Below, piece by piece: positions 1 through 64,000 of a stretch of 64,000 nt of DNA (its first letter is position 1; every line of letters begins with the position of its first letter). Origin of the DNA: Streptomyces sp. NBC_01707 (GTDB lineage Bacteria; Actinomycetota; Actinomycetes; Streptomycetales; Streptomycetaceae); assembly GCF_041438805.1 (NCBI RefSeq), contig NZ_CP109190.1, positions 1 through 64,000 on the forward strand, read 5' to 3'. The notes under the pieces were generated by a model. It was not told the origin of the DNA. It saw only the letters and a program-made list of their open reading frames with translations, and did no database searches. The position numbers were made by a program, and so were the translations under genes.

Positions 1-200
1 GCGCAACACCTGCGCTTCGCGCAGGTGTTGAGAAGTGATGGCGCAACGCTTCGCGTTGCACTGGACTCGGCTTCGCCGAGTTGTGTTGTCTCCGCTTCGC
101 TTCAACAACACGGGTAGGGCGCTGCGCTGCCCTACCTGGTCTCTCCGGCTTCGCCTTCGAGTCCTGGCCCGCTTCGCGGGCTGCTGGCTGGCAGCGGGGT
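1..200. repeat. Telomere-like hairpin array at the left end
   Basis: Seven or eight palindromes follow each other almost without spacing: stems 4-15/19-30 (12 bp, loop TTC), 43-49/53-59, 65-71/75-81, 83-89/105-111 with an inner GCTTCGC tip, 114-120/129-135 with a GCTGCGC tip, 147-149/153-155, 167-172/176-181 and 181-184/191-194. Read on the bottom strand, which has its 3' end at base 1, the tips are GCGAAGC and GCGCAGC, the very stable mini-hairpin loops known from the 3' overhangs of Streptomyces telomeres. The first bases do not match the commonest Streptomyces telomere start as I remember it, so this would be a variant telomere. Tap and Tpg at 16.5-19.3 kb support the call. I cannot tell whether base 1 is the real end. 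Confidence 0.85.
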
Positions 201-208
201 GGGTTGTG

Positions 209-357
209 ATGGCGCATCAGGGTAGGTCTGTCTGCAGTGCGTTGTGGTGGGCTTCTTACCCTGCGCCATGTGGCTGCTTCCTTGTGGCAGGACTTTGGGT
301 GAATCCGGATCTCGGGCTCGTGCCTCTCCACGGCCGGTGGCCGCTATGGCCGTGGAG
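209..357. repeat. Subterminal inverted repeats
   Basis: Two further inverted repeats follow the telomere hairpins. A split one pairs 209-224 with 258-270 (ATGGCGCA and AGGGTA blocks), and a 10-bp perfect stem pairs 326-335 with 348-357 around a 12-base loop. The second overlaps the 3' end of the small minus-strand gene ending at 344, so it could be that gene's terminator or another telomeric palindrome. No gene is supported between 200 and 343. Confidence 0.5.
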
Positions 358-571
358 TCGGGGTGCCGGCCGGGGAGCTGGATGGAGCAGCGGGGGTTCG
401 CTTCCAGGGGCGTGTGTACGGAGTCCGGCACGTGGCGCAGTGGGCGAGGTAGAGGGCGGAGGTGGGGCTGTGCTCTTGGGCGGGTGTGACGGTGTATTCG
501 CGTTGCTCGATGAGGGTGGTGAGGCGGGGCCAGGGGGTGGGGCAGAGGCAGGTGTCCTGGTCTTGGGTCAA
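344..571 (-). CDS. Small Cys-rich protein of unknown function
   Basis: 75 residues starting at a TTG that overlaps the stop of the upstream gene (TTGA), with a strong GAAGGGGG ribosome site a few bases before it, so translation is probably coupled. The protein begins MTQDQDTCLCPTPW and has CxC near the N terminus and HCATC in the middle, a possible metal-binding set. The last 15 residues are Ser/Pro/Thr-rich. I do not recognise the family. It is the gene nearest the telomere, a position where Streptomyces replicons often have small unique genes. The alternative is a longer overlapping frame, rejected because it has no start signal and unnatural composition. Confidence 0.5.
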   Translation of the reverse strand: MTQDQDTCLCPTPWPRLTTLIEQREYTVTPAQEHSPTSALYLAHCATCRTPYTRPWKRTPAAPSSSPAGTPTPRP

Positions 572-1032
572 CGGGCCCCCTTCGTTGGTGATTTGGTGGT
601 GCGTCGGCTCGGTTTGCGGCCGATGGTCTGTTCCACCTGCTCGATCTCGTCGTCTCCGTAGGCGGTGCGGATGCCGGAGATGGTCATGCCGCTGGCCTCG
701 GCCAGGGACTCCAGGTGGTAGGGGCGGGTGCCGTGGAATCGCCGGCCGTAGGCGAGGAGTCGGCGGATCTCGGCGTCTGCCGCGGCTTTGCGGGCCCGGG
801 CGTCCTGGAGGGCCAGGAGCAGCGGGTCTGTGTCGAGGCCGTCGCATGCGGCTTGGAGGTTCTCCTGTTCCTCGGCGCGTAGGCGTTCGGCTTTCTCGTA
901 GGCCTCGAAGTAGAGGTCGGCCGGGGTGACCGATCCGGGTGCGGGAAGAGGGAAGCGGATCGCTGCAATGTCGCTGATCAAATCCATATTGCGATCGTCG
1001 CAAAGAATTACGTTCATCGCAATAATGCTCAT
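568..1032 (-). CDS. HTH-like protein of unknown function
   Basis: 154 residues if it starts at ATG 1032 (weak GAAAG upstream); an internal ATG at 987 gives 139 residues. The centre is a charged helix rich in Ala/Arg/Glu (coiled-coil-like, residues ~40-90). The C-terminal third, around HLESLAEASGMTISGIRTAY, has the pattern of a helix-turn-helix, followed by a basic tail. That suggests DNA binding, perhaps local regulation. It is coupled to the 75-residue gene downstream and divergent from the gene at 1081, with an inverted repeat over its start. Family not recognised. Confidence 0.55.
   Translation of the reverse strand: MSIIAMNVILCDDRNMDLISDIAAIRFPLPAPGSVTPADLYFEAYEKAERLRAEEQENLQAACDGLDTDPLLLALQDARARKAAADAEIRRLLAYGRRFHGTRPYHLESLAEASGMTISGIRTAYGDDEIEQVEQTIGRKPSRRTTKSPTKGAR
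988..1023. promoter_or_regulatory. Inverted repeat over the start of the minus-strand gene
   Basis: ATTGCGAT at 988-995 is repeated inverted as ATCGCAAT at 1016-1023 with 20 bases between. It sits between the alternative start codons of the gene ending at 568 and in the divergent promoter region of the gene at 1081. It is far more AT-rich than its surroundings. It could be an operator or, in RNA, a start-codon hairpin. Confidence 0.4.
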
Positions 1033-1080
1033 GGGAAACTTTCGTTGTCGAAATCCCGTTCCGTGAACTAGAGTTGACGC

Positions 1081-1743
1081 ATGGTTGACATGTGGAGCCT
1101 CGACAGCGAGGCACTTGAGGAGAGGGTCGCCTTCGCGGCCGAGGTTCGTAACCTGATCTGGTCGGAGACCAGGAAGCGCATGGGCCTCAACGGGCAGCAG
1201 GGTCCGGCCACTCCGAACGCCATCTCCCCCACGTCGGCGGCCGCCAAGCAGCTGCACCTGGTGTACCTGGAGGTCGCCACGGAGGTCGGCGATATCGCGC
1301 AGCGCCTGGCGTCCGAGGCCGCCGCACGGGCCGGCCGTGCCGGGGCCAACTACGCGGAACTGGGCGAGTATGCGGGCGGGATTTCCCGGCAGGCCGCACG
1401 CAAGCGGTGGCCGGACGCCGTCGGCACCTACTGGACCCTCTACCTCCTCACCGGCAAGAGCCACCCGCACGGCATGTCCGTCAGCGTGTTCCGCAGCAGC
1501 GGCAAAGCGATCGATGCCGGCCGAACTGCCGTGGACGACGGAGCCCTCACCGACGACGGCGCCATCGCCGCCACGGTCGTCAACTCCTCCCGTCACGCCA
1601 TGTGGGCCTGCTCCTTCAACAACGGCACCTGGGCGCCGGAGGAAATCACCCTGCCCAAGGAGCTGCAGACCGTTCCCCCCACCGGCCAGGCCGGGCACAC
1701 CGACTGGCTGCACCAGTGGGAGCAGCACATCACCAGGCTCTGA
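1081..1743 (+). CDS. HTH-like plasmid-type protein of unknown function
   Basis: 220 residues. The N-terminal half is helical. Residues ~90-118 (NYAELGEYAGGISRQAARKR) match the helix-turn-helix pattern common in Streptomyces plasmid proteins, where a G-G-I-S-R-Q-A-A-R-K-R-W-P string recurs. The second half is mixed alpha/beta with WxCSFNNGTW. No Shine-Dalgarno site is seen before ATG 1081, so the message may be leaderless; ATG 1090 is an alternative start. It is divergent from the 568-1032 gene, sharing the intervening region. A DNA-binding role is inferred only. Confidence 0.65.
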   Translation: MVDMWSLDSEALEERVAFAAEVRNLIWSETRKRMGLNGQQGPATPNAISPTSAAAKQLHLVYLEVATEVGDIAQRLASEAAARAGRAGANYAELGEYAGGISRQAARKRWPDAVGTYWTLYLLTGKSHPHGMSVSVFRSSGKAIDAGRTAVDDGALTDDGAIAATVVNSSRHAMWACSFNNGTWAPEEITLPKELQTVPPTGQAGHTDWLHQWEQHITRL

Positions 1744-2106
1744 ACGCCCACGTGACGGGCTGCCGGGCGGTGCAGGCAGCCGCAGAGCACGCGCGGTCAC
1801 GCGGCGACGACGGATGCCGGGCGCGAGGCAGCCTGAGCCACGCCCGCCCGGGAGTCCTTCGCACAAGATCTACGACAGCTGCGGTGGCTGGGCTCGGACC
1901 CTACGGTGACACGAAGCGGTAGGTCAGCCGTGGCGCGGGCGTAGTGCGTGACCGGTGCCGCAGCCGCCGCGTTTCGGCCGCCGCGGTGGGCCCGGCGCAA
2001 CTGACGCGGGCCGTCAGGGCGTCCATGACCGTGGCGGGTTCAACACGGCCGAGACCATGTGATGGGCATCGGCCGGACGACGTGGAGCGAAGGAGGCGTG
2101 CCTGAC
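1744..2106. other. Intergenic region
   Basis: No convincing gene on either strand. Only short GC-rich inverted repeats are seen, for example CTGACG/CGTCAG near 2000-2015. The end contains the AAGGAGG ribosome site (2090-2096) for the next gene. Confidence 0.5.
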
Positions 2107-2655
2107 GTGTCGTGGAGATGGGTGATCACGGGTGCGGTCGCGGTGGTGGGGGCCACGCTTTGTGCGGTGCGAGTGAAGAGAGTGCTGGGCAACCCCTTCG
2201 CACAGGCGGAGAAGGAACTGGACAAGCGCGATCGGGCGCTGCGCGAGGAGCACCCCGATACCGTGGCGCTCCGGCACCGGGCCCACTACCTGAGCGAAAT
2301 CGGGGACCTGGCCGGCGCCGTGGAAATCTCCGAGCAGCTGCTCGCCGACCGGGTGCGCGTGCTGGGCGAAGACCACCCTCAGGTCCTCACCACTCGGCTC
2401 AACCTGGCCAACCTGCGCGGCAGGGCGGGGGACGCGGCCGGTGCCGCCGAGGCGTTCGAACGGCTGGTGCTCGACATGGAGCGGGTGCACGGAGCCGACT
2501 TCATCTACACCGTCGTGTCCCAGCGCGCCGCCGTCCGCTGGCGGAAGGAAGCGGACAGCGACAGCCAGGGCACCACGGGCGCGCGCGTCACCGCGCCGCC
2601 ACAGCCTCGTGGTCGAGGTGCTGACCGGTCCGGCCGACACGGGACGCTGATGTGA
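2107..2655 (+). CDS. TPR protein with N-terminal membrane segment
   Basis: 182 residues from GTG 2107, which lies 10 bases after AAGGAGG; GTG 2098 is too close to that site. Residues ~3-20 (WVITGAVAVVGATLCAV) form one hydrophobic helix, so the protein is probably membrane-anchored. Residues ~45-150 hold two to three kinesin-light-chain type TPR units (HPDTVALRHR... LGEDHPQVLTTRLNLA...), the type found in actinomycete NB-ARC/TPR proteins, usually protein-protein contact modules. The C terminus is unstructured and basic. The stop overlaps the next frame (ATGTGA), which suggests an operon. Confidence 0.75.
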   Translation: MSWRWVITGAVAVVGATLCAVRVKRVLGNPFAQAEKELDKRDRALREEHPDTVALRHRAHYLSEIGDLAGAVEISEQLLADRVRVLGEDHPQVLTTRLNLANLRGRAGDAAGAAEAFERLVLDMERVHGADFIYTVVSQRAAVRWRKEADSDSQGTTGARVTAPPQPRGRGADRSGRHGTLM

Positions 2656-2909
2656 ACGGCACCCACACGTGCTCCACGACCGGCCTAGCCGCCGACGTCC
2701 GACGCCACGCCGCCGCCCTGCCCAAGAGCGACGGCCACGGCGCCCTCGCCGAAGTCGTCCTCCGCGAAGCCGAAGCCCGCCTCTCCGCCCCGCCGAAAGC
2801 GGCGGGGCTGCCTGTCTTGCCCTCGGCTTTGATGAGGGCTTGGCACGTCTTGGTGGTGCTCGACGTGAGAATGACATGGCCCTTCGTCACTCATGCCAGC
2901 AACGAGTGA
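2652..2909 (+). pseudogene. Truncated gene fused to foreign sequence
   Basis: Starts at GTG 2652, overlapping the TPR gene stop (GTGA), 85 residues. The first ~50 residues (VRRHAAALPKSDGHGALAEV... EAEARLSAPP) look like a genuine helical protein start. From about 2795 the composition changes abruptly and the remaining ~35 residues look like read-through into another element. I read it as the 5' part of an accessory gene cut by rearrangement. The function of the original is unknown. Confidence 0.4.
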
Positions 2910-3111
2910 GCACCACCCGTCAACGACAAGGTCACCGCGCCTGCGCCCCTGACGCTCAGACGACGAGGTCCACCTGACACTTCCCCGCAGACCATCACAC
3001 TCCCTGGGGCGTGGACGAACGTGCGCTGCTGTGCCTGCGAGGCACGGCCGGGGCAGTCCAGGTACGCGGGTCGCGGGCGATGTACACCGAGACCCTCAAG
3101 ACTCGCATGGC
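2910..3111. other. Degenerate stretch left of the IS21 element
   Basis: No complete gene. On the minus strand, 2995-3108 reads MRVLRVSVYIARDPRTW and ends after 37 residues. It may be the 3' remnant of a gene cut by the IS21 element, but it is too short to identify. Confidence 0.3.
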
Positions 3112-3252
3112 TTTGTTCACGAGTTGCGTCGTCAGTTGTTCACGGGTTTGGGAGGCCCCCAGATCCACGGTCGGGTGATGTTCACGAGTTTTGACGGCAG
3201 TGGAGTCCTTGCCACGGGAGCATCGGGGTGTTCCTGGTGAAAGGCCCTGGTC

Positions 3253-4896
3253 ATGCCGCAGATGTCGAAGGTCGAGCTGTATGCCGCGATTCGGCGCGAC
3301 CACCGCGGCGGCATGACGATGCGGGAGATCGAGCGCAAGTACAACGTGTCGTGGCGGACGGTCCGCAGGGCCGTGGACTCGGTCTGGCCGGAGCCTCGGA
3401 AGAAGCTGCCACCGCGCCCGACCGCGCTGGATCCGTACAAGGCGGTGATCGACGGGATCCTGCGGGCGGACCTGGATGCGCCGCGCAAGCAGCGGCACAC
3501 GGTCACGCGCCTCTTCCACCGCCTGGTTGAAGAGCACGGCGCCGATGTGTCCTACCAGATGGTCCGGCGCTACGTCGCGGACCGGAAGCCTCGGATCCTG
3601 GTGGAGTCGGGCAAGGCCCCGCTGGAAGCGTTCGTGCCCCAGACCCACCAGCCGGGCATGGAGGCCGAGGTCGGCTTCGGCGACGTGAGCGTGCGCCTCG
3701 CCGGCGAACTGGTCACCTGCTACCTGTTCTCCTTCCGCCTGTCGTACTCGGGCAAGGCCGTCCACCGCGTCTTCGCCTCCTGCGGCCAGGAAGCCTTCTT
3801 CGAAGGGCACGCGCACGCCCTGCGGACGCTGGGCGGTGTCCCACGGAGCAAGGTCCGCTACGACAACCTGAAGGCCGCCGTCGCCCGCGTGCTGGGGCTG
3901 AGCCGGGCGAGGGTGGAGACCGACCGGTGGATCGCCTTCAAGTCGCACTTCGGGATCGAGAGCTTCTACTGCCGGCCCGGCATCGACGGCGCCCACGAAA
4001 AGGGCGGGGTCGAGGGGCAGATCGGCTATTTCCGTCGCAACCACTTCACCCCGGTTCCCGAGGTCGCCTCGTTGTCGGAGCTGAACGAACTGGTCGAGCA
4101 GTGGGACCAGCACGACGGCCGGCGCCGGATCGGATCCCGGCCGCGAACGATCGACGAGTACTTCGAGGTCGAGCGGCCGCTGCTGATGCCGCTGCCCGAG
4201 GAGCCGTTCGAGACCGGACGGGTGTTCACGCCTCGCGTCGACCGCTATAGCCAGATCGCGGTCCGCACCAACCGCTACTCGGTGCCGGTGAGGCTGATCG
4301 GCAAGCGGGTCAGGGTGATGCTGCACGCCTCTCACCTGGTGGTTTACGACAAGAATGTGGAAGTGGCCCGCCACGAGCGGCTGATCGCCAAGGGCAGCTG
4401 CCGCCTGGAACTGGACCACTACCTCGAAGCCCTGATCCGCAAGCCAGGCGCCTTCCCCGGCGCGACCGCACTCGAGCAGGCCCGCTCCGCCGGCAAGTTC
4501 ACCCCTGTCCATGACGCCTGGTGGGCCGCAGCGGTCAAAGCACACGGCGACACCGAGGGCACCCGGGCCTTGATCGAGGTGCTCCTGATGGCCCGGCACA
4601 TCCCGCACGAGCACCTGGTCGCCGGTCTGGCGACCGCGTTGCGGGCCGGGGCCCTGACCGCGGACGCGGTCGCCCTGGAGGCCCGCAAAGCCGCCCAGAC
4701 CGAGGACGAACCCGCTCCAGCCACCTCGTCTGCGCTGGCCACCGGGCAGCCGCCGGCGACCGTGACGTTCCTGCACGAGTGGAAGCTGAACCACCTGCCG
4801 CCGGACACCAGGCCACTGCCCTCGGTGACGCCCTACGACCAGTTGCTCCGACGTCGCGCCAGCGGCGGTGACCACCGAGAGGGAGAAGCACAGTGA
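3253..4896 (+). CDS. istA: IS21 transposase IstA
   Basis: 547 residues, normal length for IstA. Helix-turn-helix near residues 17-40 (MREIERKYNVSWRTVRRA), integrase-type DDE core at ~130-270, beta-barrel C-terminal region after ~320. AAAGG lies 9 bases before ATG 3253. The second Asp (VRYDN) and the Glu (GGVEGQIGYFRRN) are visible. In the first catalytic strand, however, where family members have V-D-F-G-E, this protein reads EVGFGDVSV, with Gly from GGC at 3673-3675. The transposase may therefore be inactive. The stop overlaps istB (GTGA). Confidence 0.93.
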   Translation: MPQMSKVELYAAIRRDHRGGMTMREIERKYNVSWRTVRRAVDSVWPEPRKKLPPRPTALDPYKAVIDGILRADLDAPRKQRHTVTRLFHRLVEEHGADVSYQMVRRYVADRKPRILVESGKAPLEAFVPQTHQPGMEAEVGFGDVSVRLAGELVTCYLFSFRLSYSGKAVHRVFASCGQEAFFEGHAHALRTLGGVPRSKVRYDNLKAAVARVLGLSRARVETDRWIAFKSHFGIESFYCRPGIDGAHEKGGVEGQIGYFRRNHFTPVPEVASLSELNELVEQWDQHDGRRRIGSRPRTIDEYFEVERPLLMPLPEEPFETGRVFTPRVDRYSQIAVRTNRYSVPVRLIGKRVRVMLHASHLVVYDKNVEVARHERLIAKGSCRLELDHYLEALIRKPGAFPGATALEQARSAGKFTPVHDAWWAAAVKAHGDTEGTRALIEVLLMARHIPHEHLVAGLATALRAGALTADAVALEARKAAQTEDEPAPATSSALATGQPPATVTFLHEWKLNHLPPDTRPLPSVTPYDQLLRRRASGGDHREGEAQ

Positions 4897-5687
4897 CCCT
4901 GCCCCGCCAGCGAGGACTGACCGAGCAAGCCGCCACCACCGCCATCGACACCGCCTGCCGCTTGCTGCGGCTGCCGTCAATTCGCAACGAGTTCGCGGAC
5001 ATCGCCGACCGGGCCGCCAAGGACCAGATGACCTACCGCGGCTTCCTCGCCGAGCTGCTGATGGCGGAGTGCGACGACCGGGCCCGCCGACGCTCGGAAC
5101 GGCGGATCAAGGCGGCCGGGTTCCCGAGGGAGAAGTCACTGCGGACCTTCGACTTCGACGCCAACCCCAACATCGACGCGGCCACCATCAACACACTCGC
5201 CAGCTGCGAGTGGATCAAGAAGAGCCAGCCGCTCTGCCTGATCGGCGACTCCGGCACCGGCAAGTCCCACATGCTTATCGCTTTGGGGACCGAGGCCGCC
5301 ATGAAGGGCTACCGCGTCCGCTACACGCTCGCTACCAAACTGGTGAACGAGCTGGTCGAAGCCGCCGACGAGAAGCAGCTGAACAAGACCATCGCCCGCT
5401 ACGGTCGCGTCGACCTTTTGTGCATCGACGAGCTCGGATACATGGAACTGGACCGGCACGGCGCCGAGCTGCTGTTCCAGGTTCTGACCGAGCGAGAGGA
5501 GAAGAACAGCGTCGCCATCGCCTCAAACGAGTCGTTCGGAGGCTGGACGAAGACCTTCACCGACCCCCGTCTCTGCGCCGCCATCGTCGACCGGCTCACC
5601 TTCAACGGCACCATCATCGAGACCGGAACCGACTCCTACCGCCTGGCCAGCACCCGAGCCCGTGCCGAACACGCAGAAGCGGGCTGA
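4893..5687 (+). CDS. istB: IS21 helper ATPase IstB
   Basis: 264 residues, DnaC/DnaA-like AAA+ ATPase that assists IstA. Walker A GDSGTGKSHM at residues ~118-127, Walker B LLCIDELGY at ~172-180, and the conserved region SNESFGGWTKTF near 210. Starts at GTG 4893 inside the istA stop, with GGGAG upstream, which gives coupled translation. All core motifs look intact. Confidence 0.95.
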   Translation: MTLPRQRGLTEQAATTAIDTACRLLRLPSIRNEFADIADRAAKDQMTYRGFLAELLMAECDDRARRRSERRIKAAGFPREKSLRTFDFDANPNIDAATINTLASCEWIKKSQPLCLIGDSGTGKSHMLIALGTEAAMKGYRVRYTLATKLVNELVEAADEKQLNKTIARYGRVDLLCIDELGYMELDRHGAELLFQVLTEREEKNSVAIASNESFGGWTKTFTDPRLCAAIVDRLTFNGTIIETGTDSYRLASTRARAEHAEAG

Positions 5688-5701
5688 TCAACCACTCCAC
5701 C

Positions 5702-5734
5702 GCCTGGCCGGCAACCGCTGAAGGCCGGCCAGGC
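5702..5734. terminator. Bidirectional terminator
   Basis: Perfect 10-bp stem 5702-5711/5725-5734 with a 13-base loop. It sits in the 52-bp gap between the convergent istB and HAD hydrolase genes, so it can end transcripts from both sides. No strong T-run is seen, as is usual in Streptomyces. Confidence 0.7.
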
Positions 5735-5739
5735 CGACA

Positions 5740-6378
5740 TCACCCGAGCGGGACAGGCCCTACAACCCGGGGACCAGCGTCCAGATGGGCTGCGATGCGC
5801 GTAATCGTCCGTGCGTTGTCCTCAAACAGATGTGCCTGCATGCCCGCTGCCTGAGCAGCCTCAGCATTGACTGCGAGATCGTCGATGAACAGACAGCTCT
5901 CCGGCCGCACCTCCAGGCTGGCGCATACGACCTCGAAGGCACGCGGGTCCGGCTTCTCAACGCCGATCTCATGCGAGTACACGATTTGCTCGACCAGTTC
6001 GTCGAAGTGATACAGCGCCGTCTCCCGTTCCCGGGCGCCGACGAAGCTGTTGCTCAGAATGCCCAGCCTGCAGCTTCCTCGCAGCCCACGCACATAAGCG
6101 ATGAGCTCCTCGTTAGGCGTTCCCAAGTACTCCGCCCAGAGATCAGCCATGAAGGCTTCAACCTGGGGCGCGTCGAGCCCCAAGCGTGCTGCCACCTGCT
6201 CGTGGACCTCTCGTTCACTGATACTCCCGATGCTCCCGGCTTGCCACACGTCATGCATCCGCTCATGCACAGTGCCGAGCGGCAACTCCAGCCGCTCTTC
6301 CCACCGCTGCACGCACCCCGTTTCCGGCGTGATCTCCAGCACGCCACCGATATCGAGAATGACGCAGGTCGCCGTCAC
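5740..6378 (-). CDS. HAD-family phosphatase-like hydrolase
   Basis: 212 residues from GTG 6378, preceded by GAGGGGGAG at 5-base spacing. HAD motifs are in order: motif I CVILDIGGVLE (residues ~5-15), motif II ILSNS (~112), motif III Lys in GVEKPDPRAF (~148), motif IV CLFIDDLAVN (~170). The helical cap between motifs I and II makes it subfamily IA, like YihX-type sugar-phosphate phosphatases. The substrate is unknown. It lies inside the apparent IS21 ends, convergent to istB, and may be a captured passenger. Confidence 0.85.
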   Translation of the reverse strand: MTATCVILDIGGVLEITPETGCVQRWEERLELPLGTVHERMHDVWQAGSIGSISEREVHEQVAARLGLDAPQVEAFMADLWAEYLGTPNEELIAYVRGLRGSCRLGILSNSFVGARERETALYHFDELVEQIVYSHEIGVEKPDPRAFEVVCASLEVRPESCLFIDDLAVNAEAAQAAGMQAHLFEDNARTITRIAAHLDAGPRVVGPVPLG

Positions 6379-6606
6379 TCGAACTCCCCCTCTTCGTCCT
6401 GCCCGGCTGGCGAGCGCACACCGCTCGCTCATTTGATCTACGGAGACACTGTCGCCCTTCCCTCTGAGGCAAGGTCAAGCGATCTTGAAACCTTGTGGCA
6501 GCCCTGTTGCGAGCCACCGACACGACTCCGCTACATCGGCCTTCAAAACTCGTGACGAACCGCGGAGTCCTCGGCCGGGCGACGACGTCAGAACTCGTCA
6601 ACAAAC

Positions 6607-6811
6607 GCTGTCGCAAGAAGTGATCGAAGCCACCCGCACGAGAACCGCGTTGCTGCGCGGCGCTCAGCAGCACCAGCAAGCGGGGCGCAGCGACGAGGCG
6701 ACCGTGTGGAGCGCGGCAGCACGCGGGCTTCTGCTCGCCGGGCGTCGGGCGAAGGGCCCGAGCGTCCGCACCGTCTCGGGCGGCCTGCCCACCCTGGGGC
6801 AGGGGCGATAG
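6607..6811 (+). pseudogene. 3' fragment of a gene cut by the IS21 end
   Basis: Directly after the IS21 right repeat one frame stays open to 6811 and reads LSQEVIEATRTRTALLRGAQ... WSAAARGLLLAGRR, a natural-looking Ala/Arg-rich helical protein. Its 5' part is missing. The upstream ATG at 6485 lies in IS-derived sequence and is not a credible start. Original function unknown. Confidence 0.4.
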
Positions 6812-7049
6812 GCGCGGTCGGGGCCGGGTGGCTGGTGTGTTGTGCCGTATGCGGCGTCTCGGGCCGCTAGGGTACTGGCGCGGCCGGCTGCGCACGCCGC
6901 GAACCTGATGCCTGGTGCCCCACGCCGGGCGTGCCTTCAGGTGAAGGGCACCCGGGCCGTTGCCCGAGGGGTGGTCCCGCAGGAAGACCATCACACCTGT
7001 ACGCCGTCGACTCTGCGGGGCAGTGGGGGCCCTGGAGCGGAGTTCGATC
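6812..7049. other. Intergenic, probable promoter region
   Basis: No gene. A TAGGGT hexamer at 6868-6873 resembles a Streptomyces -10 box, but no -35 box is well placed. GGAG before ATG 7050 serves the next gene. Confidence 0.3.
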
Positions 7050-7997
7050 ATGACGAAGGCCGGAGCGAGCGGAGCGAAGGCACGCGCCCGGAAGGTTCAG
7101 CAGACCACCGGGGCGAAGTACATCCGGCTCCGTGGGCGCGCGCCGGTCCAACAGCGGGGCCGGACCGTGCAGTTCCTCATGGAGGACGGGCACGCCGTCG
7201 GGTCGCTGCCGCTGCAGATCGCCGCAGTGTGGGCTCGAGGCGGGCTGCGCGTCCTGATGCTGCACGAATACGAGCACGCGCCCATGAACTTGGCGCTGTA
7301 TTCGCGTCGGGTGAAGGAGCGCAGGGCTGCCGAGCAGCGGAAGCGTGAGTGGCCTGGGCACCGCAGCACCGTGCTGTGGCAGGCCGGGCCGGTCGGTGCG
7401 GGTGGTCTGCTGGCTAGCCAGCACACTCCCTGGACCACGCCGCCACCCGACCCGCGCCGGCTGACCTACGACGACACTCCTCTGCGGGAGGCGGTGGCCC
7501 TGGGCCAGGACCACTTCGACGTCGTAGTCATCATGGGCAGGAGCTCCTGGCCTCGCACCGAGCACGTCGAGCACTTCGTCCTGGTGGCCGACACCGGCGG
7601 CATCCCACTGACCGAGCGCGTGGCGCACGGCCACGGACCCAAACGGAAGGTCACCGAGCAGCCTCTGGACCCCCGCCAGAGCTCAGCGCTCCTGCGCGAC
7701 CGGCACCTGCGGTTCCTCCATGACAGGCTGCCTCCCTTCCTCGGCATGGTCAGCGCCTGCACCGCTCGGCTGCCTGCACCGGTACCGGACCCGGTATTCC
7801 TTATGGCGGTCGAAGCCGACATGGCCCGCGCCGGCCTGCCCCTCCTGGGCTGCGTCACCCTCGCCGACCGCGGCCTCGAAGCAGCACGCGCAGGACGCGA
7901 CGACGCGCCGTCCCCGGCCACCGTGGCGGCCCTCGCCTCGTGCGGGGACCACGGCATCGAACAGGCCGCCGCGGCCATCCGCGCCCACTGGGGCTGA
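7050..7997 (+). CDS. Unknown plasmid-type protein, faintly ParA-like
   Basis: 315 residues. The basic N terminus (SGAKARARKVQQTTGAKYIR) resembles the start of many Streptomyces plasmid proteins. Residues ~150-185 (FDVVVIMGRSSWPRTEHVEH then FVLVADTGGIPL) recall the Walker B and following strand of ParA/MinD ATPases, but I find no P-loop. It could be a degenerate ATPase or an unrelated protein. Stand-alone, followed downstream by an antisense helicase fragment. Function unknown. Confidence 0.65.
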   Translation: MTKAGASGAKARARKVQQTTGAKYIRLRGRAPVQQRGRTVQFLMEDGHAVGSLPLQIAAVWARGGLRVLMLHEYEHAPMNLALYSRRVKERRAAEQRKREWPGHRSTVLWQAGPVGAGGLLASQHTPWTTPPPDPRRLTYDDTPLREAVALGQDHFDVVVIMGRSSWPRTEHVEHFVLVADTGGIPLTERVAHGHGPKRKVTEQPLDPRQSSALLRDRHLRFLHDRLPPFLGMVSACTARLPAPVPDPVFLMAVEADMARAGLPLLGCVTLADRGLEAARAGRDDAPSPATVAALASCGDHGIEQAAAAIRAHWG

Positions 7998-8047
7998 GCC
8001 GGGTGGCGGGCGTGCTGTGCGGGGCACCCAGAAGTCTGTCTCCGTGC

Positions 8048-8520
8048 CTACACCAGGCAGGCGGGTTCGGCTCCCTCGTCGGTCCAGTCGCCGTTGAACA
8101 GGCTGGCCACCAGGGCGCCATGGTCCTCGGGCAACTGGCCTGCCCGGTGTTTGGTGCGGGCCTTGGCGAACCAGGGGCCGATCTTGACGGTGCCGCCGTC
8201 GACGGTGATCGTCTCGCGGGCGGTGGGGCAGCGGCGCTCACGGTAAAGGAACAGCTCGAGGAGCTGGACGGTCTCGGCGAAGGTGCGGCGAGCTGCAGGG
8301 CGCGGGGTCAGGGTGCTGGTGGCGGGGGTGAGGTCGAGAGCGGCCAGGAGCCTGCGCTGGCCGTCCTCCAGGGCCTTCCAGCGGGTGAGCTGGCGGGTGG
8401 TCCAGCTGCCGAGGTTGATGCTGCCGGTGGTGGTATCGGGGGTGAGGGGGATGCCGGTTTCGAGGTGGTGGCGCAGCAGGTGGTATTTGCGGTGCCAGTC
8501 GGCGCCGTACGGTCGGTGGC
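8048..8520 (-). pseudogene. 3' fragment of a telomere-type helicase gene
   Basis: The minus frame ending at 8048 reads YGADWHRKYHLLRHHL ... GDWTDEG and closely matches the last ~160 residues of the complete helicase ending at 13958 (YGADWHRKYHLLRTHL ... GDWTDET). It has no start and loses similarity near 8520-8540. The frame is still open, so this may be a fairly recent duplication remnant. The domain is the helicase-associated C-terminal repeat region, without any ATPase motif. Confidence 0.8.
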
Positions 8521-8619
8521 CGCCACCCCCGATGCTCTGGCCATGGGTAGCTCCCGACCTCTGCGTGCGAGGACGCTGGGTTTTTTGGGTCGACGTGACA
8601 AGGATTCAGGAGCTGCCTG

Positions 8620-9099
8620 ATGAGCCAGGACCACACACACCCGGGGCCGACGGTGACAACCGTGCCGGGCGCCACGTTCGGGGCCGACCACGATGCCGAC
8701 ATGAGCGTCGTCGCACTCCTGATCGCTGCTCGAATCGCCGACTGCAACCCCTGCGAGAAGAAGCTGACCGCGCGCATCCTGAAGGGTGACCAGCTGGTCC
8801 TAGCCGGCCTGGCCGCTTCTCTGCCTCCGCTGCCTCCGCACGACATCCGAGTGGGAACCAGCACCGTCTATCCCCTCCTGCGCTCACGTAGCGGCTCCAT
8901 GATCCTTGGCATCATCGGCGCCATGCCGCAGTCCGCCCGCGCCGACCTCCTCGCCGACACCGTGGACTACTGGAGCGGCAAGATGCCGCGGCGAGCCGAT
9001 GCTTCCAGCGTGGTCATCGAGCTGCCCGAGCCGGCCGGGCCGGAGGAGTTCCTTAACGGCATCGTGGAGATCCGGCGGATGCCTCGCTCAACCGGGTAA
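8620..9099 (+). CDS. Hypothetical protein, 159 aa
   Basis: AGGAG lies 8 bases before ATG 8620. The N terminus is polar and His/Thr-rich. Residues ~28-110 are helical and hydrophobic (MSVVALLIAARIADCNPCEK ... SMILGIIGAMPQSARADLLA). No signal peptide or catalytic motif is recognised. It stands between the helicase fragment and the ABC-3C cluster, separated from the latter by 266 bp. Confidence 0.6.
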   Translation: MSQDHTHPGPTVTTVPGATFGADHDADMSVVALLIAARIADCNPCEKKLTARILKGDQLVLAGLAASLPPLPPHDIRVGTSTVYPLLRSRSGSMILGIIGAMPQSARADLLADTVDYWSGKMPRRADASSVVIELPEPAGPEEFLNGIVEIRRMPRSTG

Positions 9100-9365
9100 T
9101 CCTGGCGGGGCCGAGCTGAGGACGTCGGAGCGCCGATACAGAATTCGTGCCACACCTGCTCGCCCAGGCCGCAGGCACCACCTGAGCATGCCTCGGCCTC
9201 CTCGCCGAGCACCCGCAAGGGTCCAGTCGAAGAGGTCGAGCAATACCTCCTCATCGCCCTCCGGTATCCATCCCGAGTGGAACGGACAACACGCCACCGT
9301 CAGACCTGTGTTCGATTAGTGTGATGTCCTGGACAGGGCAATATCGGAATCGGGAGACTGTGGGC

Positions 9366-10550
9366 ATGGCGTCCTCCGCGCATGAGGCATCTGCGTCCGC
9401 CCTGGGCTATATCTTCCAGGCGCAATTCGCCCTCCTTGAGCTGCTGCGCGGACAAGAGGATCGCCCGGACGGGGCGATCAGCCTGGAGCTCCACGACGAC
9501 GTTGCATGGGACGAAGATGGTCGGCCTGTTGAGCTGTTGCAGGTCAAGCACCACATCCGCAGTGTGCGGTCGCTCGGCGACAAGGACGACGACGTGTGGC
9601 GGACCATCCAGTCCTGGATGGACACCCACGCCCCCGGTGACGAGTACGGCCCCATGCTGACCCTGGTCACCACGCAGCAGGCCCGGCCGGGTACGGCCAT
9701 GGCCGCGCTCAAGGCCCCCAATCCGGCGCCCGCCCAGGCGCTGGAACTGCTCATCGCCGCCGCGCAGGAGTCGAAGGCCATGGAAACGAAGGACGCACGA
9801 GCGGCCTTCCTGGCCCTTCAGCCGGCGCAGCGGGCCGTCTTCGTACGGCGGATGCGGGTCATCGACGGTACGCCGTCCATCGACGACCTCGACGCGCAGG
9901 TGCGGGTGAAACTCAGGGTCGCGCTCCCCGACGGGCACGCCGACTCCTTCATGCGGCAGTTGTGGGCGTGGTGGTACGAGCAGACTGTGGAGATGCTGCA
10001 GAAGCGGCACACCAGCGTCTCTGTGACCCGGCTGATGCAGCGCATCAGCCGTATCCGCGACGACTACACCTCCGACCGGTTGCCCACACTGGTGGGCCGT
10101 GAGGACTTCCCCCCGGAGGCCGAGGCCGAGCTGGCCGATGCCTGCTTCGTCCACCAGCTGCGCTGGGTGGGCGCCGGCCGCCAGCTGAACAAGGCGATGG
10201 TGGACTACTACCGCGCCTACACCCAGACCGTGGCCTGGCTCGAAGACGACCTGGTGGACCTCGACGAGCTGGCGCGGTTCGAAGGCGACCTCTCCGACGA
10301 GTGGCAGCGGGAGTTCGACTGGATGCTCGACGACCTGGGTGAAGACGCCACCGACCGGGAGCAGGAACAGGCCGGCAAGGCCCTGCTGCGCAAAGTCCTG
10401 GACCAGACCCGCTATCGGATACGGGAGGCGTACGACGAGGCGTTCTTCTCCCGAGGAAAGCACCATGAGCTGGCCGACCGCGGGCGGGTCGGATGGCACC
10501 CCGACTTCGAGGCACGGGTGAAGAACCTGATCAGGGCCGCGCGTGCCTAG
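9366..10550 (+). CDS. ABC-3C system effector with nuclease-like N-terminal domain
   Basis: 394 residues from ATG 9366 (GGGAG upstream). Residues 1-100 follow the pattern of the DUF4297/Cap4-type restriction-endonuclease fold: GYIFQAQFALLELL, then acidic ISLELHDDVAWDEDG, then ELLQVKHH with the catalytic Gln-x-Lys. The rest (~110-394) is helical with a conserved C-terminal part (RYRIREAYDEAFF... GWHPDFEARV), as in ABC-three-component C-terminal-domain proteins. In this family the effector is thought to cut nucleic acid when released by the partner ATPase. The stop overlaps the next gene, so the three genes form one operon. It is a defence candidate, not proven. Confidence 0.8.
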   Translation: MASSAHEASASALGYIFQAQFALLELLRGQEDRPDGAISLELHDDVAWDEDGRPVELLQVKHHIRSVRSLGDKDDDVWRTIQSWMDTHAPGDEYGPMLTLVTTQQARPGTAMAALKAPNPAPAQALELLIAAAQESKAMETKDARAAFLALQPAQRAVFVRRMRVIDGTPSIDDLDAQVRVKLRVALPDGHADSFMRQLWAWWYEQTVEMLQKRHTSVSVTRLMQRISRIRDDYTSDRLPTLVGREDFPPEAEAELADACFVHQLRWVGAGRQLNKAMVDYYRAYTQTVAWLEDDLVDLDELARFEGDLSDEWQREFDWMLDDLGEDATDREQEQAGKALLRKVLDQTRYRIREAYDEAFFSRGKHHELADRGRVGWHPDFEARVKNLIRAARA

Positions 10551-11019
10551 CTGGGCAGAGCGGCCGCAGGCCAGCGCCGCCTTCCTCAATCCGGCCCTCG
10601 TCGCTGCCGTCACTGCCGCCGCGGCACGCGACTACGAGCGGGAGGCCTCCGGCAGGCTGATGCCGTGGCCGATGGCTTTTGTTGTGGCTCCGCTGGTCCT
10701 GCACCGGCCCACGCGGCGAGTGTTGCCCGCCTCGACGCGCACCCATCTGACGAACTGGGTGGCGGATCACCCTGCACTCGTCGCAGGGCTTGCTGCGCGC
10801 AGCGCCTCACTGGTGCCCGCCGTACGGGAAGGCCTCCGCTTCGGGCTGCGCCATCGGATGCTCGCCATCGAACAGGGCTGCCTCAAAGGCACGATCTCGA
10901 AGTCCCGTACCGAGGGAGAGCTCGCGGACCTGATCAAGGCCGCTTCGTTGATAGGCCGCTGGACTGCCAAGTCCGACAACCCTTCCACCGTATTTGCGCT
11001 GCTCGGCGTGAGACCCTGA
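10543..11019 (+). CDS. ABC-3C system middle component
   Basis: 158 residues from GTG 10543, overlapping the effector stop by 8 bases. All-helical, with a pattern I associate with ABC-three-component middle components: FLNPALVAAVTAAAARDY near the start, PMAFVVAPLVLHRPTRRVLP, and a C-terminal IGRWTAKSDNPSTVFALLGV. It probably bridges the ATPase and the effector. The ATPase gene begins 5 bases downstream. Confidence 0.75.
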   Translation: MPSWAERPQASAAFLNPALVAAVTAAAARDYEREASGRLMPWPMAFVVAPLVLHRPTRRVLPASTRTHLTNWVADHPALVAGLAARSASLVPAVREGLRFGLRHRMLAIEQGCLKGTISKSRTEGELADLIKAASLIGRWTAKSDNPSTVFALLGVRP

Positions 11020-11023
11020 GCGG

Positions 11024-12988
11024 GTGCAGATCCGGTCGATCATCCTCTACAGCAAGAGTGGCGAAAAGCGCGTCCTGGACTTCCGGCTCGGCGAGCTCAA
11101 TATCGTCACCGGCACCTCCCAGACAGGCAAGAGCGCACTGCTCGACATCGTCGACTTCTGCCTCGGCAGGGACGAGGCCACGCTCCCGATCAGCCCGATC
11201 TTCAACACCGTCGCCTGGTACGCAGTCATCCTGCAACTGCCCGACACCCGCGTCCTCGCCGCACGGCCGGCGCCTAGCGCAACCGCCAAGTCCGTCACCA
11301 ATGCCATGCTCGAAGTCGGCAACGACCTCGGCATCCCGGAACTGCCCGACCTTCGCGTCAACACCGACTCCACGCAGCTGCGCCAGCAGCTCGGACGCCG
11401 CATCGGCATCGGAGACACCCGCAGCGAGCCGGCGCCGGGAAGCCTGCTCTCCCCGCTCAGCGCCAACCTCGGACACGCCGTCCTGCTCTGCCTGCAGAAC
11501 CAGGACGAAGTCGCTTCCAAACGAGCCCTGTTCCACCGCCAGAACGAGCGCAGCATCCCCGAGAGCCTCAAGGCCACGATCCCCTACTTCCTCGGTGCGG
11601 TCCCCGAAGACCAGGCGGCGCTCCAGCAGCAGCTCCTCCAAGCCAAAAGAGCCCTGCGCCGCGCCGAAAACGATCTCAAGACGGCCCAGGAGACAAACCA
11701 AGGCGTGGAATCGCGCCTGCAGTCCCTTCTCAGCGAAGCCAGTGTCCACGGGCTCCTCGCCGACGACAACATCGGCAGCTCTGACAGGGCCGTGGTCATC
11801 GAGGCACTCCAGCAGGCCTCCTCCTTCCGGCCCGACCCGCACAACGGAGACGAGGAGCAGCGTCGGCAGGAACTCCTCCTCACCGAAGAATCCGCGGCGC
11901 TGCGCCGGCAGCTGCGCTCCCTCGCAGAGGAGCGTCAGCTCCTGGGAGACCTGGAGACTCAAGCCGTCGGCTACACCGGCGCCGTCACCCGCGGTATGTC
12001 ACGCCTCTCCGCGCTCAACCTCGTGCCCGACGGCTTCCCTGGTGAGCACAGCTGCCCGCTGTGCGGAAACGAGCTGGCCGAGCCTGACCCCACCATCGCC
12101 GACATGCACACCACCCTCGCGGACCTCCGAGGCCAGCTCGACAGTGTGCAACCAGTCCAGCCCCGCCGCGAGCAGGCCTTGCGCGAAATCGAGCAGACCG
12201 CAGCGCGTCTACGCGAACAGCTCCGCGGCATCGAAGGCGCCCTCAGCGTCGTCGCCGAGCAGCGCTCCCAGCAGGCGGGCCTTCTCGGGCAAGCCGAGGC
12301 GCAGGCCTACACACGCGGCAGAATCAGTGCGTACCTGAGCCAGATCAGCACCACGACCGACAACGGACACTTACAGCGCCTGCAATCGGACATCTCCATC
12401 GGCCAACAGATCGTCCGAGGCCTCGAAGAGCAGCTCGACAGCGAGGCCATCGACGACAACCTCACGCACAGCCTCAGCTACCTCAGCGGAAAGATGACCA
12501 GTCATGCCCGATTCCTCAAACTCGAGCACGGCGACCGCCTGGTACGTCTGAACCTCAAAAAGCTCACTGTCGTCGCCGACACACACGAGGGCATCACCGA
12601 ACTGCTCCGCATCGGCAGCGGCAAGAACCACGTCGGCTACCACCTGGCCGCCCACCTTGCCCTCCACCAGTACTTCGTCAACAACAGCCGGCCCGTCCCC
12701 CGCTTCCTCATGCTCGACCAGCCGACCCAGCCCTACTACCCCTCCGACATGGCCAAAGCGCGCGGGCGACTGGAAGACATCACCATCGACGAAGACCGCG
12801 TGACAGTCACCCGCCTGTTCCAGCTCATGCACCAGGTCGTCACCGAGCTCTCCCCGAACTTCCAGATGATCGTCAGCGACCATGCCGACCTGTCCCACGA
12901 CTGGTACCAGGAATCCGTTCGCTACAACTGGCGAGGCGGCGAAAAACTCATCCCCACCACCTGGCTCGACGACAACCCCACCCCGTAA
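11024..12988 (+). CDS. ABC-3C system Rad50/SMC-like ATPase (DUF3732 type)
   Basis: 654 residues from GTG 11024. Walker A GTSQTGKSAL at residues 30-39. Long coiled coils at ~200-320 and ~360-480 are interrupted by a zinc-hook-like CPLCGNEL at ~345. The C-terminal ATPase half has Walker B as FLMLDQPTQPYYPSD near 562-576, where LDQP replaces the usual DE and is typical for this family. A HAALD-like end region (IVSDHADLSHDWYQE) follows. Such ATPases are thought to sense DNA or a phage structure and gate the effector. Third gene of the operon; all key motifs are present. Confidence 0.85.
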   Translation: MQIRSIILYSKSGEKRVLDFRLGELNIVTGTSQTGKSALLDIVDFCLGRDEATLPISPIFNTVAWYAVILQLPDTRVLAARPAPSATAKSVTNAMLEVGNDLGIPELPDLRVNTDSTQLRQQLGRRIGIGDTRSEPAPGSLLSPLSANLGHAVLLCLQNQDEVASKRALFHRQNERSIPESLKATIPYFLGAVPEDQAALQQQLLQAKRALRRAENDLKTAQETNQGVESRLQSLLSEASVHGLLADDNIGSSDRAVVIEALQQASSFRPDPHNGDEEQRRQELLLTEESAALRRQLRSLAEERQLLGDLETQAVGYTGAVTRGMSRLSALNLVPDGFPGEHSCPLCGNELAEPDPTIADMHTTLADLRGQLDSVQPVQPRREQALREIEQTAARLREQLRGIEGALSVVAEQRSQQAGLLGQAEAQAYTRGRISAYLSQISTTTDNGHLQRLQSDISIGQQIVRGLEEQLDSEAIDDNLTHSLSYLSGKMTSHARFLKLEHGDRLVRLNLKKLTVVADTHEGITELLRIGSGKNHVGYHLAAHLALHQYFVNNSRPVPRFLMLDQPTQPYYPSDMAKARGRLEDITIDEDRVTVTRLFQLMHQVVTELSPNFQMIVSDHADLSHDWYQESVRYNWRGGEKLIPTTWLDDNPTP

Positions 12989-13307
12989 CCACGCCGCATG
13001 CCGCGCTCCCCGGGACCGGCGAAACCACAGGTCAGAAAACCGACTCCTGCTCAGATCTACTGACCGACGACAGCCGGTACTGGCTTCCGAGCGCCTCAAT
13101 AACGGCGTGGGCCTGGTTGTTCATCAGGAGCGGGAGGTCCATGGGCCACCGGCCCGGAGCCCCGCGGCCGTTGGCGGGACCGAGAACTCCACGGTCCCTT
13201 CAAAGTACGCGTCGATATGCCACCGGGCGTGTCAGCACCGGAGGGCGTCAACAACCCGTGACCGGGAGCTCCCGGCGCCCTGGAAGCGGCGTCGTGCGCT
13301 GCGAGCG
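12989..13307. other. Gap with short remnant frames
   Basis: No complete gene. On the minus strand two short frames overlap as TGATG near 13120: one reads WHIDAYFEGTVEFSVPPTA and stops, the next reads MNNQAHAVIEALGSQYRL and stops after 30 residues. Both look protein-like but are too short to identify. They may be remnants of a gene pair replaced when the ABC-3C cluster arrived. Confidence 0.35.
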
Positions 13308-13688
13308 TCAGGTGGTGGTGGGCCAGGTCCGCAACAGCGCGGCGATCCTCGCGGCGGTGCAGGCGGAATCGAGGAGAAGGTCTTTGAGAGCGATGGCGTC
13401 GTCGCGGGTGGGCTTGACGGCGATACCCGCGGCTTCGAGATACATGACGCCCGTCGCGGCGGCCACAGCCATGTTGGAGCGCTCGAGCCAGCGGCACCGG
13501 CCGAGGTTGTCCACGAGTGCCGCGGCTTTCGCGTAGGGCCCGTCGTAAACGGGCTGCTCGAAGAGCTCGGCCCGGTGGCGCGCGACAGCGGCGACAGGGA
13601 CGCCGTAGTCGTCGGGGGCGGGATCGTCCGCGCCAGCCACCTCGGCGACCTGCAGGATCCACGGAACGTCGATGTGCAGTTCCATCAC
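13308..13688 (-). CDS. Fic/Doc-like toxin component
   Basis: 126 residues. It resembles the small Streptomyces Fic-family toxin components: MELHIDVPWIL at the start, DYGVPVAAVARHRAELF, and LERSNMAVAAATGVMYLEAAGI in the helical core. The classical Fic HPFxxGNGR motif is absent, so an AMP- or phospho-transfer activity is uncertain. The start overlaps the antitoxin stop by four bases (ATGA), as in toxin-antitoxin operons. Such pairs stabilise plasmids or act in phage defence. Confidence 0.7.
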   Translation of the reverse strand: MMELHIDVPWILQVAEVAGADDPAPDDYGVPVAAVARHRAELFEQPVYDGPYAKAAALVDNLGRCRWLERSNMAVAAATGVMYLEAAGIAVKPTRDDAIALKDLLLDSACTAARIAALLRTWPTTT

Positions 13689-13924
13689 GCGGCGCGCACT
13701 CCCGAAGGCGCCTGCTGGGCATCCTCGGCCTCGTCGAAGACCGCCTGGTGCTCGGACAGGAAACGGGCGGCAGCGTCCACCGCCCGGGCCCGCAGGCCAC
13801 TCGCGTCGTCCTGCACGAGACGGGCGAGGTAGTCCCCGATACTCAGTCCGAGGTCGGCGGCACGCTTCCTCGCAAGCTCCGCCACGTCCTCATTCACGCG
13901 TGCACCCAGCTGTGTCTTAGCCAT
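13685..13924 (-). CDS. Antitoxin of the Fic/Doc-like pair
   Basis: 79 residues from ATG 13924 (MAKTQLGARVNEDVAELARK); ATG 13933 is an alternative but lies inside the operator. The N terminus has the ribbon-helix-helix pattern (TQLGARVNEDVAELARKRAA DLGLS), and the C terminus is a disordered acidic helix likely to bind the toxin. A perfect palindrome directly upstream suggests autorepression. Translationally coupled to the toxin. Confidence 0.75.
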   Translation of the reverse strand: MAKTQLGARVNEDVAELARKRAADLGLSIGDYLARLVQDDASGLRARAVDAAARFLSEHQAVFDEAEDAQQAPSGVRAA

Positions 13925-13932
13925 ACCCCACA

Positions 13933-13950
13933 TGGTAACGGCCGTTACCA
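13933..13950. promoter_or_regulatory. Operator palindrome of the toxin-antitoxin pair
   Basis: tggtaacggccgttacca is a perfect 18-bp palindrome ending 8 bases before the antitoxin start at 13924. Ribbon-helix-helix antitoxins bind such sites as dimers to repress their own operon. Confidence 0.7.
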
Positions 13951-13957
13951 GCCTGTT

Positions 13958-16399
13958 CTAGGTGAGGACGGCTGAGGCGGCGGTCTCGTCCGTCCAATCC
14001 CCGTCGAAGAGAGCCGCGACCAGGCGCTCATGCTCGGTGGGCAGCTGGCCGCTCCGGTGCTTGGTGCGGGTCTTGGCCAGCCAGGGGCCGATCCGGACGT
14101 TCTCGCCATCGACCCTGACCTCCTCCCGGGCGGTGGGGGCGCGGCCTTCGCGGTGGAGGAAGAGCTCGAGGAGCTGGACGGTCTGTTCGAAGGTGCGGCG
14201 GGCGCGGCGGGGCGGGGTGAGGGGGTTGGTGGTGGGGGTGAGAGCGAGGGCGCTCAGGAGCTGGTGCTGGCCTGGGTCGAGGGTGTTCCAGTGGGTGAGC
14301 TGGCGGGTGAGCCAGCTGCCGATCTTCACTGTGCCCAGGGTGGTGTCCGGGGTCAGGGTTGCGGGGTCGTTCCCGGCGGTGAGGTGGGTGCGCAGGAGGT
14401 GGTATTTGCGGTGCCAGTCCGCCCCGTAGGGGAGCTGCCAGTGGGGGTCGATGGCGGTCAGGTCGGCTGTACGGGTCTCGTCGAGGCGGTCGTGGGTGGC
14501 GAGGGAGCGCTGTTCGGCGAGGAAGGCCCCGGTGGGGGTGGTGGAGGGGGCGGCGAGGTGGCCGTGGGCGTGGTGGTAGTCGGCGGCGGCGGTGAGGCGG
14601 GCGCGCCAGGCGGCCTGGTGTTTGTCCCAGATCATGCCCAGGGCGTCGAGTTCGGCGGTGAAGTCCGGGTCGAGGCGCCCGGTGTTGTGGGCGTCGCGCA
14701 TGGTGGTGATGAATCGGCCGAGCTCAAAACCGACCGTGTCGATGTGGTCGGTGGGGACGTCGAGGTGACCGTGTTCGTCGTAGAAGGCCTGGGCTGCGGT
14801 GAGGCCTTCGCGGCGGGCGCGTGAGAGCGGGCCGCGGGGGTTGAAGGAGATCAGGTCCATCGCGCGGGCGATGCGTTCGGGGTGGACGGTGAAGTCGAAG
14901 TGCCACCGGTGGGCGATGATGCTGCTCGTTTCCCGCGGCAGGCGGTTGGCTTTGTTCGGGAGGCGTTCCAGGATCCGGTGGTCGTGGCTGGCCAGAGCGG
15001 TGGCGATCGCCCACACCGGCTCGTAGGCGGTGCCCAGGATGTCTTCGGGGTCGGCCCCGGGCGGGACGTAGACGGGAACGATCAAAAGGGCGGTCTTGCC
15101 GCTGACGTCGATGCGCAGCGCGCGTCCCAGGCCCTGGACGCAGCGGATGATGCTGCCGGTGGGGTCGGCGAAGACGACCGCGTCCACGCTCGGGATGTCG
15201 ACGCCCTCGGCGATCACCTTCGCGTTCGCGAGGATCGCGCAGGGGGAGGCGGCGAAGTCGGCGAAGATCTTGGTGCGTTGGTCGGGGCTGTGGTCGCCGT
15301 CGACGAAGAATGTCTCGGGGTTCAGGCCCGGGAAGGCGTCGGGGTCGGTGCGGCGCAGCAGGCGCAGGGTGTGGCCGAGCTCGCAGGTGAATCTCTTGGC
15401 GTCCTCGACGCGGTGGAAGAAGACCAGGACGCGGCGCAGGCGGTGTGCGGACATGGTCCGAAGGACGGCCAGGTGCAGGGCGGTGGAGCGCAGCGCGTCG
15501 TCGGTGGTGGTGGCGGCGTCGTCGGTGGTGGTGGTGCCGGGGGCGGGGACGTTGAGGGTGGTGCGCAGGTTGCTGTCGGTGATGGTGGGCACCACGATGC
15601 GGTAGTCGGCGGCCACGCCATCGGCGATTGCCTGCGACAGGGGATAGTCGAAGATCTTTTTGCCGTAAACGGCTTCGTTGTCCATGGAGTTGGCCGCGGC
15701 GTCGATGTCCGTGTCCGGGCCGCCGGTGCTGCGGCGAGTGCGCGGGCGGGTGCTCGCGGAGCCGGCGACGTCGGGTGCGGCGAAGCTGCGCGGGGTCGCG
15801 GTCATGTAGAGGCGGCGCTCGGCCCTGACCCGCTGCGCGTCGTTGACCGCGGCCCATTTCTTGTCCGGCCGGCCGGCGATGCGGTGCGCCTCGTCCAGGA
15901 TCGCGAGGTCGAACGGGGGGACTGAAAGTCCGGTGTGCTGAGTGGCCGCCTCGATCTTGTCGAGGGAGTCGTAGGTGCAGATGACCGTGAGCGCGGGGAG
16001 CTGGTCCTTGCCGGGGCCCACGACGGACATGGCGGCGGCCAGGGCGGTGGCGTCGGTGGTCGAGCCGACCCGGTTCGCGTAGAGCCGGTCGTGGCCGTAG
16101 GTGTCCATGGACGAGACGATCACCATGTGCTCCAGGTGACCGTCCTCGCGCCACGCCAGAGCGGTCTGCGCGGCCAGGTCCAGCGTCGGGACCACGACCA
16201 GGACCAGGCGCAGACCCAGCAGATCCACCAGACGGATCGCGACCAGCGTTTTCCCGGTCCCGGTCGCCGACACGAACAGGCCCCGGGTTCCCGGTCGGCG
16301 TAGATGCCGGGCCGCCGCGTCCCGGCCCTTGACCTGATGCGGGCGCAGCACCCGCCGCTTGGGGCGTGGCTGCGGGGTGATGTCGGCGGCCTTGACCAT
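13958..16399 (-). CDS. Telomere-type superfamily 2 helicase with HA repeats
   Basis: 813 residues from ATG 16399; ATG 16411 or GTG 16444 are alternatives because no clear ribosome site is seen. Motif I SATGTGKT at ~44-51, motif II DEAH at ~169-172, motif III MTATPR at ~205, motif V/VI region with QGLGRALRID near ~450. The C-terminal 280 residues hold helicase-associated repeats (YDEHGHLDVPTDH, YHHAHGHLAAPSTT, FLHREGRAPTARE). This is the architecture of TtrA-like helicases found at the ends of Streptomyces linear replicons, which have been linked to transfer. It lies downstream of tap-tpg on the same strand. A large frame on the same strand is a shadow. Confidence 0.85.
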   Translation of the reverse strand: MVKAADITPQPRPKRRVLRPHQVKGRDAAARHLRRPGTRGLFVSATGTGKTLVAIRLVDLLGLRLVLVVVPTLDLAAQTALAWREDGHLEHMVIVSSMDTYGHDRLYANRVGSTTDATALAAAMSVVGPGKDQLPALTVICTYDSLDKIEAATQHTGLSVPPFDLAILDEAHRIAGRPDKKWAAVNDAQRVRAERRLYMTATPRSFAAPDVAGSASTRPRTRRSTGGPDTDIDAAANSMDNEAVYGKKIFDYPLSQAIADGVAADYRIVVPTITDSNLRTTLNVPAPGTTTTDDAATTTDDALRSTALHLAVLRTMSAHRLRRVLVFFHRVEDAKRFTCELGHTLRLLRRTDPDAFPGLNPETFFVDGDHSPDQRTKIFADFAASPCAILANAKVIAEGVDIPSVDAVVFADPTGSIIRCVQGLGRALRIDVSGKTALLIVPVYVPPGADPEDILGTAYEPVWAIATALASHDHRILERLPNKANRLPRETSSIIAHRWHFDFTVHPERIARAMDLISFNPRGPLSRARREGLTAAQAFYDEHGHLDVPTDHIDTVGFELGRFITTMRDAHNTGRLDPDFTAELDALGMIWDKHQAAWRARLTAAADYHHAHGHLAAPSTTPTGAFLAEQRSLATHDRLDETRTADLTAIDPHWQLPYGADWHRKYHLLRTHLTAGNDPATLTPDTTLGTVKIGSWLTRQLTHWNTLDPGQHQLLSALALTPTTNPLTPPRRARRTFEQTVQLLELFLHREGRAPTAREEVRVDGENVRIGPWLAKTRTKHRSGQLPTEHERLVAALFDGDWTDETAASAVLT

Positions 16400-16522
16400 G
16401 GCGCCCATCATCGCGCAACCACGGCGGTCTCCAGCGCCGGCCACCGAACGCGGGCACTACGGGCCGGGATCGGTGAGAGAGGCAGGCGTCCCATACGGGC
16501 CCTCCAGGACTGTTCGGTAACG

Positions 16523-17077
16523 CTAGAGGTCGAACTCGATGTGTTCGAGGTCGGTGTACTCCACCAGGAGCCCGGCGGCCCGCCGGCCGCCGTCCTTGAA
16601 GTACACCTCCTGGAGCCCTTCGGCGGCGATCTGCTGCAACTGCTGGTCGGACGCGCCTTGTTCGCGGGCTTCGAAGAGGCGGGCAGCGTAGGTGGGCGGG
16701 AGGGCGACGGTCAGGTGGCGCAGCCGGGCGTCGTCGGTGCTGCCGGGGGCGGCGGTATAGCCGAAGCGGGCGCGGGTGTCGATGACGATGCCGCCGGTGG
16801 AGGCTGCTCTCTCCTTCGCCTTCGCGCGGATCTGCGGCTGCCACCGCTTCTTGACTTCGGTCTCCAGGCGGGCGGCGAGGTCCTTGCGGGGTTTTTTGAT
16901 CTGGTCCTTCACGTACCGCTCGACAGTGCGCTGGGAGATCCCGAGCGCCTCGGCTGCGGCCCTGGTTCCTTTGAGCTGCTTGACCATGTACCTGACCTGG
17001 GCGCCGGCCGTCTTCGGGATGGGGCGGGTAAACGCCCGCTGCACCGCCTTGTCGAGGCCGTCCCCGAACATACTCAT
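16523..17077 (-). CDS. tpg: Telomere terminal protein Tpg
   Basis: 184 residues, the length of Streptomyces Tpg, which is covalently bound to the 5' ends and primes fill-in of the telomere overhang. Starts MSMFGDGLDKAVQRAFTRP. A helix-turn-helix sits at ~34-60 (GTRAAAEALGISQRTVERYV), followed by a basic DNA-binding stretch (KKPRKDLAARLETEVKKRW) and a reverse-transcriptase-thumb-like C-terminal part. The attachment residue in homologues is a Thr in the C-terminal half; I cannot pin it here. GGGGAG precedes the ATG, 6 bases after the tap stop. It acts with Tap on the hairpins at 1-200. Confidence 0.93.
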   Translation of the reverse strand: MSMFGDGLDKAVQRAFTRPIPKTAGAQVRYMVKQLKGTRAAAEALGISQRTVERYVKDQIKKPRKDLAARLETEVKKRWQPQIRAKAKERAASTGGIVIDTRARFGYTAAPGSTDDARLRHLTVALPPTYAARLFEAREQGASDQQLQQIAAEGLQEVYFKDGGRRAAGLLVEYTDLEHIEFDL

Positions 17078-17083
17078 TGCGGT

Positions 17084-19282
17084 CTACTCCCCGGTGTCCG
17101 TGTGGGTGACGTGCCCGTCCTTGATGTATCGGGCGAGGTTGAGCTCGTCTCCGTGTTCTTCGCGTACGCCCTCTGCCCACAGGGTGGTCTGGGTGCCCTC
17201 GTGCTTGACCATCCCGGGGCTGACGCCGAGCCGGAAGCCGCCCGGCAGGGGCTTTGCGTCCTTGTACGGCAGGAAATCCAGCGGAGACGGGCCGTCGGAG
17301 ACGTAGACGGGGCAGTCCGAGAGGATTGCGACCGGGTACTGGCCCGTGGCTGCGGCGTGCTTGAGCATCTTGCGGTGCATGTTGACCCGGGTCCTGGAGA
17401 TGACGGCGGCGCGGATGTCCGGGCGCCACGTCGGCCGGTTCAGGGCCGGCCACGGCTCGCCGGGACGCCAGCCACCGCCGCGCGGACGCTCGCGCAGCTT
17501 GCCGATGCCGCCCTTGACCGTCGCCTTCACCGCGGACAGCACGATCGCCATCTGCGGGTCGCGCTGCCGGTAGCCCTCCATCGCCGTCAGGAAGTCGGCC
17601 GGCGACAGGTCGGCGGTGACGCCCAGATCGGCCATCGTCGCGACATAGGCGTCGCGCAGCCGGTTGTACCAGCCGTCCAGGAAGCGGCCGTTGTCGTACC
17701 TCACGTACGCCTCGAGCGGTGCCACCTGGTAGCCGAGCTCCACCGCGTACGCCACGCTCGGCGTCGCGTACCAGGCCGGGCCTTCGGGCCGGTTTCCCTT
17801 CGGTGTGAACGGGCTGGGCAGCCGCGGATCGAGCTCTACATGCGAGAGGTCCACCAGCCACGAGCCGGGCAGCTTCGGATCGAACACCGGGCTCTTCACG
17901 TGCGTCGGCGCCCCAAGCCCGACGATCGTGCCGTTCGCACCGGCGGCGAAGGCCATGTTCACGTCGATGCCGACCAGGTACCGCTTGAGGCACTCGTCGT
18001 CGGTGAGCGGGCGCGACCAGTCGTACGCCTCCTCCACCAGCATCTCGGCCGGAGTGCGCTGATGGAACCTGGGCAGGTCCTTGAGCAACGGATGCCCGTC
18101 CGGAGCCTCACACGGCGCGCACTGCACCGCATCCTCGCCGAGCGAGCCGGGGTTGTGCTCCTTGTGCCGCTTGCCGGTCTCGTCCGGCTCGCTCGCACGG
18201 GTCGGCGGATGCAGGGCGCTCATCAGCTCCAGGCCCGTCACAGCGGTAGAGCCGCGCGGGGTCATCACCCGCGTCGCATAGGTGCCCAGCAGACGGGCAA
18301 GTTCTGGCGGTGACAGCTGCGCGGCGTTGCTCCAGTGCCGTGTGTCCAGCGCGCCCCACGACGGGATGCACAGCTGGATACACAGGCGCTTGCCGCCCTG
18401 CGCCGGGCGGTAGATCCGGGCCCACGGCCCGAACCCGCGCTTCGTCAGCTTCCAATCCGCCCGCACCAGCTGCTTGATGACCTTGTGGCCCTCCGGCAGC
18501 CTCCCCGACAGACGTTCCTCATCGCTGAGGCGGACCGGCAGCCCGTACCGCTCACACGCGGCCTCGGTAAGCACGATCAGCGGGTCGGCATCCTTCCCCG
18601 GCCCGCTCAGCTTGGGCGCGCCCAAGCGCGCCTCGTTGAGGGTCCAGTCGACAAGGGCCGGGACGGACTTGGCAGGAACGTCCAGGACCAGGCCGCCCAC
18701 GCAGTACGCCGACACCTGACCGTCCTCGACGTCGACCACCGCGAGAGGCCCGTTCTCGAACCGCGGATCGACCGCGGCCGCGGCCGAGGCCGGCTTCGCT
18801 GTTGCCCTCTTCGCCGCCGGACGCCGCGAGGTCGACTGCGTCCTGGACCCGCCCGCCGCCGGGCGCAGCGGGACGGACGCGCGCTGCGGGGCGTTCTGAG
18901 CAGCGGTCACCGACGCAGAACCTGGGGACTGGCCTGTGGCCAGTGGCTGCGGTGGCGCAGAAACGGCCGCTCTCGGTGAAGGCGGGGCGGGTGCGGTGAT
19001 CGTCTCGGGCACCGCCGTGTCCTGCGCGGGCGTCGCCGTGTTGGCGGGGTAGAGCTCAGCGAGCTTGTCCAGCAGCCGGGCGTACGCCTCACGCTGCGGC
19101 GGCCGCGGCTCGGTCTTCCCGCTCTCCCACGACACCACGGTCGACCGGCGCACCTTCAGCGCGGCAGACACCTGCTCCTGCGTCAGACCATGCGCCTTAC
19201 GCAGCCGTTCACGCTCAGCCGGTGGGGGCAGCGGCGAATGCCCAGCAATCAGGGCGTCGACCGCGTCGAACAACTCGGACAT
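17084..19282 (-). CDS. tap: Telomere-associated protein Tap
   Basis: 732 residues, normal for Tap. XRE-type helix-turn-helix at ~26-62 (AHGLTQEQVSAALKVRRSTV), then a Pro/Ala-rich linker to ~165, then the large Tap core including PYWFxP-free segments such as DVNMAFAAGANGTIVGLG and TVKGGIGKLRERP. Tap binds telomere hairpins and recruits Tpg to the 3' overhang. GGGAGG lies 5 bases before ATG 19282. tap-tpg form an operon in the usual order. Confidence 0.93.
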   Translation of the reverse strand: MSELFDAVDALIAGHSPLPPPAERERLRKAHGLTQEQVSAALKVRRSTVVSWESGKTEPRPPQREAYARLLDKLAELYPANTATPAQDTAVPETITAPAPPSPRAAVSAPPQPLATGQSPGSASVTAAQNAPQRASVPLRPAAGGSRTQSTSRRPAAKRATAKPASAAAAVDPRFENGPLAVVDVEDGQVSAYCVGGLVLDVPAKSVPALVDWTLNEARLGAPKLSGPGKDADPLIVLTEAACERYGLPVRLSDEERLSGRLPEGHKVIKQLVRADWKLTKRGFGPWARIYRPAQGGKRLCIQLCIPSWGALDTRHWSNAAQLSPPELARLLGTYATRVMTPRGSTAVTGLELMSALHPPTRASEPDETGKRHKEHNPGSLGEDAVQCAPCEAPDGHPLLKDLPRFHQRTPAEMLVEEAYDWSRPLTDDECLKRYLVGIDVNMAFAAGANGTIVGLGAPTHVKSPVFDPKLPGSWLVDLSHVELDPRLPSPFTPKGNRPEGPAWYATPSVAYAVELGYQVAPLEAYVRYDNGRFLDGWYNRLRDAYVATMADLGVTADLSPADFLTAMEGYRQRDPQMAIVLSAVKATVKGGIGKLRERPRGGGWRPGEPWPALNRPTWRPDIRAAVISRTRVNMHRKMLKHAAATGQYPVAILSDCPVYVSDGPSPLDFLPYKDAKPLPGGFRLGVSPGMVKHEGTQTTLWAEGVREEHGDELNLARYIKDGHVTHTDTGE

Positions 19283-19576
19283 GAAAACCTCCCACCCTCA
19301 CCATAGCCTGGATCGATCATCCTCCGTACTGATTGCGAACATTTGCCGTACATTCAAGGAGCATCTTTGGTTTCGGTCTCCTCCCCCTTCCGCATGAAGG
19401 TTGGGCGAAGGGGGTCGAATTGCGCATGCTGTCGATGGAGACGTCCGTGACGTCTCCATCGCAGTGATCTCTCCGCAGGGCTGGCCTGTTTTGACCGCCA
19501 TGATCCCGGACCCGGGATGGACTGGGCTGTCCTATGATCCGACCCCCGACACTTCTCTGCCGTGGAAAGGCATCAC
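19283..19576. other. Divergent promoter region of tap, with a hairpin
   Basis: No gene is supported. It holds the tap ribosome site and a perfect 11-bp hairpin, 19434-19444/19450-19460 with loop CCGTG, between tap and the plus-strand gene at 19577. The hairpin could be a terminator, an operator (its arms contain GACGTC) or an RNA element. GGAAAGG at 19564-19570 serves the next gene. Confidence 0.45.
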
Positions 19577-20371
19577 GTGGCGCTCAATCCCTTGCAGTCC
19601 CCCATCGATGAGATGACTGCATACCTTCGTGACGCTCAGATGATCCACAAGATAACCAGGGAACGGCTGGACCGGCTGACCGCTGACCGGCAGGCACAAG
19701 GCAAAGGCGGCAACGGCCAACCGGGGGTGGAGCACTCGGCACTGAACCGTGGCGTGGTAGTCGCGGCTGTCGGCGCCCTCGAAGCCTTCAACGAAGACCT
19801 GGCGATCACAGCTCAGAATCACTATCCACAGGCGAAGCCGCCCCTGAATAACTGGTACAACATCGCTGGCGGAAAGGGCATGGTGCAGACGCCTAGCCCC
19901 AACAACCTGCGGAAACTCTTCTGGACCTTCTTCCGCTATGACCCACATGACGACTGGGACTGGCTCGTCCAGGTCTCGTCCAGTGAGACCGGCGGAACCG
20001 GAACCTGGCGCTCGGCCACCACTCAACTCAGCAAAGCGCAGGCGTCGCAATTCCTGGACACCATGGTCAAAGTCCGCCACGGGTTCGCCCACCAGGACAA
20101 GGATCAAAAGCTCGTCCACTGCCCTGGCATCGCCAGTCAGACAGCGTCAGGAAAGATCGTCATCCACTCGCACCACGCGACCAACGCCCTCAGCGTGCTT
20201 GTGCAGTACGCCGTACTCACCACGACCGGGCTGGCCAAGAGCCTGAGCATCACCGATCAGTTCAGGTGGATCAAACCGATGTCCGAAGCCGGCTGGGAGG
20301 AGCTTCTCGCCGGGACCCCCGCAGGAGCCCTGGTGACACAGACCTGGAAGGGCGCACCCGTGCTGTCGTGA
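19577..20371 (+). CDS. HEPN-like protein
   Basis: 264 residues from GTG 19577, 6 bases after GGAAAGG. Two helical blocks are visible: NRGVVVAAVGALEAFNEDLA (~55-75) and, near residue 175, MVKVRHGFAHQD, which carries the R-x4-H signature of HEPN ribonucleases. The arrangement is like the RiboL-PSP/MAE_28990 type HEPN proteins found in defence and toxin-antitoxin loci. No nucleotidyltransferase partner is adjacent. RNase activity is an inference from the motif alone. Confidence 0.6.
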   Translation: MALNPLQSPIDEMTAYLRDAQMIHKITRERLDRLTADRQAQGKGGNGQPGVEHSALNRGVVVAAVGALEAFNEDLAITAQNHYPQAKPPLNNWYNIAGGKGMVQTPSPNNLRKLFWTFFRYDPHDDWDWLVQVSSSETGGTGTWRSATTQLSKAQASQFLDTMVKVRHGFAHQDKDQKLVHCPGIASQTASGKIVIHSHHATNALSVLVQYAVLTTTGLAKSLSITDQFRWIKPMSEAGWEELLAGTPAGALVTQTWKGAPVLS

Positions 20372-20470
20372 TGCGACGGGCCCGGCTGCCGGCAGATCTG
20401 CGTAGCGTGGCTCACGCTCAACTCGCCAAATGTAGCGCGCAGTCACACCTGCTTGGGCAGCCGCGCATGG

Positions 20471-20845
20471 TCACATCTCGTGGGGGAGCATCAGGGTCAT
20501 GCCGGGCTCGCCCGTGTCGCCGGTCTCGGTGATAGCGATGAGCCGGTCGGCGCCGGTGGGTGCCTGGCCGGAGGGCAGTTCGCCCGCAGGCACCACGAAG
20601 CAGACCTCGTTGGCGGGCGTCTGCTCGACGGCCCTTGCTACCGCGGACAGCACTGTCCGCAGCCGCCCGTCCTCGCCGCCGTCGTTGCCTGCCACGAATT
20701 CCTGCCGCGCGCCTGCGGTGATGACCAGCGGCATCGTGATGCCGGCGGCCGAGGCCGTTGCCGGCGGGATCTCGATGAAGATGCCGTCCTCGAATGCATC
20801 TGCCCGCGTGTAGGCAGCGGCCTCGGGACCGAATTGGTCGTCCAT
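20471..20845 (-). CDS. DUF6573-like small protein
   Basis: 124 residues. The pattern MDDQFGPEAAAYTRADAFEDG, then an aromatic/aliphatic middle, then DGGEDGRLRTVLSAVARAVE resembles the DUF6573 family of small plasmid and phage proteins, whose role is unknown. GGAG lies 8 bases before ATG 20845. It is 111 bp downstream of the 756-residue gene's stop, same strand. Confidence 0.6.
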   Translation of the reverse strand: MDDQFGPEAAAYTRADAFEDGIFIEIPPATASAAGITMPLVITAGARQEFVAGNDGGEDGRLRTVLSAVARAVEQTPANEVCFVVPAGELPSGQAPTGADRLIAITETGDTGEPGMTLMLPHEM

Positions 20846-20956
20846 GTCACATGCTCCGCTCTCTCAGCCCCGGCTTGTTCTGTGTCCCTGTGAGCCCGCC
20901 GTCTTCGGTACCCGAGTCACCCGGGGGGCCACGGCCGCTGACGGCGGCGTGTGCGC

Positions 20957-23227
20957 TCAGTCGTCTCCCCCGGCAGTCCCTGGCACCGTGCCGTGCGGAT
21001 CCCGCTCGTGGTGGTCGAGGTGGTCCTTGGGCGGGACGGGCAGCGGCCAGTACTCGGGGTCCCGTCTGCCGTCGACGGCGGCGAGCAGCACGTCCTCGGA
21101 CGTCTGCAGTACGGGGGCGCAGCGGATGATCTGGGACGGGGAGACGGGGGTGCCGTTGAACCAGGCGGTGACGAGGGGTTCGGGCAGGAGGGCGTGTTCG
21201 GCGAGGTCGCGGGTGGTCAGGCCGAGGTGGGTGATGCGGTGGCCAAGCAGGCCGGCGGCGGTGACGTCGCGGGCGAGGTCGGTCAGGCGGGCACAGAGCA
21301 TGTCGGGCAGATTCGGGTCGAGCGGGGTTGCGGGTGGGCCGCCGCGAAGGAGGTCCCAGGGGGTGCGGCCGTAGTGAGCGAGGGCGTAGTTGGCGCAGTC
21401 CGTAAGGAGCTGGGTGGTGAAGGTGCGGGCCTGGGCGTCGGTGCGGTCGGCGTTCAGGCGCCAGGTGTGGTCCAGGCCGGCGAGGCAGAAGTCGTCGTCG
21501 ACCAGGAGCCGTCCGGCGTTTACTGCGCTGGCGCGGGGGTTGAGGGGCCAGAGCTGGGCGGGGACGAGGGCGGGGGTGGACAAGAGCAGGGTCAGTAGCC
21601 GCTCGAGGGAGACGGCCATCGCGATCGCGGTGGGTTCGTCGAAGAACCGGTGTTGCGCGAGCGCGGTGAAATGCTCGAACTCGGCGCGCAGGCCTTCGGG
21701 AAGCACTGGGGTCGCGGGCGGGTGGGGGGTGTCGTCTTTGAGGGCGGGGGTGCTGGCGAAGAAGGTGTCCGGGTCGGCCGTGGCGAGCATCTCCAGGATG
21801 TCGGCCGGGACCGGTGTCGCGGAGCGGGGGCGCATGTTGCCGAAGGGTTCGAACCAGGCGCGGGGGCGCAGGTCGCCGGTGCCGAGTTGCTGGCTTGTGG
21901 GGTGGTCCGGGTCGGTGGCGATCTCGCTCAGGGTGTCGTCGTAGTGCATCAAAACGTCGAAGTCCTGCAGGAAGAACTCTTTCCATCGGCCGAAGGTGCG
22001 GTGGCGGACCGTGAACGCGTCGGCGGTGGGCAGGTGACAGTCGTAGGCGAATTCCTCGTCGTCGGTCAGGAGGTCGAGGATTTGTTCGGCCTCGGCGACG
22101 ATCAGGTGGAAGGCGAGCTCTTCGGCGGTGCAGGTGGGCAGCGGGGCTCGGCCTGAGCGCAGATCACCGGCGAGGTGCTCGACCGCGCGGACCATGGCCA
22201 GGCGCCATGCGGCACTCTGGCCGTCGCACAGGGGCGGCAGGTGGATGAGGAAGGAGTCCTGCTCCAGTTCCCAGACGTCGTCGTCGTTGGTGGGGCGCTC
22301 GAAGACCCGGTCGCCGTGGTGGAACAGGTCGGCCCGTCCCCGCTCGGCAAGATGGTCGGCCGCCACCGCCAGCAGCCGGGCCCCCAGCGGCGTGAGAACC
22401 TCCGCAAGGGACCCGGAGTCCGCGTACGAAGCCAGGTGAGGCTGTGGGGAGTTGGTGTCGTCACCCAGACGCAGCAGCTGTTCGGCCCGCTCGATGGTGA
22501 GCGGGGCAGGCGGGGTGAGCGGGGCGCCGCCGAGGTGGTCGCGTACCCAGGCGGGATGGCCTCGGCCGGGGTCGCGGGGGCGGGTGATGCCGTAGGGGGA
22601 GAACCAGTACGCGGGAGCGTCCCAGCCGTCTTCCGGCTCCGGGACCTCCTCCTCGCTGTCGTCGCCGCGGGCCTCGGGGATGCTGTACTTCGCCTCCTCG
22701 ACGACGAACGCCCACGCCTCCTCGTCCCAGTACGGGGCGCGGAAAGTGTTCTCGTCCGCATCGTCGGGCACGGTGATCCCGAGGGCGGTGAGCTCTTCGT
22801 CGGTCGCGGCGCACATTCTCGGGGCGCTCTCCAGCATCACCGACAGTGCCCATGTTTCGGCCTGGCAGCGCGCGAGCGGGGCGCGGCCGGCGGCGAGGTC
22901 GTCCGCCAGGTCCCCCAGCGCCCGCGCCACCTGCAGGCGGAACACCTGGTCGTACTCGTCGCAGGCTGCGGGCAGTTGCGCGAGCACCGAAGCGTTGGCG
23001 TCCTTGGCCGTCCGGTCGAACGGGCGGTCGCCGTAGTGTGCGGCGTCGCGGTAAGCGACAGCGGCGAGCATCCGGCCGGCCGCCATCAGCAGCCCGGCGG
23101 CGAACGGCGGCAGGAACTGTTCCAGGTCCCCGTCGGGAACCTCGTACAGCTCCGCCTCATCGGTGTACGCGGCAAACGGACCCGGGGCTGCACCCTCGGA
23201 CGGCTCTTCGAGTTCGGTGGCGGTCAC
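20957..23227 (-). CDS. Large protein with internal duplication and C-terminal HTH
   Basis: 756 residues from GTG 23227, with GGGGGAG 6 bases upstream. Two homologous halves are visible. Residues ~25-240 contain LLMAAGRMLAAVAYRDAAHY ... APLARCQAETWALSVML ... PAYWFSPYGITRPRD. Residues ~265-490 contain RLLAVAADHLAERGRADLFH ... APLPTCTAEELAFHLIV ... RAWFEPFGNMRPRS. A third, shorter region follows, and the end (HLGLTTRDLAEHALLPEPLV) has an HTH pattern. I do not recognise the family. Acidic overall, cytoplasmic. Likely cotranscribed with the upstream gene, 18 bp away. Confidence 0.75.
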   Translation of the reverse strand: MTATELEEPSEGAAPGPFAAYTDEAELYEVPDGDLEQFLPPFAAGLLMAAGRMLAAVAYRDAAHYGDRPFDRTAKDANASVLAQLPAACDEYDQVFRLQVARALGDLADDLAAGRAPLARCQAETWALSVMLESAPRMCAATDEELTALGITVPDDADENTFRAPYWDEEAWAFVVEEAKYSIPEARGDDSEEEVPEPEDGWDAPAYWFSPYGITRPRDPGRGHPAWVRDHLGGAPLTPPAPLTIERAEQLLRLGDDTNSPQPHLASYADSGSLAEVLTPLGARLLAVAADHLAERGRADLFHHGDRVFERPTNDDDVWELEQDSFLIHLPPLCDGQSAAWRLAMVRAVEHLAGDLRSGRAPLPTCTAEELAFHLIVAEAEQILDLLTDDEEFAYDCHLPTADAFTVRHRTFGRWKEFFLQDFDVLMHYDDTLSEIATDPDHPTSQQLGTGDLRPRAWFEPFGNMRPRSATPVPADILEMLATADPDTFFASTPALKDDTPHPPATPVLPEGLRAEFEHFTALAQHRFFDEPTAIAMAVSLERLLTLLLSTPALVPAQLWPLNPRASAVNAGRLLVDDDFCLAGLDHTWRLNADRTDAQARTFTTQLLTDCANYALAHYGRTPWDLLRGGPPATPLDPNLPDMLCARLTDLARDVTAAGLLGHRITHLGLTTRDLAEHALLPEPLVTAWFNGTPVSPSQIIRCAPVLQTSEDVLLAAVDGRRDPEYWPLPVPPKDHLDHHERDPHGTVPGTAGGDD

Positions 23228-23245
23228 GTCCCACTCCCCCAGATG

Positions 23246-23905
23246 TCAGCGCAGTGCGGTGCGGGTGACGTCCGCGGCCGCCGTGCCGGTCAGATCCGCC
23301 CACGCGCCGATCGTGGCGGCGAGCGCCAGGACGCTGCCGTACAGGACGTGCAGGCCGCCCTGGCGGGCCACCACCATACGCAGCGAGGCATGGGCGCGGG
23401 CCTTTCCCGCCAGCGCAAGCAGATCGGTCGCGGCCTGTTCACCGGTCCAGTGACCGGACGACAGCCGGACACATTTCTTCAGTCCGGGCGGGGCAGCCGG
23501 GTCGTGTCCGCCGAGCCACGCCTCGAGCAGGCCGGTGGCGGTACCGGTGCAGCCGGCCACGCTCGCATCCGCCGGATCGGAGGGTGCGGGTTCGACGGCG
23601 TCGAGCAGCTGAGCGGCGCGGGTGGTGTCCCCGGTGTGGATTGCCGTGACCACCCGCTCGATGACCGTCAGCGCGGCGGCGCGGGCTGGCCCGACCGGGC
23701 TGAAGAGGGCCAGGTTGTATCGCTCGGCCGCCTGGTCCAGAGCGTGCTGCAGGTCGCGGATGGGGACGGTGTCGCCCTCGCGGATGCCGTCCTCGGCGAG
23801 CAGCGGCGCGATCTGCCGCCATACCTCCTGTGCCATCCCCGGATTCTGAACCACGGTGCGCGGACCGGGAGCGGGCTCGGGATCCTCACGTCTCATGTCT
23901 GCCAC
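23246..23905 (-). CDS. Hypothetical helical protein
   Basis: 219 residues; ATG 23896 (MRREDPEP) or ATG 23836 (MAQEVWRQ) are alternative starts. Predicted helical throughout, Ala-rich, with one moderately hydrophobic stretch near the C terminus (GGLHVLYGSVLALAATIGAWA). No motif recognised. Only 18 bp upstream of the 756-residue gene and on the same strand, so probably one operon. Confidence 0.6.
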   Translation of the reverse strand: MADMRREDPEPAPGPRTVVQNPGMAQEVWRQIAPLLAEDGIREGDTVPIRDLQHALDQAAERYNLALFSPVGPARAAALTVIERVVTAIHTGDTTRAAQLLDAVEPAPSDPADASVAGCTGTATGLLEAWLGGHDPAAPPGLKKCVRLSSGHWTGEQAATDLLALAGKARAHASLRMVVARQGGLHVLYGSVLALAATIGAWADLTGTAAADVTRTALR

Positions 23906-24185
23906 AGCCCCTCACCCTGACAGCACCCCACCGAACCACGCAGCCGGTTCACCCCGCACACGGATCGAAAGGATGAACCAACCCTGAATCCGGGCGCGTC
24001 CGGTCACGGCATGTGGTGGCCGTGCCGGTGCAGCAGGCGGACGAAGGCAGCCCTACAGCGGCTTCTCCATCACCCGACGCTGATCCAACAGCCCTACCGC
24101 AACGGCCCCGGCTGGTTCCTGGTGCGTCTCGGGCGGTTGTCTTCTTCGCGCAGAGCTCGGTGAACGCAGGTCCGGGCCATCCGGT
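23906..24185. other. Intergenic with a possible plus-strand remnant
   Basis: 280 bp between two minus-strand genes. A plus frame around 24036-24155 reads ALQRLLHHPTLIQQPYRNGP and GWFLVRLGRLSSSR before a stop. It looks protein-like but has no start and is unidentified. Otherwise probably the promoter of the operon running left. Confidence 0.3.
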
Positions 24186-24992
24186 TCACGAACCGGTGTC
24201 CAGGTCGGCGAAGAGATCCTGGAGGGCAGCGGTCTCCCGGGGGATTCTGCGGTAGGTCACGAGCGGGCGGCCGGAGCGGCGCCGGTAGGCGGCTGATTGC
24301 GCCCTGTCGGGGATGATCGCGGGGAGTTGGGGGTGTTCGGCGAGTATGGCCAGGGTCGCCAGCAGGGTGCCGGTAGTGACCATCAAGCTGTGCAGGATCG
24401 GGTCGAGGATGCTGGGAAGAAGTCCCGGTCGCTGTGGATCGTCCGGGGTGGCGAACTGGGCTGCGGGGCCGTCCGTGTCTGCTTCGCGCCGGTAGCGGCC
24501 CCGGTCGTCCGGATCGAGGTAGCAGACGGCGAGGGGAGAGAAGAGCTTGCCGCGGCCCCATTCCATGGCGAGGTACGCCTGCAGGGCGTAGCCGTCCTCT
24601 GTCGGCTCGGTGTGGACCAGCCATCCAAAGGCGGACACGGGACCCAGGGAGCGGAGTTTCTGGGCTTCGATGAAGGTCGCCTCGTGCTGTGGCAGGATCG
24701 AGCGCTCGCACAGTCGAGAGAGGAGCTCCGGGGCGGGCGTGCCCCCGACTCGTTCGTGAACTGCTTCGGCCGCGACGACGTGGGCGCCCTGAATCTCCTG
24801 GACCCGGATCCCGGTACCACCGGCCCGTACCGTGCGGGCCATCCGGACGATGTCCGGACGCGCCATCATCACGCGTGCTTTCACGGCGCCCGGACTGTCG
24901 CTGCCCCTGTCGGTGGCTTGGACGGTCTGAAGGAAGTCGTACAGCGTGGGCGGATCCGGCTGGGCAAGCTGCCGGTCGAACAGTCGCGTCAC
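24186..24992 (-). CDS. Hypothetical protein, 268 aa
   Basis: Starts at GTG 24992, seven bases after GAGGAG (MTRLFDRQLAQPDPP). Mixed alpha/beta, with a central region ATFIEAQKLRSLGPVSAFGW and EWGRGKLFSPLAVCYLDPDD, and a basic stretch AYRRRSGRPLVTYRRIPRET near the end. No known catalytic motif seen. Stand-alone transcription unit, with 206 bp to the cold-shock gene terminator. Function unknown. Confidence 0.65.
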   Translation of the reverse strand: MTRLFDRQLAQPDPPTLYDFLQTVQATDRGSDSPGAVKARVMMARPDIVRMARTVRAGGTGIRVQEIQGAHVVAAEAVHERVGGTPAPELLSRLCERSILPQHEATFIEAQKLRSLGPVSAFGWLVHTEPTEDGYALQAYLAMEWGRGKLFSPLAVCYLDPDDRGRYRREADTDGPAAQFATPDDPQRPGLLPSILDPILHSLMVTTGTLLATLAILAEHPQLPAIIPDRAQSAAYRRRSGRPLVTYRRIPRETAALQDLFADLDTGS

Positions 24993-25198
24993 TCGGTATC
25001 TCCTCGGACGTCGCGGCCTCCTGTGAGGGCCACGGCTTCCGCCACACTGCACACGTGCGAACCTCGAGCTACGTGCCTGCCGTCATCTCTCCCGTCCGAC
25101 GGGCGACGCATCGCGGGCACGTCCCGTCCTACGGGACGGCGCCAGCAGTGAAAGGAGTTGCTGCGCCGGCAACGGGGCCCGGTATCCGCACCCCGCTC

Positions 25199-25226
25199 GG
25201 CTCCCGGAGCCTGTGCTCCGGGAGCC
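25199..25226 (-). terminator. Terminator of the cold-shock gene
   Basis: Perfect 12-bp stem 25199-25210/25215-25226 with a 4-base loop, 19 bp after the cold-shock gene stop on the minus strand. Strong hairpin without a U-run, typical for Streptomyces. Confidence 0.85.
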
Positions 25227-25244
25227 TTGTGATGCCCCGTCGGG

Positions 25245-25448
25245 TCAGGCGGCCGTGATGTTCTCAGCCTGCGGGCCCTTCTGGCCCTGAGTGATGTCGA
25301 AGGTCACGGCCTGGCCCTCCTGGAGCTCACGGAAGCCAGAAGCGTTGATGTTGGAGTAGTGCGCGAAGACATCCGGCCCGCCGCCGTCCTGCGCGATGAA
25401 GCCGAAACCCTTTTCGGCGTTGAACCACTTGACGGTTCCGCTGGCCAT
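25245..25448 (-). CDS. Cold-shock domain protein
   Basis: 67 residues, full-length CspA-type single domain that binds single-stranded RNA/DNA. RNP1 KGFGFI at ~14-19, RNP2 DVFAHY at ~26-31, ending [13 protein letters not shown] as in Streptomyces Csp proteins. GGGAGG lies 4 bases before ATG. The ~100-bp leader has a 7-bp hairpin (25522-25543) that may matter for its expression. Acts as RNA chaperone or anti-terminator in the family. Confidence 0.97.
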
Positions 25449-25691
25449 GCTGCCTCCCGTTGATATCCGGAGCCGCACCGCGCAGTCCCGGGAGCCTTGG
25501 TCCGCACACTGCACAGCAAAATGCCCGCACCGGAGCGCGGGCAGGTACTGCGAACCACGACATCTGACGGCGACGCTACACGGCGAAACCGGCCGCCACC
25601 AGAGAGCAACGACGCGATGTGCACGCCCGGGTGGGGCGGGACGCGGCTGACCCTGCCCAGGACCCCAACCAGGGTGTTCCTCTGCGGAGCC

Positions 25692-26587
25692 TCACTCCCC
25701 CGGCACGGCCTGAGGGACGCTCCCCGGTGTCATGGTCAGCGGGTGGCCCAACGCGAAGAGCGACAAAGGTGCGCGACGGGCAAACCATCGGCGCAGGTGC
25801 AGCGGCGGGTGCCTACGCAGGGCGCCCAGGATGCGCCAGAACCGGAACGCCCAGGGCATGTGCGCTCCTCGGCGAGGTCGGCGCTCCACATGCCGACGAC
25901 GAGAGCACGGCCGCAGGCGCGAACGGCATGCGCATCGCTGGCGAGTTCGCCCCACCAACGGAACGCTCCGATTCCCAGGCAGGCGGCCACGGCGGCCACG
26001 GCGAAGGCGGAAAGGGGCAGCATCCCCGCGGCGAAGGCAGTAGCCGCAACGGCGGCGGTCTCCGCGATCAGGCGCTTACGCGGGTCAAAGCGGCGTACGC
26101 GTGCAAGTTCGTGCTCGAGGACCGCCGGCAGGTGGCGCGTGTCTCGCGGGTGGAACCAGCGTGTCCCCAGCCACAGGTGTCCACGTTGGCCGTGGCGGGT
26201 GGAACAGGCCTCGCCGAAAGCTCCGCGCTCCAGCGGCAGAGCAATAGAGATCCGCTCCAGGCCGTGCTCGGCGGCGAAGGCACGCACGTACTGATCGGTC
26301 TCCCGCATCCGCTGCGCGAGCGCCGGGTAGAGACCGTCGTCCTTCGGGGGCGTGTGAGGGCGGACGTAGCAGTCCCAGGTCATCGTCTGCGCCATGGAAC
26401 CCGCCCAGACTCCGCGGTCGTTGATGCGGTGGCCGTTCCAGGCCCAGACACCGCCGGCGATCACAGCCGCGTAGAGAGCCGCGGCGGGCTGGGAACCGTG
26501 CACCGCCGTGGAATCCGCCTGGCTGACCACCGTGACCGTCACCACAATGTGGGCTCCGTAGCGTCCCACCCTCTCCCCCACGCTCAT
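25692..26587 (-). pseudogene. M48/M56-like membrane peptidase gene, frameshifted
   Basis: From ATG 26587 (MSVGERVGRYGAHIVVTV) the protein has an N-terminal membrane helix, then VLEHELARVRRFDPRKR where metallopeptidases have H-E-x-x-H (here the second His is Arg), then two hydrophobic helices (IAETAAVAATAFAAGMLPLS...). At ~25868, after SADLAEE, the natural continuation (HMPWAFRFWRILGALRRHPP to a stop at 25692) lies in another frame; one missing G in a GAGGAG(G) run explains this. Double damage suggests a dead peptidase, though the frameshift could be a sequencing error. Confidence 0.65.
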
Positions 26588-26640
26588 GCGGTCACCGTAG
26601 TAGGGCTGCTGCCCGGCCGGGTCATCCTTCTCGCCGTCGG

Positions 26641-26957
26641 GGTGACGCACTCGGTGACGCACTCTTCAGTCTCTACACCACATTTGACCTGCTGTTATCT
26701 GTCAGATCTGCCGTAGTGGGTGACGCGGTGACGCACTTTGCGGCTTTTCCTCTACACATCTCTCTTGACCTTTCCCCTTCACACAGAGAGAAAGCCGCAA
26801 AGTGCGTCACCCCGTCACCCCTCGATGACTGATGGCAGGAAGAAGTGCAGGTCAGATGGGGTATGAGCGAGGTGGAAAGTGCGTCACCGAGTGCGTCACC
26901 GAGTGCGTCACCAAGTGCGTCACCAAGTGCGTCACCCTGGGCCCTGAGTGCGTCACC
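26641..26957. repeat. Iteron array with large inverted repeat
   Basis: GTGCGTCACC occurs at 26802, 26879, 26891, 26903, 26915, 26927 and 26948, five of these in an exact 12-bp tandem. The inverse GGTGACGCAC is at 26641, 26653 and 26727. Two copies sit in 30-bp inverted repeat arms 26718-26747/26791-26820 (one mismatch) with an AT-richer 43-bp spacer. No gene crosses it. This is the classic look of a plasmid replication origin or partition site bound by one dimeric protein. It lies between a peptidase remnant and a primase-like remnant. Confidence 0.75.
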
Positions 26958-27320
26958 ATCGACGCCGTGAACGGGTAGCCGGCCAGCCCGGTGGCGACCT
27001 GTACGCAACAAGCGGCGGATCTGTGGCCTGGCAGGAGGAACGGGGCGCGGAGCCACCAGTGCTCGGTAGGTCAGCGCCTCTCGACACTCCAGTAACGGAC
27101 ACGTCGGGTGACGCGCGCCGTCCCGGCGGGCAGGCACCTGAGAGCCAGCGAGGCTCTGAGGCCGTGATGTGGTCCTGCTGCGGCTCACCGAGCCGGCCGA
27201 AGTACCTCGGAGAACGACGGGGTTCGTCCGATGTACCTGGCGGGAGGACAGCGTTTCTCGGCAGCCGTCAGGCCCTCGTCTCAGCCGGAGCTGAGCGGGA
27301 GGCCGACGGATTGGGGTGCG
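26958..27320. other. Intergenic region right of the iterons
   Basis: No supported gene and no further iterons. Probably part of the origin or regulatory region. Confidence 0.35.
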
Positions 27321-28080
27321 TCAGGCCGGTGAGCCGGGCAGCGTGGAAATGCGCAGCGGGCGGCCGGACTTGGTGCGCTGCATCCGGGTCACGTCCACGC
27401 CGCGGCGCCGGAGTGCTGGGGCAGCGCGCGTGAGGCGGCTGGAGAGGACGGCGGGAGTGCGGGGCCAGTCGTCACCGGCGGAGGCGGGCCGTTGCAGCAG
27501 CTCCAGCAGGTGGGCCGCTGGGCCCTGCCAGTCCCAGGGAGCCTGGTGTGCCGTGGCCCAGCGCAGGACTGCGGTGGCCACCGGGTCGCCGTCGATCACA
27601 TCGTCGATCAGCGCTTCCTGAGCACCGGTGTAGGTGGTCAGTGTGGTCCAGCCGGTCACCTCGTCCAGCGCCCAAAGGAGCTCGGCCCAGTCGGCCATGC
27701 GCGGTCGCTCGGTGAGCTTGTCGGCGGCCTCGGGCAGCTTCTCCCACACCAGCGCGGCGAGGTCGAGCAGCCCGCCGAGGATGCGGGGGTGGGCCTCACC
27801 GTAGGCGTCCCACAAGTTGCGTTCGGTTCGCCGCTCTTTGCTGGTGATGGGCTGGAGCTCGATGGGCAGCATCCGCTCGGCCAGGTCGCCCTGCAGGGCC
27901 CCGATGTCGATGCCGGTCAGCAGAACAGGGCCAACCCTGTTCGGCACACCAGCGGGCGATGTGACGGGGAGAGGCCCGTCCCGGCGTCCCGGCGTCGGCA
28001 TCAGTTCTGGCCAGCGCCTTTTTCGCCGTTTTGTCTACTGCTCCACCCACTCGCCCGTACGCCGATATCCCAAGGGCGGC
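27321..28080 (-). pseudogene. Primase/helicase-like ATPase, 5'-truncated and frameshifted
   Basis: From ~27935 down to 27321 the frame reads GPVLLTGIDIGALQGDLAER MLPIELQPITSKERRTE ... PRMADWAELLWALDEVTGW, matching the C-terminal region of actinomycete phage/plasmid ATP-binding proteins related to replicative primase-helicases. Upstream, another frame reads VDKTAKKALA and LARTDADAG, which fits the same family's next segment. The P-loop half is absent. It is most likely the dead remnant of a replication gene next to the iterons. Confidence 0.55.
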
Positions 28081-28113
28081 TGACCACACCGCTCTCAGCG
28101 GCCACCACACCCC

Positions 28114-28142
28114 GCATACATGCCCCAAGTAGGCATATATGC
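28114..28142. promoter_or_regulatory. AT-rich inverted repeat
   Basis: gcatacatgcc at 28114-28124 and ggcatatatgc at 28132-28142 form an 11-bp inverted repeat with one mismatch and a 7-base spacer. Each arm is itself near-palindromic. It is unusually AT-rich for this DNA and lies between the relaxase stop and the primase-like remnant; operator-like. Confidence 0.4.
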
Positions 28143-28343
28143 CGGGCGCAGCATTCTCCACACGCATGCTCCCCGGGCCGATCCTTGGCCTCGCTCACCT
28201 ACAGGCATTGGCCAGAAGCACTCGTGAGACGAATACTCCGGGAAACCGGCCTTTCCGCCTACTCGGCGCAAGGTATGCGTCTCGCGAATACAAGGTGGAG
28301 GCCTGATGGGCAACCGCAGCGCTCAAGTCATCGCGGTCCTGTC

Positions 28344-31300
28344 TCAGCGGTTCGGGGAACGGTGGTTGGGGCGGTGGGTGCCGGGTGCCGGTGGTTGGTG
28401 CAGCGGCGAGGTGGGCGGCAGAACGGCGGCGCGGGAGGCGGCGGTGCGGGCACGCATCTGTTCCAGACGGCGTTCGACGCGGGCGCGGGTGTACAGATCG
28501 ATGGCATCGGTGAGGTGGTCCCACTCCTCACTGCCGAGGCCTTGGGGGCGCGGCCCGAGGGCCTCGGGACCGGCCCGGTGGCGGCGGCGGTAGTCGCTGA
28601 TGGCCGTGAGCAGTTTCGTGTAGGTGCGCTGCTCGTCTTCGTCGTCCTCACCCGGGGCGGTGATCTCCTCCATCCACGGCTCCGGCACGGTGTCCCCATT
28701 GAGGACGGCGGCCAGAGCCTTCCGGGCGAGGCGCGCGTCGAGGGCAGCCAGGTTGAGCGGGGCGATACCGCCGGGGTCGCGCAGCGCCTGGTGATCGGGC
28801 AGAGCCCCGGAGTCGGGCGGGGTGTCGAGGTGGCCATGGGCTGCTTCCAGGACGACCGAGGCGGGTGCCTCGCGGGGCGGCAGCTGCACCGGGCGGCGGC
28901 GTCCGGTCAGTGCGCGGACGCGGGCGTCGAGGTCGTCCCAGGCGAAGGCGTCGTCCGGGTCGGCCGGCCGGGGGCCCAGACCGGGCACCGCGGTGATGGC
29001 GTGGCGGGTGCGCCACAGTTCCACCAGGGCGCAGGTCGTGGCCCACCTCGTGCGGCGCAGCGGCGCGGTGTGGGGTGGGGGTGGTCCCAGCGGTCGGGCC
29101 CAGGACGGCGGTGCGGCGGCCAGTTGGTGTCCGCGGTCGGTCAGCGAGCGGCCAAGGATGCGGTGGCGCTCGGCAAGATGGTGGCGCCAGTGCTCGGGCG
29201 TTGCCGGGTGGGTGAGGGCGTGGCGGTCGGCGACCCAGTCGGGGATCTCGCCGCGGTGATCGGGACGGTGTGGAAGGTGGTCGGGGAGCCGGTCGCGCAG
29301 GCGGAGTTCGGCGGCGATCTTGTCGACGACGCCATTGGCGCGGGCGAGTGCGGTCTTCGCGGCGTGCAGTCGCTGCGCGGTCGCCGCACGTCGCTGGGCG
29401 ACACTGTCCCGGCTGTCGGTCAGGGACTGGGTGCGGGTGGGCGGGCGATTGGCGCTTGGTTCGCGCTGGAAGTCTTCGCGTGCCTGTTCGCGCCAGCGCA
29501 GGTTGCGGCGCAGCTGTGACTCGTGGGTGAGGGCTGCGATCATCTGCCGGGCCGCCGGTGACAGCGGGGTGCGGCTGGCCTGTGCGCGGCCGATCTGTGT
29601 GCGGATGGTGGCCGTCTGGGCGGCGAGTTCGCTGCGGGTCATGGGCCCCAGCGGACGGTCGGGCCAGGCTGGATGGGTGTGGCCGGCGCGGGTAGTGACG
29701 GGGGTGGGCAGCTGGGTTATGGCGGCGTCGGCTGCCTTCAGCTCCTCGCGCGCCATGGCCCGGTGGTCGGCGGCGAGCCGGGCCAGGGCGTCGAGTTGGT
29801 GCAGCGAGAGCTCGGCCAACGGGCGGGTGCGGCTCTCCTTCTGGGCCGTGGCGGCATCCGCCAGGCGCTCGCGTAGCCGCCAGGCAAGGACCGCGGCCAT
29901 GTCGTCGGCGTCCGCGAAACCACGCCGGTAGGCCGTGCGCTCAAGGAGCCGGGGCAGGGCGAACCCAACGCGTTCGGCGTCGCTCAGCGCGCGGATCAGG
30001 GCCGGGTAGGCGTCGGCGGCCATGAACGCAGCAGCCCGGTCGGCACCGAGAACGGTTTCGAGGACGCCCGTCAGGCGGGCGGTCGTGGCGCGCTCGGCGA
30101 CGTCGGCGAACTCCGCGCACAGCTGACCTGGGGCGCTGACCTCTCTTTGCAGGGCGGCGATCGACGCGGTCGCCGACAGCTGGGCACTGCGCCGGGCGGC
30201 AATCAAGGCCAGCACCTGGTCGAGCCGGTCGCCGTCCTCGACCGCGACGTAGAGCCGGTTGGTGCGGGCCCCGCGCGTCAGCTGCACATAGACGCCCTCC
30301 CGGTTCGAGCGCGTCGACGCCAGCGCGTGCGAGGTGTCGACCGTCATGCCCTGGGAGCGGTGGATCGTGCTCGCGTAGCCGAGCTCGCACTGCGCGGCGA
30401 CGTAGTTTGCGGGCAGCCGGATACGGCCGCGGTGCCCGGTGTGCCGGACCACGACATCACCATCGGCGGTGATGGTCTGGACGGTCCAGGTGTCGCCGTT
30501 CTTCACGAAGTCCCGGCCGCCGCGCAGCGTCATACGGCGCCGGTTCAGGCGGGTGACGATGACGTCGCCGACATGAGCCTGCTGCCCGGCACGCAGGGCA
30601 ACCGACCGGCGGGTGTCGACGTCACCGGCGGCGATGTGCCAGGCCTGGGCGCGCCGGTTGAGGGCGGTGACCGTCGCCGTGTCGGCGGCCGTCATCAACG
30701 AGTTGAGGCCCTTGCCGCAGTCTTTGGCCCAGGCGTCGAAGACCGCGTCGCACATCACCTCGTAGCTGCCGGCGACGATCCGCCCCTTGTCCCGGTACCA
30801 GGTGAACGCCTCCCGGTGGTTGTCGCCGTCGCGCAGCGCGAGGGAGGCGTCGGCCTCGCCGGGGACCCGGAAGCGGTGCAGGCGGTCGAGCTCGACCGTG
30901 CCGCCCGCCCGGGCGATGAGCCGCAGCGCTCCCCCGGCCTCGACAGCAGCGAGCTGGTGCGGGTCGCCGAGCAGCCGCACCACGGCGCCGACGGATGCCG
31001 CGTCGGCGAGGATCCGGTCCAGCAGCAGCGTGCCGGCCATGCCCGCCTCGTCGACCAGGACGACATCCCCGCGCCGGAGCTGGAAGTCCTTGCCGACCTC
31101 CTTGCCGTCGGCCGCGCGGCCGCGCTGATGGAGCCAGGAGTGCAGGGTGTGGGCGCGCCGGTTCAGGTCTGCGCCGAGTACCTTCGCGGCACGGGACGAG
31201 GGTGCGAGCGGGATCAGGCGGCCTCCGGAGGCGTCCATCGCCCGGGCCACGAGCCGCATCGCCGTGGTCTTCCCGGCACCAGCGGGACCGAGGCCCGCGA

Positions 31301-33032
31301 GGAGCAGCTGGTCGGACAACGCGAAGGAGCGGGCCAGTTCACGCTGCCCGGCATCCATCGGGCCGCGGTGCAGGGCAGCGACCCGGTGGAAGGTGCCGCG
31401 CCCGACGGGTGGGATGACGTGGGTGCGGGCGGCGGCCAGCAGCCGGTTCTCGGCACCCAGCAGCGAGTGGGTGGTGTAGGCGGCCGACCCGATGGGCCGG
31501 TACACACTGCTGCCGTCCGGCCGGACCAGGTCCGGGTGGGTGGGGTTGATCTCGGGTGGGGTGATGTCCAGGCAGTCGCCGTTCGCGAGCACCCGGTCGG
31601 TGATGTGGTCGGCCAGGTCAGCCGGGGCCGTGGCACCGCCGAAGGTGCGCATCAGGTAGCGGCGTGCCTCGGCCAGGACGTGACGGCGGCGGAAAGTGGT
31701 GCGGCGTTCGCTGACCGCGGCGAGGACCTCGGCGGCCGCGATCTCGGGATCGACGTCCGGGTGGGGGTGCTGTTGTGTGGCGGCGGCCTTGGCGGTGGCG
31801 AGCAGGTTGTCGACGGTTGCGCGGCTGGTGGCGGCGATCGCCCGGGTCCGCCACGCGGCCAGGAGGTCGTCCAAAGAGCGGGCCTTGCCTTTGGGCGGGC
31901 GGGTCAGCAGGGTCGCCCGCTGCTGCAGGCGCGGGCGTGTGGACGGGCCCGGTTCGCGTCCGTAGCGGCGCCGGTAGTCGTCGAAGAGCATCTCGGCCAT
32001 GGTCCGTACGACGGTGGCCCGTTGCGAGAACTCCGACCGGATCCGGCGGTCGATGCCCACGATTCTCATCACAGGGCGCTGTCCCGGGGTGACCTCGACC
32101 TCCTCGGCGGTAAGGCCCAGGCGGGCGCAGACCAGCTCGAGGGCCCGCTGGTTGAACAGCTCGCTGGCCGCGACCACCTCACGGCACAGGAGCCGGGAGT
32201 CGAGGTTGCGCCACCGGTCGTCCGGGCCTTTGACACGGGGGCTGATGACCACGTGCTCGTGGAGCATCGGGTCACCGGCACGCGATTCGTAGTGGAGGTA
32301 GACCGTCGCCAGCAGCCCCGGCACGGCCCGCTGCTGGGCGATACCGCCCGGCCCGGTACGCACGGCGAGGGCATTCTCCTCCAGCCACGCCACCGTCTCA
32401 CCGCGGGCCTGCGCCAGGACCTCAAGGACGATCCACCGCACCTCCGGGCCGCCCAGGGCGAACAGCAGAGACAACTCCTCCGAGGCAAACGTCAGGTCGA
32501 AGCCGGTCCGGGCATGACGCTGCGCGCCGGTACGAGCGGCGAGGAAGCGGCCGAGCTCGGCGCCGTCGGCCGGCGGGCGGTGGTACTCGGCCTCGAACGC
32601 ACGCGCCGCGGTCCGCATCCGCAAGTGCCGTGTCTCGGCCTTCGTCAGCGGCCGGCACAGCTGCTCCGCGGCGTGCTGCAGGACCTCCTCGATCTCCTCG
32701 TCCAGAGCGGAGAGCTCGGACAGTTGCGGCACTGCCGGGCCGAGCCGGGCCGCCCTGAGAGCCTGCTTGGACGTGTCGCCGTCACCCAGCGCCCGGGCCA
32801 CGATCCTCTCCGCATCAGGGTGCATGCCCAGGCCGTACAACGCGCGCATCTGCGGCTCGCTCACCACTCCCGACAGCCCAAGCGCCTGGGCGGACCGGCC
32901 GTGCCACACCCCCGGCGGAACGCCGGGAGTGCCCGAGGACACCGTCGGCTCGCTTCCCAGAGCGCCGTCGCCCGCCGCAATATTGCGCCGGTAATAGCGG
33001 TAGTTCTTGGCCGTAAGCCCCTTCGCCGTCAT
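28344..33032 (-). CDS. MobF (TraA/TrwC-like) relaxase-helicase
   Basis: 1562 residues from ATG 33032 (MTAKGLTAKNYRYYRRNIAA). N-terminal relaxase: tyrosines in YRYYRRN are candidates for the nicking residue. The metal-binding histidines are in YLHYESRAGDPMLHEHVVIS (~250-258). Helicase part: Walker A GPAGAGKTT at ~580, Walker B VVLVDEAGM at ~652, RecD2/UvrD-like C-terminal motif YASTIHRSQGMTVD near ~895. The last 500 residues are a charged helical region. It would nick oriT and unwind the transferred strand in conjugation. A longer frame upstream of 33032 is low-complexity and rejected. Looks intact. Confidence 0.9.
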   Translation of the reverse strand: MTAKGLTAKNYRYYRRNIAAGDGALGSEPTVSSGTPGVPPGVWHGRSAQALGLSGVVSEPQMRALYGLGMHPDAERIVARALGDGDTSKQALRAARLGPAVPQLSELSALDEEIEEVLQHAAEQLCRPLTKAETRHLRMRTAARAFEAEYHRPPADGAELGRFLAARTGAQRHARTGFDLTFASEELSLLFALGGPEVRWIVLEVLAQARGETVAWLEENALAVRTGPGGIAQQRAVPGLLATVYLHYESRAGDPMLHEHVVISPRVKGPDDRWRNLDSRLLCREVVAASELFNQRALELVCARLGLTAEEVEVTPGQRPVMRIVGIDRRIRSEFSQRATVVRTMAEMLFDDYRRRYGREPGPSTRPRLQQRATLLTRPPKGKARSLDDLLAAWRTRAIAATSRATVDNLLATAKAAATQQHPHPDVDPEIAAAEVLAAVSERRTTFRRRHVLAEARRYLMRTFGGATAPADLADHITDRVLANGDCLDITPPEINPTHPDLVRPDGSSVYRPIGSAAYTTHSLLGAENRLLAAARTHVIPPVGRGTFHRVAALHRGPMDAGQRELARSFALSDQLLLAGLGPAGAGKTTAMRLVARAMDASGGRLIPLAPSSRAAKVLGADLNRRAHTLHSWLHQRGRAADGKEVGKDFQLRRGDVVLVDEAGMAGTLLLDRILADAASVGAVVRLLGDPHQLAAVEAGGALRLIARAGGTVELDRLHRFRVPGEADASLALRDGDNHREAFTWYRDKGRIVAGSYEVMCDAVFDAWAKDCGKGLNSLMTAADTATVTALNRRAQAWHIAAGDVDTRRSVALRAGQQAHVGDVIVTRLNRRRMTLRGGRDFVKNGDTWTVQTITADGDVVVRHTGHRGRIRLPANYVAAQCELGYASTIHRSQGMTVDTSHALASTRSNREGVYVQLTRGARTNRLYVAVEDGDRLDQVLALIAARRSAQLSATASIAALQREVSAPGQLCAEFADVAERATTARLTGVLETVLGADRAAAFMAADAYPALIRALSDAERVGFALPRLLERTAYRRGFADADDMAAVLAWRLRERLADAATAQKESRTRPLAELSLHQLDALARLAADHRAMAREELKAADAAITQLPTPVTTRAGHTHPAWPDRPLGPMTRSELAAQTATIRTQIGRAQASRTPLSPAARQMIAALTHESQLRRNLRWREQAREDFQREPSANRPPTRTQSLTDSRDSVAQRRAATAQRLHAAKTALARANGVVDKIAAELRLRDRLPDHLPHRPDHRGEIPDWVADRHALTHPATPEHWRHHLAERHRILGRSLTDRGHQLAAAPPSWARPLGPPPPHTAPLRRTRWATTCALVELWRTRHAITAVPGLGPRPADPDDAFAWDDLDARVRALTGRRRPVQLPPREAPASVVLEAAHGHLDTPPDSGALPDHQALRDPGGIAPLNLAALDARLARKALAAVLNGDTVPEPWMEEITAPGEDDEDEQRTYTKLLTAISDYRRRHRAGPEALGPRPQGLGSEEWDHLTDAIDLYTRARVERRLEQMRARTAASRAAVLPPTSPLHQPPAPGTHRPNHRSPNR

Positions 33033-33910
33033 CCCCACCACGCCAGTCCAGCACCCCCACCCAGGACCGCGCCGGGCACGCCGGCGTCCAGGACCGGAAC
33101 CTCCCAAGGCCCTGGAAATGATCTGCGAACGCGTCCCGTCACCCGGGAAATCACGCTTCCTTAAGCGGACGGCGTCAAAAGTGCCAGAGGTGTGTTCCCA
33201 AACAGGCCCCACAACCCGGGGACCACCCCACCCCCACCACCATCCTCCAACACCCGGCTCGCACACCACCCTCACCCTCCGGCTCACCCACACACTCACC
33301 CTCCGGCTCACACCGACAGAGACCACGCGATGCCCTCGCCGTACCCCCACACCGGTGTCGCGTGGGCGGGACCGGCAGGCGCGGCGGCCGTGCTACCGCG
33401 TGGGACGCAGGCAGCCGGGGCCGCCGGTTCGCGGCAAGGCGAGCGGCTAAGACTTGTGCGGCATGGCCCGCACCGGGCAGACCCTCGACGATGGGCGTCG
33501 GCTGCTGTGACAGCGAACCGGGACACGAGCCGGCGCGGCAAGGAGCAGGCACGACGTAGAGCGGCGTCGGAGGTGGCGGAGGACCGGAGCACCAGTGTCA
33601 GAGATCCTGACCTCGTGATCGGCAATCCGAGGACGGGCGCGGCATGTGTCACCCGAGGAGTGACACACCGACTCCGCGTGCCGTCCACAGTGACGCCGCG
33701 GGCCGTACGGTCAGCAGTGCGTAGGGACGGTACAAACTGTGCCGCCACTACGGCCACAGCGTCGGGCCGGCCTGGGCTGATCAGGTACACCCGGGTGACC
33801 CCGAAGCCCAGCCGGTAGTTCTCCCGGCGGGTGCAGATGCCAAGGCCCACACGGATGTCGGCTGCACCCCGCGCCCAAGCCGTACAACACTCTCCAGGGA
33901 GCGTGCCGCC
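33033..33910. other. Long region upstream of the relaxase
   Basis: About 880 bp without a supported gene. Features: a C-rich, A-poor block 33200-33320 with a direct repeat of CACCCTCCGGCTCAC (near 33270 and 33296), and a perfect 8-bp hairpin 33645-33652/33660-33667 with loop CCGAGGA. Because relaxase genes often lie beside their oriT, this is the best place to look for the nick site. Open frames here have unnatural composition. Confidence 0.4.
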
Positions 33911-34600
33911 GTGACCATCGCCATTCAGGAGAACGCCCAGGTGCGTCTCGACCCGGCAGGGTGGGTCACCGTTTCGGCGTCGCCAAGCTGGTGGCGCGCC
34001 ATGGCGGAGGATCCCGAGTGGCCAGAGCTGGCGCAGTACCTCGCCCGCCACGGCGAGGCGTCCCGCAATCCCGGCCTGTGCGGGGTGATGGGAACGACCA
34101 CCCAGCGGCCCTGCCGGTTCAACACCCGAGCGCACGGGCCGTGTCCCAACCACTGCGCTGAGCCGCAGGAGTTCCATTGCGCCGGCCCCGAAGGGAAGAG
34201 TGCGTGGTGCCGACGGGACTTGCGGCAGGGCCCGTGTGCGAAGCACCCCGCCACGTACGGTGCCTTCGAGCGGGCTGTTGAGGAAACACGGCGCGCCGAG
34301 GAGCACCGGCAGGCGGAGGCAGCGGCCAAAGCGGCCCGGGCCGCGCAGAAACGGATCATGCGAGCGACGTCCGTGGCCTGTGGCTACTGCCAGGCCACCC
34401 CAGGCAGCGCCTGCACCAGTCGGACCGGGGTTGAGGTCCCGCACCACGGCGCGCGCTTCGCCCTGGCCGAGCACACGAGGGCAGCCTCCGGCACGACGTG
34501 TATGCGGTGCGGCGCCAGACCCGGGCAGCTATGCAAGACGACCTCGGGCAAAGTCGCCGTCGACGTCCACGCGGCCCGGTCCGCGCAGCCGGTTCCCTGA
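33911..34600 (+). CDS. Protein with two phage-type zinc-finger repeats
   Basis: 229 residues from GTG 33911 (GGGAG upstream). The C-terminal part has two copies of a C-x2-C-x4-PG-x2-C ... H pattern: CGYCQATPGSACTSRTG with PHH (~157-178), and CMRCGARPGQLCKTTSGK with DVHAAR (~195-220). This is the small zinc-finger repeat seen in actinomycete plasmid and phage proteins. A central region with CGVMGTTTQRPCRFNTRAHG and further Cys/His residues (~57-110) may form another metal site. DNA-binding role inferred. Divergent from the relaxase. Confidence 0.7.
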   Translation: MTIAIQENAQVRLDPAGWVTVSASPSWWRAMAEDPEWPELAQYLARHGEASRNPGLCGVMGTTTQRPCRFNTRAHGPCPNHCAEPQEFHCAGPEGKSAWCRRDLRQGPCAKHPATYGAFERAVEETRRAEEHRQAEAAAKAARAAQKRIMRATSVACGYCQATPGSACTSRTGVEVPHHGARFALAEHTRAASGTTCMRCGARPGQLCKTTSGKVAVDVHAARSAQPVP

Positions 34601-34800
34601 AGCGGGCGACCACCAAGAGACACCATCGGGTTCAGAGAAGGGAGTCCTGGAACGAGGAGCTCCCCGACCAAACGTCCCCACGCCCCGGTAGAAAGCGGCG
34701 TCTCCGGGCGTCGATGGCGGCTGCGGAGCTGCGCCCCTGCGAGAAGGAGGGCCAGTGGTGATCCCTCTCCCAGCGTGTCGTCCCACCCGTCCTACCGGTC
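34601..34800. other. Gap right of the zinc-finger gene
   Basis: No gene start or RNA gene is seen; it includes the decayed 3' part of the next minus-strand remnant. Confidence 0.3.
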
Positions 34801-34998
34801 GCCGGGGACGCGGGGCGTACATCGCCCGCCCTGTCGGCGCCGAACAGACCGAGCTCTCCCTTCAGGGCAGCTCCGGTCGACCTCATCCGGCGTCCAGCCT
34901 GTGATGTCGTGCAGCAAGCCATCCAGCGGTCCACCGACCAGCTCAGCAATGTCCGTCGCGGGATGGCCCCTGCAGAGTGGAGGCACAGCCCTGTCCAA
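34801..34998 (-). pseudogene. Small GGPLDG-type gene, frameshifted
   Basis: From ATG 34998 the frame reads ATDIAELVGGPLDGLLHDIT and GWTPDEVDR, the start of a small Streptomyces protein type I have seen before without a known function. The expected continuation GAALKGELGLFGADRAGD lies in another frame, so one indel near 34870-34880 breaks it. Remnant, or sequencing error. Confidence 0.4.
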
Positions 34999-35006
34999 TG
35001 CGGACA

Positions 35007-35590
35007 GGTTGTCAGCCGTTCACCGAAACCCGCCAGATGGGTGCCGAAGGACTGCGATACCTGAGCCTAGGGCGGCAACTCGTACCGCCTGTACTCGTGC
35101 GAAGGAGTCGAGATACCCGCAAGGGGTCGCGAGGATCCCGTAGACGGTCCGGTGGCAGTGTTCCATGCGGTGTCGGGGCGGGCGACGGCGATGCCCCGGA
35201 TGCTGGACCCCGACCGCCCCGGTGAGTTACAGGCCACGCCTGTGCGCTTGGTGGCACAAGCGTTGGGGAAGCCGGAGCAGACGGTGTGACGGTAGCCGGC
35301 CACCGCCCGCCAGAATCACCGCCCGGCCCGTGAAGTCGTCGCATCTCACGCTCACCGCGGAGATCCGCCGGCTGCTGGCGCTGTGGGACGGTAACGCCTC
35401 CCGAGTCCACGCCGAACTGGTTCAGCGGGCGGCCGACGATCCGGATGAGCCCACGGTGCCCTCGCTCTCCACGCTGCACCGGGCGATCCGCCGGGACCTG
35501 ACCCGCGGCAAGCGCGCCGGGCTCAAGAACCGGGAAACCGCCCGGCCCGCGCATGACGTGTTCGGGCAGCGGCCGACCACGCACCACAAC
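35007..35590 (+). pseudogene. Degenerate TniA-type transposon left end
   Basis: Starts with TGTCAGCCGTT, as Tn7/Tn5053-like ends do, and aligns over most positions with 63430-64000. The coding part (VFHAVSGRATAMPRMLDPDR; LTAEIRRLLALWDGNASRVH; STLHRAIRRDLTRG) is broken by TGA and TAG where the right copy reads TGG (V-W-R-W). It ends abruptly near 35590 at an IS630 fragment. Dead relic of a Mu/TniA-like DDE transposase gene. Confidence 0.7.
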
Positions 35591-35599
35591 ACGGCATGG

Positions 35600-35715
35600 A
35601 AAGGCGACCCCGACCATCGGGCGGATCTGGAAGAGGTTCGGCCTCAAGCCGCACCTGCAGGACAGCTTCAAGCTGTCCACCGACCCGCAGTTCGTGGACG
35701 GCGTCGTGCGCCATT
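35600..35715 (+). mobile_element. IS630 transposase fragment
   Basis: One frame reads TIGRIWKRFGLKPHLQDSFK then LSTDPQFVDGVV, a characteristic internal segment of Streptomyces IS630-type transposases just before the DDE core. About 35 residues remain. It is joined to the TniA relic on the left and to unrelated DNA on the right. Confidence 0.7.
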
Positions 35716-35784
35716 CCTCCTCCCCTTACGGTGTTGTCCTACCGCCAGGGCCGGGGGCGCCCTCCGACAGATCTGCCTGACCGG

Positions 35785-38001
35785 CTACAGGGCGCCAGCC
35801 GCCGCTGCGCGGTCACGGACAGTGCGCAGGCTGACACGTACTCCGTTCTCGTCTTCGACGTGCCATTCGTTCATGCCCTGGCAGGTCTTGGTGCCGCGGG
35901 CGACGGCTCCGGCCTCGTCGACCCGGCCGTAGGGGGTGCCTCCGGTCGCGGTGAGGATGATGCCGCCGTTCGCGTCGATGGTGGCCCAATGCTCGGTGGA
36001 GCGGTAGGTGAGCACGATCCGGGTGCCGGCTTTCAGAACTTGGGCGTCGATCATCCTGGCCACGTCGGTGCGTCGACCATAAGCCGCTCGGCGCCGCGGA
36101 GGGGCCTGGCGCGGACGTGCGATCGGCTGGCTGGCGTCGCGTTCCGGAGGTGCAACGGCAGTAGGGACGGGCAACCCCAGGCGTTCGGGTTTCCAGATGT
36201 ATTCGAACAGGCGCAGATACAGCTCCTGCCGGGTCTCGATGACCGTGGTCATGGTCTCTCTCGGCCCGAAGGCCCGCATGTGCTTGTCGAGTTGGTGTGC
36301 CTTGATGAAGTCGCGCAGTTCAGGGTTGCGGTGATCGTATTCAGGGGCCATGACGCCCAGGAGGACGTTGTTGCGGGCGTAGAGGCGGTTCTTGTCGCGG
36401 AAGGGGAGGTCATTGATGCTGGAGTTCTCGCGGCCCCTCAGCAGGCCGAGGCCACCGAGTTGGTTGCGGCGGCTGCGGAAGACAACCGGGTCAGGGATGT
36501 CACCGGCGACGCGATGGTGGTGGTTGGCCCACAGGTGTTCTATGTGGAACTGGTCGCGGTCGAGGTAGGCGAGGATGTCGAAGGGCTTTTTGCAGGCCTC
36601 GTCGGCGTAAGCGGTGGCGCGGGCGAGGAGATAGCGGATCTGATGGGCGTTGTTGCCTCGCAGGCCCAGGGTGATCGCTTCGCGCACCGGGTTCCCGTTG
36701 TGCTGGGCGAGGTCGCCCAGTGTGGAGGCGACGTCGGCGACGGTGCGGCAGCCGCGCAGGAGGAGGAGCAGTTCGGTGTGGACCAGGGCGTCGGCGTCGG
36801 CGGACTGGACGGGCAGGTCCTGCAGGATCCGCAGGGCGTACCAGCGGTCGATGTAGGAGGCGACGAGGCGGCCTTTGTCCTTGGCGTCGGTGGGCCGGTC
36901 GTCGGGGTCGATGGCCGCGAGCACGGCGACGGACTGGACGCCGAGGCCGTTGCGCTCGTTGAACAGCACCGTCTCCAGGCGGTCACCGTCCATCTTCAGG
37001 GTGCGGGTGGCGGCGAGGACGGGCCTGTACAGACGGGCCGTCTTCAGCAGATTCTGCACGAAGTTGAGGAAGTGGTCGGGGCGTCCCCGGGTCAAGCCGA
37101 GGTACTCCGCGTTGTGGCGTACCCACACGTTGAGGTTGGTGGTGATCTGGCGGCGGTCCTCGTCGCAGTCCTCGCGTGCGCAGCGGGCAAGGAGGTATGC
37201 CTTGATGAAGCGGGATGCCGCCTGGGGGTCATCGCGGTCGGTGGAGAGTTCCCGCAGCATCTCCTGCCACTGGGTGTTCAGCTGATCTTCAGCGGAGCCG
37301 ACGTTGGACAGCAGATGGCTCTTGAGGAGGTCGACGGCGGTGAGGCGGGCGCCGCGGTCATTCATCGTCTCGAACATGCGGTATCCGTGGTCGGGGCCGG
37401 CCGCGCGGATGCCCACCAGGACCACCCGTGTCAGGAGCCACTCGGTGAAGGGGTGGAGTTCCTCCGCGTCGAGTTCCTCGGCGAGCTGGGATTCGATCTG
37501 CTCGCCGCGTGCCCACAGGTTGCGGCGGGAGAGGGAGTCCCCCGCGCCGGCCTCGTATTTGCGGCCCTCGCTGACGGCTTGCAGGACGGGGTCGTGGTCG
37601 GCGATGCCGACGCTGAAGTGCTTCCCGTCGGTCGTGATGACACGGTTGAGTTGGTCGACCGTGTGCGTATCACCGGCCTCCTGAGCCGACAGTCTCAGCT
37701 GCAAAAAGAGCAGGTGCAAAGTAACGAAGCGCTGCTGACCGTCGACGAGGAAGCGGCACTTCCTCGACGGCTCGTGGTAAACGAAGGGGCCGAGGAAGTA
37801 CTGCGGCGCGGTGTGCGGGCGGCGCCGGTACGCGGAGTCGCCCAACCAGTGCTTGAACGAATCACACAAGTCCCGCAACAGGGTGCGGACTTCTTCCACA
37901 CCCCAGGTGTAGTCACGCTGGTAGTAGTCGATCTCGTACGTCACGTCACGGAATAGCTCATTCAGGTTGAAGCCCTGAGACCTGATCTCGTCCGCCCCCA
38001 C
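35785..38001 (-). CDS. GmrSD-type type IV restriction protein with RAMA-like tail
   Basis: 738 residues if it starts at GTG 38001 (AGGGG upstream); ATG 38037 is an alternative. Residues ~1-230 are a GmrS/DUF262 domain with the NTPase-like signature FLVDGQQRFVTLH (~83-95). The middle is helical. The GmrD/DUF1524 HNH region is at ~480-560: FHIEHLWANHHH, NQLGGLGLLRGRENSSINDL and PFRDKNRLYARN. The C-terminal 80 residues (VLKAGTRIVLTYRSTEHWAT, GGTPYGRVDEAGAVARGTKT, NEWHVED) resemble RAMA domains that read modified DNA. GmrSD enzymes cleave DNA with modified bases, a phage defence. Single gene. Confidence 0.85.
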   Translation of the reverse strand: MGADEIRSQGFNLNELFRDVTYEIDYYQRDYTWGVEEVRTLLRDLCDSFKHWLGDSAYRRRPHTAPQYFLGPFVYHEPSRKCRFLVDGQQRFVTLHLLFLQLRLSAQEAGDTHTVDQLNRVITTDGKHFSVGIADHDPVLQAVSEGRKYEAGAGDSLSRRNLWARGEQIESQLAEELDAEELHPFTEWLLTRVVLVGIRAAGPDHGYRMFETMNDRGARLTAVDLLKSHLLSNVGSAEDQLNTQWQEMLRELSTDRDDPQAASRFIKAYLLARCAREDCDEDRRQITTNLNVWVRHNAEYLGLTRGRPDHFLNFVQNLLKTARLYRPVLAATRTLKMDGDRLETVLFNERNGLGVQSVAVLAAIDPDDRPTDAKDKGRLVASYIDRWYALRILQDLPVQSADADALVHTELLLLLRGCRTVADVASTLGDLAQHNGNPVREAITLGLRGNNAHQIRYLLARATAYADEACKKPFDILAYLDRDQFHIEHLWANHHHRVAGDIPDPVVFRSRRNQLGGLGLLRGRENSSINDLPFRDKNRLYARNNVLLGVMAPEYDHRNPELRDFIKAHQLDKHMRAFGPRETMTTVIETRQELYLRLFEYIWKPERLGLPVPTAVAPPERDASQPIARPRQAPPRRRAAYGRRTDVARMIDAQVLKAGTRIVLTYRSTEHWATIDANGGIILTATGGTPYGRVDEAGAVARGTKTCQGMNEWHVEDENGVRVSLRTVRDRAAAAGAL

Positions 38002-38178
38002 ACAACCACCCCTCACCTGCCAGGCATATCCCGTCATACTCCCAATCCGGCACCATGCCGTACAGACGGCGGAGGAGCCGAATACCGGCGCGCACAACGC
38101 CGGGACAGACGAATGCGCCGGCCACCGGCCGGACTCCGGCAAGGCTCGGGCACAGCCACTCCCGACGACAACCGCCAA

Positions 38179-38670
38179 TCACCGCACGACCGGCAACCGC
38201 AACGCAGGAGGCCCCTGCGTGGCCAACCACGTCACGGGCTGCGAGCAGCTGCGGCCCCGCCTGCGCCAAGGCGTGGAGGACGACGTCAGTGCCCTGGCCG
38301 GGTTCAGCAGCTCCTGCGCAACCGCGGGCGGCGCGGCCAGGGTGACGATGCCCCGGATCCAGTCGGCGGATGTCGTGTAGGCCACGATCGCGGTGGTCTC
38401 CCAGAGCGACAGGGGTTCCACCGCAGTGAATGCGTCTGGGTCGCTTCCAAGGGGAGGGAGCCGCACGCTGACCTCCACGGTCTCCGCACCGGCGTGGGCG
38501 GTGTCCCCGTCGGGGAGCTGAAGCCGGGCGCTTAGGTCGTAGGCGGCATAGTCCGGACTGGTGCTGTCGGTCGAGTCCTGCCGATAACGCCACTCCTGCC
38601 AGATCCGTGCCGACTGCGTGGTGGCTCCAACCTGCTGCAGTTCGACGGTGACCTGGTGGAGTGTGGCCAT
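38179..38670 (-). CDS. Hypothetical protein, 163 aa
   Basis: Starts MATLHQVTVELQQVGATTQS. The first ~120 residues look like a beta-rich small domain (LSARLQLPDGDTAHAGAETV EVSVRLPP). The last 30 residues turn basic and unnatural (PWRRRGRSCSQPV), so a frameshift near 38270 is possible. Follows the interrupted gene by 18 bp on the same strand, probably one operon upstream of the GmrSD gene. Function unknown. Confidence 0.5.
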   Translation of the reverse strand: MATLHQVTVELQQVGATTQSARIWQEWRYRQDSTDSTSPDYAAYDLSARLQLPDGDTAHAGAETVEVSVRLPPLGSDPDAFTAVEPLSLWETTAIVAYTTSADWIRGIVTLAAPPAVAQELLNPARALTSSSTPWRRRGRSCSQPVTWLATQGPPALRLPVVR

Positions 38671-38688
38671 GTTGATGATGCTCTGTTG

Positions 38689-39027
38689 TTATCTACACCG
38701 GCGTTCCACGCAGGCGACGGCACGTTCCAGCGTGGAGCGGGCCCAGTCGTGCAGCCAGGGGTGCGCCTGCAGGCCGTATGCAGTCTGCGACGCGTCACTC
38801 TGCAGGGTCCGCCAGTGATCCCAGTTGAAGTTCGGCCCCAGGAAGTCCGGTACGTAGTCGGGTTCTTCCCGGCTCCCTGCTTCCTCGGCCTCTTCGACGA
38901 GAAGCTCGCACAGTGAAACGAGGCCGACGAGAACATCCGACACAGCGTTGTCTGCGGAAACGGTTTCCACCCGGCAGCATCCGCACATCCGGGATGCGAT
39001 GTCCGCGTCGAAGCGGGCACGACGTGC
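38689..39027 (-). pseudogene. 3' part of a gene split by an IS3 element
   Basis: The minus frame emerging from the IS3 end reads RRARFDADIASRMCGCCRVE ... LCELLVEEAEEAGSREEPDYV PDFLGPNFNWDHWRTLQSD to TAA at 38689. The composition is natural. The 5' part should lie right of 40254, where a minus frame reads LFLHDTAKNQSVSYGL before the IS. The product is unknown. Confidence 0.5.
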
Positions 39028-39071
39028 TGAGGGGCCCTGCGCTTCTCGGACAGCGGTGTTGAAGGTTCTCC

Positions 39072-39936
39072 TTATGCCGCTGCCTGCAACTCCTCGTACT
39101 CGGCGTGGACTGCTGCGGGAGCCTTGTAGCCGAGTCCGGAGTGGAGGCGTTTTCGATTGTAGAACATCTCGATGTAGCGGACGATCGCCCGGCGGGCATG
39201 TGCGCGTGTTGGGAACGTAGTTCGTTCTTGAGGCCGCCGAAGAATGATTCAGCCATCGCATTGTCCCATCAGACACCGGTGCGGCCGACCGACGCTCGCA
39301 GGCCCAACGAGCGGAGCTTGCAACGAAGTTGCAGCCTTCGGCGAGGTCGATGTTCCGGGCCGCTATATCGAGTGCATCCGATATGAGAGAGGTCTTCATA
39401 TGGTGGGCCATCGCCCAGCCGACCACAGCTTTAGTGTGACAGTCGATTACGGTCGCGAGATAAAGGAACCCGGCCCAGGTGTGAACGTAGGTGATATCGC
39501 TGACCAGTTTGCGCCCGGGAGCGTCAGCGGTGAAGTCACGGGCCAGCAGGTCGGGCGTGGCCGGCGCCGCATCATCGGCGATCGTGGTCGCCCGCCAGGG
39601 CCGCTGCTGGTACGGCACCAGATCGAGCTCGCGCATCAGCGCGTGGACCAGTTCCGCTTCGGCCTGCACGCTCACCCGCTGGAGCACGGCGTGGACACGC
39701 CGGTAGCCGTAGGTCCCCTGCGAGTCGGAGAAGACCTGGAGGATGACAGCCCTCAGTTCCGCACGGCGCTTCGCGGTGGCCGACAATGGCCTCGATCTCC
39801 AGTTGTAGAAGCCCGACGTGGATACTCCCGCCCAGGCGCACATCTGCTTCACGGGAAAGTTGTCGCCTCGCCGACGATGAACTCGCACTTCTCCTTCACC
39901 GGTATTCCTGGGCGAAGAAGGCCGCCGCATTTCCAA
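39072..39936 (-). pseudogene. IS3 transposase orfB, inactivated
   Basis: N-terminal HTH_21 part (FPVKQMCAWAGVSTSGFYNW) and the first catalytic strand KLVSDITYVHTWAGFLYLAT are intact. After NIDLAEGCNF a deletion removes the HSDRGSQY segment with the second Asp. A TGA replaces a Cys codon in [16 protein letters not shown], and the tail [20 protein letters not shown] is in a third frame because bases are missing after LKNEL. Stop TAA at 39072. Confidence 0.85.
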
Positions 39937-40186
39937 GAATTATGTCTTCATACGGAGTTCCCGACTCTCGCGATCCAGCTCGCGCAGGCGGGCGCGCTCG
40001 CTGATGTTCAGGGGGAGGCTCCTCCCCGGCGTGTTCTTGCCGGTACCGGCTGACCCAGGTGCCCAGCGTTCCCTCGTTCACTTGTATCTCTCGGGCGACC
40101 TCGGCTATCGGGCGGGACTCCACGACCACCATCTTGACCGCCTCGTCCCGAAATTCAGGACTGAACTTCCTACGCTTCTGTGCCAC
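39896..40186 (-). pseudogene. IS3 orfA with two compensating indels
   Basis: MAQKRRKFSPEFRDEAVKMV is the helix-turn-helix orfA protein. After GEEPP a fifth C in CCTCCCCCTG shifts the frame, so the expected NISERARLRELDRESRELRM lies in the +1 frame. About 75 bases later a missing base restores the frame for LGNAAAFFAQEYR. The 96-residue product therefore has a scrambled central stretch. Confidence 0.8.
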
Positions 40187-40254
40187 GTGCCCTCTCCGCC
40201 GTTCTGGACTTCGATCCTATGGGGACCGCCGTCCGAGAACTTCGGGGCGCCTCA

Positions 40255-40621
40255 GTCCATACGAAACCGACTGGTTCTTGGCGGTGTCGTGCAGGAACAG
40301 TTCTGCAAGCCCGTCGCCCACAGCCGATGGCGGATCTCAGGCTCGGCGATCGGACGGCCAAGGAAGCGGAAAATCCAAATGCTTGTCGGCGTCTCGTGGG
40401 AGGTGCCCGTTCGGTCATGTTTGGTTGCCCGGGCGGCTCGGGTGCGGGGAGTGTGGGAGGGGGGTGGTGGGGGTGTGCTGGCAGGCTGGCATTCGGGTTC
40501 TGGGTGTGTGTGCGGTGGGTTGGGGCCGGGGCGGTGGATGGTCTGAACGCTGTTGTGTCCGGTGTTGGTTGTGGGGCATGTGGGTGTGTCGGGGTGGGGG
40601 TGTGGTGTGGGTGATGTGGTG
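40255..40621. other. Gap between IS3 and the giant gene
   Basis: Holds the probable 5' remnant of the split minus-strand gene (RFLGRPIAEPEIRHRLWATG and LFLHDTAKNQSVSYGL in different frames), then a very G-rich plus strand leading to the giant gene. No RNA gene seen. Confidence 0.35.
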
Positions 40622-43600
40622 GTGCCTGCCGCGGTGGGCTGGGTGTTCACGTTGGTGGGTGGGCAGCGGTGGCCGGATGCGTCGGAGACGCGTCTGGACG
40701 AGGCGGGCAAGAACTGGGCGGGGTTCGGGCATCAGATCCAGGCTCTGGGCGGGGCGTTGGGGTCTGCGGGTTCGGGTGTTCTGGACACGGTGGGCGGCCG
40801 GATCGCGGACGAGTTCCGGTCGCTGGTGGGGCAGTTGGAGCAGTATGTTCCCGAGCTTGCGGGGGTGGCGCGGGATCTGTCGGGGTTGTTGCGGGATTCG
40901 AGTGTGCAGACCCGTTATACGAAGGACATGATTCTGGCGCAGGTGGTGATCGCTGCGGCGCAGATCGCGTGGTGGTGGTTCACGATGCCGGCGGCGATCC
41001 CGAATCTGCTGGCCACGTTCGAGATCTCGATCACGATGCTGCTGCGGGAGCTGGCGGTCTCCGCCGCGGTGGGTGCGGCGGTCGGGGCAGCGCTGGGTGT
41101 GGCGCTGGACGCGATTGTGCAGGGCATCGAGCTGGCCATGGGCACCCGTGACACGTTCTCCGTGGAGAACACCAAAAGCGCGGCACTCGGGGGTGCGGTC
41201 AACGGTGCCGCGGCGGGTGTGGTCTTCGGCGCCGTGCAGGCGAAGTTCGTGAACCTGCCCAAACACCTGGGGACCAAACTGGTCCTCGGCGCCGTCTCCG
41301 GCGTGGTCGGCACGGCGCTGACGTATCCGATTAACGGCGGCGACTCCCTCCAGTTCGGCACCGGCCTCACCTCCGGCGCCATCGGCGCCTTCGAGGGCGG
41401 CACCCACCACAAGGCCTACGCCCACCCCGACGGCGCCCTCACCAACCTCATCCGCAACACCCACAACATCACCGCAGCCACCAGCCACCTCCTGGACAAC
41501 CCCGCACTCCTACCCACAGAACTCACCAACGACACAGGCACCGACACAGGAGCAGGCACCGGTGCCGGGTCGGGTTCGGGGAAGGGCAGTTCCGGTGCAC
41601 ATGCCGGTGCAGGACTGGGCACCGGCAAAACCACCGACACCAACACAGCCGCGTGGACGGGAAGCCCTCAGACCCTCCAGGTCATGACCGCCCTGACCAC
41701 CCACACCCACCAGGCAGTCGGCGCCACTGCCACCAACTCGAACACGAACACCAGCACCGGCACCGGCACCGGCACCGGCACCGGCACCGAGCATGGTCCC
41801 AAGGCAGGCCTGGCCAACTTCACAACCAACCTCTCCAGCACCACGGCTACCACCGCCGGTGCAGGCACGGGTGCTGCTGCGGATACGGGCCGGGCCGCGT
41901 CCCCTTCGCCAGCCCCTACCACTCGGGCAATCACGCAGCCCACGACGACCAGCACCGCTGCCAGTGGCCCCGGAATTGCACCAAGCCCCCACCGCATCAC
42001 CGTCACCGGCCCAGATACAGGCGTGAATACAGAGTCCGGACTCGCCACAGCCGCCAAACGCCCAACGACCCTCGACACCGAACCCACGAAAACAGGCACC
42101 GGTCCATCGGCCACCACCCGTGCCGACAACAGCCGTTCCCCCGACAGGCCGGCCGCCACCGAGGGAAAAGCCGCCCCGGACGCCATCAGCAGCACTGATG
42201 CGGGCGCAAGTACTACTGCTGATACCGGCCGAATTGGTACTGATCGAATCGATGCAGGTCGAATGGCTGCGGTGACGAGTGAGGAGACATCAGCACAGTC
42301 CCAGAACGCCCCGGCTTCGGGCACACGCACCGGCCCGGCAGACGCACCCGCGAGGACCACCGCCACGGACAAGGCAGGCCCTACGAGCCCCCGCACCACG
42401 CACCGCTCCCCAACGGCCAACGCCCTGGCCGACATCAGCGACGGTGACCACAGTGTCCGAACGTGGAATGACCTCACCGCGCACGACACAAAGGCCGCTG
42501 GGGAGGTCCGCGACCTCGTCATCGCCCAACTCCATGAATGGGGTCACTCCCTCACCCGGGGAGAAGAGGTGCGGAAGCAACTGCCCGGAAGAATCGCCGA
42601 CGCGTACACCCGTATGCACGACGCACTCAAAACGGGACCCCTCCACCAAACCGCCCACCACGTCACCGCCGAACTCACCGGAGCCCGACTCCCCGGAGGA
42701 GCACCGACTCCTACCGACAAACTCGCTGCTCTCATGCCCGTCCTCCGTGCCTGGTGCAGCGAAGGGGACGGCAGAACACTCGAAGACATGGACTCGAAGC
42801 TGGAACTTGAAGTCCGCGGGAATCCTGCAAAGGTCGGGAAAATATTGGATGACATCAAAAAAGGGAGGCGCGTGCCAGGCGAATTTGCTGCGCAGATCCT
42901 CGAAATGGGCGGTCGTGTGCATAATGAAACCGCCATCCTTGCAGCCGCCAAAGCGTATCTCGATGAACATCGGGATTTCCACAATATCCCGGAAAATCAC
43001 GTCGAAGAAATCAGGTTTGAATTTGAAACCGCTCGCTACAGGGACGAGAGCGTCCCCCTCGGGCACTATCTGAAGAAGTTCAGCAATGGAGAGCTGCATA
43101 TAGGTCGTAAAGTTCATGAATTTTTGCAGGCAAAGGGATGGAGGACTGAAGTGCCCGTATCTCCATATTGGGAGGAGCTTTCCGATTACGGGACAAAGCA
43201 TGGCAGAGGATCCCTCGACAAGATCCCGCTGAAAGGCCCCTATCGTCATCTCCGCAGGTATCTGGATCACGTCAGGACCGGTGAGAGCTTTATGGATGCA
43301 ACGACTGCTTCTCGTCTGGAAGAGGAGTCCGGATGGTCTCGAGACAAGCCGCTCCGTGCTGGTCGTCGCCAACCGGCTGAAGGTCCATCTTCTTCCAGTG
43401 GCCGACGTCGGGTTCCAGCGGCTAACAGGGAAGATCACTCCCCGGACGCAGGCCAGCAGACCATGGACTTCGACCAGCCCAGCCGGCATCTGTTGCCGGG
43501 TTCCGATATTCATCGCACCTCGCACGCCGATACCGGACAACCCGCTCCGCCTCGACCCGACACCGGACCGACCACCCGGCAGTCCGCCCAACCTCAAGCC

Positions 43601-45907
43601 ACAAGTTCCAGCAGTACACCGTCACGAACAGCAAGGCCTGCCAGCCCCAGTCCCAGCCACACCAGCAGCAACTCCGATGCCGACTCGCTCTTCGACTCCA
43701 GGCCCGGCACTCCACATCAACGCTTCACCCTCAATCTCCCACGCCAGGAAGCCGAACCCCTCCCGGTGACACCAGAGCCAGACATCGGTACGCACCATGG
43801 CCCCAACCCTGCCGACACGCGCCGCGCCCCCACTCCCATCGACGCCGACCAGTACCTCCCCCCCTTCCCCAGCCTCAACGCCGTCACCGCCCTCGGACAC
43901 GAACTCGCGCTCCGCCGCTGGGACGAGCCCGCCGCAACCGGATTCCTGCGCCGCGCACCTCTGGACCCCAACACCCCACCCGACCCCAACATCCTCCCCG
44001 CCCTCACCCGCCAGCAGATCACCGACTTGTACACCTGGATTTCAGGCCACGACGACGCCATCACATTCGGGCAGATATTCGACCACGTCAACCAGACAAT
44101 GCAAAAACCCCAGATGAGACAAAGACTTACCATCCAATCTATTACCCTCACGCCCCTCCAGATCCACGCCATTCACCAGCAATACCGGGCCTGGAAAAGG
44201 GAACGGAGAAACCCGCCGACCGCAACCCAAGGACTATGGGTAAGAAAACTCAACAACACTTACGAAGCTGTCAAAGCATTCGCGAACAAACACCCAGACG
44301 AGAAACTTCTTGCATCGACGTGGCAGAATATCACCGATCCGGACGGCAAAACGATATACGTGCCAGTCGGAAGGTACATCACAAATCTCTCGCATAATGG
44401 AAAACGCCTTCCGGATGACGTGTGGGAGGCGGTAAAAAAATCCCAACACCCCAACTGGTATCGCTTCGAAAACAACGACGGACCCAGGAAAATTAACATA
44501 AACCTCGTGAGGAAATTCGATCAGGAAGAGTATATTTACGCGGCTACTCTCGCGGAGTTTTTCAAAAGAAACCCGGACGGCATAGTCAAATTCGGCACGA
44601 TTGTGCACGGCATTCTTGACCGTGATGGAGAGACGCGGAGCGTGGAAATCGGCCAGCGGTACTTCCGGAGAAGGAGGGAGTTGCCGCCGCAGGAGTACAA
44701 CCTGCTTGCGAAACATCAGCCGGCTCTCGCGGATAGCCATTGGAAGGGAGAGGAACAGGATGCCTTGTACACATCCCGCGGTGACCGCATTGGTGCTGGT
44801 GGGCATGCTGCCAGGGTCGTGCGCGAGCCTGATTCGGGGTCGGAGTCCGGGCCGGAATCATCCGGTCGGGACTCAGGCATGGACGTGGACATGGAGTCCG
44901 AGTCGGGTGGTGGGGTCTTCACCCAGCATGTGGTTCTGCAGCTGTCAGGGGAGCCGGGGCCGTCGTTGTGGCAGGTGTCGTACCTGGCTGACGGCACAGT
45001 CAGACTGCGGAACACGTCCACCGGTAGGGAGCTGGGTGCCGCGCCGGACGACGCGCGTATCCTCGGCGCCCTCGACGACGAATCGGCCGACCCCCCACCC
45101 ACCACGCAGTACCGCTGGATCCCGGAGAACGGGGACTGCTTCTACGAAACCGTCCTCGCCGCCCAGAACCTGCCCGGCGGCCCGGAGCATGTGCAGGCAC
45201 TGCGCCACCGGTTCGCAGGCTGGATGGACACCAACGAACAGGCCGTGCGGCAATGGATCGACCAATGGCAGACGCCCACCTACCGCGTCAGTTACGACGA
45301 TGTCCTACGCACCGTCACCACTCTCGGAGACTGGGCAGGAAACGGCGGCGACTTCGTCCCCAACATCGCCGCCAGCGTCCTCAACTTCGACATCACCATC
45401 AGGATCGTCCAACAGCACAACAGCCGCACCCGCGCCTACAACGTCACCGCCCGGCCCATCCACCTCAGCACACTCCAACCCCCTACCACCCACACCCTCC
45501 ACACCCGCCTCCACCGCAACCACTACACCCCCCTCGCCCTCGAACCACGCCCCCAACCACAACTCGCCCACCAACCCCCCACCCCCGGCGAAGAAGACAT
45601 CACCTGGCAGCACGCGACCGCACAATTCGACCTTCAAGAATTCATAGCAAGCCTCCACCACGAAAACACTCCGCCCACACCATTCGACCTCGGCGAATTC
45701 CTGACCGGCCTCCAGAACCCGCACACAGAACAACCCCCAAACGAAACCCAATCCCCAGGCCTCACCGGGTTGGACGCAGAAACTCTCGCCTTCTGGGCCG
45801 GCCTCACCACCCAGGAAACCCAGCCGGCAGCCACACCCTTACCCACAACGCAACCCAACCCCCAAGAAGACTTCTTCGACTTCGACCTCGACACCGAAAT
45901 GGAATGA
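40622..45907 (+). CDS. Giant WXG100-like protein with C-terminal OTU protease domain
   Basis: About 1,761 residues from GTG 40622 (GTG 40619 also possible; weak ribosome site). N terminus: WXG100/CpnT-like helical domain (VPAAVGWVFTLVGGQRWPDA ... AGKNWAGF) followed by Gly/Ala membrane-like helices (~100-235). Residues ~270-600 are a disordered Thr/Gly/Pro linker. Residues ~720-890 and ~1150-1370 hold repeats resembling helicase-associated modules (VPLGHYLKKFSNGELHIGRK; VPVGRYITNLSHNGKRLPDD). The C-terminal domain has ENGDCFYETV with catalytic-like Cys 1506 and NHYTPL with His 1634, the OTU cysteine-protease signature. Architecture of a type VII-exported polymorphic toxin; targets unknown. The repeat blocks are AT-richer than the flanks. 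Confidence 0.8.
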   Translation: MPAAVGWVFTLVGGQRWPDASETRLDEAGKNWAGFGHQIQALGGALGSAGSGVLDTVGGRIADEFRSLVGQLEQYVPELAGVARDLSGLLRDSSVQTRYTKDMILAQVVIAAAQIAWWWFTMPAAIPNLLATFEISITMLLRELAVSAAVGAAVGAALGVALDAIVQGIELAMGTRDTFSVENTKSAALGGAVNGAAAGVVFGAVQAKFVNLPKHLGTKLVLGAVSGVVGTALTYPINGGDSLQFGTGLTSGAIGAFEGGTHHKAYAHPDGALTNLIRNTHNITAATSHLLDNPALLPTELTNDTGTDTGAGTGAGSGSGKGSSGAHAGAGLGTGKTTDTNTAAWTGSPQTLQVMTALTTHTHQAVGATATNSNTNTSTGTGTGTGTGTEHGPKAGLANFTTNLSSTTATTAGAGTGAAADTGRAASPSPAPTTRAITQPTTTSTAASGPGIAPSPHRITVTGPDTGVNTESGLATAAKRPTTLDTEPTKTGTGPSATTRADNSRSPDRPAATEGKAAPDAISSTDAGASTTADTGRIGTDRIDAGRMAAVTSEETSAQSQNAPASGTRTGPADAPARTTATDKAGPTSPRTTHRSPTANALADISDGDHSVRTWNDLTAHDTKAAGEVRDLVIAQLHEWGHSLTRGEEVRKQLPGRIADAYTRMHDALKTGPLHQTAHHVTAELTGARLPGGAPTPTDKLAALMPVLRAWCSEGDGRTLEDMDSKLELEVRGNPAKVGKILDDIKKGRRVPGEFAAQILEMGGRVHNETAILAAAKAYLDEHRDFHNIPENHVEEIRFEFETARYRDESVPLGHYLKKFSNGELHIGRKVHEFLQAKGWRTEVPVSPYWEELSDYGTKHGRGSLDKIPLKGPYRHLRRYLDHVRTGESFMDATTASRLEEESGWSRDKPLRAGRRQPAEGPSSSSGRRRVPAANREDHSPDAGQQTMDFDQPSRHLLPGSDIHRTSHADTGQPAPPRPDTGPTTRQSAQPQATSSSSTPSRTARPASPSPSHTSSNSDADSLFDSRPGTPHQRFTLNLPRQEAEPLPVTPEPDIGTHHGPNPADTRRAPTPIDADQYLPPFPSLNAVTALGHELALRRWDEPAATGFLRRAPLDPNTPPDPNILPALTRQQITDLYTWISGHDDAITFGQIFDHVNQTMQKPQMRQRLTIQSITLTPLQIHAIHQQYRAWKRERRNPPTATQGLWVRKLNNTYEAVKAFANKHPDEKLLASTWQNITDPDGKTIYVPVGRYITNLSHNGKRLPDDVWEAVKKSQHPNWYRFENNDGPRKININLVRKFDQEEYIYAATLAEFFKRNPDGIVKFGTIVHGILDRDGETRSVEIGQRYFRRRRELPPQEYNLLAKHQPALADSHWKGEEQDALYTSRGDRIGAGGHAARVVREPDSGSESGPESSGRDSGMDVDMESESGGGVFTQHVVLQLSGEPGPSLWQVSYLADGTVRLRNTSTGRELGAAPDDARILGALDDESADPPPTTQYRWIPENGDCFYETVLAAQNLPGGPEHVQALRHRFAGWMDTNEQAVRQWIDQWQTPTYRVSYDDVLRTVTTLGDWAGNGGDFVPNIAASVLNFDITIRIVQQHNSRTRAYNVTARPIHLSTLQPPTTHTLHTRLHRNHYTPLALEPRPQPQLAHQPPTPGEEDITWQHATAQFDLQEFIASLHHENTPPTPFDLGEFLTGLQNPHTEQPPNETQSPGLTGLDAETLAFWAGLTTQETQPAATPLPTTQPNPQEDFFDFDLDTEME
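41755..41787. repeat. ACCGGC hexamer run
   Basis: About five to six tandem ACCGGC units coding alternating Thr-Gly inside the linker of the giant protein. Six-base units keep the frame, so length changes would not switch the gene off. Confidence 0.7.
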
Positions 45908-45954
45908 CCAAGCCTCAACCGCTCCGCATTTACGATCAACCCCGGAACGGTTCG

Positions 45955-46485
45955 GGATTGTAAAACTAACGGCGGATCTGATGATCAAGAGAGAGACGCC
46001 AGATGACCGACACCGCCGTTGAGTCCATGGAGTCCGTCGAGCAGGCCACCTCGCCGTCGGCGAGCGGGACAAGCGACGAGCAGTTGATCGCGATGCTTGT
46101 GGATCGGGCCTGCCCGGAGGGCCTGCAACTGACCGGCGAGGGCGGGTTGTTGCAGCAGCTGACGAAGCGGGTGCTGGAGTCCGCCCTGGAGGGCGAGATC
46201 ACCGACCACGTCGGCTACGACAACGCTGCAGGGAAGAACAGTGGCAATAGCCGCAACGGCACCCGGGCCAAGACCAAGACCGTGCTGACCGATGTCGGCC
46301 CGGTCGAGGTCCGGGTGCCGCGCGACACCGCCGGCACATTCGAGCCGCAGATCGTCAAGAAGCGGCAGCGGCGACTGACCGGGGTGGACGAGATGGTGCT
46401 CTCGCTGTCGGCCAAGGGCCTCACACACGGTGAGATCGCCGCTCACCTCGCCGAGGTCTACGGGGTGGAAACGTCCAAGCAGACC
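45955..46485 (+). mobile_element. IS256-family 5' fragment
   Basis: The IS end is visible as GGATTGTAAAACTAACGGCG near 45953-45972. The transposase starts at ATG 46003 (MTDTAVESMESVEQ) and reads well through LTKRVLESALEGEITDHVGY, KTVLTDVGPVEVRVPRD and LSAKGLTHGEIAAHLAEVYG to SKQTT at ~46488, where homologous sequence ends abruptly. Only the N-terminal ~160 residues remain, without the DDE core. Confidence 0.85.
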
Positions 46486-46640
46486 ACTAGGCGCCCGAGC
46501 TCGGGAAGCGGACTGTGCCCTTCGGACCAGTCATTGACCCAACCGCAACCCGCACACGCGTACCGGCCATCGAGACCCGCGATCTGCGTCCCGCACCGAG
46601 CGCACCCTATATAGGTGATCTCCGGGTGCGACAGAGACAT
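46485..46640 (-). CDS. Small zinc-ribbon protein, 3'-truncated
   Basis: From ATG 46640 (MSLSHPEITYIGCARCGTQI) with two CxxC pairs (CARC, CAGC) around AGLDGRYACAGCGWVNDW, a zinc ribbon. The family usually continues with an acidic tail after GHSPLPE; here the frame runs into the IS256 fragment, so the end is replaced. Role unknown; DNA or RNA contact is likely for such ribbons. Confidence 0.5.
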
Positions 46641-47092
46641 CTCAGACCGTGCCGATTCCGGGCCAATCACCATGATCGGAAGCTACCCGCGTAAGCAGCG
46701 ACGCCAGGGGCTAAAAGCGACACCACCACACCCTCTCTACAGGCGCCAGGAAACCCTTACTTGCTCTCAAGGGCCCAGCGCAGCGCCGTCCGTTTCTCGC
46801 GTCATCGCTGGCGCATGGTCAGGCAGGCGGTTTTCCGAACGGAAAACTCCCCGGTCGCGGAGCTGCTGGAGGCTCTCCAGGCCGCCCGGCCGGTACAGCG
46901 GGCCGGCGGCGATGTCGGCCTCTGCCGCGTCCGCGGAGCGGGAAAACCAGGTCCTGAAGGTGATGAAATATGTCACAGGCGGAACGTTTAACGTTCAACT
47001 TGCTTGGGAGTAGCGTCGCTCTTGCCCCACCACCCCGGGGCGCCGCCAGGGCCCCACCCACAGGGCTCCGGCACCGAACAAGGAGAAAGATC
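46641..47092. other. Regulatory-looking gap with two palindromes
   Basis: No confident gene. gttttccgaacggaaaac (46830-46847) and gaacgtttaacgttc (46982-46996) are perfect palindromes. The second lies ~97 bp before the start of the secreted protein gene in an AT-richer stretch and looks like an operator. Short frames on both strands here are not convincing. Confidence 0.45.
46982..46996. promoter_or_regulatory. Operator-like palindrome gaacgtt-t-aacgttc
   Basis: Perfect 7-1-7 inverted repeat upstream of the secreted protein gene, in the size range bound by MarR/TetR-type dimers. No dedicated regulator gene is adjacent. Confidence 0.45.
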
Positions 47093-47521
47093 ATGAATCA
47101 CACCTTCGGGCGTCGCGCCGCCACCGCGGCCGTCGCTTTCGCAGCCATAGCCGGCACCCTGCTGGCAGCGGGCGGAGCCGCCTCGGCAGCTCCGAATCCT
47201 GCGGCCGGCCATGCCGCTGTCGCCTCCCACACCCCGGGCGCATCGACGTACGGCGACCACCGTGGCGACCGGAACGACCACCGCGGCAGCTGGGGCGACC
47301 GGGACGGAGACGGCCACCGCTGGGGCGACCGGGACGACCGCCGCGGCGACTGGCGCTGGGATGGTCACCGCCGCTGGGAGCGGCAGGGCGGGTACTGGTA
47401 CAGCAACGACCACGGCCACCGTTACCGCTTCGACAACCACCGCTTCTACCAGTGGGAGCGCGGCATATGGGTCGTCGTGATCGGCAACGGGCACGACTTC
47501 GACTACGGCATCTTCCGCTGA
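47093..47521 (+). CDS. Secreted Asp/Arg/His/Gly-rich small protein
   Basis: 142 residues from ATG 47093, 8 bases after AAGGAG. Clear Sec signal peptide: RRAATAAVAFAAIAGTLLAA with cleavage near ASA-AP (~residue 34). The mature part has short repeats of the type WGDRDGDGHRWGDRDDRRGD, then an aromatic end (YWYSNDHGHRYRFDNHRFYQ, WERGIWVVVI). It may bind metal or the cell wall; unknown. Many Streptomyces secrete similar low-complexity proteins. Confidence 0.8.
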   Translation: MNHTFGRRAATAAVAFAAIAGTLLAAGGAASAAPNPAAGHAAVASHTPGASTYGDHRGDRNDHRGSWGDRDGDGHRWGDRDDRRGDWRWDGHRRWERQGGYWYSNDHGHRYRFDNHRFYQWERGIWVVVIGNGHDFDYGIFR

Positions 47522-47606
47522 ACGCACGGACCATGGCGCGCGCCGAGCCCGGGCACCCGCTCTACCGCCCGGGCCCGGCACCCCCGGTCCCAACACACTC
47601 CGAACC

Positions 47607-48023
47607 ATGAGCAGCTGCGTAGATCACATGCTCGACATGGAGCTCGCGTCCCCTCTGGGTGAGCGGATCCTCGTGCCGACCCACCTGCTCTACAGGTCAC
47701 AGGACCCGCTCGCCGTTCAGCTCCTCTTCCAGGACGGCCTCCATGGCCCAGTCCCGTGGGTCTTCGCGCGCGACCTTCTCGCCGCAGGGACTCAGACCCT
47801 CAGCGGGGACGGGGACGTACAGGTCTGGCCCGACGGGTCCGGCCGCGAGGCGCTGCTGCACCTCCTACTGTCCTCCCCGCACGGGTCCGCCCACCTCACG
47901 GCCTCGCTCCCGGCGATCGAGCGGTGGCTGCACCGCACGTACCAGCTCGTGCCCGCCGCCAGGGAAACCCAGGCACTGGACCTCGAAACCCACCTCACCC
48001 AGTTCCTGGACGGAGCGGCCTGA
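47607..48023 (+). CDS. SsgA-like (SALP) morphology protein
   Basis: 138 residues, normal for the family. Characteristic features: VPTHLLYRSQDPLAVQLLF, VPWVFARDLLAAG, GDGDVQVWPDG and LPAIERWLHRTYQLVPAARE. SsgA-like proteins are specific to morphologically complex actinomycetes and control septum placement and peptidoglycan events in sporulation. ATG 47628 is an alternative start. Its plasmid/arm location suggests an accessory copy. Confidence 0.9.
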   Translation: MSSCVDHMLDMELASPLGERILVPTHLLYRSQDPLAVQLLFQDGLHGPVPWVFARDLLAAGTQTLSGDGDVQVWPDGSGREALLHLLLSSPHGSAHLTASLPAIERWLHRTYQLVPAARETQALDLETHLTQFLDGAA

Positions 48024-48278
48024 AACCGTTCCGGGATTCCTGGAGCCTCGCTTATCGGCACACACACGAGCCCCCTTGCCCGCCCGACACCGACGGTGAC
48101 GGGCCGGCAACAGCAATGAAGACGGTGCACCGGGTACCACGGGTGACCGTGGCCGACGTCACCAGGTCAAAACGGACATACGATGCCATCATCGATATCA
48201 TGCAAGATTCAACCATTCACCTTGAAGGAGTCGCCGTATCATCCGCCGCAAAAACAACGGATATCGCTGACCAGGGGC
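48024..48278. other. Gap with a short AT-richer frame
   Basis: A plus frame from ATG 48116 reads MKTVHRVPRVTVADVTRSKR TYDAIIDIMQD and runs into the antisense of the integrase gene. It may be a small real gene or a remnant. No terminator hairpin of note. Confidence 0.3.
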
Positions 48279-49345
48279 TCAGCTCCGTCGGCGGGCGGCC
48301 GGGTCGGACGCCGCGACGTGGGCCGCAACCGCGTCGACGCCGGGACGGGCGTACCGCTCCAGGGAGCGGACGGAGGCGTGCCGGGAGCGGGCCAACAGCA
48401 TCGGCGTGGATGTCCCGCTTTCCGCATCGTGTGTCAACGCGCTGCGCCTGAGCCGGTGGAGGGTCCAGCCGTCCAGGTCCTCGATGTCCTCGGGCGAGGC
48501 CAGCGGGTTGGCCAGCAGTCGGGTGTTCTCCTCGAAGATCTCCTCGGCCCGGCGGTAGGAGAGCCGGACCCGTCCGGTCTCCGGGCACACGTCGAGCGTC
48601 GGTGTCCCGGCCGGGGCCTTGCGGTCGGTGAGGAACAAGGGACCGCGGGTACGGCGGGCGATGAGGCGGGCAGCAGTTGGGCGGTGCCGGACTGCCAGTG
48701 AATTCACTCTGTGGCCCCGCCCTTGGCGGTGATCTTCCCGTGCTTGTCCTGCGCGTACAGGTCTTCCACGTTCAGGCACAGCACCTCGTCGGCGCGGGCC
48801 GCGGACTCGTAGAGCATCTTCCAGAACGTCTTCTTGCGCAGGGCGACGTCCAGGCGCCACAGGGCGGCGATCTGGTTCTCGGCCAGGGCCTTGGTGCGGT
48901 CCGGCGGCGCCGGCCGCCGCTCGATCCCGATCGTCGGGTCACCGCTGATCCAGCCCTGGCGCTGCCACCAGCCGATCGCCTTGCGCGCGATGGACAGCTC
49001 CCGGTTGACGGTGTCGGCGTCCATCTCGTCCGCCCGAGCCGCCGCCAGCTCGGCCAGCACCTCGGGCAGCGCGGGATCGTCGATCGCGGCGACGGGGAAG
49101 ACGGGCGGCTTCGCGCCGCGGCGGGCGGGCCCGGTCGGCGCCGGTTCGCCGGCGAGCATCCACCCCCATGTCGTCAGCGAGATCCGGTAGATCCGCGCGG
49201 AGGACTTCGCGGTGCCCGCGCCGGTGAGGTACCGCTCGACCGCCGCGGTGTACGACGAGGGCGGGGCAGACAGCGGCACCACCCGGGTGCGCGGCACACG
49301 CAGCGCGCCCCCGCTCCCGAGTTCGGTCACCGGTTCGCTTATCAC
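48279..49345 (-). pseudogene. Tyrosine recombinase/integrase, inactivated
   Basis: N-terminal SAM-like core-binding domain (SYTAAVERYLTGAGTAKSSA ... TTWGWML), catalytic domain with first Arg in YESAARADEVLCLN, then GKITAKGGATE followed by TGA at 48704 where the family has Trp. In the same line IHWQSGTAQLLP continues, then one base is missing and the rest (RLIARRTRGPLFLTDRK ... HRLRRSALTHDAE ... ASVRSLERYARPG, with His/Arg and Tyr) is in another frame to 48279. Two lesions, so inactive. Confidence 0.85.
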
Positions 49346-49366
49346 GCCCGTCCCGCCCTTCCGGTC

Positions 49367-49477
49367 CTGCCGCAGTAAATGCGTACACCTCGCCTGCGGC
49401 CGCCGGAGGGCCCGCCGCAGGTCGCGATGATCACGCTAGAGGGTCTGCCGCAGTAAATCCGGCATTTACCGCGGCAG
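49367..49477. repeat. Recombinase-site-like repeats beside the integrase
   Basis: CTGCCGCAGTAAAT occurs at 49367-49380 and 49445-49458, and inverted (one mismatch) at 49464-49477. The last two form a 14-5-14 inverted repeat. They lie immediately upstream of the dead integrase start. Such symmetric sites are what tyrosine recombinases bind as core sites; an operator is the alternative. Confidence 0.55.
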
Positions 49478-49536
49478 GCGGCAGCAACCGGCGTTCAGCC
49501 GACCGCGTCCGTGGCAAGCCTGGGCAGCGGCCCAAC

Positions 49537-50357
49537 CAAGGTCATCCCATGGCGGCTTCTGGGCTCACCTTGGAAGCAGGCCCCCCGCGGAGCACATCAC
49601 CGACTCTTTGGCAGGAGTCGATTCTGTGCTGTGCGCGGCGGGCGCGTTCCTCTGGGTCTCGCACGAAGAGAGCCTGTCGTCCAGGGTGGTACGTACTGAC
49701 CACCTCCAGACTCCGTTCACGGACAACTCCGGGGTGCGTCTTGAGCAGGCGGTCCCACGCGTTCTGGGCTTCGCCGCCTTGGAGAAGCACGACCTCGACT
49801 TTCGGCATCAGCGCCAGCAGCTGCTTGAGGACCTCGACGCCGGCCTGGAGCTCGGCCGCCTTCGGCGAGCGGTTGATGTACCAGGGGTAGGCGTTCCAGG
49901 GAGTGACGTCTCGCGGCGCGATCCCTGCCCCCTCGAAGAGCTGGACCTGAAGCTCCGCTGTCGGATCGTCGTTCTCCACGCACAGGAATCCCGAGCCGGC
50001 ACCCTCCTGCGTCTTGGGGCCCGGGTCCCGCAGGATCGACAGGGCGCGCGCATCCACTCCCCCATGCCAGGGGGCGACGTGCGGCATCCATCCACGCCCG
50101 TCATGGTCGCGCAAGGCGTCGACCATCTCATTGATCGAACGTACGTGTGGGGCGTAGCGCCGCTGCTCCTGCTCTATCCGGAACGCCTCGTCACGCATTC
50201 GTCTCGCCATGCTTCCTCCGATACCGGCATCCACCATCGCGGGGACCCTACCGGGCATGTCTGACCCTGCAGACTGCTCGATCGACCCTGCCCGCAGGCA
50301 CCAGAGGGGGCTCACACTTTCAAGATCATCTCGTGGCGGCTTTTGGGCTCATCTTGG
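49537..50357. repeat. 37-bp direct repeats flanking the UDG-like gene
   Basis: 49537-49573 and 50321-50357 match at 32 of 37 positions (shared core TGGCGGCTT-Y-TGGGCTCA). The left copy codes the last residues of the UDG-like protein, and the right copy would code a similar tail. Either a remnant of a duplicated paralogue or transposon-end sequence of the neighbouring Tn3-type element. Confidence 0.55.
49542..50210 (-). CDS. Uracil-DNA-glycosylase-fold protein
   Basis: 222 residues from ATG 50210, with GGAGGAAGC directly upstream. Fold markers: ALSILRDPGPKTQEGAGSGF, then ENDDPTAELQ, DVTPWNAYPWYINR (~118-131), the strand VEVVLLQGGEAQNAWDRL (~163-180) and TYHPGRQALF (~197-206) in place of the HPS loop. 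Members of this superfamily remove or recognise damaged or uracil bases. The exact catalytic residues are not the classic set, so activity is uncertain. Flanked by an imperfect 37-bp direct repeat. Confidence 0.7.
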   Translation of the reverse strand: MARRMRDEAFRIEQEQRRYAPHVRSINEMVDALRDHDGRGWMPHVAPWHGGVDARALSILRDPGPKTQEGAGSGFLCVENDDPTAELQVQLFEGAGIAPRDVTPWNAYPWYINRSPKAAELQAGVEVLKQLLALMPKVEVVLLQGGEAQNAWDRLLKTHPGVVRERSLEVVSTYHPGRQALFVRDPEERARRAQHRIDSCQRVGDVLRGGPASKVSPEAAMG

Positions 50358-50383
50358 CTGGACCCCCAACATTCTTGACTTCT

Positions 50384-50857
50384 TTATAGACCGCGTGCCG
50401 GGCGGAGCAGCCCTGTGCGGAACAGGTCGGAGGCGGCGGCTTCAATTTCGGCGCGGGCCGCGGACGGGAAGACCGACCGCCGATGGGTGTTCGCGACCAC
50501 CGCCTGGTCCAGGCTGCCGTGCGCCGAGACCGAGTGGAAGATCTCCAAGTCCTCCCGACCGAACAGCAGGAACCCTTCCTCGGTCCGCGTGTCCTCGATG
50601 GCCAGCCAGTGGGCCTGCCACCCCCACTGCACGTACGAGGGGATGGCCAGGCGGTCCGGCAGCTCTGCGAGGTGGTCGACCGCGTCGGCCGGGTGGTCTC
50701 TGTGCCAGTAGATCAGGGCCCAGGGCCCCTGGTGCAGGCGCTTGTCCAAGGCCTGGGCCCAGTGGCAGTCTGGGCAGTGGACGACGGGCTGCCCGTCGAA
50801 CCTCCGGTCGTAGTCCGCAGCCGGGCGGTGCAGCTCGGCAGTTCGGTACGCGTTCAT
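50384..50857 (-). CDS. Hypothetical protein coupled to the Tn3-type transposase
   Basis: 157 residues from ATG 50857, overlapping the transposase stop (ATGA). Contains VVHCPDCHWAQALDKRLHQ, a CxxC pair, then WALIYWHRDHPADAVDHLAE and an acidic/aromatic middle (GFLLFGREDLEIFHSVSAH). Family not recognised. Its coupling suggests it travels with the transposon. Confidence 0.55.
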   Translation of the reverse strand: MNAYRTAELHRPAADYDRRFDGQPVVHCPDCHWAQALDKRLHQGPWALIYWHRDHPADAVDHLAELPDRLAIPSYVQWGWQAHWLAIEDTRTEEGFLLFGREDLEIFHSVSAHGSLDQAVVANTHRRSVFPSAARAEIEAAASDLFRTGLLRPARGL

Positions 50858-52116
50858 CGGGCCTCTGCGACGGTCGGGGCGGGGTGCACCGGGGTGCGGG
50901 GACGGGGCAACTCTGCGGTCAGCGCGAGGTCGAGCCGCCTGTCCATGTCGAGCCGGAAAGTACCGTACGGGTTGATGTTCGACCAGAACAGCGCGGTCAG
51001 GCCGCGCCGGTCCTCGACGCTCAGCCTGTTCGCCCACTTCGGCTCGGCCAGGACCTGCTGGAGCAGCAGGGTGTTGACGTGCACGAGGCTGGACTGGAGA
51101 GGTGCAGGGCGAGCATCGATGTCTCGGCGTGCTCCTTGTCCGGGCCGGTCAGGGCGCCGTCCTTGCCGTAGTGCAGCACGGTGTTCGCGCTGTTCCAGTT
51201 CTCCACGACCTGGAGCCCGCCGTGGATCTCGCGGCGCAGGCCGGGGCTGGCCAGGTAGTCGCAGGCGAAGACTGTACGAACTGCGCGGCCGAGTTCTTCG
51301 AGGGCGGCGTAGGTGGGGTGCTTGGGTCCACCGCGGGTGAAGCGCGGCAGCACCTGCTCCGCCTCCGCCGTCCCCAGGCGGAGCGCGGTCGCGTACTTGA
51401 CCATCTGGTCGTACTGCTGCTCGATCAGCTCCCAGCGGATCGGCCGGGTCAGGGCGGTACAGGCGGATGCTGCCGATGTTCTTCAGTCTCGGCAGCGGCC
51501 GGAAGTTCAGCAGCTCGGTGAACGCGAACCCGACTACCGAGGCGCCGTGGGTGTCGACGTAGTTGGCCTCGATCTCGGCGTCCGTGCAGTGCCGCAGCAG
51601 CCCCTCGATCATCGCCGCGACCTCGGACGACGAACAGGACTTCAGCTGGGAGTAGATGCAGACGTTCTTCTTCTCGACGTGCCAGTAGATCATCACGCCG
51701 TTGCCGCCGTTGCCGCCGTAGCGGGCGTGGTACTCGGTCATAAAGTTGCTGGACCAGGACCCGAACTTCTTCGAGTCCGACGCGCACGCCGTGCCCTGAC
51801 CCCACCAGGCGGCATCCCGGGCCGCGAAGGTGCCGTTCACGAGCCGGGTGACGGCGGCGCGGAGGTTGTCGACGGTGATGAAGTGCCGGCGCACGTGCCG
51901 CAGGGCGGCTTCGGTCTCGTCGTGCTCGCCGGTCGCCACGATCGCCCGGATGCCCATGTTGGTGCCCAGGGCGAACAGCGCGAGCAGCAGGCGCCGCTGG
52001 AGGGTCGCGCGGCCGATGCGCTCGTAGGCGGCGACCGAGGTGAACTCGTCGGTGAAGCCGGTGAGGAAGTCGGCGTTCTTCAAGGTGCGTAGCGCGGGCG
52101 AGCTCAGGACTCTCAC
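50854..52116 (-). pseudogene. Tn3-family transposase, 5'-truncated and frameshifted
   Basis: Similarity starts at ~52116 (RTLKNADFLTGFTDEFTSVA) and covers the DDE part: GQGTACASDSKKFGSWSSNF, GVMIYWHVEKKNVCIYSQLK, ANYVDTHGASVVGFAFTELL. The frame changes near 51450 (IRWELI.. into [20 protein letters not shown]) and returns near 51095 ([20 protein letters not shown] to NINPYGTFRLDMDRRLDL). The N-terminal ~500 residues are missing. Inactive. Confidence 0.85.
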
Positions 52117-52284
52117 CGTCGGTGATCCACTCCTCGGCCTGGGTGGGGGTGAACCGAACGGCCCGTGACCGCGACCGGGCTTCACAGCTCCCGTCGTCCC
52201 GCCCACTATGACCGACTCATCGAGTGTGGCAAGGTGCTGCGTCGGTGGAGCAACATGCGAGCGTCGGCCGCCGGTGGGCCAGCA

Positions 52285-52317
52285 GTGCAGGCCCACCGGT
52301 GTGCAGTGGGCCTGCAC
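52285..52317. terminator. Strong hairpin left of the IS630 element
   Basis: Perfect 12-bp stem 52285-52296/52306-52317 with a 9-base loop, 40 bp outside the IS630 end. Candidate terminator for transcription leaving the IS or for the plus strand. Confidence 0.6.
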
Positions 52318-52366
52318 ACCTCTCAGCCTGGATGGGAGCAAAACTGTTGACCGATTACTGAGGTTT

Positions 52367-52960
52367 TCAGGGTGAGGTCGGTGGGTTGATAGCCAGGCCC
52401 GTGGCGGTGAGGCAGCCGTCGATCAGGTGGGGCCGGATCTGGATTCTGCGTAACTCGCGGCGAAGTGTGCGGTCGAGGTCGTCGGGTGTGTCGAAGGCGG
52501 TGTTGGCCGTGGCTCTGCGCACGAGTGACCAGACGGCCTCGACGGGGTTCAGGTCGGGTGCATAGGGCGGGAGGCGGATGGTGGTGAGCCAGTCGTTTTC
52601 GGCCTCGTACCGTTTCAGCCCAGCAGCCAGGTGGGTGTTCAGGTTGTCCCAGACCACCACGATCGGCCCGCCGAGCTGGATGTGAGCGCGGACCAGCAGA
52701 TCGCGGTAGTCCTGCCAGGAGAAGCTCTTGCGTGCGCCCTTGAGCAGGAGGTGGTTGCGGGGCCGATGGACGAGACGGCTTTTCTCGCCAGGTTTGTAGC
52801 AGCACAAGGCTGCCACCGAGGTCCGGCGACGGGATCTGCCTCTCACCCGGATGACGGGGGTGTGTCCGCGCCGGCCCCAGGTGCGGGCGCGGGGCGGCGT
52901 CATGGAGAACCCGGCCTCGTCCTCGAAGACGATCCAGCCACCATGGGCCGCCGCGAGGCT
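52367..52960 (-). CDS. IS630 transposase, second frame (DDE part)
   Basis: Continues from the first frame as AAAHGGWIVFEDEAGFSMTP (first Asp in FEDEAG), then VVVWDNLNTHLAAGL (second Asp) and LPPYAPDLNPVEAVWSLVRR (final Glu), the full DDE triad of IS630/Tc1 enzymes, to a stop at 52367. It has no good start of its own in this region, so it is likely expressed by frameshifting; otherwise it is a simple mutation. Confidence 0.8.
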   Translation of the reverse strand, partial: SLAAAHGGWIVFEDEAGFSMTPPRARTWGRRGHTPVIRVRGRSRRRTSVAALCCYKPGEKSRLVHRPRNHLLLKGARKSFSWQDYRDLLVRAHIQLGGPIVVVWDNLNTHLAAGLKRYEAENDWLTTIRLPPYAPDLNPVEAVWSLVRRATANTAFDTPDDLDRTLRRELRRIQIRPHLIDGCLTATGLAINPPTSP

Positions 52961-53439
52961 TTTACCCGCGGCCACACCTCCTTCTTCCACAGCTCGACGG
53001 CGCGCTCGTCGCGTTCGAGGGCTCTGCGGGCAGGTGCCTGCCAAGACCAGCCGTGCCGTTTCAGCAGCCGCCATACGGTCGCCACCGACAGACTCACTCG
53101 CAGACGCCGGCGGATCACCGTCTGGACCCGGGCCAGGGTCCAACGTTCATCTTCGAAACCGTGCGCCGACGGGCCCTTGCCGAGTTCGTCCTCGAGCACG
53201 GCGAACTGGGAATCGGTAACGGTCGGAGAGTTGGCCGGGCCTGCGGAACGCAAGGCCTCCATGCCACTCTCGCGCCAGGCACGGCGCCAGCGTTCCACCG
53301 ACCGCACACTCACCCGCAGATCCTTCGCGATCACCGCGGTCTTCTCACCCGCCGCGAACCGCTCGCCAGCCTTCAGCCGGATCCCCTCACGAAACGCCCG
53401 ACGCTCAGCAGTCAGGCCCCCACCCTCCGGATAACGCAT
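52900..53439 (-). CDS. IS630 transposase, first frame (HTH part)
   Basis: 179 residues from ATG 53439. Helix-turn-helix/winged-helix region: GEKTAVIAKDLRVSVRSVER (~30-50) and LSVATVWRLLKRHGWSW (~115-131). The frame is natural up to KEVWPRVKA, then the natural continuation is in the -1 frame from ~52950. The sequence GTAAAAGCC there could allow -1 slippage, a mechanism used by some IS, to make the full protein. Confidence 0.8.
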   Translation of the reverse strand: MRYPEGGGLTAERRAFREGIRLKAGERFAAGEKTAVIAKDLRVSVRSVERWRRAWRESGMEALRSAGPANSPTVTDSQFAVLEDELGKGPSAHGFEDERWTLARVQTVIRRRLRVSLSVATVWRLLKRHGWSWQAPARRALERDERAVELWKKEVWPRVKASRRPMVAGSSSRTRPGSP

Positions 53440-53462
53440 ACCACCGGCATACCGCAGGGATC

Positions 53463-55574
53463 ATGAACCGTCACTACCCGACGACAACCCGAAAACCTCA
53501 GTACGTGATGGCTGCCACCGACGCCGACGGCAAACGGCTCGGGGAACAGATCGTCCCCACCGCACCCACCCATGGCGAAGCCACCGCATTCGGTGCCGGG
53601 CATCGCACGAACTACGTGTCGGTCCGTCACGGCAACGACATCACCCTCTACGGAAGAGACGCCACCGGCACCTGGTCGGTCCTCACCTCCGGCGCCCCTG
53701 CCGCCGTCGTCGTGGAACTGCGCCGGCAGCACGATGCCCTGTGCGGGCCGCGGCCGGCCTGGGACGAGGAGCCCGAGGTCGGCCGCGCCTCCACCGGCGA
53801 TTACCTGCTGACCGCGATCGGCGTGGACGGCGAGCCGTTCGGGGAACGTGTCAGCCCCACAAGGCCTACGCCCGCCGAGGCCGCCGCACTCGGCGATCTC
53901 CACGAGTCGGACTACGTCATAGCCGGCCGGCACGACAGTGACGTGGTCACGCTCTACGGGCGCGGCAGCGACAACTCCTGGTCAGTGATCGCGGCCGATG
54001 TCGACGTCGATACTGCCGAGGAGATGTGCCTCTGGTTCGACCTCACGCGCCGTCACGGGAGGCGGTTGCCAGCGGGCCACCACCCTCTCGAGGACGTATC
54101 GATGCCCGAGGACAGGCGGATGGCGGCAGTACAGGCGATCTCGTTGGTCGTGGAGGAGATCCTGTCACGCCGCCTGGACTACCCCACGCAGGGCCTGACG
54201 GCGGATCGCTTCGCGGCGGGCTGGAGCGTGTACGCACCGGTGAACGTCGACGATAGCGACCCGATGGCCTTCCTGGACATGCCGGTGGGCCGGTCGGTGT
54301 TCCTTGTCAGCGACGCCGGGCGGATCAAGGAGATCTCGAGTTCGGTCCCCCCGCACCAGGCCGAGGAGATGTTCACCGCCGAGGAGACCTACCTCTGCCG
54401 AAGTCCCGCAGCCGACCGGTTCATGACCGACCTCAAGGAGGAGGTCATGCGGCTCGACGCCGCATCGGGCGGCGCCGCGGGCATCAGTTCGTTCACCGTC
54501 GTCGGCCCCTCCACAGAAGAGATCGTGGCCAGGGCATCACGGCTGGTCGGCCCGATCACGCAGCAACTGGCACAGCTCGGCCCACCGGGATGGGACCACT
54601 TCACCGCAATCTTCTCATTCACCGTCTCCGGCGAAGTCGCCCAACTGCGCTTCCGGTCCGGGAAACGACGCACCGAGACCCCTGTTCCCGAGCAAATAGC
54701 CCTGCTGGTCCGCCGACAGCGACACCTCGCCGCGCACCTGCCGGCCGGGCCGTGGTGGCGCCTGCTGCTCACCGTCAGCCACAGCGTGGGAACAGGTGCC
54801 CACGTCATGACCGAGTACGACTACGGCGACGAGCCCTTCCCCACCGAGGACCTGCTGGCCCCCCATCACTACCGCAACGACTTCGCCGCCTACCCGAGGG
54901 GCGAGGTCCCCGGCTGGCTGAAGCGTCATGCCGCGGCTGCCGGGAAACCCGCCGCGTCCGAGCCGCGCGCCGCCACCGACCACCGCACCGAGCCGCGCGG
55001 GCCTGTCGCGCCGCCGCCCCGGATGGTGAACACCGTGCTCCGCGGAAAGCAGTTGTACGCCGACGAACGGCAGATCGTGTACGGCCGCCACTCGATCGAG
55101 CTCGAAGAAGTGGAATGGGTGTCCTACTCCGCCACACACACCATCCACCGAGGGTTCCTCTTCCCGAGCATGCACGACACCTCGTACCAGCTGTCCGTGG
55201 GTCACGACGAGCGTGGGCGGAAGCCGGTGATCGGCCTCGGGTGGTTCAAGAACGGCAAGAACCACGTGACGCCGCCCGAGTGGATCGCCATGGTCGAGTT
55301 CGTCCAACGGTACGTCGAACCGCAGCTCGTGGCAGGGCTCGTCGACCGTGTCCGCCGTGGCGAGACCGTCCGGATCGGTGGTCTTCAGATCCGCCCGGAG
55401 GGCCTCCTGGCCCACCGGTTCAACCCGTCGTGGTCGTCGCTCGCGGGGGCGCGGGCGGCCGACGGCAACGTCTGGTTCTACCTGCACGGCCAGTCCCAAG
55501 CCGCCACCAGAGTTCCCCTGGACACCCCCAATGCCGTACTCCTGCCCCGACTGATCGCCACCTTCACCGCATGA
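53463..55574 (+). CDS. Multi-domain immunity-like protein
   Basis: 703 residues if it starts at ATG 53463, which lies inside the IS630 end; ATG 53508 would be the first start outside it. Two tandem ~75-residue repeats come first (GEQIVPTAPTHGEATAFGAG..ITLYGRDATGTWSVL and GERVSPTRPTPAEAAALGDL..VTLYGRGSDNSWSVI). Then a YrhB/Imm35-like domain (AAGWSVYAPV ... PVGRSVFLVSDAGRIKEISS, ~210-300), a domain with MTEYDYGDEPFPTEDLL (~440-500) that recalls polymorphic-toxin immunity proteins, and a beta-rich C-terminal domain. This fits a polyimmunity protein against several toxins. Assignment rests on patterns only. Confidence 0.6.
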   Translation: MNRHYPTTTRKPQYVMAATDADGKRLGEQIVPTAPTHGEATAFGAGHRTNYVSVRHGNDITLYGRDATGTWSVLTSGAPAAVVVELRRQHDALCGPRPAWDEEPEVGRASTGDYLLTAIGVDGEPFGERVSPTRPTPAEAAALGDLHESDYVIAGRHDSDVVTLYGRGSDNSWSVIAADVDVDTAEEMCLWFDLTRRHGRRLPAGHHPLEDVSMPEDRRMAAVQAISLVVEEILSRRLDYPTQGLTADRFAAGWSVYAPVNVDDSDPMAFLDMPVGRSVFLVSDAGRIKEISSSVPPHQAEEMFTAEETYLCRSPAADRFMTDLKEEVMRLDAASGGAAGISSFTVVGPSTEEIVARASRLVGPITQQLAQLGPPGWDHFTAIFSFTVSGEVAQLRFRSGKRRTETPVPEQIALLVRRQRHLAAHLPAGPWWRLLLTVSHSVGTGAHVMTEYDYGDEPFPTEDLLAPHHYRNDFAAYPRGEVPGWLKRHAAAAGKPAASEPRAATDHRTEPRGPVAPPPRMVNTVLRGKQLYADERQIVYGRHSIELEEVEWVSYSATHTIHRGFLFPSMHDTSYQLSVGHDERGRKPVIGLGWFKNGKNHVTPPEWIAMVEFVQRYVEPQLVAGLVDRVRRGETVRIGGLQIRPEGLLAHRFNPSWSSLAGARAADGNVWFYLHGQSQAATRVPLDTPNAVLLPRLIATFTA

Positions 55575-56343
55575 GAGGGCGTTTGAAGTCGTGCGCAAGA
55601 TGTTCGCAGGGGATTCCCGTGCGGTTGACGTAGAGGTTTGCGTTGTCGGCTCTCCTGCCCCCGTCGGCTGCCGGCCGTCTGCTCAGTCATCTGCCCGAGG
55701 ACGCGGTGGAGCTGTTGCTGGCGAGAATCATCGCGCAGTCGTAGGCATGCAGTTGCTCTGGCTGACGTTGGGCTCTCGCGGCGTGATCGAGCGCTTTGGC
55801 GCGGGCTCCGTATCAGGATCGGCGGCATCGCCCCGGCCGTCCTCGCCGAGCCCTACCGGTCGGCGGCGACCCTGGGCGAGGGAATGGGTGGACACGCAGG
55901 TGCACGGGACGGGCGATCGTGGGCTCAGGCCGACGCGCAGGACGCGGCCTTCCCCCGTGAGGCGATCCCGCCTGCCGGGCCGGTCGCGGAGGCGCGTCGC
56001 TGCTCCTGCACGAGGCGTTCCTGGCCGCCGCGTTCGCGCTGCCGCTCGGTGACCGCTACCGCCCGGGCCTGCCCTCGCCCTACCTGCGGTGCAAGGCCCA
56101 GGTGGTGCAGCTGCTGCCGTCCGCCGCGCTGGAGGTGCTGCAGCGGCGCAAGCAGTACTTCAAGACCGCGTTCGCGATCGCGTCCCCCTCCGGGTGCCGC
56201 GCACCGCGGTGCGTGGGCGCGGGACTGCTGGACGGTGACGCGCTGGCGGTCGAGACCGATCTGGCGGTGCTGCTGGTCGTTGCGGCGCTGGAGCGGTGGC
56301 TGGCCGGAGCCGAGATGAAGGCGGTCATCACAAAAGTCTGATC
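55575..56343. other. Decayed coding region
   Basis: Fragments only. A frame at 55643-55745 reads LSALLPPSAAGRLLSHLPED to TAG. A frame from ~56000 reads LPSPYLRCKAQVVQLLPSAA LEVLQRRKQYFKTAFAIA and ends AEMKAVITKV near 56341. Natural-looking pieces in changing frames indicate at least one dead gene of unknown function. Confidence 0.4.
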
Positions 56344-56396
56344 CGTCAGCGTCAGCCACTTACGGATGGCGTGCTCACACCAAGTACCATCCCCGG

Positions 56397-56567
56397 ATGG
56401 CACTCTTCAGGCGCAACAAAGCCAGCAGCAACGCAACAACCGCACTGCTTGTCGTCACGGACAGCGGCATCACCCGCGTAAGCACCGGTTCGTATGGGAC
56501 AGACCTCGTCCAAGAGGTCGCCAAACTGCTCCGCTCCGAGAACATCCGGAGTCCCGCGCCTGCCTGA
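56397..56567 (+). pseudogene. Small gene cut by an IS1182 fragment
   Basis: ATG 56397 opens MALFRRNKASSNATTALLVV TDSGITRVSTGSYGTDLVQE, a natural start, ending at TGA 56565-56567 just after the junction with IS1182 sequence (~56553). 56 residues remain. Not identified. Confidence 0.5.
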
Positions 56568-57118
56568 GCGATCCCGACTCCCGGCTGGTTCCTGGCAAAC
56601 GCGGCGGCTACCTGCAGGGATACAACATCCAGATTGTGTGCGCTCGCCGCCAGTTCTTGCTGGCCATCGAAGCGCACGACAATCCCTCGGACAGAACGGC
56701 CCTCGTTCCGATGGTGAACAAGACGCAGCACAATCACCAGGCCGCAGGACTCCCCGGAGACATCCAACTCTGGCTCGCCGACAGCGGGTACGCTTCCGCC
56801 GCCGCCTTCGAGGCCCTCGCTGACCTCCCACTGCTGCTCTCGGTCACCAGCGATGCCGACCAGGCAGGCTTCCCCGCGAAACGCCAGCAGGCCCCTGCCG
56901 GCCAGCAGGACATGGCGGCCCGCCTCGCCACCCCGACAGGACGGGCCCAGTACCGTCAGCGCAGTGCCCTGGTCGAGCCGGGGTTCGCCCAGCTCTTCCA
57001 ACGATTCGGGCGCCACCTCAGCTAGCGCGGCCGCCGGGCCGTGGACACCGAGATCAAGCTCCTCGGCACGGTCCACAACCTCAACAAACTGATCAAGCAC
57101 GCACCCAGGAAGCGCTCT
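56556..57118 (+). pseudogene. IS1182 transposase 3' fragment
   Basis: Reads SRLVPGKRGGYLQGYNIQIV ... LWLADSGYASAAAFEALAD ... VEPGFAQLFQRFGRHLS, the C-terminal DDE half of IS1182-type transposases. A TAG at 57023 interrupts before RGRRAVDTEIKLLGTVHNLN, which then ends at 57118. N-terminal half missing. Confidence 0.85.
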
Positions 57119-57126
57119 TGACCTTC

Positions 57127-57308
57127 ACCGGGCAGGAACCGTGCGACAGCCTCTCGCCTGCCCGGCCCGTGTTCCCAAACCCCGGGGCACCGGCCCCGGA
57201 CGTCCGCCCGGCGCCAAGAACAAACACCGGGCACCCCGCTACGACGTCGGCAAGACCGTCAAACGCCCCGAGACCCTCAAGGCCATCGGCAAGCCCGGAA
57301 GACCTTAG
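57127..57308 (+). pseudogene. 3' tail of another transposase
   Basis: Reads ARVPKPRGTGPGRPPGAKNK HRAPRYDVGKTVKRPETLKA to TAG, the basic Pro/Gly/Lys tail typical of a group of Streptomyces transposases. No catalytic part remains. Confidence 0.6.
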
Positions 57309-57325
57309 TAGATAAAGAACAAGCT

Positions 57326-57780
57326 TATCTCGCGACGGTGCTGGACTGCTTCAGCCGCAAGATCGTCGGCTGGTCCACATCGCCGACCACATGCGCACCG
57401 ACCTGGTCACCGACGCACTGCGGATGGCAGCCTCGACCCGCGGCGGCCTGGTCGGCGCCGCGTTCCACTGCGACCACGGAGCGCAATACGGATCCCGGGC
57501 CTTCACCGCCCTCTGCGACCAGCTCGGAGTCACCCGGTCAATGGGCGCGGTCGGCACCAGCGCCGACAACGCGGCCTGCGAAAGCTACCACGCGTCCCTG
57601 AAACGCGAGACTCTCCAGGGCGCCCGCGACTACGGTGACGCCGGCACCTGCCGCAGGACCGTCTTCGCCTGGCTGACCCGCTACAACACCCGCCGCCGGC
57701 ACTCCGCCACGGCCACCTCAGCCCCAACGAATACGAACACCGACACCACACCGCTAAACTCACGCTCGCCGCGTGATCAA
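57326..57780 (+). pseudogene. IS3 orfB 3' fragment
   Basis: Begins YLATVLDCFSRKIVGWS, shifts frame, continues MRTDLVTDALRMAASTRGGL, FHCDHGAQYGSRAFTALCDQ (second Asp), SADNAACESYHASLKRE (Glu region) and shifts again before HLSPNEYEH. At least two frameshifts and no N-terminal half. A different IS3 from the one at 39-40 kb. Confidence 0.85.
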
Positions 57781-57884
57781 TAACCGCGTGCCCACCTTCA
57801 CGGGGAAGGCCCGACACGCACACCCAACAACGTGACAACGCCAGAATCTTGCCCGAAGCCTCAGGGAGTTTGCCCGCCTCTCGA

Positions 57885-58133
57885 TCAGGCGGTGTGTCCT
57901 ACGTGCTCAATGTGCAGCGTGCTGTTCTGGGTATCGATGCGGTACAGGATTCTCCAAGGGCCGCTGTGCAGACGCCGGTGACTGCTTCCCCACGCGCGAG
58001 AGCCTTCGGGGGCCGGATCATCCGCAAGCCGGTCCGTGGCATGCAGCAGTGCGTCCACGCCGGCAGGGTCGGCCTTCAGGTGGCCGGCTGCTTCATTGAG
58101 GGCGGCAGGCTCCCAGGTGACGCTCCAGCTCAC
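57885..58133 (-). CDS. RelE/ParE-type toxin
   Basis: 82 residues. WEPAALNEAAGHLKADPAGV, RLADDPAPEGSRAWGS and GPWRILYRIDTQNSTLHIEH form the compact RelE/ParE beta-alpha fold, an mRNA interferase or gyrase inhibitor. Start overlaps the antitoxin stop (ATGA). Stand-alone pair within IS debris, probably a stabilising module. Confidence 0.9.
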   Translation of the reverse strand: MSWSVTWEPAALNEAAGHLKADPAGVDALLHATDRLADDPAPEGSRAWGSSHRRLHSGPWRILYRIDTQNSTLHIEHVGHTA

Positions 58134-58396
58134 TCTCCGCTCCGACCTGCCGCGTCGAGGAGCGCAAGACGCGCCTCGGCGTGGGGGACGGGAGCGGGGG
58201 TGATCCCCAGGGCCCTGTCGCGCTCCAGGCGCGCGATGGCCAGGGCGTCTTCGAGGTCCTCCAGTTCCGCGGGCGAGATCAGGACGGCAGCGGGTGTACC
58301 CCGGTCGGTGAGGGTGATGTGCTCGTGCTGGGCGGCACGACGCGCGAGGTCACCCAGACAGGTACGGGCTTCAGCAATCGGATATGTACTCGACAT
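58130..58396 (-). CDS. Phd/YefM-type antitoxin
   Basis: 88 residues. MSSTYPIAEARTCLGDLARR AAQ then ITLTDRGTPAAVLISPAELE is the Phd/YefM N-terminal DNA-binding fold; the C-terminal helix neutralises the toxin. No ribosome site before ATG; with TAATCTAGATCC in front it may be leaderless. AT-rich upstream sequence around 58400-58420 is the likely autoregulated promoter. Confidence 0.92.
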   Translation of the reverse strand: MSSTYPIAEARTCLGDLARRAAQHEHITLTDRGTPAAVLISPAELEDLEDALAIARLERDRALGITPAPVPHAEARLALLDAAGRSGE

Positions 58397-58434
58397 GGAT
58401 CTAGATTACACCTACATCACACTTCGTGGCAATG

Positions 58435-58760
58435 GGCTGTCGGTGTCGGACAACACGGCCCGTCCTGGTCGACAGCCCGCCACAGATACTTCTGCACCCC
58501 GTTAATCCTGATGAAGACCTCGTCCAGATGCCACTTGTCACCGGGCCGGGGACGTCGGCGCCGCAGTCCGTCGGCATAGGCCTCCCCGAACTTGGCGCAC
58601 CACCGCCGCACCGTCTCGTGGGAGACGATCACACCGCGCTCGAGCATCAGCTCCTCGAGCTCGCGGAATGACAGCGGGAACCGGAAGTACAGCCCTACGC
58701 AGTGAGAGATCACCTCGACCGTCACGGACGACACCAGCGATCCCCTCCCAGCGTGATCAA
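58435..58760 (-). mobile_element. IS6-family transposase 5' fragment
   Basis: Reads VTVEVISHCVGLYFRFPLSF RELEELMLERGVIVSHETVR RWCAKFG and GDKWHLDEVFIRINGVQKYL (first Asp), then breaks off after RAVDQDG into unrelated sequence. About 110 residues, without the remaining DDE residues. Confidence 0.88.
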
Positions 58761-58861
58761 CACGTAGACGGGACCGGTCGCGGACCCGCACCACCACGCA
58801 GCAAAACAGCCGACCTGATCAAAGACCTCAACATCGCCCGGGAGGGCCACCACCGGGTCCG

Positions 58862-59014
58862 CGCGGGCACGCAGAAGAGATCGTCGCGGAAAGCGAGACC
58901 GCCCCCGTCATGGTGAAGCTGGGCGTGCGGATCACGAACACCAAGACCCGCCGCGACAAGCTCACCGCGGAGCAGCGCGTCGCGCTCGCGGAGCTGGGCG
59001 TGGGGTGGGCGTGA
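58862..59014 (+). pseudogene. 3' tail of a helicase-associated-domain gene
   Basis: One plus frame reads EIVAESETAPVMVKLGVRIT NTKTRRDKLTAEQRVALAEL GVGWA to TGA at 59014, the typical last repeat of actinomycete helicase-associated proteins. It overlaps the 3' end of the SWIM gene on the other strand, which marks a recombination junction near 59014. Confidence 0.6.
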
Positions 59015-60323
59015 TGTCCGGGCTGGCGAGCAGCCCGGCCAGTACTGCTGTCACGTCCCGGTCTGCGGGACCGGCCGGCCACCAGCCGCCCTGTTCCTTG
59101 CGGTACGGGTACCAGCGTCCGTCGGTGCCCAGCCGTAGCTGGGCGTCGTGTCCGATCACCGTCAGCCGGTTGCGGGCGGTTCGCAGTCCTGGGGGCTGTT
59201 CGCCCTCCCACGCTTGCTTGATCGCCTCGCGGGCCAGGTTGAGTTGCGAGGGGTCCGGGTCCCACGCGTCGTCCAGGACCGGCAGGGCTGCGGCGCCGCC
59301 CTGCCGCCAGGCCCGTACCGCTCGTGTGAGCGCCTGGGGGGTGCGGCCTGCGTGCCCGCAGAGCCGGGCGAAAACTCCCGACGGGGGTGCGGCCGCCGCG
59401 AGGCGTACGAGATCCTCGGCCGCGGTGAGGTTGGCCGGGCCGGTGGGCTGGTGCGGGATGTCGTGGGACAGCGCGGCCTGGCGGAGCAGTCGTGCCGCGC
59501 GGGTGGCCGTGTCGGCCGCCAGGAACTGAAGGGCCGACGGGTCCAGTTCGGGTGCGGGGTCGCCCGCGGTCGCGAACGATGCCACCTGCGCTGGGCGGTC
59601 AGCCTCGGGTGGCGGGGCAGGCAGGGGTGCTATCCCTGCGCGGGCGGTGGCGAATACGTCGCGGGCGGGCACACCGAGCGGTCCGGCCGGGGCGAGGTCC
59701 TGCGGCGCGGTGTCCTCGGCCGCTGCCTGGACGGCGTTGCGCCGCTGGAGCTCGTTCATCAGTTCGCGCTCGCCGCGCCCACGCAGCAGGAGCAGGACGA
59801 ACGGGTCGTGGTCGAGGAGGCGGGCCACCTGGTAGAAGACGGCGGCGGCGTGTTTGCAGGGGTAGCCCCAGTCGGGGCAGGAGCAGTTGGGGGTCAGTTC
59901 GCCTCGCCGGGGCAGCAGGCGGACGCCGGCCCGGGCGGCGTCGTCGACCAGGGTGGTGGGCATGTCCCGGTCGAGCAGGGCCGCGATATGCCCGGCCTGG
60001 CCGGCGGCGGTATCCAGCAGCAGTTCCCAGTCACGGGGGCTGAGTTGGGGGATGTCCATCGACGTCCGGTACGGCGCAGGGCGGCTGCCTTGGACACGGG
60101 CGGCCACCCGGCCCGGGGTGACGGTGATCTCACCGACGTTGCCGCCGCGCGCGTAGGTCCGTCCCCTCGCGAGACGCCCCGTCGCCAGGCGCTGCTTGCC
60201 TTCCAGTGCTTCCACCCACGCGTTGCCCCACCAGGATTCGGCGAAGGACCGCCGCCCCCGGGCCGCAGTCAGCGGTGGGAAGGTCCGGGTACGGCCGTCG
60301 TCAGCCTTCTTCGGGCGGCTCAT
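58962..60323 (-). CDS. SWIM zinc-finger protein
   Basis: 453 residues from ATG 60323, overlapping the SNF2 stop (ATGA). SWIM motif C-x-C-x(n)-C-x-H is seen as NCSCPDWGYPCKHAAAVFY near ~147-165. N terminus FAESWWGNAWVEALEG and RGRTYARGGNVGEITVTPGR is typical for the actinomycete SWIM partner of SNF2 helicases. The last ~16 residues (TPTPRPAPRARRAAPR) are antisense to the helicase-associated tail on the plus strand, so the natural C terminus was probably replaced. Likely a DNA- or protein-binding cofactor of the helicase. Confidence 0.88.
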   Translation of the reverse strand: MSRPKKADDGRTRTFPPLTAARGRRSFAESWWGNAWVEALEGKQRLATGRLARGRTYARGGNVGEITVTPGRVAARVQGSRPAPYRTSMDIPQLSPRDWELLLDTAAGQAGHIAALLDRDMPTTLVDDAARAGVRLLPRRGELTPNCSCPDWGYPCKHAAAVFYQVARLLDHDPFVLLLLRGRGERELMNELQRRNAVQAAAEDTAPQDLAPAGPLGVPARDVFATARAGIAPLPAPPPEADRPAQVASFATAGDPAPELDPSALQFLAADTATRAARLLRQAALSHDIPHQPTGPANLTAAEDLVRLAAAAPPSGVFARLCGHAGRTPQALTRAVRAWRQGGAAALPVLDDAWDPDPSQLNLAREAIKQAWEGEQPPGLRTARNRLTVIGHDAQLRLGTDGRWYPYRKEQGGWWPAGPADRDVTAVLAGLLASPDITPTPRPAPRARRAAPR

Positions 60324-63322
60324 CGGGAGCTCGTCTGAAGCTGGACGAGATCGGCGAGTTCGGCGTCGGTCAGCTCGGTGAACGCGGCTTCGCCGCCACT
60401 GAGTACGGATTGTGCGAGATCCTTCTTCCGCTTGAGCATCTCGGCGATGCGGTCCTCCACCGTGCCCTCCGCGATCATGCGGTGCACCTGTACCGGCTGG
60501 GTCTGCCCGATCCGGTAGGCCCGGTCGGTGGCCTGGTCCTCCACTGCAGGGTTCCACCAGCGGTCGAAGTGGATCACATGCCCGGCCCGGGTCAGGTTCA
60601 GGCCGGTCCCGGCCGCCTTGAGGGAGAGCAGGAAGACGGGAACCTGCCCGTCCTGGAAGCGCCGCACCATCTCCTCGCGCCGGCTGACCGAGGTACCGCC
60701 GTGCAGGAACTGGACGGGCACCGAGCGTGCTGTCAGGTGCGCCTCGATCAGCCGGGCCATCGCGGTGTATTGGGTGAAAACCAACACCGCACCGTCCTCG
60801 GACAGGATGGTGTCGAGCAGTTCGTCGAGCAGGTCGAGCTTCCCGGACCGGCCCGCGATCGTGCCGCCCTGTTCTTTGAGGTACTGCGCAGGGTGGTTGC
60901 AGATCTGCTTCAGAGCGGTCAGCAGCTTGACCACCAGGCCACGCCGGGCGAAGCCGTCCCTCTGACGGATCTCGGCGAGAGTCTCGCGGACCACCGCCTC
61001 GTACAGCGCGATCTGCTCCTTCGTCAGAGCGACCGCCCGGTCCGTCTCGGTCTTCGGCGGGAGCTCCGGAGCGATCCCCGGGTCGGCCTTCTTACGGCGC
61101 AGCAGAAACGGCCGGACCACCGCGGCGAGCCGGACGGCCGCCTGCGGATCCTCACCGCTCTCCGCGCCCCGGGCGTAGCGGTCGCGGAAAGCCTTGAGCG
61201 GGCCCAGCAGGCCCGGGGTGGTCCAGTCCAGCAGTGCCCACAGTTCGGAGAGGTTGTTCTCCACCGGTGTGCCGGTCAGAGCGACCCTGGCCTGGGTGGG
61301 GAGGGTGCGCAGCGCCTTGGCGGTGGCGGAGAAGGGGTTCTTCACGTGCTGGGCCTCATCCGCGACCACCAGGCCCCAGGCGCCCACCGCGGTCAGTTGC
61401 GCGGTGTGCAGGCGCATCGTCGCGTAGGTGGTGAGGACGAACTCGCCCGGCACCAAATCTTCCAGGCTGCGGGCCGGGCCGTGAAAGCGGCGCACGGACG
61501 TGCCTGGAGCGAACCGCTCGATCTCCCGGCTCCAGTTGCCGAGCAGCGAGGTCGGACAGACCACCAGGGTCGGGCCCGCGAGTGCCGGAATGTTCTGCCG
61601 GTGCAGGTGCAGGGCGATCAAAGTGATGGTCTTGCCCAGGCCCATGTCGTCGGCGAGGCAGCCGCCGAGTCCAAGCTCGGTCATCTGATGAAGCCAGGCC
61701 AGACCGCGCAGCTGATAGTCCCGCAGGGTCGCCCTCAGCGCGGCGGGCTGCGCCAGCGGTGCCCGGCGGGCCGTGGCCTCGGGGTCCGCGAGCCGTTCTT
61801 TCAGTTCGGTCAGCCAGCCGCCGGCCGTGACCTCCACCCACTGGCCGCCGACCTCCACGCTGCCGCCAAGGACCGTGCCCAGTGCCTGGACAGGGGTAAG
61901 TTGGCGGTCTTGGCGGTCCCTGGCCCGGGCCAGCACTTCCGGGTCGATCAGCACCCACTGGTCACGCAGCCGCACCACGGGCCGCTGAGCCTCGGCCAAC
62001 TGGTCCAGCTCGGCGTCGTCCAGCTCGCGGCCACCGACGGTGAGCTGCCAGCGGAAGGTGAGCAACGTATCGGCACCAAGCACGGACGGCTGGTCAGAGC
62101 CGGCCCTCTCGGCCGGCTCGACCACCGCGCGGGCGAGGAGTTCGCGGGCCAGCTCCTTCGGCCAGTGCACCTGGATCCCCGCGGCAGCCAGAGGGGCAGC
62201 GGTTTCCCCGAGCAGCTCGGACACCTCGGTGTCCGAGAGCTCCAGCTCGGCGGGAGCGACGGCGGTGAGCAACCGGCCCAGCGGCGGCCAGGCCCTCGCG
62301 GCCCGGCGCAGCGTCAGCAAAGTGTCGATCTTCGTACGCGGACCGAAAACGCCGCTGGCGGCCGACCGGCCCGACCAGATGTCCGCGGCGTCCGCCACCA
62401 CGGTGGCGTCACCGAGGCTGTGCAGCTGGACGACAGCCCGGAAGGGACTGCCCCCGTCTTCGTCCTCCCAGGCGCCCGGATCGTCGATGTCGTCCCGGTC
62501 GCGGGCGGGCAGGCCGGGGAGCTCCAGCCGCAGGGAGACTCGTACCCCCGCATCCAGCCCGGCGGCGACCTCCGCCGCCCAGCCGCGCTGGTGGGGAACC
62601 GGCTGCGGCGCCTGAGCGGTCCAGGCCGTGGCGCCGGCGGCCGCCGGTGCGGCGGGCGTACGGGGCAGCGCATCGGCCACCGCGTCCAGGAAGGCCCGCA
62701 ACAGCGGCTCGGCCTCGGGCAGGCGAACCGGCGCCGGTCCGGCCAGCGGCACCGCCCGGGCCTCGGGCGGCATCGCAGCAGCCAACTCCCGCACCCGCGC
62801 CACGTCCTGCTGGTCGTACGGCCCGATACGCCAGGCGTCGAAACCACCGGGGCTGACACCGGGCAAGAGTCTGCCACGGGCGAGGAGTTGCAGAGCAAGC
62901 ACACTCGCCGCGCCCCAGAACGCGGCGGCCCGGTCCGCTCCCGGCACACCGCGCATCCGGCCAAGGGCGGGCAGGGCCTGGGAGACCGGCACGATCGTGG
63001 CGTCGACATCACGGCGCCGCACAGAAACACCATGCGGCCTCACCACGGTCAGCCGGCCGGTCACCGCGGGCGGAGCTTGGCCGTCGGTACGCCAGAACGC
63101 CACCCGGCCAAGCCGGGGCGGGTCAGCGGGCAGGAAAACAGCAGCGCAGGCAGCCAGCTCCCCGAGCCGGGCCGGGTCCATGACAGCCGGTGCCGAGGTG
63201 GAAATCTCATCGTCGTCAGTCTCGATGACATCAGGGCCGGTCGCCACGGAGGTGAGCTGCTTTCGATCCGAAATTGCGCGGCAGGTATCAAGCCGCCCAT
63301 CGAGCGTAACCGAGCCGGGCAC
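60320..63322 (-). CDS. SNF2/Rad54-type helicase
   Basis: Up to 1,000 residues; true start may be the GTG at ~63244 or ATG 63181 since no clear ribosome site is seen. The long N-terminal region (SNF2-associated) runs to ~540. Motif I DDMGLGKTITL (~557-567), motif II DEAQ (~655), motif III LTGTPVENN, motif IV FTQYTAM, motif V/VI GTGLNLTRAG and DRAYRIGQTQPVQVHR (~930-945). DNA-dependent ATPase that remodels nucleoprotein. Cotranscribed with the SWIM gene, a pairing common in Streptomyces. Confidence 0.92.
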   Translation of the reverse strand: MPGSVTLDGRLDTCRAISDRKQLTSVATGPDVIETDDDEISTSAPAVMDPARLGELAACAAVFLPADPPRLGRVAFWRTDGQAPPAVTGRLTVVRPHGVSVRRRDVDATIVPVSQALPALGRMRGVPGADRAAAFWGAASVLALQLLARGRLLPGVSPGGFDAWRIGPYDQQDVARVRELAAAMPPEARAVPLAGPAPVRLPEAEPLLRAFLDAVADALPRTPAAPAAAGATAWTAQAPQPVPHQRGWAAEVAAGLDAGVRVSLRLELPGLPARDRDDIDDPGAWEDEDGGSPFRAVVQLHSLGDATVVADAADIWSGRSAASGVFGPRTKIDTLLTLRRAARAWPPLGRLLTAVAPAELELSDTEVSELLGETAAPLAAAGIQVHWPKELARELLARAVVEPAERAGSDQPSVLGADTLLTFRWQLTVGGRELDDAELDQLAEAQRPVVRLRDQWVLIDPEVLARARDRQDRQLTPVQALGTVLGGSVEVGGQWVEVTAGGWLTELKERLADPEATARRAPLAQPAALRATLRDYQLRGLAWLHQMTELGLGGCLADDMGLGKTITLIALHLHRQNIPALAGPTLVVCPTSLLGNWSREIERFAPGTSVRRFHGPARSLEDLVPGEFVLTTYATMRLHTAQLTAVGAWGLVVADEAQHVKNPFSATAKALRTLPTQARVALTGTPVENNLSELWALLDWTTPGLLGPLKAFRDRYARGAESGEDPQAAVRLAAVVRPFLLRRKKADPGIAPELPPKTETDRAVALTKEQIALYEAVVRETLAEIRQRDGFARRGLVVKLLTALKQICNHPAQYLKEQGGTIAGRSGKLDLLDELLDTILSEDGAVLVFTQYTAMARLIEAHLTARSVPVQFLHGGTSVSRREEMVRRFQDGQVPVFLLSLKAAGTGLNLTRAGHVIHFDRWWNPAVEDQATDRAYRIGQTQPVQVHRMIAEGTVEDRIAEMLKRKKDLAQSVLSGGEAAFTELTDAELADLVQLQTSSR

Positions 63323-63331
63323 CGAGCCGCT

Positions 63332-63378
63332 GCTGAACTCCGCTCCCCGGCCAGGGAGCCAGGGAACGGGAGTTCAGC
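63332..63378. other. Inverted repeat upstream of the SNF2 gene
   Basis: gctgaactcc (63332-63341) pairs with ggagttcagc (63369-63378) around a 27-base spacer, directly in the promoter region of the SNF2-SWIM operon. Operator or promoter hairpin; function unknown. Confidence 0.4.
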
Positions 63379-63429
63379 AATGCCGCGCGCGGGGTGTCAG
63401 GGGCGGCGTAGTGGATGGCGACAACTGCT

Positions 63430-64000
63430 GTCAGCCGTATGCCGATACTGGTCAGCTGAGTGCCGAAGACCTGGCACACCTAAAGACTCGGGCGGCAAAA
63501 CGTGCTGTCCGTCTCGATTGTCGACACCCAGGGGCATGCACCCGGCGAGGGCAGCTGCCGAGGACGAAAGCGGCCCGTCGGCGGTGTTCTGGCCCCAGAC
63601 CGGGCGGGCGGCAGCGATGCCCCGGCTGCTGGACCTCGACGAACGCGGGGAACTGACCGCTGCGCATGTACGTCTGGTCGCCCAGGCGTTGGGGAAATCG
63701 GAGCGGACCGTGTGGCGGTGGCTGGCCGCCGCGCTTCAAGATCAGCGCTTCGCTCGGGTAGAGGCGTCGCGCTTCACAATCACGGCGGAGATCCGGCGGC
63801 TGCTGGCGCTGTGGGGCGGTAACGCCTCCCGGGTCCACGCCGAGCTGATGCAGCGAGCGGCCGAGGATCCGGACGCGCCGGCGGTGCCGTCCCTGTCGAC
63901 GCTGCACCGGGCGATCCGCCGGGACCTGACCCGCGGAGAGCGGGCCGGACTGAAAAGCGGAGAGGCCGCGCGGCGCGCGCACGACGTGTTCGGGCAGCGG
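63430..64000 (+). mobile_element. Tn7/Tn5053-like transposon left end (runs off the window)
   Basis: TGTCAGCCGTA at 63430 opens the element, as in the relic at 35007. Internal near-repeats (GTCAGCTGAGTGCCGAAGAC after GTCAGCCGTATGCCGATACT) look like transposase-binding sites. The TniA-type gene begins within it. The right end is beyond 64000. Confidence 0.65.
63536..64000 (+). CDS. TniA/Mu-like DDE transposase, N-terminal part
   Basis: Open to the window end, at least 155 residues from ATG 63536 (ATG 63617 is an alternative). HTH regions LLDLDERGELTAAHVRLVAQ with ALGKSERTVWRWLAA (~30-60) and ITAEIRRLLALWGGNASRVH ... STLHRAIRRDLTRG (~85-140), as in actinomycete Mu-C-terminal transposases, which work with TniB/TniQ-like partners. 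Intact here, unlike the copy at 35 kb. Confidence 0.8.
   Translation, partial: MHPARAAAEDESGPSAVFWPQTGRAAAMPRLLDLDERGELTAAHVRLVAQALGKSERTVWRWLAAALQDQRFARVEASRFTITAEIRRLLALWGGNASRVHAELMQRAAEDPDAPAVPSLSTLHRAIRRDLTRGERAGLKSGEAARRAHDVFGQR

Follow-up and report, generated by a model that had tools for sequence, protein, structure and literature searches.

A WXG100_2-fronted giant protein of Streptomyces with a predicted OTU cysteine protease domain and a front module shared by three giants

Described WXG-OTU Proteins and the Present Locus

Actinobacterial proteins that join a WXG-type N terminus to an OTU domain were predicted in 2012 (Zhang et al., PMC3482391), so the kind of protein described here is already known. 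In the portion of that article consulted, the OTU domains of free-living bacteria are given two possible roles, i.e., a toxin acting in rival cells or a processing enzyme; the toxin versions are C-terminal, while the processing ones are mostly N-terminal or placed ahead of a C-terminal toxin. Like these WXG/type VII polymorphic toxins, the giant protein encoded in the window (the whole stretch of 64,000 nucleotides analysed here) has a WXG-type N terminus, an OTU domain placed as in toxins or processing enzymes, and an actinobacterial host. It differs from the systems in that portion of the article by a helicase-associated (HA) domain located between the front module and the OTU domain; by the absence of an adjacent immunity gene; and by a module that is 98–99% identical at the DNA level with those of an amidoligase giant and of a further giant from the same plasmid. 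What is new is the HA-OTU architecture and the sharing of one module by three giants. The term "helicase associated" is absent from the 300,000 characters consulted, out of 357,715, of PMC3482391, and in the open-licence PMC literature we found no report of HA-OTU effectors, or of one DNA-level front module joined to both OTU and amidoligase giants, and no tested substrate for an actinobacterial OTU domain.

Two other comparisons can be made. The amidoligase-family protein WP_327425540.1, carried by a plasmid of Streptomyces sp. NBC_01230, resembles the window giant by its first 300 aa, in which the module is 100% identical, by a match to our HA profile, and by sharing its linear plasmid with a copy of the window giant, but it has a C-terminal Amidoligase_2 domain (aa 2539–2737, 27.1 bits for a cut-off of 22) in place of the OTU domain. 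Domains of the OTU type cut ubiquitin in eukaryotes. The deubiquitinases of known structure, OTUD3, yeast Otu2, and the OTU deubiquitinase of Wolbachia wMel (PDB 4bou, 7pl7, 6w9o), are only 9–21% identical to the window domain, and their ubiquitin specificity is not transferable to it.

We propose, with a confidence slightly above even, that the window giant is an intact WXG100_2-fronted giant Streptomyces effector that carries an OTU cysteine protease as its payload, the target being most likely eukaryotic ubiquitin or a ubiquitin-like protein. An intact frame, a WXG100_2 domain, an OTU fold with its Cys and His, an HA-profile match, a module found again in two other giants, and an EccB locus in the genome support this; the OTU domain would then act in a recipient cell instead of on its own chain.

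The Giant Gene and Its Genomic Setting

The coding frame lies where the earlier note on this DNA had placed it, on the + strand at 40622..45907, and runs from a GTG start at 40622 to a stop codon at 45907 through 1,761 codons without an internal stop. RefSeq places the start five codons (15 bp) upstream, which gives the 1,766-aa WP_327425343.1; this is the same gene in Streptomyces sp. NBC_01230, annotated as "hypothetical protein". The window giant is 100% identical over its full length to the copies of NBC_01230 and NBC_00055. The GC content by codon position is 0.64/0.53/0.72 (RefSeq CDS), the third-position value standing against 0.77–0.89 in nine nearby genes, and the third position is the richest in GC in six of eight windows of 220 codons (exceptions starting at aa 661 and 881). 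This lower third-position GC fits acquired or relaxed DNA.

Insertion sequence remnants lie on both sides. Upstream, an IS3-type transposase remnant (38689..39936, − strand) matches rve at 43.8 bits and HTH_21 at 37.4 bits, both above cut-off. Downstream, an IS256/mutator transposase fragment (46003..46614, + strand) matches Transposase_mut at 96.9 bits over profile positions 18–136 of 379. The earlier note had recognised this IS256 debris and had seen no immunity gene directly downstream, and both observations hold: no + strand ORF of at least 45 aa begins in the interval from the stop codon to the IS256 fragment. The classical toxin–immunity arrangement, with an immunity gene directly downstream, is thus absent, and the giant gene is not filed as such a pair because the first + strand ORF to follow it belongs to the IS256 fragment.

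These surroundings, together with the codon composition, would suit a decaying or catalytically dead plasmid cargo, the fold of which stays while its activity is lost. We regard this as quite improbable, since all 1,761 codons remain open and are identical in three replicons, though these replicons are closely related; the state of the active site, taken up below, bears on it in both directions.

The window makes up the first 64 kb of a contig of 9.58 Mb, and the same DNA (99.8–100% identity) forms the left arm of linear plasmids (681–683 kb) of NBC_00055 and NBC_01230. One gene from the interior of these plasmids, encoding a giant of 3.8 kaa, is absent from the source genome except for its module. 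From these comparisons, the window resembles the arm of a plasmid attached to the end of a chromosome; no inverted repeats within 60 bases were found in the first 1,500 bases. The plasmid of NBC_01527 is collinear with the window up to 38664 (99.8%). This collinearity is broken over 38665–52354, and the part beyond (52355–64000) is inverted elsewhere in that plasmid, at 616–628 kb, so that the giant gene is located in a rearranged stretch of the linear-plasmid arm.

A Front Module Copied onto Other Giants

At the N terminus, a WXG100_2 domain (PF25547; aa 6–131; 40637..41014, + strand) reaches 48.1 bits for a cut-off of 27, and 54.7 bits in the genome search, where it is the sole WXG100_2 locus detected in the source genome. 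The WXG100-like N terminus on which the earlier note had staked part of its reading is therefore confirmed. The end of this domain is overlapped by a hydrophobic Ala/Gly-rich stretch (aa about 103–205; 40928..41236, + strand), in which the Kyte–Doolittle mean exceeds 1.5 in 20 windows of 19 residues (starts at aa 103–187, maximum 2.14) and which has no equivalent elsewhere in the protein.

The DNA encoding this part (40596..41557, + strand) is a block common to two other giant genes of related plasmids. With 99.1–99.2% identity to the gene for the 3.8-kaa giant, it recurs in NBC_01527 within the gene for a 3,791-aa protein, the identity starting 26 bp ahead of the GTG and fading in the linker repeats past about 41528. 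In the amidoligase gene, the copy begins further upstream (40392–41557, 98.3%) and takes in 230 bp upstream of the GTG. In the NBC_01230 plasmid, WP_327425545 (3,803 aa) and WP_327425540 (2,899 aa) also carry the module, and the first 295–300 aa of the three giants are 100% identical; past the module, BLASTP between them returns short pieces only, mostly linker. A conserved N-terminal part is joined here to different C-terminal parts, and the occurrence of one front module on three bodies is our best indication that the window giant belongs to a putative polymorphic effector set. The module DNA is present in one copy only in the source genome. A 53-bp inverted scrap of it is present in the two stretches compared, and the extra module place counted per record is probably this scrap.

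Two minor observations concern the sister giants. In NBC_01527, an IS3 element splits the amidoligase giant behind its front module (locus L099, 17550–27546), while the NBC_01230 copy is unsplit. At least 1.6 kb downstream of the 3.8-kaa giant, two small same-strand ORFs of 85 and 121 aa (L100, 32116–33081) are possible immunity genes.

The source genome also contains one locus for EccB of a type VII system (C1:3112185, 261 bits), the component covered by our search, and the giant may be exported by type VII secretion via the shared module. Such an architecture, together with the reuse of the module, would also suit an interbacterial toxin whose OTU domain would cleave a protein of competing actinomycetes, and a toxin role in rival cells is proposed for the OTU domains of free-living bacteria in the portion of PMC3482391 consulted. 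We hold this explanation to be unlikely, as the interval directly downstream, up to the IS256 fragment, holds no + strand ORF of at least 45 aa.

The Linker, the HA Domain, and the Middle Region

The module is followed by a low-complexity Thr/Gly/Ser/Pro linker (aa about 300–600; 41519..42421, + strand) with short repeats. The repeats mentioned in the earlier note are real and correspond to these short Thr/Gly-rich linker repeats and to a two-copy 43-nt repeat in the tail.

An HA domain, absent from the earlier note, is found at aa 772–841 (42935..43144, + strand). It was identified with a profile made of 11 HA-like repeats from two relatives, G283:C48 and G232, which gives 20.3 bits against 4.9 for the best domain of 1,000 local shuffles. 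In G283:C48, an OTU-like domain stands behind eight repeats, seven of which are called HA by Pfam (PF03457, 157.8 bits, cut-off 28.4), no OTU being named by Pfam; in G232, three HA-like repeats come after the OTU-like domain and score 19.7 bits, below the PF03457 cut-off. PF03457 searched directly against the window giant gives no match, and homology to HA domains is thus reached by way of the relatives' profile. The same profile matches the amidoligase giant WP_327425540 at aa 1063–1117 (21.2 bits, best shuffle 5.6), and it gives 2.0 bits, i.e., no match, with WP_327425545. HA domains are considered nucleic-acid binders, and this would probably be the function of the present one as well. A second copy at aa 716–757 of the window giant is not claimed (7.2 bits, best shuffle 7.5).

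Further on, a region of aa about 1081–1400 (43862..44821, + strand) has no family at E < 0.05 in Pfam, NCBIfam, PHROGs, and PADLOC, and matches none of the relatives' conserved regions significantly. By eye, aa 1081–1200 had seemed to be a domain common to G232 and P0003, but the profile gives −1.9 bits against shuffles of up to 8.7; phmmer also relates the sequence ahead of the OTU domain to designed beta-trefoils (best E 9e-4), which was taken as compositional. As a side observation, the motif DSLFD (GSLFSD in G232) occurs once each in the linkers of P0001 (aa 1022), P0003 (aa 2554), G232 (aa 383), and G223 (aa 185), where shuffling predicts 0.005–0.015 occurrences each. The pattern S(L/I)F(D/S)(D/E/S), picked after the sighting, is present once in 4 of 11 sequences against 0.005–0.04 each by shuffling, the 11 including one gene twice, which is without the motif.

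The OTU Domain and Its Active Site

The OTU-fold cysteine protease domain is predicted at aa 1497–1641 (45110..45544, + strand). The motif NGDCFY lies at aa 1503–1508 and NHYTPL from 1633, at the positions reported by the earlier note, with the codons of Cys1506 and His1634 at 45137–45139 and 45521–45523, respectively. The predicted model has an OTU-like fold, in which the Cys (residue 17 of the model) is in helix 16–25, at the start of the core helix, and the His (residue 145) in a late strand (143–153); both residues are invariant in our alignments A2 and A3. The pLDDT is 66.4 (five models spread over 47–66, the blocks around the His averaging 49–57 and the part with its strand near 50–60), and Foldseek relates the model to OTU structures at E 0.05–0.5. 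With a leave-one-out OTU profile, the window domain scores 21.6 bits against 4.3 at most for shuffles, which supports homology in an indirect way, the highest-scoring stretch (aa 1537–1603) being behind the Cys motif. PF02338 does not match the domain alone at E up to 10, and Pfam gives no such match for the whole giant either; against PDB sequences, the OTU profile gives E 0.34 or worse, with EschOTU second (0.47, on the Cys motif).

The residue three positions before the Cys is Asp in 7 of the 9 OTU-like domains collected and Asn in the two others, the window domain (Asn1503) and G674, in a tally made with a pattern permitting Asp or Asn only. The OTU triad that the earlier note expected is consequently found in part: the fold is OTU-like and the Cys and His are placed, but the third position carries an Asn. 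OTU-like deubiquitinases with a reduced Cys–His dyad exist, according to the part of PMC10318531 consulted, and protease activity of the window domain is possible for this reason.

The absence of a Pfam OTU match, the Foldseek E-values of 0.05–0.5, the low pLDDT, the location of the best leave-one-out stretch behind the Cys motif, and the Asn at Cys−3 count against the effector reading, and so does the lack of an above-cut-off WXG100_2 domain in the frames of the eight relatives collected. The Asn and the divergence of a domain without a Pfam match would likewise favor the catalytically dead cargo considered above; the retention of Cys1506, His1634, and the G-x-W...G-D core, the presence of the same Asn in G674, and the existence of bare Cys–His dyads (PMC10318531, same part) argue against it.

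Relatives and the Rarity of the Combination

Searches of about 5.8 billion proteins (E limits 0.001 and 1), of GTDB contigs, and of 294 other genomes of the genus brought up no close relative of the OTU domain beyond the identical plasmid copies, and profile A2 revealed none in viral contigs. The phage and plasmid matches of the window domain had E of 2 or worse, as had those of the G283 domain; two of the matched proteins, gp16 of phage Tyrumbra and one from pETH1, showed no OTU match on inspection. The NGDCFY DNA pattern picked out eight stretches of GTDB contigs, seven of which are not OTU-like by eye. The eighth, in Roseateles sp. YR242 (L014), is a 788-codon open frame with NGDCFY (4937–4954) in OTU-like surroundings.

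At E up to 0.05, profile A2 has matches in 72 of 394 genomes of the class and 40 of 392 genomes of the genus. The reading of these matches by sequence covered 18 loci and the frames of G283:C48, C79, and C90. Five of the 18 translated loci are OTU-like by eye (L059, L061, L029, L065, L045); L031 and L036 resemble aminotransferases; the remaining 11 comprise proteins of other kinds, short frames, and frames probably read on the wrong strand.

OTU-profile and WXG100_2 matches fall in one open frame in G045, G674, G723:C48, G222:C2, and G753:C37 (4,732–7,040 codons), of which G045 and G674 were read as sequence and the three others paired by coordinates only. WXG100_2 is above cut-off in two of these five frames (G723:C48 and G753:C37), and G222 and G753 reach no more than 16 bits for OTU. 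Among the eight relatives with a collected OTU-like domain, none has WXG100_2 above the cut-off of 27 in the same frame: three are below it (P0003, 21.1 bits; G045, 21.8; G674, 23.0), and no WXG100_2 was found in G232, G223:C115, G283:C48, G562, and G283:C67, the last one being cut at its 5′ end. The window giant is therefore the clearest WXG100_2-OTU pairing among the sequences compared.

Two relatives have been compared more closely, P0002 (an OTU domain-containing protein of S. violaceorubidus, frame in G283:C67) and P0003 (a hypothetical protein of 3,278 aa from Streptomyces sp. NPDC056160). Their OTU domains are, as in the window giant, of about 160 aa, with 23–29% identity. P0002 shares an HA-profile match (32.5 bits) with the window giant, its contig starting inside the gene; P0003 shares a WXG100_2 match, weak and below cut-off as given above, but no HA match. 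Both differ from the window giant by DGDC instead of NGDC, by an internal OTU domain, and by other repeats. A second, partial OTU C-terminal piece is present in P0003 (aa 807–840, 16.2 bits) and is perhaps a relic.

The OTU-like domain is clearly internal in six of the eight relatives, at 668 to 4,301 residues from the end of the read frame (a minimum for G045, G674, and G283C48, whose frames were read to the end of the stretch). In the two others, G223 and G562, 179 and 208 residues follow the Cys.

Payload or Processing Enzyme

The earlier note described the giant as ending in an OTU protease. The fold is supported, and the domain is not terminal: 255 residues follow Cys1506, about 120 of which form a tail without a recognised domain. 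This acidic tail (aa 1644–1761; 45551..45904, + strand; repeat D4) is devoid of Lys and Arg over its 118 residues, twice the next longest stretch of this type (57), and carries the pair FDLQEFIASL / FDLGEFLTGL. On an acidic-hydrophobic score of our own, it is the extreme of the window giant (best −23), six other giants giving −22 to −31; their extreme is near the C-terminal end in P0002, split between C- and N-terminal stretches in P0003, and elsewhere in the other four. This score of the tail is a slight pointer, a hint only.

The earlier note had left open the choice between a toxin and a self-processing domain. The evidence leans to a payload without settling this choice: nothing recognisable as a further domain comes behind the OTU domain, and the sister giants carry the same module in front of other C-terminal parts, so that a payload appears likelier than a self-processing role, and the C-terminal position given for toxin OTU versions in the consulted portion of PMC3482391 agrees with this. 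As a self-processing protease, the OTU domain would cleave the giant after its export or entry, thereby freeing the HA region, the region of aa about 1081–1400, or the acidic tail. We give this explanation a minor but appreciable probability. Processing is one of the two roles listed for actinobacterial OTU domains (PMC3482391, same portion), and the internal OTU-like domains of six of the eight relatives suit processing at least as well, which counts against the payload reading. On the other side stand the tail, with nothing recognised to be released behind the domain, and the module sharers without an OTU domain: WP_327425545 gives no significant match, a dead OTU domain suspected by eye in this 3.8-kaa giant was rejected (−0.7 bits for its NBC_01527 copy), and the amidoligase giant has, in a search limited to Pfam, only WXG100_2 and Amidoligase_2 above cut-off.

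Proposed Mechanism and Significance

In the effector reading that we prefer, the module of about 300 residues (WXG100_2 and the hydrophobic stretch) would be the delivery part, copied by the plasmid lineage onto different bodies, and the giant would be exported by type VII secretion through it. The body would bring an HA domain, with its probable nucleic-acid binding, and, near the C terminus, the OTU cysteine protease payload, which would then act in the recipient on ubiquitin, or on a protein like it, in a eukaryote living in the same soil. Bacteria of this kind are not known to have ubiquitin. A eukaryotic ubiquitin-type target is most likely because its cleavage would be harmless to the producer and because no immunity gene lies directly downstream; this is an argument, reasoning rather than evidence.

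A highly speculative extension, to which we attach very little probability, is that of an opposed effector pair editing protein tags on the chromatin of eukaryotic neighbors. Delivered by one module and brought to nucleic acid by HA, the OTU protease would remove ubiquitin-like tags and the amidoligase would make amide bonds on proteins, the acidic Phe/Leu-rich tail being an activation or cofactor-binding segment.

The locus offers a compact test case: on one linear plasmid, three giants begin with an identical module of about 300 residues, joined to an OTU domain in one, an amidoligase in another, and an unassigned body in the third. Comparing the three giants would tell whether the module serves as a signal for type VII export, and an activity dependent on C1506 would choose among a deubiquitinase, a self-processing protease, and a bacterial toxin. 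Elsewhere in the window, 9309–12990 matches plasmid genes that bear the annotations DUF3732 and ABC-three component system and may encode a defence system.
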